Positions 1 through 33,645 of a DNA stretch of 33,645 nucleotides are shown here, one piece after another (the first letter of the stretch is position 1; each line of letters starts with the position of its first letter). The DNA is taken from NCBI GenBank assembly GCA_913009825.1, contig CAJVYQ010000061.1:1-33645 (forward strand), read 5' to 3'. A program made the position numbers and the translations under genes. The notes beneath the pieces were generated by a model. It was not told the DNA's origin, did not search any database, and saw only the letters and a program-made list of their open reading frames with translations. The stretch comes from an uncultured Deferribacteres bacterium (GTDB lineage: Bacteria; Zhuqueibacterota; JdFR-76; DREG01).

Positions 1-63
1 GTGGATAAAAGTGGTTTCGCTTCATTATTTTATAGCCTGAGCTACCCATTTTAGAGTTCTAAA

Positions 64-223
64 AACCTTATTTTTATCTTTTACACCTTAATAGCATGAT
101 TTGCAACCAAGTCTCTAAACCTTATTACCTTAGTTGTGATATGAAAACATGAAAAGGTAATAAGGTAAAAATGGGGTGGGGCTACTTGCAGCTATTAAGG
201 TTGAAAAAACAAAAATAAGGTTT
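64..223. repeat. Nested long inverted repeat upstream of the rib promoter
   Basis: Two inverted repeats lie one inside the other. The outer arms are about 64-95 and 191-223. They share accttaatagc / gctattaaggt and a second block, aaccttattttt / aaaaataaggtt, with a few mismatches between. The inner arms ccttattacctt (120-131) and aaggtaataagg (154-165) are perfect complements. Transcribed, the segment would fold into one long AU-rich hairpin. No ORF is visible in it. It resembles a small non-autonomous mobile element or a REP-like repeat, but no second copy was noticed in the window. Confidence 0.6.
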
Positions 224-274
224 ATGCATACTTCCACTTGTAACTGAGGTTTTACGAAAATCCCCACAATTTCC

Positions 275-303
275 TTGCTTTCAATTTTTCAAAATCCTAT
301 ATT
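275..303 (+). promoter_or_regulatory. Sigma-70-type promoter for the rib operon
   Basis: TTGCTT (275-280) and TATATT (298-303) are separated by exactly 17 nt. Transcription would start near 310, immediately before the first helix of the FMN riboswitch at 312, which is where a riboswitch promoter should be. Assignment rests on consensus match and position only. Confidence 0.65.
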
Positions 304-311
304 TTATTTCT

Positions 312-491
312 GATATCTTCGGGGCAGGGTGAAATTCCTGACCGGCGGTGAAAGCCCGCGACTTCCGCTTAGCGGAACTGATTCGGTGAAATTCCGGAGC
401 CGACGGTAATAGTCCGGATGAGAGAGGATATCGGTTGTGATTGGAGTATATTTTGACCCCGAAGATATTTTTATATCCCGGGGTTTTTTTT
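312..491 (+). promoter_or_regulatory. FMN riboswitch (RFN element) with expression platform
   Basis: The aptamer runs from about 312 to 432 and carries the conserved RFN words: GGGGCAGGGTGAAATTCC, GACCGGCGGT, AAAGCCCGCGA, and a 3' part with GATTCGGTGAAATTCCGG, GCCGACGGT, ATAGTCCGGATG and GAGAGGA. The closing helix P1 pairs gatatc at 312-317 with gatatc at 427-432. The 5' strand 313-324 is also a perfect 12-nt complement of 457-468, which is the left arm of the terminator that follows. FMN binding should stabilise P1 and free the terminator. Without FMN the 313-324/457-468 pairing would act as antiterminator. The switch sits about 200 nt before ribD, so it should repress the rib genes by transcription attenuation. 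Confidence 0.95.
457..491 (+). terminator. Intrinsic terminator of the FMN riboswitch
   Basis: The arms ccccg-aa-gatat (457-468) and atatc-c-cgggg (472-483) form a hairpin with a 4-nt T loop and a small internal bulge. A run of eight T follows at 484-491. The left arm is shared with the alternative pairing to 313-324, as expected of a transcription-attenuating riboswitch. Confidence 0.85.
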
Positions 492-525
492 ATTGTGAAT
501 TTGCCGCAAAATGAGATAAACTTTA

Positions 526-550
526 ATTGAGCGATTGTAGGTCGATTCGC
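526..550. repeat. 25-nt dispersed repeat upstream of ribD
   Basis: This segment between the riboswitch terminator and ribD is, as its reverse complement, 23/25 identical to 33349-33373. Its first half, aattgagcgatt, also forms the arms of the element at 12701-12852. It therefore belongs to a family spread through intergenic spaces. Confidence 0.6.
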
Positions 551-691
551 TGAATTGACATACTGATTTGCTGAGATTTACGGTGAAAAATCCGGCAACT
601 GTTTTAGAAATGAAAACAAGCCCGAAAGAGGTAATATTGCTCAATTTAATTTAAAATAAAATTGTTACGGTAACGTCCTTTTAAGGAATTG

Positions 692-1798
692 ATGAGTAAT
701 AAAGCCGGACAAAATTCAGATTCATATTTCATGAAGAAAACCTTTTCTCTGGCAAAGAGAGGCGCCGGGAATACTTCTCCCAATCCGCAGGTGGGGGCTG
801 TGGTAGTGAAAAATGGTGAAATCGTCGGCCAGGGTTATCATAAAAAGTATGGCGGGCCGCATGCGGAAGTGTTTGCGCTGGAACAGGCCGGAAGCAAAGC
901 GAAAGATGCCGTGCTTTATGTTAATTTGGAACCGTGCAGTCACCACGGCAAAACGCCGCCCTGTGTGAATAAGGTTATTCAGGCCGGTGTCGGGCGAATA
1001 GTCATCAGCAACCGGGACCCGAATCCTCTGGTGGATGGCGGCGGCATCGATAAACTGAAAGCGGCGGGGATCGATGTCACCCTTTCCGTGCTGGAAAAAA
1101 GCGGGCGTAAATTAAATGAAGTGTATTTTACTTTCATCACCCAAAAGCGTCCTTTTGTGATCCTGAAATGGGCGCAGAGTCTGGACGGCAGAATTGCTAC
1201 GCTTAAACACGATTCATCCTGGATATCCAACGAAAAGTCCCGAAAAATTGTGCATGAACTGCGGAAAAATGTGGACGCTGTACTCATCGGCGCCGGCACG
1301 GTCAATCATGACAATCCGCAACTTACCGTTCGGCATGTAACGGGAAAACAGCCGTTGCGTCTGGTGCTGGACCGGAAGTTGGAGATCAATCAGGATTCCC
1401 AATTGCTGCATGATAGGTTCGCGGAAAAAACGGTGATATTCACTGCCGAAAACAACCCGGAAAAACAGTGCCGGTTGCAATCGGACGGTTCCCGGGTGAT
1501 ACGCTTCCAACCTGACCGGACCGGAAATATCAATTTGAACGATGTTACCGGCTGGCTTGCTGCGGAACTACACAGCTCTCTTTTGGTTGAAGGCGGCCGT
1601 GAAGTGCTGACTTCTTTTTTACAGGCCGGACTCGCAGACAAAATAATGGTTTTCATCGCGCCGAAATTGATTGGTCGTGGCATCGAAGCAGTGGGTGATT
1701 TGGGGATTCGTAACATGAAGGACGTGTTTGCTCTCCGGGACGCCAAAATAAAAAATATTGCCGGCGATTTTCTTTACGAAGCTTATCTGAGCAGGTGA
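692..1798 (+). CDS. ribD: Bifunctional deaminase/reductase RibD
   Basis: RibD carries out the deamination and side-chain reduction of the pyrimidine intermediate in riboflavin synthesis (EC 3.5.4.26 and 1.1.1.193) in the cytosol. The N-terminal deaminase domain (about 1-145) has the zinc motif H57-A-E59 and the second half PC82...C91 within EPCSHHGKTPPC. The C-terminal reductase domain (about 147-368) begins at the typical WAQSLDGRIAT stretch and contains a GAGTVNHDNPQLTVR motif. The length of 368 aa is normal. ATG at 692 is preferred: TTG at 689 is in frame just before it, AAGGA lies at 683-687, and a later ATG at 731 would cut into the conserved N-terminus. It is the first gene after the FMN riboswitch, and ribE follows after 3 nt, indicating co-transcription. 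Confidence 0.95.
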   Translation: MSNKAGQNSDSYFMKKTFSLAKRGAGNTSPNPQVGAVVVKNGEIVGQGYHKKYGGPHAEVFALEQAGSKAKDAVLYVNLEPCSHHGKTPPCVNKVIQAGVGRIVISNRDPNPLVDGGGIDKLKAAGIDVTLSVLEKSGRKLNEVYFTFITQKRPFVILKWAQSLDGRIATLKHDSSWISNEKSRKIVHELRKNVDAVLIGAGTVNHDNPQLTVRHVTGKQPLRLVLDRKLEINQDSQLLHDRFAEKTVIFTAENNPEKQCRLQSDGSRVIRFQPDRTGNINLNDVTGWLAAELHSSLLVEGGREVLTSFLQAGLADKIMVFIAPKLIGRGIEAVGDLGIRNMKDVFALRDAKIKNIAGDFLYEAYLSR

Positions 1799-1801
1799 AA
1801 A

Positions 1802-2446
1802 ATGTTTACCGGATTGATTGAAGACATTGGCACAGTTGCGCAACTACAGCCCATTTCGCAAGGTCTTGCGCTGGGTATTGGATCAAAAGTGATAACGGAT
1901 GATTTAAACCTGGGCGACAGTGTTGCCGTGAACGGAGTCTGTCTTACGGTAACCCAATTTTCCGGCGCGCATTTTACTGTGAAAGCGGTGCAGGAAACCC
2001 TGGACAGGTCGACTCTCGGCGGCCTGAAAATAGGCGGCAATGTGAATTTGGAACGGGCCATCCGGTTCGGCGACAGGATGGGCGGTCACTTTGTGCAGGG
2101 GCATGTGGATGGTACCGGCGTCATTTTACGCAAGGAAAAAATTGGCAGCGCTTACTGGTTTGATATTTCCGTTCCCGCTGAATTCGATCGATATATCATT
2201 TATAAAGGCTCCATTGCGGTGGACGGCATCAGTTTAACTGTTGCCAGGAAATCGGTTGGATCTATCTCCATTTCTGTCATTCTCCACACTTATCAAAATA
2301 CGAATTTACATTATTTATCTGTGAATGACCGGGTAAATATCGAGCTGGATATGATGGCAAAATATATCGAAAATCTGCTCAATCACAAAGGGGAGAAGCA
2401 GAAATCAACAATTACCGAAACCTGGCTGCTGAAACAGGGCTTTTAA
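1802..2446 (+). CDS. ribE: Riboflavin synthase alpha chain
   Basis: This enzyme dismutates two 6,7-dimethyl-8-ribityllumazine molecules to riboflavin and the pyrimidine diamine (EC 2.5.1.9). The protein opens with the hallmark MFTGLIEDIG and consists of two lumazine-binding repeats. Each repeat has the matching block: VNGVCLTV in the first half and VDGISLTV in the second, with GGHFVQGHVDGTG between them. The length of 214 aa is usual. The ATG is 3 nt after the ribD stop, so translation is probably coupled to ribD. The symbol follows the ribE = synthase alpha convention; some bacteria call it ribC or ribB. The last codons contain a 13-nt word that recurs 100 nt downstream (see the repeat entry that follows). 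Confidence 0.95.
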   Translation: MFTGLIEDIGTVAQLQPISQGLALGIGSKVITDDLNLGDSVAVNGVCLTVTQFSGAHFTVKAVQETLDRSTLGGLKIGGNVNLERAIRFGDRMGGHFVQGHVDGTGVILRKEKIGSAYWFDISVPAEFDRYIIYKGSIAVDGISLTVARKSVGSISISVILHTYQNTNLHYLSVNDRVNIELDMMAKYIENLLNHKGEKQKSTITETWLLKQGF

Positions 2447-2590
2447 AAAAGTGAGCTAAAGTTTGAAGTGACTAAAGTGAACTAAAGTGACTAAAATGAA
2501 CTAAAACGGATATGGAACAGGAGGATCAAATAAACAGGGCTTTTGGCATATTTTAACTTCAGGCACTTCGAACTTTAGCTCACTTAACAC
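2432..2590. repeat. Composite repeat between ribE and ribBA
   Basis: The word aaacagggctttt occurs at 2432-2444, inside the end of ribE, and again at 2532-2544, exactly 100 nt later. Overlapping this are arms of an inverted repeat: gtgagctaaagtttgaagtg (2451-2470) and cacttcgaactttagctcac (about 2564-2583), differing at one position. Between them the words gtgactaaa / gtgaactaaa alternate in tandem (about 2468-2516). No ORF is visible. The structure suggests a local duplication or insertion plus a simple-sequence palindrome. Its effect on read-through to ribBA is unknown. Confidence 0.6.
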
Positions 2591-2646
2591 TTTGATTTTA
2601 CAGGTAAATACAAAATAACAAAATCAGAATAAAGTTAGGAATCGAT

Positions 2647-3888
2647 ATGGACAGCGAAAGAAAGATGAAGTTCGATTCAATTGAGGATGCGATTCAAAGC
2701 ATTCGCGATGGTGACATGATTGTTGTAGTAGACGATGAGGAGCGCGAGAACGAAGGTGATTTCATCATGGCGGCTTCCATGGTAACGCCGGAAAAGATAA
2801 ATTTTATGGCCAAACATGGCCGGGGACTGATTTGTGTCCCCATGACCCAGGAACGTTTGGACCAATTGGATCTGCATCCCATGGTGGGTGAAAATACTGC
2901 TCATTTGGGTACTGCTTTCACTGTCTCCGTGGATGCAAAAGAGAACACAACCACCGGAATTTCTGCATTCGACCGCGCAGAGACCATCCGCGCCATGGTG
3001 AATCCGTCTACTTCTCCATCGGATCTGGCCCGTCCCGGCCATATTTTCCCGCTTAAAGCACAACAGGGTGGAGTTTTGCGCCGGGCCGGACATACGGAAG
3101 CCGTGGTCGATTTAGCCCGGTTAGCCGGGTTGTATCCTGCCGGAATTTTGTGTGAAATCATGGATGAAGACGGCAGCATGGCCAGGGTGCCTCGTTTGAT
3201 GGAAATTGCCCGAAAATTCAATCTAAAATTCATCACCATTAAAGATCTCATTGAATACCGCCACATGAAGGAGAAATTAATTGAACTGATTGCCACCACC
3301 GATCTGCCCACGCGATTCGGCAATTTTAAATTGTACTTGTATGAAAGCAAGATCAATGTGTACCATCATCCGGCGTTGGTAAAAGGGGAAATCGATCCGG
3401 AGAGGCCCACATTGGTGAGGGTGCATTCCCAATGTTTAACCGGCGACCTGTTCCATTCGCTGCGCTGTGATTGCGGTGACCAACTGGAGACGGCGCTAAC
3501 TAAAATCAATGAATCCGGTAACGGCGTGCTGCTTTATATGCGCCAGGAAGGCCGGGGCATAGGTCTGGCTAATAAAATTAAAGCTTATCATTTGCAGGAT
3601 TTAGGCAAGGATACGGTGGAAGCCAATGAGGCGTTGGGATTTAAAGCGGATTTGCGGGATTACGGCGTGGGCGCGCAAATATTGCGGGACCTGGGCATTC
3701 AAAAAATCATTCTGATGACCAACAATCCCAAAAAAGTAATTGGGCTGAAAGGGTACGGTCTGGAAATTGTGAAAAGAGTGCCCATCGAAATCGAACCGAA
3801 CGAAGTTAATTTGCGTTATCTCACCACCAAACGGGATAAATTGGGCCATTTGATTCTGAATTCGCTGGAGGAAAAAGCGGATAAATAG
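2647..3888 (+). CDS. ribBA: 3,4-DHBP synthase / GTP cyclohydrolase II (RibBA)
   Basis: This bifunctional enzyme supplies both inputs of riboflavin synthesis. The N-terminal domain (about 8-208) converts ribulose 5-phosphate to 3,4-dihydroxy-2-butanone 4-phosphate; the C-terminal domain (about 210-405) opens GTP to the pyrimidine diamine. Visible motifs are the acidic loop [10 protein letters not shown] (29-38) and RPGHIFPL plus RAGHTEA of the first domain. The second domain has the zinc site [19 protein letters not shown], then RQEGRGIGL and [16 protein letters not shown]. The length of 413 aa is typical of fused RibBA. ATG 2647 is chosen over the in-frame ATG at 2665 because AGGA (2636-2639) is well placed. 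The 200-nt gap after ribE and its repeats leave it open whether it is controlled only by the upstream riboswitch. Confidence 0.95.
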
Positions 3889-4350
3889 GAACTCTCAAGA
3901 AATTTAAAAGTGAATCACAGAATTGAAATGCCACAGAAAAAAACAAAAATCCGGACTCGTATTCTACTTTGTGTTTTTGGGACTTGATGAAAAAATTAAA
4001 ATTATTCTTCATGATTTAGCGGATAAAATTTTTTCTTGTTGAATCTTCTGTCTAATATTTGTAAAATATCTATGGCGAAATCAGGGAAAAATTTTCCCCG
4101 CGAATGACACTGATTGGCGCGGATATTTGTCGGGCAATGCAAGTTGGGTTGTTAACCGGATTTGCTTGGTTTGGGTTTGAACCGGTGTTTTTTTTACGCT
4201 CCCCGTACCCCCCACTCAAGAGGGAACTTTTAGAATCCCCACTTGAGGGTGATACGGGTGGTGTAATAATTGGTTATTATTCCCGAATACTTTTGTCTGC
4301 AACAGGCAGGCCGTTTAAAATGACGGAATAATGGGGTTTTTTTATTCAAA
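3889..4350. other. Non-coding gap between ribBA and the inverted-repeat element
   Basis: No credible gene is seen. A 75-codon ORF (4104-4331) lacks a plausible start signal, overlaps palindromic repeats and resembles no family I recognise. The segment 4203-4259 folds back on itself: cccgta...ctcaag pairs with cttgag...tacggg. A related arrangement occurs at 15406-15451 after dinB, so it looks like a dispersed repeat. Confidence 0.5.
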
Positions 4351-4521
4351 CACTAATTAGTGTCTGTCCGAGAGCTATGAAAAATACTCTAAAACGTTAT
4401 TCCTGCGAAAGCAGCCTGCCCGCCGCAGGCAGGGAATCTAAATAAAACAAGAGGTTATGGATTCCCGCTTTCGCGGGAATGACAGAAACAGGTAATTTTC
4501 GGACAGACTCTGATTAGCGTG
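4351..4521. mobile_element. MITE-like element, copy 1
   Basis: The left end cactaattagtgtctgtccg (4351-4370) is matched in inverted orientation by an imperfect right end (4500-4521) starting cggacagactctgattagcg. The 171-bp body has no ORF and holds palindromes, including attcccgc (4461-4468) / gcgggaat (4473-4480) and a cctgcccgccgcaggcagg block. An element with the same left end occurs at 18008-18164. No transposase is present in the window, so mobility would have to be supplied from elsewhere. A clear target-site duplication is not visible. Confidence 0.6.
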
Positions 4522-4572
4522 TTTTGCGGGCCGAAATAGGCTCAAAATTTACTTTTCACTGAAGGAGGAACA

Positions 4573-5040
4573 ATGACGCAATTTTTTGAGGGAAAATTAG
4601 ATGCTACGGGAAAAAAGTTTGGCGTTGTGGCGTCACGGTTCAATGAGTTTATTACCAATAAGCTTTTGTCCGGCGTTATGGACTGTTTTATCCGCCACGG
4701 CGGGGAAGAAGACGATCTGCAGGTGGCTTGGGTGCCCGGCTCTTTTGAAATTCCGGCCGTTACCAAATTGTTGGCGGATTCGGGGAAATTTGACGCCGTT
4801 GTTTGTATCGGAGCGGTGATCCGCGGCGCAACACCCCATTTTGATTACATTGCCGCCGAAGTGACAAAAGGGATCGCCCAGATTGGCCTGTCGGCAAAGG
4901 TGCCGGTGGTTTACGGCATTATTACGGCAGACACACTGGAACAGGCAATCGAACGCGCCGGCGCGAAAATGGGAAACAAAGGATGGGATGCAGCGTTAGC
5001 GGCTATTGAAATGAGCAATCTCTACTCCGAAATCGCATAA
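4573..5040 (+). CDS. ribH: 6,7-dimethyl-8-ribityllumazine synthase
   Basis: RibH condenses 3,4-dihydroxy-2-butanone 4-phosphate with the ribityl pyrimidine diamine to give lumazine, the substrate of riboflavin synthase (EC 2.5.1.78); family members assemble into pentamers or icosahedral shells. At 155 aa it has family length. Motifs in order are ASRFNEFIT (20-28), WVPGSFEIP (53-61), [13 protein letters not shown] (80-92) with the catalytic His at 89, VYGIITADT, and [13 protein letters not shown] near the C-terminus. AAGGAGGA lies just before ATG 4573. The gene is separated from ribBA by 684 nt containing a MITE-like element, so it may need its own promoter; none was firmly identified. Confidence 0.95.
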
Positions 5041-5061
5041 TGACCAACAACACGGAATTTT

Positions 5062-7269
5062 ATGATACATAGGATCAGGTACGCGATAATTGTATGGCTC
5101 TGTTTTCTCGTTTTTCCCTCGCTCTTGTTTTCCGGCGTGGATGACTGGCAGACCATAACCAATAAATCCCGCATCGAGGATATGGCCGTCTATCAAAATT
5201 GGCTGATCTGTGCCACCGGTGGAGGAGTGGTTGTATATGATCGCAACACCGGGCAACATGTGGCCTCTTTTACCAACACTGATGGCTTAAGCAACAATCA
5301 TCCGGTGCAAATTGTTGTGGATGGCGCCGGTAATTGGTGGCTGGGAATGTCGAACGGCGACCTTAATCTTTTCGATCAGGAAACGCAGCAGTGGCGGGTG
5401 TTCAGCGACTTCAGCCGGTTTACCATTCACGATATGGATCTGAAAGGGGACAGTATGTTTGTTGCTCTGGATATTGGCGTCAGTGTATTCCTGCTCGAAA
5501 AAGAAGAGGCAAAAGAAACCTACAAAAATCTGGGCAGTATTCCGGTGGAAGTGGATGTAAATACCAGTTTTATACAGAATCATTTTATTTGGGTCGGCAC
5601 TGATTACGGTGTTGCTTATGCCGACCTGAATCAGGTGAATTTGAAAGCGCCGCAAAGCTGGCACAATCTGACTACGGATGATGGCCTTGCATCCAATGTA
5701 ATCTCTGCCATTCATGGTTTGGGGGATGCTGTTTTTGTCGGCACAAAAGAGGGAGTGCAAAAATATCAAGACGGACAGTGGACATCTTACCCGGATCTGC
5801 CGTCAAAAAAAGTGAGGCAATTTATAGCAAAAGACGGCAAGCTTTATCTGGCGTTAAAAAACCGTCTTTACGAATACGACCCGGTCAACGACATCTGGCA
5901 ATTTATCGTTTACAGCCCCCACAATCTCTCATCGGTTGTTCTTGCCGATGATGGTACCTTCTGGTTGGGAACGGAAGATACCGGATTGTTCCGTGTGGAC
6001 GGCGCCACCAAAGAATTAACCGAAATCCCTCTTCAAGGCCCGCGCGGCAATTATTTTTACGATTTGGCTGTGAGCGATGAAGGGGTTCTCTGGTGTACCA
6101 GCGGTTCACTGTTTGGTAAAGGAGTTTACCGTTTCGACGGTGTCGATTGGAGCAATTTTTTTGCTAAACAAAATGATTTTCCTGCTGATAATACGACTGC
6201 CATCGTCATCGATACACAAAATCAGGTTTGGATTGGCAGTTGGGGCCGGGGCGTTTATCGTTATGCCGATGGAAAATTTTCCATTTACAATGCGCAGAAT
6301 AATTACCTGCCGGGCATTCCCAACGATTTGAATTATGCGGTGGTTAATGCGCTGGCTGTTGATTATGCCGGCACCGTTTGGATAACCAATTTTGCCGCTT
6401 ACAACGGTAACAAATTGACGGCAGTAACACTCGATTCACAATGGATTGCTTTCGGCGCCGTTGACGGGATCATCGCAGCAAATCCGCTTTGTATAACCGT
6501 GGATCTGTCCAACCGGAAATGGGTTGGTACCGATGGCGGCGGCGTTTATGTGTTCGATGACAATTCAACTCCCACCGACAAAACAGACGACCGGATTGCC
6601 GGCACGCTGACGGAAGTGGACGGTCTGGAAAGCAACCGGATTACCGCTATTGCTGTGGATGATTTTAATACGGTCTGGATCGGCACCAACAGCGGTCTCA
6701 ACTATTTTCAGGATGGACGTGTTTATACTAAATACGGATTGATCACGAATGATATCAACTGTATTTCAGTCGATCCTGTCGGTAACAAGTGGATCGGGAC
6801 GTCAACCGGATTCAGCATTTTAGACCGGGACGAACAAACGTTTAAACATTACACTATCGACAACAGTCCTTTGGCAAGCAGCAATGTTTTGAGCATCGAT
6901 TTTAACCGGAAAACCGGCACTGCTTATATTGGTACCAGCAACGGCCTGTCTGTCTTCGGCACTCTTTTCGTGGAACCGCAGGAGACGTTGCAGCGTTTGT
7001 CGGTCTTTCCCAATCCGTTTGTGATCGGCGAAATGAAATCCGGTGCCGTTTTGGTCATCGACCGCCTTAGCAGGGATTGTGATGTAAATATTTACTCCCC
7101 GGCCGGATTTTTGGTCCGTACACTTGTTTCCGGCACCCGCGGCGGAAGAGCCGTGTGGGACGGACGGGACGACAACGGTGAATGGGTCGCCAGCGGGGTT
7201 TATCTGGCCGTGGCGGTGCAACAAGATGGAAAATCCGGCAGCGCTAAAGTGGTTGTGATACGAAAGTGA
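5062..7269 (+). CDS. Exported beta-propeller protein with FlgD-like Ig tail
   Basis: The 735-aa product starts with a Sec signal peptide (about 1-24, hydrophobic core IIVWLCFLVFPSLLF). The body (about 28-640) is built of repeated blades of the two-component-regulator-propeller type: recurring motifs such as WIGT..G...Y, VWIGSWGRGVYRY, KWVGTDGGGVYVF and NKWIGTSTGFSIL. The last 75 residues (FPNPF...NIYSPAGFLVRTL...WDGRDDNGEWVASGVY) are a FlgD_ig-like domain, common as a C-terminal module on exported proteins of FCB-group bacteria. There is no kinase or regulator domain, so it is probably an extracytoplasmic structural or binding protein; PorZ-like N-terminal propellers are a possible analogy only. 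It begins 21 nt after ribH, but a functional link to flavin synthesis is not evident. Confidence 0.8.
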   Translation: MIHRIRYAIIVWLCFLVFPSLLFSGVDDWQTITNKSRIEDMAVYQNWLICATGGGVVVYDRNTGQHVASFTNTDGLSNNHPVQIVVDGAGNWWLGMSNGDLNLFDQETQQWRVFSDFSRFTIHDMDLKGDSMFVALDIGVSVFLLEKEEAKETYKNLGSIPVEVDVNTSFIQNHFIWVGTDYGVAYADLNQVNLKAPQSWHNLTTDDGLASNVISAIHGLGDAVFVGTKEGVQKYQDGQWTSYPDLPSKKVRQFIAKDGKLYLALKNRLYEYDPVNDIWQFIVYSPHNLSSVVLADDGTFWLGTEDTGLFRVDGATKELTEIPLQGPRGNYFYDLAVSDEGVLWCTSGSLFGKGVYRFDGVDWSNFFAKQNDFPADNTTAIVIDTQNQVWIGSWGRGVYRYADGKFSIYNAQNNYLPGIPNDLNYAVVNALAVDYAGTVWITNFAAYNGNKLTAVTLDSQWIAFGAVDGIIAANPLCITVDLSNRKWVGTDGGGVYVFDDNSTPTDKTDDRIAGTLTEVDGLESNRITAIAVDDFNTVWIGTNSGLNYFQDGRVYTKYGLITNDINCISVDPVGNKWIGTSTGFSILDRDEQTFKHYTIDNSPLASSNVLSIDFNRKTGTAYIGTSNGLSVFGTLFVEPQETLQRLSVFPNPFVIGEMKSGAVLVIDRLSRDCDVNIYSPAGFLVRTLVSGTRGGRAVWDGRDDNGEWVASGVYLAVAVQQDGKSGSAKVVVIRK

Positions 7270-7303
7270 GAGCAGCACAGTTGATGATTAACAATTTCCT
7301 CCT

Positions 7304-7380
7304 TCGGGCAGGGGTGTAATTCCTGCCCGAGCCTATATTTCTGCTATCGCCTGTCTGGCTCAGGCAAGGCAGGAATGACG
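7304..7380. repeat. Hairpin repeats after the propeller gene
   Basis: tcgggcagg (7304-7312) and cctgcccga (7322-7330) form a 9-bp hairpin with a 9-nt loop. No T tract follows it, so it is not a standard intrinsic terminator. A second block, cgcctgtctggctcaggcaaggcaggaatgacg-like (about 7349-7380), carries the same caggaatgac ending as repeats at 12761-12809 and 17940-17984. Similar hairpins occur at 13640-13662 and 13679-13728. Confidence 0.6.
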
Positions 7381-7462
7381 CTTTTTACTGCTTTTTAAGG
7401 TTTTCGTTCAGGTACTCATGAAACAGATCAGATTTAACCATTAAACATTTCCAAAACCAATC

Positions 7463-9178
7463 ATGCTGTATAAAATTTACATCAAAAACTTTGCTTTGCT
7501 GGAGAAACTGGAAATCTTCTTTTCTCCCGGTTTGAATGTACTGACCGGCGAAACGGGCGCGGGAAAATCGTTGGTAATCAATGCACTTAATTCCATCCTT
7601 GGTGAAAAAGTATCTCCCGACCTGCTGCGTAACGGTTCGGAAAAAGCGGTTGTGGAAGGTCTTTTCCAAAATCCAAAGGAAGCGATCGACCAACTCCTTC
7701 GTGTCAACGATCTTGATTCGATTCCGGCGGAACTCTGGCTGCGGCGGGAAATTAACCGGTCCGGACGTTCCCGCACTTTTGTTAACGATGGTCTTACCCA
7801 GATGAATGTACTTAAGCAGATTTCCGGTTTGTTGGTCGATTTGCATGGACAGCATGATCATCAATCTTTGCTGAAGGAAGAGAATCACATTCTTTATCTC
7901 GACCTGTTCGGGAGGCTGGAAGGCCGGCGGCAAGAGCTTCGAAAAACATTTTTTTCTGTAACGAACCTTGTGAGGGAGCAGCATACGCTTTTGGCAAATG
8001 CACAACAACTTCGGGAAAAGAAGGATTATCTTCAGTTCCAGATTCGGGAGATCGACGCTTTGAATCCGGCGCCGGATGAAGAGGACGAATTGCGTAAAGA
8101 AGAGAGAGTGTTGGAAAACTATGAAAAAATTGTGGGCAAATGCAGCGCAATTTATTTTTCTTTGTATGAACAGGAAAACTCCGTTTACTCGGTTCTTGGC
8201 AGCGCATTGAGTCGATTGGAAGAGCTGGCCGGAATCGATGCGGCCCTGGCTGATTATGTGAAATATGTGAATGAGGCCTACATCAATGTGGAAGAGGTAG
8301 CGCATTTTCTGAACCAATACAAGTCCAACACCGAATTTGATCCGGAACGCCTGGAACAGATTCGGGTGCGTTTGAGCCAGATTACACGGATCAAAAAGAA
8401 GTATGGTTTGCCGGTTGCTCAGATACTTGAAAAGCATGAAAAGAATAAACAGGAGATCGGCCGCATCGAAAATCTGGATGATGAATTACGGCAATTAGCC
8501 GGTTTGATTGACGAAAAAAAGGACGAGTTGGAAGCCCAAAGTAAAGAGTTATCGCGCCGCCGGAAAGAAGTTGCCAAAAAGTTAGAGCGAAAAATCACCG
8601 CGGAACTCAAACAGATCGGTATGGAAAATGTGAGGTTCAGAGCCCATTTTGACAAATTTCCGGCAGGGGAGGAGATTGCCATTCAATTTAAATCCGGCCT
8701 GATTGCCAAATCTTTCGGTATCGACCGGGTGGGGTTTTACGTCTCAACTAATCCCGGTGAAAATTTTAAACCGTTGGCAAAGATTGTTTCCGGGGGCGAA
8801 TTATCCAGAATTATGCTGGCGCTTAAAACGGTACTGGCGGAAAAAGATCAGATAGAAGTTTTGGTTTTTGATGAAATTGACAGCGGAATTTCCGGCAGAA
8901 TCGCCGAAACGGTGGGACGAAAATTGAAACAACTCTCCGGTTCCCACCAGGTTATTTGTGTTACCCATTTACCGCAGATTGCCGCTTTTGCCGAGAGCCA
9001 TTTTTCGGTTCGTAAACAGGTGCTCGACGGAGAAACGTTTGTGTCCGTACATAAACTGGATCAGGAAGAGCGCATTCGTGAAGTTGCTCTGCTTCTGGGC
9101 GGTGAAAAAATTACGGATGCTACATTGAAAAATGCACAGGAATTGATCGAACATTCTTTAAAAAATACGAAGGAATAA
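7463..9178 (+). CDS. recN: DNA repair ATPase RecN
   Basis: RecN is an SMC-like ATPase that acts at double-strand breaks during recombinational repair in the cytoplasm. The 571-aa length is typical. The Walker A motif GETGAGKS is at 29-36, coiled-coil arms fill about 160-370, the ABC signature VSGGELSRIM is at 442-451 and Walker B LVFDEIDSGIS follows at 467-477; CVTHLPQIAAFA contains the switch histidine. ATG 7463 begins the conserved MLYKIYIKNFALL start; no clear Shine-Dalgarno sequence precedes it. It is followed after one nucleotide by dnaE. No LexA-type box was seen upstream, although recN is SOS-controlled in many bacteria. A long antisense ORF (7385-8437) is a shadow. Confidence 0.95.
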   Translation: MLYKIYIKNFALLEKLEIFFSPGLNVLTGETGAGKSLVINALNSILGEKVSPDLLRNGSEKAVVEGLFQNPKEAIDQLLRVNDLDSIPAELWLRREINRSGRSRTFVNDGLTQMNVLKQISGLLVDLHGQHDHQSLLKEENHILYLDLFGRLEGRRQELRKTFFSVTNLVREQHTLLANAQQLREKKDYLQFQIREIDALNPAPDEEDELRKEERVLENYEKIVGKCSAIYFSLYEQENSVYSVLGSALSRLEELAGIDAALADYVKYVNEAYINVEEVAHFLNQYKSNTEFDPERLEQIRVRLSQITRIKKKYGLPVAQILEKHEKNKQEIGRIENLDDELRQLAGLIDEKKDELEAQSKELSRRRKEVAKKLERKITAELKQIGMENVRFRAHFDKFPAGEEIAIQFKSGLIAKSFGIDRVGFYVSTNPGENFKPLAKIVSGGELSRIMLALKTVLAEKDQIEVLVFDEIDSGISGRIAETVGRKLKQLSGSHQVICVTHLPQIAAFAESHFSVRKQVLDGETFVSVHKLDQEERIREVALLLGGEKITDATLKNAQELIEHSLKNTKE

Positions 9179-9179
9179 T

Positions 9180-12100
9180 ATGTCATCTTTTGTTCATTTA
9201 CACAATCATTCCCATTACAGTCTGCTGGATGGTGCCTGCAAGATCGGTGATCTGATCGAACGGGCGGTGAAAAACAACATGCCGGCCATCGCATTGACCG
9301 ACCATGGCAATATGTTCGGGCATCTTGAATTTTATCTTAAAGCAGTGAAAAAGGGGATCAAACCGATTATTGGTGTGGAAGCTTACATTGCACCGCGCAG
9401 CCGGAAAGAAAAGAAAAAATCGGAAAAGAAAGATCATTCGTACCATATTGTCCTGCTGGTCAAAAACGGAACCGGCTACAAAAATTTAATGAAACTAATT
9501 TCTATCGGCTTCACGGAAGGGTTTTACTACAAACCGCGTATCGATCTGGAAGTGCTGCGGCAATATCATGAAGGACTCATCGCCCTTACGGCGTGTATAA
9601 AGGGAGAAGTCCCGCATGCAATTATTCAGGGCAATCTGGAAGCAGCTCAAAAGAAAGCGGAGCAATACCGGGATATTTTTGGCGATGATTTTTACCTGGA
9701 AATTCAGAATCATGGGATTCCGGAAGAAAAAGTTGCCGCCGGGGGGTTGAAATATTTGAGCGAATCCCTGAGCATTCCCATCGTTGCTACTAATGATATT
9801 CATTATTTGAACCGTGAACATTACGAATCCCATGATATTCTGCTTTGCATTCAGACTTCCAAAAATATCGACGATCCGTCGCGGTTGAAATATTCCACTC
9901 GAACGCTCTATTTTAAAACCGAAGAAGAGATGCGGGAACTTTTTCCGGACAATCCGGATGTTATCGACCGCACTATGGAAGTTGCTGAAAAATGCAATCT
10001 GGAACTGGATTTTGATAAAACTTATCTGCCCAGGTATGAAATCCCCCGGGAAAGCAGTGCGCAAAATTTGGAAGAATACCTGCGGGAAGTTGCCTGGGAA
10101 GGATTGCAGAAAAGATATCCTGAAATTACGCCGGAAATTGAAGAACGGTTCGACTACGAATTAGATATTATCAACCAGATGGGCTACCCGGGTTATTTTT
10201 TGATTGTAAAGGACTTCATCGATTATGCCAGGGGCAATGATATTCCTGTTGGCCCCGGCCGTGGTTCTGCCGCCGGCAGTTTGGTCTCTTATGCTTGCGG
10301 AATAACCAATATCGATCCTCTGAAGTACAATCTGATTTTTGAACGATTCCTCAATCCGGACCGCGTCTCACTGCCGGATATCGATATCGATTTCTGTTTT
10401 GAACGGCGGGAAGAAGTTATCGGGTACGTGCGCAAAAAATATGGCGAAAAGAATGTATCGCAGATTATCACTTTTGGCACCATGGCCGCACGCGGTGTGA
10501 TGCGGGATGTGGGGCGGGTGCTGAATATGAAATACAGCGATGTGGATAAAATTGCCAAGGCAATTCCGGCCGGTATGACCATTGATGAAGCCTACGAAGA
10601 TGTGAAGGAGTTCCGGGATATTTTCAAAACGGATGATGAGCAGTACCAAAAACTGCTGAAACACGCCCGGGTGCTGGAGGGTTTGGCCAGACACGCTTCT
10701 ACCCATGCGGCCGGTGTGGTTATTGCGCCGGAGGAGTTGACTAACTTTGTGCCGCTGTATAAATCCAATACGGGGGATATTTCCACCCAGTTAGACATGA
10801 ACGGTGTGGAAAAAATTGGTCTGCTGAAAATGGATTTCCTCGGTTTGCGTACGCTGACGGTGATCGAAAATACGTTGAAAATGCTGAAAAGACGACAAGT
10901 TGAAATCGATCTGGATAATCTGCCGCTGGATGATGAAAAAACGTACCAACTGTTTGGCAACGGTGAAACCATCGGCGTGTTTCAGTTTGAAAGCGGCGGC
11001 ATGCAGGAATATCTTAAAAAACTCAAGCCGAAGCGAATCGAAGACCTAATTGCCATGAATGCTCTGTATCGCCCCGGCCCCATGAAAATGATCGACGACT
11101 TCATCGACAGAAAATTCGGCCGTAAAAAGATTGAATATCCCCATCCTCTGCTGGAACCTGTTTTAAAGGAGACCTACGGCGTTATTGTTTATCAGGAACA
11201 GGTGATGCAGATTGCCAGTGAGCTTGCCGGATTTTCTCTGGGACAGGCAGACCTGCTGCGCCGCGCCATAGGGAAGAAAAAACTGGATATCATGAAAAAA
11301 ATGAAGATCGAGTTTATCGAAGGTGCACAATCAAAAGGTGTTGATGAAAAAATTGCCGTCGACGTTTTTGACCTGATCGAAAAATTTGCCAGATACGGTT
11401 TCAACAAATCCCATGCCGCCGGTTATTCCGTTGTGGCTTACCAGACCGCTTACCTGAAAGCGCACTATTCCGCCGAATTTATGGCCGCTTCTCTTTCCAG
11501 TGAGATGGGAAATCCTGACCGGATTATGGTTCTGCTGGATGAATGTAAGAAATTGAAAATTGAAATTTTACCGCCCGACGTGAACCAGAGTTACACCGAT
11601 TTTACCGTCAAAGGTAATTCCATCCGGTTTGGTTTGGGCGCGGTGAAAAATGTCGGCCGGGGCGCCATCAAATCGATCATTGAAGCCCGCAAAAGAAATG
11701 GTTCGTTTAAAAATGTTTTTGAAATGATGAAAAATGTGGATTTGCGGGTGGTTAACAAAAAAGTGATGGAGAGCCTGTCCCGGGCCGGGGCGCTGGATTC
11801 CATCAATAAAAACAGAGCGCAGCTTTACAAAGGCGTCGAAACGATGATCAACTTTGCACAAAGCCACCAATCTGAGCGGCAAAAAGGCCAGTTCAGTATT
11901 TTCGATACGCCTGCGGGAACCAAGGCACCGGAAAGATTCAGCCAGTATCCCGCGCTTCCCGATGTGGCTCTCTGGAGTGATTTTGAAAAACTGCGCAATG
12001 AAAGAGAATTGCTGGGAATCTATGTTACCGGTCACCCCATGGCAAAATATAAAGATGAAATCCGTGCATTTACCACCGTCAAATTGAACAATTTAAAAGC

Positions 12101-12614
12101 TCTTAAGGATGAGAGTGCGGTGAAAGCGGGTGGTATCATCACCAACATCAAAACCATTTACGATCATTCCAAGCGGAAAATGGCGTTTATTACGGTGGAA
12201 GATTTTTCCGGTTCCGCTGAAGCGCTGGTATTTGCCAGTGTTTACGAAAAATACCAGCCGCTCATTGAAAACGATTCTTTGATTTTTATCATCGGCAAAG
12301 TTTCTTCTCAGGAAGATAAAGAACCCAAAATTATTTGCGATGAAATCTTTCCTCTTGCGGAGATGAAATTAAAATATACCAAAAATATTTGTCTAAATCT
12401 CAGCATAGACAATATTAAAATCGGTCAATTGGATGAGATCAGGAAAATGGTGAACACCAGTGCGGGAAAATGCGGTCTTTTGTTTCATGTTACCAATGGC
12501 GGTAAACGGGAATATGTTATCCGGTCAAAAAAATTCCGCGTCGCTCCCACCGAATCTTTGTTACATGAAATGAAGCAACTGGTCGGGGAAGAAAATGTTT
12601 GGATAGAAGGATAA
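9180..12614 (+). CDS. dnaE: DNA polymerase III alpha subunit
   Basis: This is the C-family replicative polymerase. The 1144-aa chain starts with a PHP domain (about 4-270) that keeps canonical metal motifs: HLHNHS (6-11), ALTDHGN, GVEAYI, a conserved SYHIVLL histidine and NDIHY. The palm carries the catalytic aspartates D400 and D402 (PDIDIDF) and D552 (LKMDFLGL), matching E. coli D401, D403 and D555. The GPGRGSAAGSLVSY block, the FNKSHAAGYSVVAYQTAYLK block and a C-terminal OB fold (about 975-1070) follow in order. The ATG lies 1 nt after the recN stop, with AAGGA at 9170-9174, so the two genes are coupled. The retained PHP ligands suggest, but do not prove, metal-dependent PHP activity. Confidence 0.97.
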   Translation: MSSFVHLHNHSHYSLLDGACKIGDLIERAVKNNMPAIALTDHGNMFGHLEFYLKAVKKGIKPIIGVEAYIAPRSRKEKKKSEKKDHSYHIVLLVKNGTGYKNLMKLISIGFTEGFYYKPRIDLEVLRQYHEGLIALTACIKGEVPHAIIQGNLEAAQKKAEQYRDIFGDDFYLEIQNHGIPEEKVAAGGLKYLSESLSIPIVATNDIHYLNREHYESHDILLCIQTSKNIDDPSRLKYSTRTLYFKTEEEMRELFPDNPDVIDRTMEVAEKCNLELDFDKTYLPRYEIPRESSAQNLEEYLREVAWEGLQKRYPEITPEIEERFDYELDIINQMGYPGYFLIVKDFIDYARGNDIPVGPGRGSAAGSLVSYACGITNIDPLKYNLIFERFLNPDRVSLPDIDIDFCFERREEVIGYVRKKYGEKNVSQIITFGTMAARGVMRDVGRVLNMKYSDVDKIAKAIPAGMTIDEAYEDVKEFRDIFKTDDEQYQKLLKHARVLEGLARHASTHAAGVVIAPEELTNFVPLYKSNTGDISTQLDMNGVEKIGLLKMDFLGLRTLTVIENTLKMLKRRQVEIDLDNLPLDDEKTYQLFGNGETIGVFQFESGGMQEYLKKLKPKRIEDLIAMNALYRPGPMKMIDDFIDRKFGRKKIEYPHPLLEPVLKETYGVIVYQEQVMQIASELAGFSLGQADLLRRAIGKKKLDIMKKMKIEFIEGAQSKGVDEKIAVDVFDLIEKFARYGFNKSHAAGYSVVAYQTAYLKAHYSAEFMAASLSSEMGNPDRIMVLLDECKKLKIEILPPDVNQSYTDFTVKGNSIRFGLGAVKNVGRGAIKSIIEARKRNGSFKNVFEMMKNVDLRVVNKKVMESLSRAGALDSINKNRAQLYKGVETMINFAQSHQSERQKGQFSIFDTPAGTKAPERFSQYPALPDVALWSDFEKLRNERELLGIYVTGHPMAKYKDEIRAFTTVKLNNLKALKDESAVKAGGIITNIKTIYDHSKRKMAFITVEDFSGSAEALVFASVYEKYQPLIENDSLIFIIGKVSSQEDKEPKIICDEIFPLAEMKLKYTKNICLNLSIDNIKIGQLDEIRKMVNTSAGKCGLLFHVTNGGKREYVIRSKKFRVAPTESLLHEMKQLVGEENVWIEG

Positions 12615-12700
12615 AGGTAATTTGAACCGATCAGCAGTTTCCGGTGTAATATTTATCAAATCGAAAATCCCTGCTTTCTTTTCCGTTTAGTTTGGCCATG

Positions 12701-12852
12701 AATTGAGCGATTCTAATAGAAATCTTGTTGGTCTGGTGCACAGAACTAACAAGATTCTTTCCCGCCTGCGGTCGGGCAGGCCCGCCTGCGGTCGGGCAGG
12801 CAGAATGACAAAACTCTTTGGGTGGTTGTTTCAATCAAAGAATCGCTCAATT
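12701..12852. repeat. Inverted-repeat-bounded element with a 20-bp tandem duplication
   Basis: The arms aattgagcgattct (12701-12714) and agaatcgctcaatt (12839-12852) are perfect 14-bp inverted repeats. Inside, cccgcctgcggtcgggcagg occurs twice back to back (12761-12780 and 12781-12800), followed by cagaatgac. The arm word aattgagcgatt also occurs at 525-536. The element lies in the 366-nt gap between dnaE and lexA, has no ORF, and looks like a small non-autonomous repeat. Confidence 0.7.
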
Positions 12853-12875
12853 TAGGTTGGAATTAAACGATTCTG

Positions 12876-12911
12876 AAGGGTCGAATTTATTCGACCCTTT
12901 TTTTATTTTTT
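12876..12911 (+). terminator. Intrinsic terminator before lexA
   Basis: aagggtcgaa (12876-12885) and ttcgaccctt (12890-12899) form a perfect 10-bp stem with a 4-nt loop, followed by a T-rich tract to about 12911. It should end transcription from recN-dnaE and insulate lexA. Confidence 0.85.
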
Positions 12912-12913
12912 TC

Positions 12914-12943
12914 TTGACAAAGTGCCCATCCGTTTACTATCTT
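12914..12943 (+). promoter_or_regulatory. Promoter of lexA
   Basis: TTGACA at 12914-12919 is a perfect -35 element. The -10 is most likely TATCTT (12938-12943, 18-nt spacer); TACTAT at 12935 is an alternative with a short spacer. Transcription would start close to 12950, inside the LexA box. Confidence 0.7.
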
Positions 12944-12948
12944 ATAGT

Positions 12949-12960
12949 GAACATACGTTC
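12949..12960 (+). promoter_or_regulatory. LexA operator (SOS box)
   Basis: GAACATACGTTC is a perfect match to the GAAC-N4-GTTC operator known from Bacillus-type LexA, and is palindromic. It overlaps the expected transcription start of lexA, so LexA should repress its own gene. No equally good copy was found before recN, dnaE or dinB. Confidence 0.85.
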
Positions 12961-12992
12961 CCATCTGTTAACCAACTGAATTGAGGTTTGCA

Positions 12993-13616
12993 ATGAAACA
13001 GGAATTAACACCACGTCAGCGGGAAATTTACGAATTTATCCGCAAGGAGATCATTGAAAAAAGCTGTCCGCCTACGTACCGGGAAATAGGCGAGCATTTT
13101 GGCATTCGTTCCCCCAACGGGGTCAAACGCTCGCTGGACGCCTTATTTAAAAAGGGATACCTGGAGCGCAAACCGATGGTTTCCCGTGGGCTTGAACTGC
13201 GGGAAAAGATGCCGCCGCCGGGGACAACGGAGTTGAAAGAGATTCCCATCGTTGGGCGTGTGGCTGCCGGAAATCCGATTATTGCTGAGGAAAATCGGGA
13301 AGGGGTGATCAATGTGGACCCCACCATGTTTCGCGGTGAAGGCCATTTTGCGCTGCGGGTGCGGGGAGACAGCATGAAGAACGCAGGGATTTTTGAGGGA
13401 GATATTGTTATCGCCAAACAGCAGGCCGTGGCGCAAAAGGGGGAAATTGTGGTGGCGATTATCGGTGACGAAGCAACCGTAAAACGGTACGTGCCGCAAA
13501 ACGGTGATATCCTCCTGATGCCGGAAAACGAAAATTACGAACCGATTGTCATTTCCAAAAATTCACCGGATTTCCGCATTGCCGGCAAAGTAACCGGTCT
13601 GGTGCGAAAGTTTTGA
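12993..13616 (+). CDS. lexA: LexA repressor
   Basis: LexA represses the SOS regulon and cleaves itself when stimulated by RecA filaments. The 207-aa protein has an N-terminal winged helix (1-68; LTPRQREIYEFI start and PTYREIGEHFGI recognition region). The autocleavage site is A92-G93 in GRVAAGNP; the peptidase dyad is S127 (RGDSM) and K164 (EATVKRY). ATG 12993 is favoured: TGAGG (12982-12986) stands 6 nt before it, whereas the upstream TTG at 12981 would overlap that site. Its promoter carries a perfect GAAC-N4-GTTC box, pointing to autoregulation. The DNA-binding helix and the box type suggest a Bacillus-like operator specificity in this organism. Confidence 0.96.
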   Translation: MKQELTPRQREIYEFIRKEIIEKSCPPTYREIGEHFGIRSPNGVKRSLDALFKKGYLERKPMVSRGLELREKMPPPGTTELKEIPIVGRVAAGNPIIAEENREGVINVDPTMFRGEGHFALRVRGDSMKNAGIFEGDIVIAKQQAVAQKGEIVVAIIGDEATVKRYVPQNGDILLMPENENYEPIVISKNSPDFRIAGKVTGLVRKF

Positions 13617-13639
13617 TCTGAATTACACTGGGGGGGGAT

Positions 13640-13728
13640 GGGCGGGAGTACAACTCCCGCCCAAGCAGTTTTCTAATGTTCGGTCAGGAATTCTAATGCC
13701 CGGCCAGGAATTGTACTCCTGACCGAAT
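13640..13728. repeat. Two hairpin repeats downstream of lexA
   Basis: gggcgggag (13640-13648) pairs with ctcccgccc (13654-13662) over a 5-nt loop. ttcggtcagga (13679-13689) pairs with tcctgaccgaa (13718-13728) over a 28-nt loop that itself contains cggccaggaa, a near copy of the left arm. Neither is followed by a T run. They belong to the same style of ggcagg-(a/g)-gtacaattcctgcc hairpin seen at 7304-7330. Confidence 0.65.
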
Positions 13729-13794
13729 AGGGCTCAGTTCAAAAGATGTTTAATCAATTTTGGATGGAAACGAAAGTGATAGAGTTGTTTTGTT

Positions 13795-14049
13795 ATGGTA
13801 TATGAAGATGTCAATCAATCAATCGAGGTAATTTCCATTTTCCGCCGGGGCAGAATGCGTCCGCTCAAATTTCGCTGGCAGGAGCGTGTTTATAAAATTG
13901 CGCGCATCAATGGCGGGTGGGTCAGCGATGAAGGCTACAACAAACATTATCATTATTCCGTATCCACGGGCGGTCCGGATTGTTTCGAACTCTGTTTTGA
14001 TGTGGGAAATATGCAATGGGAATTAACCCGCGTTTTTATGGATGGATAA
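13795..14049 (+). CDS. Small conserved-looking protein upstream of dinB
   Basis: This 84-aa soluble protein has no signal peptide or membrane segment. It contains an RFRW-like strand pattern (KFRWQERVYKIARINGGWV), a tyrosine/histidine-rich middle (YNKHYHYSV) and the end FELCFDVGNMQWELTRV. The pattern resembles the small DUF6504-type proteins often encoded beside Y-family polymerases, but I assign it to no family with certainty. ATG 13795 is the first start after an in-frame stop at 13780-13782; the Shine-Dalgarno site is weak. It lies between lexA and dinB on the same strand, which suggests a role in or co-expression with the DNA damage response. Confidence 0.65.
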   Translation: MVYEDVNQSIEVISIFRRGRMRPLKFRWQERVYKIARINGGWVSDEGYNKHYHYSVSTGGPDCFELCFDVGNMQWELTRVFMDG

Positions 14050-14186
14050 ATGAAGCGACTCTGAAAACCGCTAATCACGCCAATTTCGTGAATGTTCGTT
14101 TAACTTATTTGCACTTATTTTGGGTGCAGAAAAGTGGCTTCTCTGCCCGGGCAGGCCCGGGCGACCGGACACAAAAAGAGGAAAAT

Positions 14187-15386
14187 ATGCAAAAAAACAA
14201 ACAACGTGTGATGCATTTGGATATGGATGCTTTTTTTGCCGCCATCGAGCAGCGGGATAATCCGGCCTTACGCCATAAGCCGGTTATCATTGGCGGGCCG
14301 CCGGGCAGCAGGGGGGTGGTTTCCACCTGTTCGTACGAGGCGCGCAGGTACGGGGCTCATTCCGCAATGCCGCTGCCGACTGCAAAAAAATTGTGTCCCC
14401 ACGCCATCTTTTTGCCCGTTAACGGCGCCAAGTATGTTCATGTCTCCCGCCGGTTGATGAAAATTCTGCAAAGATATTCGCCCCAATTGGAACCGGTTTC
14501 CGTGGACGAAGCGTTTCTGAATATTTCCGGTCTGGCACGAATTTATAAAAGCGAGAAGGAATTGGGCAGGAAAATTAAGCGTGATATTCTGGATGAACTG
14601 CAATTGACCTGCACCATCGGAATCGCCTCTAGCAAAATTCTGGCAAAATTAGCTTCCGGTTTAAACAAGCCGGACGGACTGAATATCATCGAAGATGAGG
14701 AAATGGAACGGATCGTTTATCCGCTGCCGGTGAGAAAATTGTGGGGAATCGGTGAAGCGACGGAAAAGGCACTGGCCCGGTTGGGAATCAAAACCATCGG
14801 CAATCTGGCATGTTTTCCAGAATTGAAATTAAAAAAAGTGTTTGGTAAAAACGGTCCGCTGATGGCCCGGGCTGCCGCCGGGAAATTGGATTCGCCGGTT
14901 CACGGTTTGGAAGAATTGCCCGCGGAAAAATCGGTGGGACACGAGCATACGTTCCGGAACGACACCGATGATGTGGAACAGATCCGGGCGCAGTTATTGC
15001 TTTTGGTGCAACGGGTGGGACGCAGAATGCGCAAACGGAATGTGAGGGGGAAAACGGTGACGCTTAAACTGCGCTACGAAAATTTTGAAACACACACTCA
15101 CCGCACCTCTCTTAATTCTTACACCAACAATGAGGGACAGATATTTTCTCTAACGGAACAGTTGTGGCGGCAAATTTATAACCTCAAACGGAAAATTCGC
15201 TTAATCGGCGTTTCGGTTTCCCATCTTGTCGAGCGGGAACCGGCAGGCCTTGAACTTCCCTTCCGGGATGAGCAATTGCGCATAAAGGCGGATGATCTGT
15301 TGCTGCCTACTGTAGATAAAATAAAGGATACCTACGGAGAAAATGCCATTTGGCGCGCCTCCGGGCTGCTTCTCAAACGGGAATGA
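14187..15386 (+). CDS. dinB: DNA polymerase IV (Y-family, translesion)
   Basis: DinB copies damaged templates with low fidelity. The 399-aa product has the palm motifs HLDMDAFFAAIEQ (D12 metal ligand), VSTCSYEARRYG, and SVDEAF with D107/E108. TIGIASSKILAKLASGLNKPDGL follows, then a helix-hairpin-helix region and the little-finger domain. GLELPF near residue 353 lies where the beta-clamp binding motif is expected, though it departs from the QLxLF consensus. The open frame extends upstream to 14016, but those 57 residues are not DinB-like. ATG 14187 has AGAGGA at 14177-14182 and fits the family N-terminus. No clear SOS box precedes it, so any SOS induction may come from the lexA promoter. Confidence 0.95.
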   Translation: MQKNKQRVMHLDMDAFFAAIEQRDNPALRHKPVIIGGPPGSRGVVSTCSYEARRYGAHSAMPLPTAKKLCPHAIFLPVNGAKYVHVSRRLMKILQRYSPQLEPVSVDEAFLNISGLARIYKSEKELGRKIKRDILDELQLTCTIGIASSKILAKLASGLNKPDGLNIIEDEEMERIVYPLPVRKLWGIGEATEKALARLGIKTIGNLACFPELKLKKVFGKNGPLMARAAAGKLDSPVHGLEELPAEKSVGHEHTFRNDTDDVEQIRAQLLLLVQRVGRRMRKRNVRGKTVTLKLRYENFETHTHRTSLNSYTNNEGQIFSLTEQLWRQIYNLKRKIRLIGVSVSHLVEREPAGLELPFRDEQLRIKADDLLLPTVDKIKDTYGENAIWRASGLLLKRE

Positions 15387-15405
15387 TGAAGATTGAAAGA
15401 ACGTT

Positions 15406-15451
15406 CCCCATACCCCCTCAAGGGGGGACTAAAATAGGGCGGTACGGGGGA
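15406..15451. repeat. Palindromic repeat after dinB
   Basis: ccccataccccctcaaggggg and the following ggtacgggg block form overlapping inverted repeats. The composition and order (ccccgtacccc...ctcaag...tacggg) resemble 4203-4259. The rest of the 387-nt gap up to 15773 is AT-rich and holds only a possible promoter. Confidence 0.5.
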
Positions 15452-15650
15452 TGTAAAACAACTTTCAATATAATTGCATTGTATCCTGAATAATTACGTT
15501 TACACCTTAAATCATTGACCCTTCCTCTGCAGGAATTGTTAATCGATCAACCCAAATTGTGAATTACAATATTGCAATTGGTGCTCTATTTTATGTATAA
15601 CACTAATAATAACAATGAGATAGATATGCTGAAAAAAAATAAAAAAACAC

Positions 15651-15680
15651 TTGACATTTTTTGTCTCGCAGCATTATTTT
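15651..15680 (+). promoter_or_regulatory. Possible promoter of the PAS/GAF gene
   Basis: TTGACA at 15651-15656 is a perfect -35 hexamer. The -10 is weak: TATTTT at 15675-15680 (18-nt spacer) or TTATTT one base earlier. The start codon lies about 95 nt downstream. Confidence 0.45.
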
Positions 15681-15773
15681 AAACCTGCGGGCATTTTCTA
15701 TTCTTTTTTTTAGATAAACGTCGTAATTCGCATTAAAATATTTCAAAAGTGTTGAAACATATCTGAGGTTTGC

Positions 15774-17774
15774 GTGGCGTATTTTCAAAGGAATCAAATT
15801 CTATATATGGGACGTGACCGGGAGTATGCAAATTCCGTAGCAAAAATATTGAATTATCATGAAAATGAGTTTGAACTGGATACGATTCAGGATGTCCGGG
15901 AAATAGAAGAGGCGGTTGGAGCCAAAAAATTTGAAGCATATATTCTGGATGCAAACCTGTTTCAAAACGGCGATAAGTCGGAAATTGACCGGATTTTGCA
16001 TGTTGCAGATGATGCGCCCGTGTTGATGCTGATAGATGAAGGACAGGAACAGTTGGGTCGGTACGCTCTGGAAAAAGGCGCTTTCGATTACATTGTTCGT
16101 GTGCCCGGCGCATTGACATCGATACCGGCTACTATCGATTGCGCGCTGGAGTTAAAATCCGAACAAGAAAATATCCCCATCGATTTTCGCATCGAGTCGG
16201 ATCTAAACGAAATCACTTCTTTTTTTGAAATCAATGAAACCGGCAGATTCCTGAAGTATGATGAGAATTTATCCGAAATATTAGGATTGCAGAATAATGA
16301 ATTTTATAAATCTTATTTGATGGACTATATTTCCGACGAAGATCGGGATAAATTTTACCGGTGGCGCGCCTCGTCCAAAATCAAAGAAAAAAACTTGCTT
16401 CTGCAAACGGAAGTGATTCATCGTACAAAAGGGATCATTCCGGTAGAATTACAGTTACAACCCTTCTCCAGGCCGGAATCCCTGTTATCAGGGTTTCGCG
16501 GCTATCTTAAAATAATCTCTGGCAAGACTGAAGATCATAAGCGGGAAGAAGCGGCGGCTTTGGTGCCGTTGTTCAAAGAAATTTTTGATCTCACTTATTA
16601 TCTGAATAAGGGGTTCAATCAATTGTTTTCCCTTCAATTGACCGAAATACCAAAGAAATATTTTCATTTTGATTTTGCCGGTTTGTATCTTTATTCACAC
16701 CTGAAAGACGAATATATTTGTGAATTACGCCTGGGCGAGCCGGTCAATGTCCGGGAAGTGGATTTGCAATCGAATGAATTTGACACAGATGATATTGCCC
16801 GTCTGTTCCCCGGGAAGGACTTTATCCGCTTCGTTCATCAAAGTGTTTTGACTGCGGAGGAGAGAAGCAAAATCCATGGCAGCGCCCACGATGAATTGTT
16901 TCTGGAAAAATCTTGGAATCCGGGAGAAGACTGGCAATTGGGCGACCGGCTGTTCATCAATCTCAAAAATGCCGAAGATACCTCTCATGGTTTTATCATT
17001 CTGGAACGTCCTGCATCCGGTAAAATACCGGGAAAAGCTGTCCTGCGTCAAATAGAAATCTATGCCATCTTTATCTCCAGTTTGTATGGAATTTTTACGC
17101 GAACCGAAAATGTAGAGGCGAAATACAAACAGCTAAAGCAGGCATTTGTCATTTTGGAAACGTTTAGCGTCGATGAATCCATCGAGGGATTGTTGAAAGA
17201 AATTACCTGGACGATCAAATTTTCTCTCAAATTCAATTTGTGCGCTATTTCCTTTTTAAGCAAAGCAACCCGTCGGCTGCATATCCGGGCTGCTGCCGTC
17301 GAAGGAAAAGAAAAAGCTTCGATCCTCACCAAATTACACTATAAACTAAGTGAAATAAAACCATTATTGAAAGATGAATGTAAAATATCTAATTCCTACC
17401 TGATTTCACTTGATAAAACATCTCCTTTCCAGCTCCTGAAACGAATTTACGGATTACCTTTGGAATCGACCAAAGCATCCGGACGTTGGCGGCAGAATAA
17501 TTTATTGTTGGTGCCCATCTCTTTGGAAAACGGCAACATCATCGGTTTTATCATCCTGGATGATCCTGCGGATAAACAGCGACCTGCCGCAGAAACGGTG
17601 TATATTTTGGAAAAAATTGCCAAAATGGTTGCAGTTACCATTCAGAATAAAACTGTTTTTTTGAAATTGATCTCAAAAATCCAACAACTGGAAGCAGACA
17701 ATAACAACCTAATCGTAAATAATAGTGGTTCAAATCGCATCAAAAACATTTTCAGACGAATGAATCTCGCTTGA
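15774..17774 (+). CDS. Sensor-like protein: degenerate receiver, PAS and GAF regions
   Basis: This 666-aa soluble protein starts with a receiver-like fold (about 7-115: ILYMGRDREYA, AYILDANLF, PVLMLIDE, GAFDYIVRVP). The usual N-terminal acidic pair is missing and the conserved lysine before proline is replaced by V/R, so it is probably a pseudo-receiver. A PAS-like domain follows (about 140-250, FFEINETGRFLKYDENLSEILG). The middle third is unassigned, and a GAF-like domain fills about 450-640. No kinase, cyclase, GGDEF, phosphatase or DNA-binding domain is seen. The start is GTG 15774, set by TGAGG at 15764-15768; the in-frame alternatives are later. It probably senses a signal and acts through protein contacts, perhaps with the downstream phosphatase network; that link is inference. 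Confidence 0.65.
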   Translation: MAYFQRNQILYMGRDREYANSVAKILNYHENEFELDTIQDVREIEEAVGAKKFEAYILDANLFQNGDKSEIDRILHVADDAPVLMLIDEGQEQLGRYALEKGAFDYIVRVPGALTSIPATIDCALELKSEQENIPIDFRIESDLNEITSFFEINETGRFLKYDENLSEILGLQNNEFYKSYLMDYISDEDRDKFYRWRASSKIKEKNLLLQTEVIHRTKGIIPVELQLQPFSRPESLLSGFRGYLKIISGKTEDHKREEAAALVPLFKEIFDLTYYLNKGFNQLFSLQLTEIPKKYFHFDFAGLYLYSHLKDEYICELRLGEPVNVREVDLQSNEFDTDDIARLFPGKDFIRFVHQSVLTAEERSKIHGSAHDELFLEKSWNPGEDWQLGDRLFINLKNAEDTSHGFIILERPASGKIPGKAVLRQIEIYAIFISSLYGIFTRTENVEAKYKQLKQAFVILETFSVDESIEGLLKEITWTIKFSLKFNLCAISFLSKATRRLHIRAAAVEGKEKASILTKLHYKLSEIKPLLKDECKISNSYLISLDKTSPFQLLKRIYGLPLESTKASGRWRQNNLLLVPISLENGNIIGFIILDDPADKQRPAAETVYILEKIAKMVAVTIQNKTVFLKLISKIQQLEADNNNLIVNNSGSNRIKNIFRRMNLA

Positions 17775-17939
17775 TATCGCAAATTCCCCGGAACGTTTTT
17801 CGCAAATAGCACCAATCCCTCTCTAAAAAATTCACCGGTAGTTTCTGATTGCAATCGTCAATTTTTATTTATATTTTTTATTACTATGTCAATTTTTATT
17901 TTGCGCTCCTGAAAATTGTACTGATCGCAAGATGTTATA

Positions 17940-17984
17940 GATTCCCGCTCTCGCCTGTCTGTCTCAGCCACGGCGGGAATGACA
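17940..17984. repeat. Dispersed palindromic repeat
   Basis: attcccgc (17941-17948) pairs with gcgggaat (17973-17980) around a cgcctgtctgtctcagcc core, ending in gaatgacag. The attcccgc...gcgggaatgacag pair is also present at 4461-4485 inside MITE-like copy 1, and the tail resembles 7349-7380. No gene is visible between 17775 and 18272. Confidence 0.6.
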
Positions 17985-18007
17985 GAAAAGTGGCGTTTTC
18001 TTTCAAG

Positions 18008-18164
18008 CACTAATTAGTGTCTGTCCGAAAATACCCACTACATTGTCATTCCGGTAATCTTTAAGCCGCCTGCCTGTTGCAGACAGGGAATCTACTTGAG
18101 GACGGCAATGGATCTCCGCTAAAAGCATGCGGGAATTACAAATTCAGACAGACACTAATTAGTG
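18008..18164. mobile_element. MITE-like element, copy 2
   Basis: The 157-bp segment is bounded by cactaattagtgtctgtc (18008-18025) and its perfect 18-bp inverse gacagacactaattagtg (18147-18164). The left end is identical over 20 nt to copy 1 at 4351. The body carries tgtcattcc and gcctgcctgttgcagacagggaatc, the latter also at 26926-26950. No ORF is present. It lies between the PAS/GAF gene and the DUF362 gene. Confidence 0.75.
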
Positions 18165-18272
18165 CTGTGATGAGTTATCTGAAAACTTTGTTTTGGTCGG
18201 GTTTGGCGTTAGTGAAGTCCAATATTGTCAACTTTAAAAGTGGAACTTAACATTTTCCCGGTGATCGGTTAA

Positions 18273-19163
18273 ATGAAAACTGCCGTTGTAACAACCATAA
18301 AGAATAACCGTATTCGGAAGAATGGACGTGTAAATCCTCTCGAGTTAACTCATTCATTAAACCGGGGTTTACAAGTTCAATTTTCCGTAGCGGATCCCCG
18401 CGAAGCATGGCGGAAGCTGTTTTCACCCAAAGAAATCATTGCCATAAAAGTAAATTGTCTTGCCGGACGGGGACTCTCCACTCATCCCGAATTGGTGCAG
18501 GTTATCATTGCCCAATTGGAAAAAATCGGCGTGCCCAAAAAGAACATCATCGTTTTTGACCGGGCCAATTTGGATTTGAAACGAGCCGGCTTTAAAATCA
18601 CTACTGCCCGCACCGGCGTACGATGTGCCGGAAATGATTATTTTGGCTATCATCCCAATTTAGTGGTTCATAAAACGATAGGCAGTATGGTCAGTCGGGT
18701 GATGTTTGATGCCGGTGCCGTCATTAATCTACCTGTTTTGAAGGATCATGGTATTGCCGGTTTTAGCGGGGCACTGAAGAACTTTTTCGGCGTCATTCAT
18801 AATCCCAATAAGTATCATTTGAATGTTGGCGATCCGTTTATTGCCGATCTTTGCAGTTATCATCTGATTCGGAAAAAAGTGAAGCTGACTATCTGTGATG
18901 CGCTCACCGCCCAGTACGAAGGAGGGCCGCCTTATATGCCGCAATTTGCGTTGCGGGAAAACATGTTGCTGATCGGTACGGATATGGTTGCCATCGACCG
19001 TGTTGGCTGGAGCATGATTGAAAAATGGCGCCGCGAACACCGGTTGCCTTCATTGAAAGAGGTTCAACGGGAACCAAAATATATTTATACCGCGGCAGAT
19101 AAAAATCACCGGGTGGGAATTGCAGATTTGAACCGGATAAAAATAAACAAGGTGGAACTTTAA
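18273..19163 (+). CDS. DUF362 family protein
   Basis: This 296-aa protein matches the DUF362 pattern: KVNCLAGRGLSTHPELV near residue 58, a central VINLPVLKDHGIAGFSGALKNFFGVI stretch, and LIGTDMVAIDRVGWSMIE near the C-terminus. Ferredoxin-like cysteine clusters are absent, and so is a signal peptide, though many DUF362 members carry a Tat signal. The biochemical role of the family is not established. ATG 18273 directly follows an in-frame stop. The next gene, a Memo-AMMECR1 fusion, begins 1 nt after this stop, so the two form an operon; I recall the same pairing from other bacteria, which would link DUF362 to the AmmeMemoRadiSam group. Confidence 0.8.
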   Translation: MKTAVVTTIKNNRIRKNGRVNPLELTHSLNRGLQVQFSVADPREAWRKLFSPKEIIAIKVNCLAGRGLSTHPELVQVIIAQLEKIGVPKKNIIVFDRANLDLKRAGFKITTARTGVRCAGNDYFGYHPNLVVHKTIGSMVSRVMFDAGAVINLPVLKDHGIAGFSGALKNFFGVIHNPNKYHLNVGDPFIADLCSYHLIRKKVKLTICDALTAQYEGGPPYMPQFALRENMLLIGTDMVAIDRVGWSMIEKWRREHRLPSLKEVQREPKYIYTAADKNHRVGIADLNRIKINKVEL

Positions 19164-19164
19164 A

Positions 19165-20655
19165 ATGAAAAAGATACTTTTTCTTTTATGTGGCAGCTTT
19201 TTCTTGCTGCAAGTTGTATTCGCCCAGGAAGAGTGGGTGCGCAAACCGGCAGTTGCCGGAGCCTTTTATCCCGCCGATCCGAATGAATTAATTGCTACAA
19301 TCCGGGATTTTTTTAAACACGCCAAGCGGATTAAGACGGATGCGGAAGTTTTGGGATTGGTTTCCCCTCATGCCGGGTACCCCTATTCGGGAATCGTAGC
19401 GGCACAAGGCTACAAACAATTGATTGGCCGCTCATTCGATGTGGTAATTGTAATCAGTCCCAGTCATGCCGAATATTTTCCGTTTTCCAGCGTCATGGCA
19501 AAGGGAGAATACAGAACACCGTTGGGTGCAATTAATGTCGATCAAAAATTGTCTGCGGCAATTGCAGCAAACCGGAAAACTATCCGTCTGTCCCGGCACG
19601 GTCATTTTCAGGAACAGTTGGCACAAAAGGAACATGCGTTGGAAGTTCAGTTGCCTTTTCTGCAGCAGACCCTGGGAAAATTTACTCTGGTTGCCATTGT
19701 GATGGGCGAACAATCTCTCCAGGCATGTGAAGAATTGTCTAATGCCATTTGCCAGTCGGCAAAGGGAAAGAAAATTCTAATTGTTGCCAGTTCCGATCTT
19801 TCCCATTTCCATCCCTATCAGGAGGCGAGAAAGATCGATGAAAAATGTGTCGCTCTGATTGGTGATTATAACTACCGGGAGCTGTTTCGGGAATTGCAAA
19901 ATAAAGAAGTGGAAGCGTGCGGCGGCGCTCCCATTGTAACCATGTTGATGGCCACAAAGAAGTTGGGCGCAACGAATGTAAAAGTATTGATGTATGCCAA
20001 TTCCGGCGATACGGCCGGGGATCGTTCCAGGGTGGTCGGTTATGTATCCGCTCTTGTTTTCAAATCGAAAAAGAACAAAAAAACGTCGGGAAAGAGGAAG
20101 AGTAGTGAATATTCAAAACAAGAACGGCAGAAACTTTTGGAGATTGCCCGGATCACCATTGAAAAAAGTGTGAAAGGAGAGGCCATCCCGGGATTTCATG
20201 TAATATCGGAAAAATTGCGGCAGAAAAGAGGCGCATTTGTTACCATCAATAAATTCGGTCAGTTGCGTGGCTGCATTGGCTACACCAAACCGATTTTGCC
20301 GCTCTACCAAACTGTACAGGAAGTAGCACAAGCGGCGGCACTGAATGATCCCCGGTTTCCTCCCGTGTTCAAAGATGAATTGAAACATTTGAAACTGGAA
20401 ATTTCCGTTCTCACACTGCCGGAAAAAATCACCGATGTTAAAAAAATAGAAGTTGGGAAACACGGACTGATAATAAAAAGGGGGTACTCACAAGGTTTGC
20501 TTCTGCCCCAGGTTGCAGCAGAATATCATTGGGATCGGACAACTTTTCTGGAGCAAACCTGCCGAAAAGCAGGATTGAATGAAAATGTCTGGAAAGAACC
20601 GGGCACGGAGATCTACATTTTTTCCGCCGAAGTTTTTGGGGAAGATGGGAATTGA
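19165..20655 (+). CDS. Exported Memo-AMMECR1 fusion (AmmeMemoRadiSam B + A)
   Basis: Two AmmeMemoRadiSam components are fused in 496 aa. A Sec signal peptide (1-20, ends FAQ) precedes a Memo-like domain (about 25-300). It has H69 in SPHAGY, H101 in ISPSHAEY, the HALEVQLPFL and SSDLSHFHPY blocks and C252 in ACGGAPI; these match human Memo metal ligands H49, H81 and C244. A lysine/serine-rich linker leads to an AMMECR1 domain (about 318-496) with RGAFVTIN, LRGCIGY (C370) and DPRFPPV. Memo proteins are metal-binding with debated redox activity; AMMECR1 function is unknown. The signal peptide places this one outside the cytoplasm. The radical SAM partner is not in the window. Start ATG 19165, coupled to DUF362. 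Confidence 0.9.
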   Translation: MKKILFLLCGSFFLLQVVFAQEEWVRKPAVAGAFYPADPNELIATIRDFFKHAKRIKTDAEVLGLVSPHAGYPYSGIVAAQGYKQLIGRSFDVVIVISPSHAEYFPFSSVMAKGEYRTPLGAINVDQKLSAAIAANRKTIRLSRHGHFQEQLAQKEHALEVQLPFLQQTLGKFTLVAIVMGEQSLQACEELSNAICQSAKGKKILIVASSDLSHFHPYQEARKIDEKCVALIGDYNYRELFRELQNKEVEACGGAPIVTMLMATKKLGATNVKVLMYANSGDTAGDRSRVVGYVSALVFKSKKNKKTSGKRKSSEYSKQERQKLLEIARITIEKSVKGEAIPGFHVISEKLRQKRGAFVTINKFGQLRGCIGYTKPILPLYQTVQEVAQAAALNDPRFPPVFKDELKHLKLEISVLTLPEKITDVKKIEVGKHGLIIKRGYSQGLLLPQVAAEYHWDRTTFLEQTCRKAGLNENVWKEPGTEIYIFSAEVFGEDGN

Positions 20656-20699
20656 TTTTTTAGTAACCAATAGCGGAATTTTACGTAGTTAGGTGGCAC

Positions 20700-21971
20700 A
20701 TGCGGAGCAGGAAAGAAGGAAATCTGTTTTTATTTGTAGCGGAGTGGTTTATTCTGTTTACTCTCCTCTTTGCTTGTGCGGACAGAAAAAGGGAGAATCC
20801 ATTGGATCCGCTAAACAGCCAAACTTTCGGGAAACCGGTTGGTTTGGATGTTGTTTCATTCGGCAAAAAAACAGTATTGACGTGGCATGCTTTCCGGGTA
20901 AACGGCCTGTCTGGGACCAGGATTTATCGCCGGTCTGTTTTGGATAGTGTCTACCGGGGAATTGCTTTCGTAAGCGGTTCCCAATCTGAATATGAAGACG
21001 AGAACGTGGAATACGGTGTGAAATATTATTACAAAATACAGATGGTTACAGAATCCTACCAAACACCTTTTTCCGATGCGGTGAAAATTACCCCCGGTCC
21101 GTCTTACGTATGGGGAACAACCGGCAACAACGGAACGGTTTTTAAATTAACCCATGACGCTTCCCACCGTATTTTTGAGAAAAATATTTTTTTATCGGCA
21201 GAGGGAATTGCCGGCGCCGGCGCGCACCGGGGTGTTTGGGTAACCGATTATTATCTTGATCAGATTGTCCGGCTTGACGAGACCGGCAAACCGCGGCAAT
21301 GGTACCGGAATTTTGATAGCCCGGTTGATATCGAATACGATTCACTCCGGCATATTCTCTGGATAGCTGAGCAAAAATTGGGACGAATTGTTCTCACGGA
21401 TACTTCCGGCGTCAAAATTGCCGAATTGACTGATTTTCTGTTCCCATCTTCTGTTTCCGTGAACGTAAAAACAGGATTTTGCTGGGTGGCAGATCCCCAT
21501 CTGCATGCGGTTAGTTGGATCGATCCGGAAACTTATGCTGTAACAAGGTTGTCTGCGCTGTTAAGACCCGAAGATGTGGCTGTGAATCCCCGGGACGAAA
21601 GCTGCTGGATTGCAGATAGTTCCCGTGTTTTGAAGGTGAACAGGGACGGGGATTTCCTGTTGACGGTCACCGGTTTTCACTGGGCAGCTAATGTGGCTGC
21701 AAACCCTCTAAGCGGTCAATGTTGGGTTATCGATTGGCAGCCGGGTGCGGATCAATCCCGGGTTGTTTTGATTTCAGCTACCGGAGAAAAAGTAATGGAG
21801 ATGGCCGGGTTATACAATCCCCAATCTTTGGCTGTGGATCCTTTCGACGGAAGCTGTGTTGTAGCGGATACATGGAATTACCGTGTTCTTAAAATTTCTC
21901 CCGCCGGAAAAATTATCGGGGAATGGCAGGGGCGAAACGCGCCGAAAATAATTAGGGTGATCTCGCCATGA
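20700..21971 (+). CDS. Lipoprotein with FN3-like and NHL-like propeller regions
   Basis: The 423-aa product is a probable lipoprotein: after a hydrophobic stretch the lipobox LLFAC ends at C26 and is followed by the polar ADRKRENPLDP. Residues about 40-135 resemble a fibronectin type III domain (VLTWHAF...GTRIYRRS...YYYKIQMV). The rest (about 138-420) contains NHL/YVTN-like blades, with repeated GVWVTDYYLDQIVRLDE, ILWIAEQKLGRIVLTD, CWVADPHLHAVSWID and CVVADTWNYRVLKI motifs. It is expected to sit in the outer or cytoplasmic membrane facing the periplasm or exterior. Its stop overlaps the start of the next gene by 4 nt (ATGA), so it may be co-translated with a membrane phosphatase, a hint that it supplies an external input to that protein. 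Confidence 0.8.
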   Translation: MRSRKEGNLFLFVAEWFILFTLLFACADRKRENPLDPLNSQTFGKPVGLDVVSFGKKTVLTWHAFRVNGLSGTRIYRRSVLDSVYRGIAFVSGSQSEYEDENVEYGVKYYYKIQMVTESYQTPFSDAVKITPGPSYVWGTTGNNGTVFKLTHDASHRIFEKNIFLSAEGIAGAGAHRGVWVTDYYLDQIVRLDETGKPRQWYRNFDSPVDIEYDSLRHILWIAEQKLGRIVLTDTSGVKIAELTDFLFPSSVSVNVKTGFCWVADPHLHAVSWIDPETYAVTRLSALLRPEDVAVNPRDESCWIADSSRVLKVNRDGDFLLTVTGFHWAANVAANPLSGQCWVIDWQPGADQSRVVLISATGEKVMEMAGLYNPQSLAVDPFDGSCVVADTWNYRVLKISPAGKIIGEWQGRNAPKIIRVISP

Positions 21972-24091
21972 CTTTTTCTCTGAGAACCTTTTTTAAAAAC
22001 AAAAGTAATTTTTTCTTAATTATCAGCAGCAGTATTCTGTTTTTTTTGGTATTTATTTTTGACCTCGCCTTTTTGCCGCAGAACAACTTCCCTAAAAATA
22101 TTTACTGGACACGAGAGGGGATGATTACCGTTGCTTCCCTTCTGTTCGGATTGGTGATCTACCGCCGGCATTTCGAAGAAGAAAAAAACATCACTTATAA
22201 ATTAAAGACTTTCTTTTTTTCCATCTTGGGTTTGTACCTGGCGGCAGTTGTGCCAAGCATGATCTTTGGCGCGGGTAATTTTTCTTTCGCTAAAAGTTAT
22301 ATTCAGTTTTTATCTCTGCTGCAAAATAATCTTAAAAATCTGCTCCTGTCCGTCTTTGTTACGGTATTTTTAATAATCAACTTGTTCTGGATACGTGATT
22401 TTGTCTTTTACAAGAGTAAGAGGGGCACCCATCGTTTGTTCTTCATTGCTATGTTATTTTTAGCGCTCTCGGTAATTTATGGTCACTACAGTCATAAAAT
22501 AAAAGAAACGGAATGGTTGTTTCACGGTCAGAGTCCTTCCGAGTTGATCCTTTTCGGCTCGCTTTTATTCCTTTTTACTATGCTCTCCCTTCGGACGGCA
22601 TGGGTAAATTACCTGAACAAGCGGCAGAAAATTTTAACTTTCTGGGGTGGCGTTCTTCTGTTGCCCGGCGCATTTATGTTCTGGCAAACCAACACCCTGC
22701 AATCGATCAGCCATTACAGTTTTACATTGGGAATTTTTGATAAGGGTGCCGCCTTGTTTTTATCCATCTACCTTGTTTCCTCAATTGTGAGTTTACTGCT
22801 TCACCTGCCGACTGCCAGTATTTTTGACAAGCGGATGAAAGAGATCGCCTCCCTGCAAAATTTAAGCAGGGTGATCAGCTCCGTTTTACATTATGACGAG
22901 GTTGTTTCCCGTGTGACTTCCCTGACGCAGGATGTGCTCAAGTCCGACTCGTGTTGGTTGGAAATGGTTCAGGAAAATGGTGAATTGAAAATAGTTTCCA
23001 GTGAAAATCTTTCCTGGCAAGAGAAGAAAAATACGCCGTTGGACCGGGACAGAGGAATTAGTGGCTGGATTTTTAAAAACCGCGCTTCCGTTTTGGTTAA
23101 TGACGTTTCCAAAGATTCACGCACAAAATATCTGCGCAAGCATAGAAAAAATATTGCTTCCATTCTTGGTGTGCCGTTAATTTCACAGAAAAGGGTAATT
23201 GGCATTTTGTTCGCTGTGAAGAACGAGGTTTACGGTTTTGATCAGGATGACCGGGAAATGTCGAATGCTTTTGCTAACCAGGCAACCGTGGCCATTGAAA
23301 ATGCCCGCTTGCTGGAAGAATCGCTGGAAAAAGAACGCCTGGAACAGGAGTTGCGGGTTGCCCACGACACTCAGATGAAATTACTGCCAAAAGAGATGCC
23401 GAAAGTAAAGGGTTTGCAGATTGAAGCGCTCTGCGTGACAGCTTACGAAGTAGGCGGAGATTACTACGATTTCATTCGTCTCGATGAGGACAAATTGGGA
23501 CTGGTTATTGCGGATGTCTCCGGTAAAGGTTTGTCCGCCGCATTCTATATGGCAGAATTGAAGGGGATTGTAAACTCGTTTGCCCGGTTATACTATTCCC
23601 CCAAGCTGTTTTTACAAAAGGTAAACGAAACCCTTTATGAAAACGTCGACAGAAAAACTTTTGTCAGTATGATTTACGCGATTATGGATTTCAAAAAGGG
23701 AAAAATGACTTTCTGTCGTGCAGGACATTGTCCGGTGATCTATTACAACGCCAAAGGGGATACAACCTCAATTTTAAGACCCGATGGGATTGGCGTAGCG
23801 TTGGATGCGGGAAATATTTTCAACGCTACTCTGGAAGAATGTGAAATAAAATGGCATAATAATGACTTTTTCTTTTTTTATACAGACGGCCTCACCGAAG
23901 CGCGCAATGCCAAAAAAGAGGAATACGGAGAAGATAGAGTTGTTGAAATCATTGAAGCGCACAGACACGAATCCATGGAAATGATTACACGAAATTTAAC
24001 GGCCGATGTGATTCAATTCATCGGCAAATCGAATAAACATGATGATTTGTCGTTGGTCGGAACAAAAATACAGGAGGAAATAAATGAGTGA
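21968..24091 (+). CDS. Membrane-bound GAF-SpoIIE (PP2C) phosphatase
   Basis: This 707-aa protein has about eight hydrophobic segments in residues 15-280, then a GAF domain (about 300-447) and a SpoIIE/PP2C domain (about 460-705). Metal-binding acids are intact: GGDYYD (496-501), D516 in DVSGKG, D640 in TDGLTEA and the HDDLSLVG acids near 692-693. Such enzymes dephosphorylate a STAS-domain antagonist, and a STAS gene follows directly, overlapping by 8 nt. The gene starts with ATG overlapping the previous stop. The membrane segment probably senses a signal at the envelope, and the GAF domain may bind a cytosolic ligand. The overlap with the STAS gene makes a phosphatase-substrate pair likely. 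Confidence 0.9.
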   Translation: MTFSLRTFFKNKSNFFLIISSSILFFLVFIFDLAFLPQNNFPKNIYWTREGMITVASLLFGLVIYRRHFEEEKNITYKLKTFFFSILGLYLAAVVPSMIFGAGNFSFAKSYIQFLSLLQNNLKNLLLSVFVTVFLIINLFWIRDFVFYKSKRGTHRLFFIAMLFLALSVIYGHYSHKIKETEWLFHGQSPSELILFGSLLFLFTMLSLRTAWVNYLNKRQKILTFWGGVLLLPGAFMFWQTNTLQSISHYSFTLGIFDKGAALFLSIYLVSSIVSLLLHLPTASIFDKRMKEIASLQNLSRVISSVLHYDEVVSRVTSLTQDVLKSDSCWLEMVQENGELKIVSSENLSWQEKKNTPLDRDRGISGWIFKNRASVLVNDVSKDSRTKYLRKHRKNIASILGVPLISQKRVIGILFAVKNEVYGFDQDDREMSNAFANQATVAIENARLLEESLEKERLEQELRVAHDTQMKLLPKEMPKVKGLQIEALCVTAYEVGGDYYDFIRLDEDKLGLVIADVSGKGLSAAFYMAELKGIVNSFARLYYSPKLFLQKVNETLYENVDRKTFVSMIYAIMDFKKGKMTFCRAGHCPVIYYNAKGDTTSILRPDGIGVALDAGNIFNATLEECEIKWHNNDFFFFYTDGLTEARNAKKEEYGEDRVVEIIEAHRHESMEMITRNLTADVIQFIGKSNKHDDLSLVGTKIQEEINE

Positions 24092-24437
24092 TTTTACTGT
24101 TCGACGCAAAGACGCGGGTGACATTTCGGTCTTGAATATCGAGGGATACCTGGATGCTCACACCGCGCCTGCTTTTGAAGATTCAATCAAACAACTTGTG
24201 GAGGAGAACAGGAACAGAATTGTGGTTAATTTTGACAAACTTTCTTATATCAGCAGCGCCGGATTGGGTGTTTTTATGGGCTTTATCGAGGATATCCGCG
24301 CAAAAAACGGTGACATCAAAATGAGTAACATGTCTGAGAAAGTGTATAAAATTTTTGATTTGTTAGGTTTTCCCAACCTGTATGAAATTGTTTCCGATGA
24401 AACCGAAGCCATTAAAAAATTTAAGGAAACAAAGTGA
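24084..24437 (+). CDS. STAS-domain anti-anti-sigma factor (RsbV/SpoIIAA type)
   Basis: The 117-aa protein is a single STAS domain. In partner switching it is phosphorylated by an RsbW/SpoIIAB kinase, and its dephosphorylated form binds that kinase and frees the kinase's other client. The phosphorylatable site is S58 in LSYISSAGLGVF, aligned with Ser58 of SpoIIAA in DSSGLGV. AGGAGG (24072-24077) ideally precedes ATG 24084, which overlaps the phosphatase gene by 8 nt. The kinase gene follows at 24570 after a 132-nt gap with a long hairpin. An intact phosphosite and both neighbours make its role clear, apart from the identity of the final target. Confidence 0.93.
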   Translation: MSDFTVRRKDAGDISVLNIEGYLDAHTAPAFEDSIKQLVEENRNRIVVNFDKLSYISSAGLGVFMGFIEDIRAKNGDIKMSNMSEKVYKIFDLLGFPNLYEIVSDETEAIKKFKETK

Positions 24438-24477
24438 GATTAACCCTGTTAACGGTTGCGCCGGATTATTTTTGTAA

Positions 24478-24528
24478 CACTGAAATTGTCTTCCCGTAAA
24501 TAGTGCCAAAGGGAATTCAATTTCAGTG
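24478..24528 (+). promoter_or_regulatory. Long hairpin between STAS and kinase genes
   Basis: cactgaaattg (24478-24488) pairs perfectly with caatttcagtg (24518-24528). After a small internal loop, ttccc (24491-24495) pairs with gggaa (24511-24515) over a 15-nt loop. No T run follows, so a standard terminator is unlikely. It may be an RNA processing or stability element that sets the ratio of STAS to kinase mRNA, but the function is not shown. Confidence 0.5.
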
Positions 24529-24558
24529 GTTTTTGAACGCCCCAATAAAATCGCAAAT

Positions 24559-24563
24559 GGAGG
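24559..24563 (+). promoter_or_regulatory. Shine-Dalgarno site deciding a TTG start
   Basis: GGAGG at 24559-24563 lies 6 nt before TTG 24570. An earlier TTG at 24564 directly abuts the site and is therefore rejected. ATG 24557 is out of frame. Confidence 0.7.
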
Positions 24564-24569
24564 TTGATA

Positions 24570-25067
24570 TTGTCAGCCAAAGCTAACAAATTCTCTATGG
24601 TCACTCCCTGCGACAGCCGCTATCTCGAATTGATTCGGGATTTTGTAGCCAAGATTGCAAAAATTACGGGATTTGACGAAGAGCATGTGAATAAAATTCA
24701 ATTGTCTGTGGATGAAGCATGTACAAATGTGGTGAAGCATGCCTACAAAGGGATAGATCCCAAAGATATCAGAGTGGATGTGACATTCGACCAGGAAAAG
24801 ATCACCGTTACCGTCACGGATCGGGGGAAAGGTTTTAATCCGGATAAATCCAAACTTAAAGATATGGATACTTACTTCAATAAATTTCGCCGCGGCGGAC
24901 TGGGGATTCACCTCATAAAAATTTTGATGGACGAAGTGAGCTATTCCATCGATCCGTGCAGGAAAAACAGTGTGAAAATGATTAAATATTTGTGCAAAAT
25001 GGAGTCCCCCGAAAAGAAAAAAGAACAACAAATTTTAATGGAAGAATCCTATGCACGACACAAATAG
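24570..25067 (+). CDS. RsbW/SpoIIAB-type serine kinase (HATPase)
   Basis: The 165-aa protein is a GHKL-type ATPase. The N box holds E49 and N53 (SVDEACTNVVKHAY), the G1 box is DRGKGF (84-89), and the lid/G2 region is RRGGLGIHLIKIL (107-119). Proteins of this family phosphorylate a STAS antagonist and hold a partner, classically a sigma factor, inactive. Start TTG 24570 is fixed by GGAGG 6 nt upstream. The gene's 3' end overlaps the next phosphatase gene by 17 nt. No sigma factor gene occurs in the window, so the client is either encoded elsewhere or is not a sigma factor. Confidence 0.9.
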   Translation: MSAKANKFSMVTPCDSRYLELIRDFVAKIAKITGFDEEHVNKIQLSVDEACTNVVKHAYKGIDPKDIRVDVTFDQEKITVTVTDRGKGFNPDKSKLKDMDTYFNKFRRGGLGIHLIKILMDEVSYSIDPCRKNSVKMIKYLCKMESPEKKKEQQILMEESYARHK

Positions 25068-26862
25068 GCAGGGTCGGGACGATCTTACCCGGGATCGCTA
25101 TGAGGTGATCGATAAAGACGATTTTAATGCGTTGAAAATCAGATACCTGGAGCTCACCTCTCTTTTTGAAATTAATAAAATTCTCAACTCAACCCTCGAG
25201 CTAAGATCAATTTTGGATAATGTGATTCTCACACCAATGGGCCGGTTGATGGTGAGTAAAGGGCTGGTGCTGCTTTTTGACAAACCGGATATTTTAAAAG
25301 TGGAGAATGTGAAAGGAGGATCTTCCAATCTGTTGGGGAAATGTTTCGCTTTTGATTTTTACCCGGAACATTCACTGTTGCTCGACCAGCATGATGTGAG
25401 TCATGACCGGTTTCTCCGGGAGATGCAAAAACATCGGATCGAAGTGATTGTTCCCATGATCGCCGGTGGAAAAGAGCTCGGTTTTATCGCCTATGGCAAA
25501 AAATTCAACGGGGAAACATACAGTCAGGAGGATATCGATTTTTTGGAATCGTTAGCAAATTTGGCCGCCATTGCCGTGGACAAAAGTCTGCTCTTTAAGG
25601 AAATCCAATCCACTAATAAAAAATTAGATAAAAAAGTGCAGGAGTTGAACACACTCTTTGAAATTAGCCGTGAGTTGAATTCCAGTCTGGATCAGGCTAA
25701 AATCAGTCAAATCCTTTCTTTTGCTATCATGGGCGAGTTTCTCATCAATAAATGTGTTGTTCTGATCAAAGGAAACGAGACATTCCGGGTTGAAATTGCC
25801 AAAGGAATTACGGTAAGCCGGGAAACGGTGAGCCTGTGCATCAACAGCCTGCCGTTGCAGCAACTGTTTCGGGATGAAAAGTTTTATTATTTTTTGGATG
25901 ATGAAATACCGGAAGACTCTTTTAATAAGACTTGTAAAAATTTAATCGACAACGGCATAAAATATTTAATCCCCATGTTCAGCAAAAATGATATTAAAGG
26001 GGTCATCGGGATCGGTTCAAAGATCACCGGAGAGAAAGTAGCCCGGAGTGAATTGTCTTTTTTGCAAACCCTTGGTAACGATGCGATGATTGCCATCGAG
26101 AATGCCCGCATGGTGCAGGAGATGTTGGAAAAACAGCGTATGGAGGATGAACTACAAATTGCTCGTGAAATTCAGGCAAAATTACTACCCGATCGTTTTC
26201 CGGATATCTCCGGTTTTGAAATTGCAGCAAAAAATATTTCCAGTTACCAGGTGGGAGGCGATTATTACGATTGTATTCAACTGAATGAGCACCTGTTCGG
26301 GATTGCCATTGCCGATGTTTCCGGCAAGAGTACACCCGCAGCATTGCTTGTCTCCAGCCTTCAGGCAAGTTTGAGAGCGCTGGCCAATGAGAAAGCGGAA
26401 ATTGTGGCAATGGTGGAACACATCAATCAAATCATCTGTCAAAATACAACCGTCGACAAATTCATCACCTTTTTTTATTGTATTCTGGATGTTCAGGCAA
26501 TGACCATCACTTACGTGAATGCCGGCCATAATCCACCTTACCTGATTCGAAACGACGGCTCTCTTCATCTTTTGCAGAAAGGCGGGTTGATTTTGGGCTT
26601 GTTTCCCACTGCACAATACGAGTCCGAAACCATTCTAATGAGAAAAGGTGAAGTGATTTTCATGTTTACCGACGGCGTAACCGAGGCGATGAACGAAAAT
26701 GAAGAGGAATTTGAAGAAACACGTCTTGAAACCCTGTTGAGCCAAACACACCTCCAACCGGCAAAAGCCCTTCTAAACGCTGTCAGTGATGAAGTAGCAG
26801 CATTTGTCGGCGATATTCCTCAAAGTGACGATATTACAATGGTCGTCATCCGCGCCCAATAA
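25051..26862 (+). CDS. Soluble double-GAF SpoIIE (PP2C) phosphatase
   Basis: The 603-aa protein lacks membrane segments. It has two GAF-like domains (about 35-185 and 200-350), a short coiled linker (QRMEDELQIAREIQAKLLP), and a PP2C phosphatase domain (about 375-603). Metal acids are visible in GGDYYD (402-407), D422 of DVSGKS, D541 of TDGVTEA and SDDITMVV (593-594). The usual glycine after DVSGK is serine here. ATG 25051 overlaps the kinase gene by 17 nt, with GGAAGA at 25040-25045. A second phosphatase for the same STAS protein would give a cytosolic input next to the membrane input of the 21968 gene. That pairing is inferred from position only. Confidence 0.9.
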   Translation: MHDTNRQGRDDLTRDRYEVIDKDDFNALKIRYLELTSLFEINKILNSTLELRSILDNVILTPMGRLMVSKGLVLLFDKPDILKVENVKGGSSNLLGKCFAFDFYPEHSLLLDQHDVSHDRFLREMQKHRIEVIVPMIAGGKELGFIAYGKKFNGETYSQEDIDFLESLANLAAIAVDKSLLFKEIQSTNKKLDKKVQELNTLFEISRELNSSLDQAKISQILSFAIMGEFLINKCVVLIKGNETFRVEIAKGITVSRETVSLCINSLPLQQLFRDEKFYYFLDDEIPEDSFNKTCKNLIDNGIKYLIPMFSKNDIKGVIGIGSKITGEKVARSELSFLQTLGNDAMIAIENARMVQEMLEKQRMEDELQIAREIQAKLLPDRFPDISGFEIAAKNISSYQVGGDYYDCIQLNEHLFGIAIADVSGKSTPAALLVSSLQASLRALANEKAEIVAMVEHINQIICQNTTVDKFITFFYCILDVQAMTITYVNAGHNPPYLIRNDGSLHLLQKGGLILGLFPTAQYESETILMRKGEVIFMFTDGVTEAMNENEEEFEETRLETLLSQTHLQPAKALLNAVSDEVAAFVGDIPQSDDITMVVIRAQ

Positions 26863-26900
26863 TCTGCAGTTCTTCAGTTCTTCTCCAATTATTCGACAGA

Positions 26901-26955
26901 TTGTCATTCCCGAATGCTCTTACCGGCCTGCCTGTTGCAGACAGGGAATCCATTA
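26901..26955. repeat. Dispersed palindromic repeat
   Basis: ttgtcattccc (26901-26911) leads into gcctgcctgttgcagacagggaatc (26926-26950). The second word is identical over 25 nt to 18067-18091 within MITE-like copy 2, and its core resembles 33509-33521. It lies 38 nt after a phosphatase gene. Confidence 0.65.
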
Positions 26956-27324
26956 TGTGAAAATATGGATTTTCACTTAGACCTTTTTCTATTATTTTCC
27001 TACCGATAAAAAAACACTTGAATCTTAAGCCAAATAATGTAAAATATATCTGTTAAGATGTTGATTTGTTTTCCCGGATAAAGATTAACGTCGGAACTTG
27101 TTAAATTTAAAATGATTTGGTAACGATTCAGGAATGCTCTGTAATATTGACTGTAATCACGCTTCGGCTTCTTGCCTGCAGCACGCAGTCACTAAATAGT
27201 GTCTCCCGGCCTGTTGGGATTTATTCCGTCAAAAAATGAAGCTTGAATAAAGAAGTCGATTTGTTAGCTTGTGGGCAAAACCGGATTGGAAAGGTACGAT
27301 CAACAAAAAAACTCTGTTTGAAAA
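26956..27324. other. Non-coding gap before the cyclase gene
   Basis: No gene or RNA could be supported here. The only notable word is cactaaatagtgtct (27190-27204), a degenerate copy of the MITE end cactaattagtgtct, without a matching second end nearby. A promoter for the cyclase gene is expected but no confident one was found. Confidence 0.4.
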
Positions 27325-28746
27325 ATGATTAAAATAATAATTGATTTGTTCAAAGACTATTTTAAGAAAACCGTTGCTGTTTATTACAGCCTTAATCTGC
27401 GGCTGAAATTCACCATTCTGCTCAATTCAATTTTGTTGATTGTGATCCTTCTGATCAGTTTTGCCATGTTGGAATCGGAGAAACGTGATCTGCGCCAGAA
27501 GGTGGACGAAATCTGCATCGTCTCCGTACAAAATCTTTCCAGCGTGGCACGGGATAATCTGCTGACGCGAAATTATGTATCCATTCAGGATGTAATAAAC
27601 AATATGATGAAATTGAAATTGGAGGGTTTTGAATACGCTTTTGTGATGGACAGAGATGGCAGAATGGTGGCACATTCCGATCCTTTGAAGATCACCGAAA
27701 TCGATTCTTCCTACCTGAACTATTTACATAGCGATACCAACTTTACCGTGAATAGCTTCCGGCGCGGCGCGGAATATTTACAGATTTTATCCCATCGGAT
27801 GCAGGACCCGAACGGAAATCTACGGACAGTTGTCATTGGAGTAGCCGGAGTTGCTTTTTCTCATGCCATGATCGATCAGGCGCTGAACCAGGCAAAACAG
27901 ATGATTTTCCTGATTGCTCTGATCGTCCTTTTAATCAGTATTTTTGTAGTCCATTTTATCTCAAAGCGAATGTCAAAAAATATTATCGCTCTTGCGAAGG
28001 GTGTCGGCGAGATTGCAAAAGGGAATTTGGATGTGGAAATCCGGGTGCAGACGCGGGACGAGATCGGCCTTCTGGCGCGGGAATTTAACCGAATGGTGCG
28101 CAGTCTGCGTGAAAATGTGCAGATGCAGAAATTTGTTTCCCGATTAACCGTGGATATGATTCAAAGTCAATCCGGCGGTACCGAGACGGTTCAATCTTTC
28201 CAAAAAAAGGAAATTACGGTTCTGTTTACGGACATCCGCGGGTTTACCAAACTTTCCGAAAAACTGGCGCCGGAACAGTTGGTGGAAATTGTGAATATTT
28301 ATCTGAAATTGCAGAGTAAATTTATCGAAGATCACGGCGGTGTGATTGACAAATTCGCCGGCGATGCCGTGATGGCCATTTTTCAGAATGAAAATTCTTC
28401 GGATAATGCAATCAAAGCGGCTGTTGCCATCCAGAAAAAAATCAAAGAATTGAATAAAATTCGCAGAAAGAACAACCAGGAATATCTAACCATCGGCATT
28501 GGTATTAACTATGGCGAGGCTATGATTGGAAGTATGGGCGCTTCTTCGCGGATGGATTATACCGCCATCGGCGATGTAGTGAATCTGGCCAGCAAACTGT
28601 GCAGCTTTTCCCGCGCCGGGCATATCGTAATAACTAAAAATGTGATTCGCTATCTGAGCGGCGCATTTTCCGTGATCAAAATGGAACCGGTTCTGTTAAG
28701 CGGCAGAAGAAAGCCGGTTCAGGTTTACCGAATTGTGTATGATTGA
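27325..28746 (+). CDS. Membrane class III adenylate/guanylate cyclase with HAMP
   Basis: The 473-aa protein has TM1 (about 28-49), an extracytoplasmic Cache-like sensor (about 50-190), TM2 (193-214), HAMP (about 212-265) and a class III cyclase domain (about 290-473). Both metal aspartates are present: D303 (FTDIRGF) and D347 (DKFAGDAV). Lys343 and D411 occupy the base-recognition positions and favour ATP, hence cAMP. In the transition-state motif NLASKL, N420 is present but the usual arginine is K424. Start ATG 27325 has no clear ribosome site. The downstream barrel/TPR gene starts inside or just after its stop. Confidence 0.88.
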   Translation: MIKIIIDLFKDYFKKTVAVYYSLNLRLKFTILLNSILLIVILLISFAMLESEKRDLRQKVDEICIVSVQNLSSVARDNLLTRNYVSIQDVINNMMKLKLEGFEYAFVMDRDGRMVAHSDPLKITEIDSSYLNYLHSDTNFTVNSFRRGAEYLQILSHRMQDPNGNLRTVVIGVAGVAFSHAMIDQALNQAKQMIFLIALIVLLISIFVVHFISKRMSKNIIALAKGVGEIAKGNLDVEIRVQTRDEIGLLAREFNRMVRSLRENVQMQKFVSRLTVDMIQSQSGGTETVQSFQKKEITVLFTDIRGFTKLSEKLAPEQLVEIVNIYLKLQSKFIEDHGGVIDKFAGDAVMAIFQNENSSDNAIKAAVAIQKKIKELNKIRRKNNQEYLTIGIGINYGEAMIGSMGASSRMDYTAIGDVVNLASKLCSFSRAGHIVITKNVIRYLSGAFSVIKMEPVLLSGRRKPVQVYRIVYD

Positions 28747-28756
28747 TTTTCGTGTG

Positions 28757-30991
28757 ATGAATATTTATCGTAGTTTTTTTTCCCTTTTTATCGGCTTGTT
28801 AAGCCTCTTTCCACTACCGGCAAATGCGCAACAATTTTTCTTTTTGGATGCCAGAGCTAAAGCGTTAGGAGGCGTTTCCGCCACGCTTAAAAATGCTGCG
28901 TACGCATTTTTAAACAATCCTGCCAATTTAGCCGAAAACCGGCGTGCTCTTTTTTCCATCAATGTCGATCGACTGTTTCAATACGACCAAACCGCTGTTT
29001 CCGATTATTTCCCACAGATTGGCGGTCTGGGGTTTGCTATCGGACGCTTACACACAGGTGAGGAGACTGATTTTATCGGTTTTGGTATCGGCCGGGAAAT
29101 TTATTCCGGTATCCGGATTGGCATTGGAAATATCACGTACGCAAAAAAAAGTGATGCTGCCTCCGAATGGGAATTAGGAGTCTCCTTTTCGCCCACTGCT
29201 CAGCGGCTGAATTCTCAGTCCGTAACCAGTCTTTTTCGGTTTGATTTTTCCGCCACGTTCCAGCACATCACACTGTCAAAAAAACGGTTCGGACCGCCGC
29301 TGCAATTTACACTGGCAATTAGATACCGGGCTATTAACCGGATGCTGGACATGTACGTGGAAAACCAATTCAGGACGAAAAATAACGATTTTATCACTGC
29401 CGCAGAATTACACGCATCCGAATTTATTACTTTGCGTTCCGGAATTTCCAATTTTGATAAAAATGACTTTTTATTCGGTGTCGGCGTCAATCTTTCCGGT
29501 TTTAATCTGGATTTTGTTTATGAGAAATATCAAAAACAGATCCAATTTTCCGGCAATATTCAATTCGGAGAATCGGTCATCACCCGGGCAGACCGGTGCT
29601 ACCGGAGAGGATTGGCACTTATAAAACAAAATAAGTTGGTGGAAGCGCTGTCTCAGTTCCGCAAGTCTCTCATTTTCACGCCGGAAAATGAAAAAATAGC
29701 AAAAACTTATGCGGACATTAAACTGTTGTACGAGAAGAGACAGGAAAAATTGTCCCGGTACTTGCAGGAAGCACAGCAATATGAACAAAATGGCGAGCCT
29801 CTGGCCGCACTGCTGCGATATATCGATATTGCGCAGCAGTATCCTGTAAACCAAGAAGTCCGGTTTAAAATTGCCATGCTTAAACCGGCTACCCGGGTTC
29901 AATTTGAGGAATATAAAAAAACCGCTGTTGGGATTTATAAAAAGGGCCGGTTAAAACAGGCGCAGAAAATTTTTCAACGTTTAGCCCTGGTAAATGACCG
30001 GGATTCCACTATTCAAAAATATAGCCGCTTAATCGAAACAGAAATAAGGCAGCAGGCGGAAGAATATTTTGTGCGCGGATTCGGCTATTGGGGGCAAAAA
30101 AAATACCGGGCGGCCCGGCGTGATTTTGAGCTGGTTTATGATCTGCAGCCGGATTATCCCAAAATACAATATTTTCTGGACGATGTGAAGAAACAGATTC
30201 AACTCACGCAGGGTGCAATTGACAGTTTGCTTCTCATCGCAAAAGAAAAGGAAAAATTAAAACAATATACCGGGGCCATTTCTGCTTACGGAAAAATTCT
30301 GAATATCGATCCGGAAAATAGTGCTGCCCGAAACGCTTTGAGTGATATTCACCCGAAGGTGGAGTCTTATCTTGCCGGACTGTCCGACCAGGCCAACAAA
30401 TCTTTCAAAGCCGGTGAATATTTCAATACGGAAGCGTTATGCAGAAAGATTCTGCGTATCGATCCGGAAAAGACAGCCGCACGGGAATTGCGCATCCGGA
30501 GCAGGGAAAAGCGGAAAAGCAGGGCGGATGATCTGTGGCAGCAGGGATTGAAAGTTTATGCCGATAAAAAATATAAAGCAGCTATTAATCTTTTTCAGGC
30601 AGCCATCCGGTTGAACGGCAGGCAGGATAAATATGTAAAAGCGCTGCAGGAGGCAAAATTAAAAGCGGATACAAAAAGTAAATGGCTGACGGTTAACCGG
30701 TTGCTGGAGTCTAATCAATATGTTGCAGCGGAAAAATTAATTGATGAATTATTACTGAAATACCCCCAAAACCGTACTTATCAGGAATCCCGGCAGAAAA
30801 TCAAGTTAAAACATCGGCGGTATGCAACTATGCTTTTGCAGGAAGGTATCCGGCTGTATTCCCAGGAAAAATACCAGGAGGCGGTTAAAAAATTTGAACA
30901 GCTTTTAAAAATTAATCCGCAAAACCGGACCGCACAGGAGTACAGGAAGCGCATCATAGAAAAAATGCAGGCTCTGAAAAAACTAAAATGA
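28757..30991 (+). CDS. Outer-membrane-barrel-like protein fused to TPR repeats
   Basis: The 744-aa protein begins with a signal peptide (1-24, core FFSLFIGLLSLFPLPANA). Residues about 25-270 resemble PorV/FadL-like outer-membrane barrels: DARAKALGGVSATLKNAAYAFLNNPANLA is the typical start, followed by alternating beta strands. The remainder (about 275-744) is TPR-like with many repeats, such as KKYRAARRDFELVYDLQPDYPK, KQYTGAISAYGKILNIDPENSAAR and EKYQEAVKKFEQLLKINPQNRTAQE. ATG 28757 gives the cleanest signal peptide; ATG 28739 is possible and overlaps the cyclase stop, so the N-terminus is uncertain. The stop overlaps the next ATG by 4 nt. It may be a periplasmic or outer-membrane scaffold; its exact role is unknown. 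Confidence 0.75.
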   Translation: MNIYRSFFSLFIGLLSLFPLPANAQQFFFLDARAKALGGVSATLKNAAYAFLNNPANLAENRRALFSINVDRLFQYDQTAVSDYFPQIGGLGFAIGRLHTGEETDFIGFGIGREIYSGIRIGIGNITYAKKSDAASEWELGVSFSPTAQRLNSQSVTSLFRFDFSATFQHITLSKKRFGPPLQFTLAIRYRAINRMLDMYVENQFRTKNNDFITAAELHASEFITLRSGISNFDKNDFLFGVGVNLSGFNLDFVYEKYQKQIQFSGNIQFGESVITRADRCYRRGLALIKQNKLVEALSQFRKSLIFTPENEKIAKTYADIKLLYEKRQEKLSRYLQEAQQYEQNGEPLAALLRYIDIAQQYPVNQEVRFKIAMLKPATRVQFEEYKKTAVGIYKKGRLKQAQKIFQRLALVNDRDSTIQKYSRLIETEIRQQAEEYFVRGFGYWGQKKYRAARRDFELVYDLQPDYPKIQYFLDDVKKQIQLTQGAIDSLLLIAKEKEKLKQYTGAISAYGKILNIDPENSAARNALSDIHPKVESYLAGLSDQANKSFKAGEYFNTEALCRKILRIDPEKTAARELRIRSREKRKSRADDLWQQGLKVYADKKYKAAINLFQAAIRLNGRQDKYVKALQEAKLKADTKSKWLTVNRLLESNQYVAAEKLIDELLLKYPQNRTYQESRQKIKLKHRRYATMLLQEGIRLYSQEKYQEAVKKFEQLLKINPQNRTAQEYRKRIIEKMQALKKLK

Positions 30992-31404
30992 GCATTTTCT
31001 CTAAAATCAGGTCCTTTTACCGTTCGCTCCTTGCTTTTCTGACTGTTGCGGATAAAGTTCTAATTCTTGTTTTGTTAACCGCCGGGATCATTGGATTTAT
31101 TCTGTTGTTTTTTGTACAAACTCCCGGTGAGACCGTCCAGGTGTTTGTTAACAATAAACTTGCCTACCAATACGATCTTAATCAGAATAAAACTTTTTTA
31201 ATTAGCACAGCGACCGGTTTCATGAAAATCCGGATTGAAAACGGAAAAGCCCGGGTTAAAGAATCATCTTGTCCCGCCAAACTCTGTATCAAAATGGGCA
31301 AAATAGCCAAACAGAATCAGTATATCGTTTGTGTCCCCAACCGGGTATTCATCCGAATACAGGGTGAAGAAAAAACGGACTGGATAGACGCGGTAACCAA
31401 ATGA
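30988..31404 (+). CDS. Membrane-anchored NusG domain II protein
   Basis: The 138-aa protein has one transmembrane helix (about 22-44, KVLILVLLTAGIIGFILLFF) and a C-terminal NusG_II-like beta domain (about 50-130). Two cysteines stand in SSCPAKLCIKMG, and a third in YIVCVPNRVFIRI. The pattern matches NusG_II proteins (PF07009 type), which despite the name are not transcription factors. In several bacteria such genes adjoin Gx-family membrane genes and flavin-transfer (ApbE) genes; here the next gene is a Gx-type protein but ApbE is not in the window. ATG 30988 overlaps the previous stop by 4 nt. Confidence 0.82.
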   Translation: MSIFSKIRSFYRSLLAFLTVADKVLILVLLTAGIIGFILLFFVQTPGETVQVFVNNKLAYQYDLNQNKTFLISTATGFMKIRIENGKARVKESSCPAKLCIKMGKIAKQNQYIVCVPNRVFIRIQGEEKTDWIDAVTK

Positions 31405-31910
31405 ACATTTCCGGCAGAAGAACCAGATTACAAAAAATCCTGATTTTGACAATTTTAGTTGCCATTGGATTGATTCTGTTCAGCCTGGAAAATTTCCTGC
31501 CGCAACCAATTCCGGGCGGTAAAATCGGCTTATCCCAATTGGTTACATTGCTAACGCTTGTTTGGTTCGGCTGGGCAGAAGCGTTTTTGGTTGTTGTGCT
31601 GCGCGTGATTTTGGGCAATTTATTATTGGGAACGCTTTTCAATCCGGTGTTTTTACTGGCGTTTGGCGGCGCGCTGGTCGCACTACTTGCCATGGCTGTT
31701 ACCTATTACCGCACAAAGAAATTCAGTGTAATCGGCATCAGTGTGATCGGAGCATTTTTTCACAATTCGAGCCAATTGTTGTTGGCCTATCTTTTTTTTG
31801 TCCGCAGTGTGTCCATATTCTGGCTCTTTCCCTATTTTATTTTAATCTCCGTCATTTCAGGTTTGCTGATCGGATTTATCGCCCGGCTTTTTCTGCAAAG
31901 AATTTTTTGA
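31401..31910 (+). CDS. Gx-family membrane protein (heptaprenyl diphosphate synthase component I-like)
   Basis: The 169-aa product is highly hydrophobic with about five helices. The N-terminal ENFLPQPIPGGKIGLSQLVTL and the LRVILGNLLLGTL segments are characteristic of the Hpre_diP_synt_I / Gx transporter family (PF07456 type), which is related in fold to substrate-binding S components of ECF transporters. The old name reflects a heptaprenyl synthase component, but a catalytic partner is absent here, so transport of an unknown solute is the safer reading. ATG 31401 overlaps the NusG-II gene by 4 nt. Confidence 0.85.
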   Translation: MNISGRRTRLQKILILTILVAIGLILFSLENFLPQPIPGGKIGLSQLVTLLTLVWFGWAEAFLVVVLRVILGNLLLGTLFNPVFLLAFGGALVALLAMAVTYYRTKKFSVIGISVIGAFFHNSSQLLLAYLFFVRSVSIFWLFPYFILISVISGLLIGFIARLFLQRIF

Positions 31911-31935
31911 TAATCGCCAAGAGATTTGTTATATT
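31907..31935 (+). promoter_or_regulatory. Sigma-70-type promoter of the third phosphatase gene
   Basis: TTGATA (31907-31912) and TATATT (31930-31935) are spaced by 17 nt. The -35 overlaps the stop codon of the preceding gene. Transcription would start near 31942, about 33 nt before the GTG start, so this phosphatase may be expressed separately from the upstream cluster. Confidence 0.6.
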
Positions 31936-31974
31936 AATAGTCATTTTATAAATTTATCATAACTGATGGAATGA

Positions 31975-33288
31975 GTGAAATTGGAATCAAGGATAGAAAA
32001 AATGCTTGAAAGTAATCCGGAGGTCTCCGAACAAAATCAGCTTCTTTTAAAAGAAATTAAAAAAGAAGCCCTGGAAAAGTCCATTCTGTTGGAAGTCAGT
32101 AAGCGGATCAGTTCTTCTCTGAATGTGAAAGAAGTTTTAGAAATCATCATCGATTCTGTGAAACTGGTAATTCCTTACGATGCGGCGGGGATCTTTTTGC
32201 TCAGACGGAAATCGAAAAAGATTTATCCGGCGGTATTGCGAGGATATGATCATCTGGCATTGAAACGCTCTCAATTGAAGGTAGGACGGGGATTGGTTGG
32301 CATTGTAGCCCGTGAAGGGAAGGGCATTGTCGCCCCGGATGTTACCCGTAATTTTCAATACGTTGATGCACGGAAAGCGACAAAATCGGAAATTATTGTA
32401 CCGCTGATTGTGAGAAACAAACTATTGGGAGCGCTCAATTTGGAATCGGATCAAATCAACGCTTTTTCTGAAGATCAACTGAACCTGCTTACCGCATTTG
32501 CCAGTCATGCTGCCATCGCAATCGATAATGCCCGGCTTCACGAAGAAGTATTGCGCAGCAAAGAGCTGGAATTCGATCTGAGAACGGCCAGAAAAATCCA
32601 GAAAGCGTTGTTGCCGAAAGTTACGCCGAAAATTAACGGCTATGATTTTGCCACACTGAATATCCCCTCTAAAACGGTTAGCGGCGATTTCTATGATCTG
32701 ACATGGCTGCATAATTGCCGCCTTGGGTTGTCCATTGGCGATGTTTCCGGCAAAGGAACGCCTGCCGCAATTTTGATGGCTTCCATCTATTCTTCATATA
32801 AAAGAGTAATTAACGAATCCGCTTCGGTTGCAGAGAGAATAATACATCTCAATGAAATTATGAGTGAATCTATGGTAGCCGGCACCTACACGACTTTTTT
32901 CTTCGGGGAGTTGGATACGGAAAAACGGATGATTACCTATTGTAACGCCGGCCATTTTCCGCCCCTGATTATTCGCAAAACCGGAGAAACGCTAAAACTG
33001 GAAGAAGGCGGCACCGTCGTTGGTTTTATCAGAGATGTTGTTTACCAACAGGCTTCGGTAGATTTCGTTTCCGGTGATGTGCTTTTGCTATATACCGATG
33101 GTTTGATTGAGGCTAAAAATCGCCATGGAAAGGTCTTTGATCTGGAAAATGTAATTCAATTGATTCAAAATAATCCTGAATCCACCGCGCTGGAATTGAA
33201 AGAAAAGATTCTGATATTGGTTAAAAAATTTGTCGGAAAATCATATTTTGATGATGATTTGACCTTTGTTCTGATAAAAATCAAGTAA
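31975..33288 (+). CDS. GAF-SpoIIE (PP2C) phosphatase
   Basis: The 437-aa soluble protein has a coiled-coil-like N-terminus (1-35), a GAF domain (about 40-190) and a SpoIIE/PP2C domain (about 215-437). Metal acids are seen in VSGDFYD (D238, D241), D256 of DVSGKG, D375 of TDGLIEA and the D426-D428 cluster of DDDLTFV. The first site reads SGD rather than the GGD of the other two phosphatases. The start is probably GTG 31975 with GGA at 31968-31970; TTG 31981 is an alternative. No STAS or kinase gene lies beside it. It may feed the partner switch encoded at 24084-25067 or act on another target. Its own promoter is likely at 31907-31935. Confidence 0.9.
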   Translation: MKLESRIEKMLESNPEVSEQNQLLLKEIKKEALEKSILLEVSKRISSSLNVKEVLEIIIDSVKLVIPYDAAGIFLLRRKSKKIYPAVLRGYDHLALKRSQLKVGRGLVGIVAREGKGIVAPDVTRNFQYVDARKATKSEIIVPLIVRNKLLGALNLESDQINAFSEDQLNLLTAFASHAAIAIDNARLHEEVLRSKELEFDLRTARKIQKALLPKVTPKINGYDFATLNIPSKTVSGDFYDLTWLHNCRLGLSIGDVSGKGTPAAILMASIYSSYKRVINESASVAERIIHLNEIMSESMVAGTYTTFFFGELDTEKRMITYCNAGHFPPLIIRKTGETLKLEEGGTVVGFIRDVVYQQASVDFVSGDVLLLYTDGLIEAKNRHGKVFDLENVIQLIQNNPESTALELKEKILILVKKFVGKSYFDDDLTFVLIKIK

Positions 33289-33315
33289 CTTTCAAGTTTC
33301 TTAAAGTTACTTTTT
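33284..33315 (+). terminator. Weak intrinsic terminator after the last gene
   Basis: agtaacttt (33284-33292) and aaagttact (33303-33311) form a 9-bp stem with a 10-nt loop, followed by five T. It overlaps the stop codon. The stem is AT-rich, so its strength is uncertain. Confidence 0.55.
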
Positions 33316-33645
33316 ACATAAACTAAATGAAATCAGATTCTCGATTAAGCAAATCGACCTACAATCGTTCAATGAAGGTTAAATATCTATTTTACTATTG
33401 ATTTCTAATAAATTTATGGTTAAACTTTTTAGTTATTTGCCGGAAATAAGGATGATCAGTTGAAATTAATTCAATCTTAGTTTTATGTCGACCACAGTTC
33501 GATTCCCTGCCTGCAGCAGGCAAGTGTTCAAAATGGTTTTCTTTTCGGGCCGGTCTGAGTCTTTCGTCAAGCTCAGGATAAGTTCCGTCGAAGGTTGCTT
33601 TGGTTACTGTTTTAATTTGTCTTTCATATAGGAAATAAAACGAAA
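33316..33645. other. Repeat-bearing non-coding end of the window
   Basis: No gene is visible in the last 330 nt. gcaaatcgacctacaatcgttcaat at 33349-33373 matches the reverse complement of 526-550 at 23 of 25 positions, so it is a dispersed repeat in opposite orientation. gcctgcagcaggc (33509-33521) is a perfect palindrome preceded by gattccc, in the style of the other attccc repeats. A next gene, if any, starts beyond the edge. Confidence 0.5.

Follow-up and report, generated by a model that had tools for sequence, protein, structure and literature searches.

A predicted Rsb-type partner switch with several phosphatases and an orphan kinase, conserved across a bacterial phylum

Partner switches are usually explained by an adjacent sigma factor. 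In Bacillus subtilis, where RsbU or RsbP, RsbV and RsbW control SigB, two phosphatases act on one RsbV. The locus described here has the same protein families and would follow the same order of events, and RsbW and RsbV of B. subtilis are the closest relatives with solved structures. It differs from that system in that no SigB-type sigma factor was linked to it or found in 59 genomes, and up to four phosphatases, two of them membrane-bound, stand around the switch, together with a candidate lipoprotein partner. In other systems, of the HsbA and SiaC type, the STAS protein or kinase has its output on an enzyme or regulator instead of a sigma factor.

Several described systems come closer in one respect or another. 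In Chlamydia trachomatis, the RsbU-RsbV1-RsbW pathway likewise has no SigB, and binding of RsbW to the primary sigma factor, sigma66, has been reported (PMC4552016); here, however, the genomes are larger, ECF sigma factors are many, there are several phosphatases per cluster and the client is a candidate only. The Synechocystis kinase Slr1861, with Ssr1600, controls SigC (PMC12329169), a partner switch on an RpoD-family sigma factor for which the phosphatase has not been identified, whereas several phosphatases are linked here. For RbaVW of Rhodobacter capsulatus, no sigma partner was seen either, and the genetic evidence favoured the STAS protein as the regulator that decides the outcome (PMC3999984); its operon layout differs from the multi-phosphatase array seen here. 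Clostridioides difficile RsbZ is a tandem-GAF phosphatase with a predicted coiled-coil linker that works in the sigmaB pathway (PMC12143880), while the double-GAF phosphatase here is without SigB and is one of several phosphatases.

The window, a stretch of 33,645 nucleotides, is the entire contig C61 of a 5.1-Mb draft genome. An earlier note on this DNA had described four complete genes for a partner switch; all four open reading frames were found where it had put them, on the forward strand, each with a strong Pfam match. The first (21968 to 24091) encodes a membrane phosphatase (SpoIIE, 1.1e-43; GAF, 7.5e-18) for which hydropathy and Pfam matches predict roughly six to nine transmembrane helices, followed by a GAF domain and a SpoIIE/PP2C domain. 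The second (24084 to 24437) encodes a STAS protein of the RsbV/SpoIIAA type (Pfam STAS, 2e-19; TIGR00377 above cut-off), with Ser58 in YISSAGLGVF as the predicted phospho-acceptor; the nearest solved structure is B. subtilis RsbV (6m36_B, 7e-14). The third (24570 to 25067) encodes an RsbW-type serine kinase and candidate anti-sigma factor (HATPase_c_2, 3.1e-30), nearest to B. subtilis RsbW (6m36_A, 7e-15). Its start is more likely the TTG at 24570, which follows a GGAGG by about 6 nt, than that at 24564. The fourth (25051 to 26862) encodes a soluble GAF-GAF-SpoIIE phosphatase (SpoIIE, 1.1e-49, plus GAF), and the structural matches of its phosphatase domain were to RssB-type proteins and SpoIIE. 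The gene order held as described, but the genes do not overlap or adjoin throughout, given a 126-bp gap between the STAS and kinase genes.

That gap contains a hairpin (24478 to 24528, forward strand) that has a perfect stem of 11 bp and a run of T after it (fold z of -2.9), which possibly controls stoichiometry. As a conserved or dispersed element it was ruled out: it occurs at a single site in the genome, and no such conserved element was present in the STAS-kinase gaps of relatives.

Taken by their residues, the four genes are predicted to form an Rsb-type partner switch. The STAS protein carries a phosphorylatable serine in a D/S-S-x-G-L motif, the kinase is of the RsbW-type GHKL class with N and G boxes intact, and the PPM/SpoIIE phosphatases have their metal-binding aspartates, so that the anatomy of a partner switch is present with its catalytic residues, as had been claimed. 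The same residues are kept in aligned orthologues. Across 42 sequences (41 loci of the window's own phylum, that is, the window and 40 relatives, plus the Balneolia locus L014), Ser58 and the surrounding YISSAGLGV were kept in all 42, as were D50, E51, N55, H59, D86 and G88 of the kinase and D404, D422 and D541 of the double-GAF phosphatase; D594 was kept in 41/42. Among STAS orthologues of a sister phylum, Ser58 was found in 20/20 (12 through a motif search and 8 as YIASAGLGV, 6 of these seen in full). The kinase scores below the curated RsbW equivalog cut-offs (96.2 bits versus 145 for NF003144; 86.3 versus 155 for TIGR01924).

The module is nearly universal in its phylum. At E<=1e-60, a match to the double-GAF phosphatase was found in 58/59 related genomes and in all 46 of those of good quality, and STAS, RsbW and double-GAF phosphatase genes occurred together in each of the 41 own-phylum neighbourhoods examined (the window and the loci of 40 relatives). 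In one of these (L097), about 3.8 kb lies between the kinase and double-GAF phosphatase genes. By its genes, then, this appears to be a variant of the Rsb-type partner switch, conserved phylum-wide, with several phosphatases and an orphan kinase. In another phylum, that of the Balneolia locus, the phosphatase was found in 30/61 genomes; at seven loci there (L194, L197, L199, L200, L203, L213 and L216), the double-GAF phosphatase was kept and no STAS or RsbW gene was detected alongside.

The gene just upstream of the membrane phosphatase is also part of the cluster. It encodes an NHL lipoprotein (20700 to 21971, forward strand; NHL, 4.3e-07) that has a lipobox (C26) at its N-terminus and NHL beta-propeller repeats towards its C-terminus, and it overlaps the membrane phosphatase gene by 4 bp. 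In 26 lipoprotein orthologues upstream of the same operon, the lipobox cysteine and an NPLDP motif are invariant or nearly so. The lipoprotein may serve the membrane phosphatase as an envelope partner or sensor. The earlier note had contrasted an envelope input with a cytosolic one; the membrane phosphatase bears a cytosolic GAF domain too, and thus an envelope input alone does not follow.

The number of phosphatases proved to be variable. A tree of phosphatase domains resolved four orthologous families around one STAS/RsbW pair: the double-GAF family, with a member in all loci of the tree; a membrane-GAF family of about 700 aa, with 26 members from across the phylum, the window's included; a membrane family without GAF, of about 810 aa and with about 20 members; and a receiver-domain family of 381 to 391 aa with about 23 members. 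The two membrane families cluster together. In the window's genome, the relative of the 810-aa type is unlinked, on contig C23. A third SpoIIE phosphatase, a GAF-SpoIIE protein (31975 to 33288, forward strand; SpoIIE, 1.2e-44; GAF, 7.5e-17), lies 5 kb downstream of the cluster and is a possible extra input; homologues lie near the module in two relatives (L078 and L080). Since the set differs across the phylum, the two phosphatases noted earlier, correct in that there is more than one, are better seen as one state of a varying array. No STAS gene was detected beside several other SpoIIE phosphatase genes of the window's genome (C23, C48, C62 and C69).

Operon position suggests that these phosphatases converge on one STAS protein. 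Published work describes loops on such phosphatases at which the STAS substrate docks (PMC11418112), and a proposal exists that sensor domains switch the phosphatase by way of coiled-coil linkers (PMC12143880); by analogy, it is plausible that those of the array dephosphorylate one STAS protein.

We imagine that the RsbW-like kinase would phosphorylate Ser58 of the STAS protein and keep a client inactive. The membrane phosphatase, possibly through its lipoprotein partner, or the soluble phosphatase, through its GAF pair, would then be activated and dephosphorylate the STAS protein, which would bind the kinase and so release the client. In our judgement, which is not a computed value, this mechanism is very probably right in outline, although we infer the kinase and phosphatase activities, the pairing of phosphatases with the STAS protein and the direction of the switch. 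The identity of the client is the least certain part of the explanation.

No sigma factor is linked to the module. When the 20 sigma factors of the window's genome were searched against all open reading frames of 60 aa or more in the 41 own-phylum neighbourhoods (E<=1e-6), no sigma gene was found in any of them, which agrees with what the earlier note had seen in the window. The identical search recovered ECF sigma factors in other loci and is therefore able to detect them. The absence holds in 41/41 neighbourhoods and so cannot be put down to where the window happens to end; that a linked sigma gene sits just beyond the contig end is very improbable, for even though the window is a whole contig whose readable sequence stops at 33645, no such gene was seen around the module in any of the 40 relatives, where most neighbourhoods extend several kb to either side, or in the more than 20 kb upstream in the window.

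A cognate factor of the SigB general stress system was not found elsewhere either. None of the 59 genomes had a SigB/F/G protein above the TIGR02980 cut-off; the best match was FliA-like, with 149 bits versus 234. The 20 sigma factors of the window's genome comprise three of the RpoD type (on contigs C4, C24 and C41), one FliA-like protein and 16 others that are ECF-sized, and in a scan of that genome none lay near the module. The remaining RsbW-like kinase genes of that genome also have no sigma gene as a neighbour, except for a set on C41, with one at a distance of about 12 to 14 kb. There (L043, positions 1 to 20000), a second STAS-RsbW-phosphatase set stands among receiver-domain and pilus-like genes, with the RpoD-type sigma gene that distance away.

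By elimination, the client could be a sigma factor encoded away from the module, with the RpoD family as the most probable source; this is our first choice, held tentatively and as a judgement rather than a computed result. In 6/9 genomes tested (G049, G008, G012, G014, G018 and G026), exactly one protein with a Sigma70_r3 domain was found, in each case an RpoD orthologue 59 to 74% identical to the nearest RpoD-type sigma factor of the window's genome. The module itself was observed in five (L094, L097, L084, L101 and L114); for G026, the observation was limited to a phosphatase match. With RpoD as the single region-3 sigma factor, a region-3 client, if any, would have to be the housekeeping factor there, and the switch would throttle transcription in general. 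The Chlamydia sigma66 pathway (PMC4552016) is a precedent for such a client, and control of SigC in Synechocystis (PMC12329169) is one for a client of the RpoD family. Against an RpoD-family client, the same genomes hold 11 to 22 other sigma70 region-2 proteins that are ECF-like, any of which is a possible client (region-2 totals in four of them were 12, 12, 18 and 23). In addition, the genomes are mostly drafts, about 89 to 96% complete, and a second region-3 sigma factor could be missing from some. The RbaVW result, with no sigma partner (PMC3999984), also argues against it. One can envision a still broader version, in which throughout the phylum one RsbW/STAS switch with up to four phosphatases sets the availability of the housekeeping sigma factor or an RpoD paralogue, as a throttle on growth and not an alternative-sigma stress response; taken as a whole, this extension is rather doubtful.

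Another phylum provides a serious rival to the RpoD-family client, and one that counts against it. In 6/28 neighbourhoods from the phylum of the Balneolia locus (L196, L198, L201, L202, L210 and L212, from six genomes), the orthologous operon opens with an ECF sigma gene and runs on one strand as sigma-(single-TM protein of 412 to 436 aa, in 4/6)-PPm-STAS-RsbW-PPgg. The linked ECF factors are 53 to 71% identical to the first member. Gaps of a few bases suggest a single operon, and in L212 and L201 there is no other long open reading frame between the sigma and phosphatase genes. The single-TM protein is without an evident anti-sigma domain; in L196, it has about 15 residues before the transmembrane segment, which leaves no room for a classical anti-sigma domain. 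The client might thus be an ECF sigma factor whose gene sits next to the module in some lineages but lies elsewhere in the genome in the window's phylum. To our knowledge, RsbW-type control of an ECF sigma factor would be unusual. Linkage was limited to those 6/28 neighbourhoods and to 0/41 in the window's own phylum; moreover, a profile of the linked ECF factors gave no distinct orthologue in 30 own-phylum genomes, with a continuum of scores up to 136 bits, and the three highest scores from the window's genome differed by about 10 bits. We consider an ECF client unlikely overall, while taking it seriously, at least for the six loci in which it is linked.

It also seems improbable, though worth weighing, that the output is not a sigma factor at all and that free STAS protein or kinase binds an enzyme or regulator. 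This would account for the lack of a linked sigma gene in 41 neighbourhoods and of a SigB/F/G protein above cut-off in 59 genomes, and RbaV acts without an identified sigma factor (PMC3999984). Models for SiaA and RssB do match the phosphatases, far below cut-off. A candidate in the window's order is the adjacent HAMP class III nucleotide cyclase (27325 to 28746, forward strand; Guanylate_cyc, 3.6e-25; HAMP, 1.8e-12; a weak sCache match), which is overlapped by the gene for a TPR protein (28733 to 30991, forward strand; TPR match) that is kept with it in that order (L077 to L081). Both genes follow the module in 6/6 same-order loci examined; within this order alone, the cyclase may be the client or an output running in parallel. 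Its metal aspartates are kept; the transition-state arginine is lysine in the window and varies among lysine, histidine and arginine in same-order relatives, which counts against a cyclase output. As a universal client the cyclase was rejected, since it is limited to one order and the module extends throughout the phylum, and no other effector gene is consistently linked.

A near-universal switch, the absence of a sigma factor of the usual family from the genomes searched and the single region-3 sigma factor of some of them together give a short, testable list for orphan RsbW kinases. The several sensor types on one switch, gained or lost between families, offer a natural series for the study of signal integration.

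Two further observations concern the window's genome. On contig C2 (L039, 9475 to 14085), a 1272-aa protein combines RsbW-type and SpoIIE domains and is followed by a 231-aa STAS protein. On contig C37 (29100 to 29410), what is left of a SpoIIE phosphatase gene contains stop codons and may be a pseudogene.
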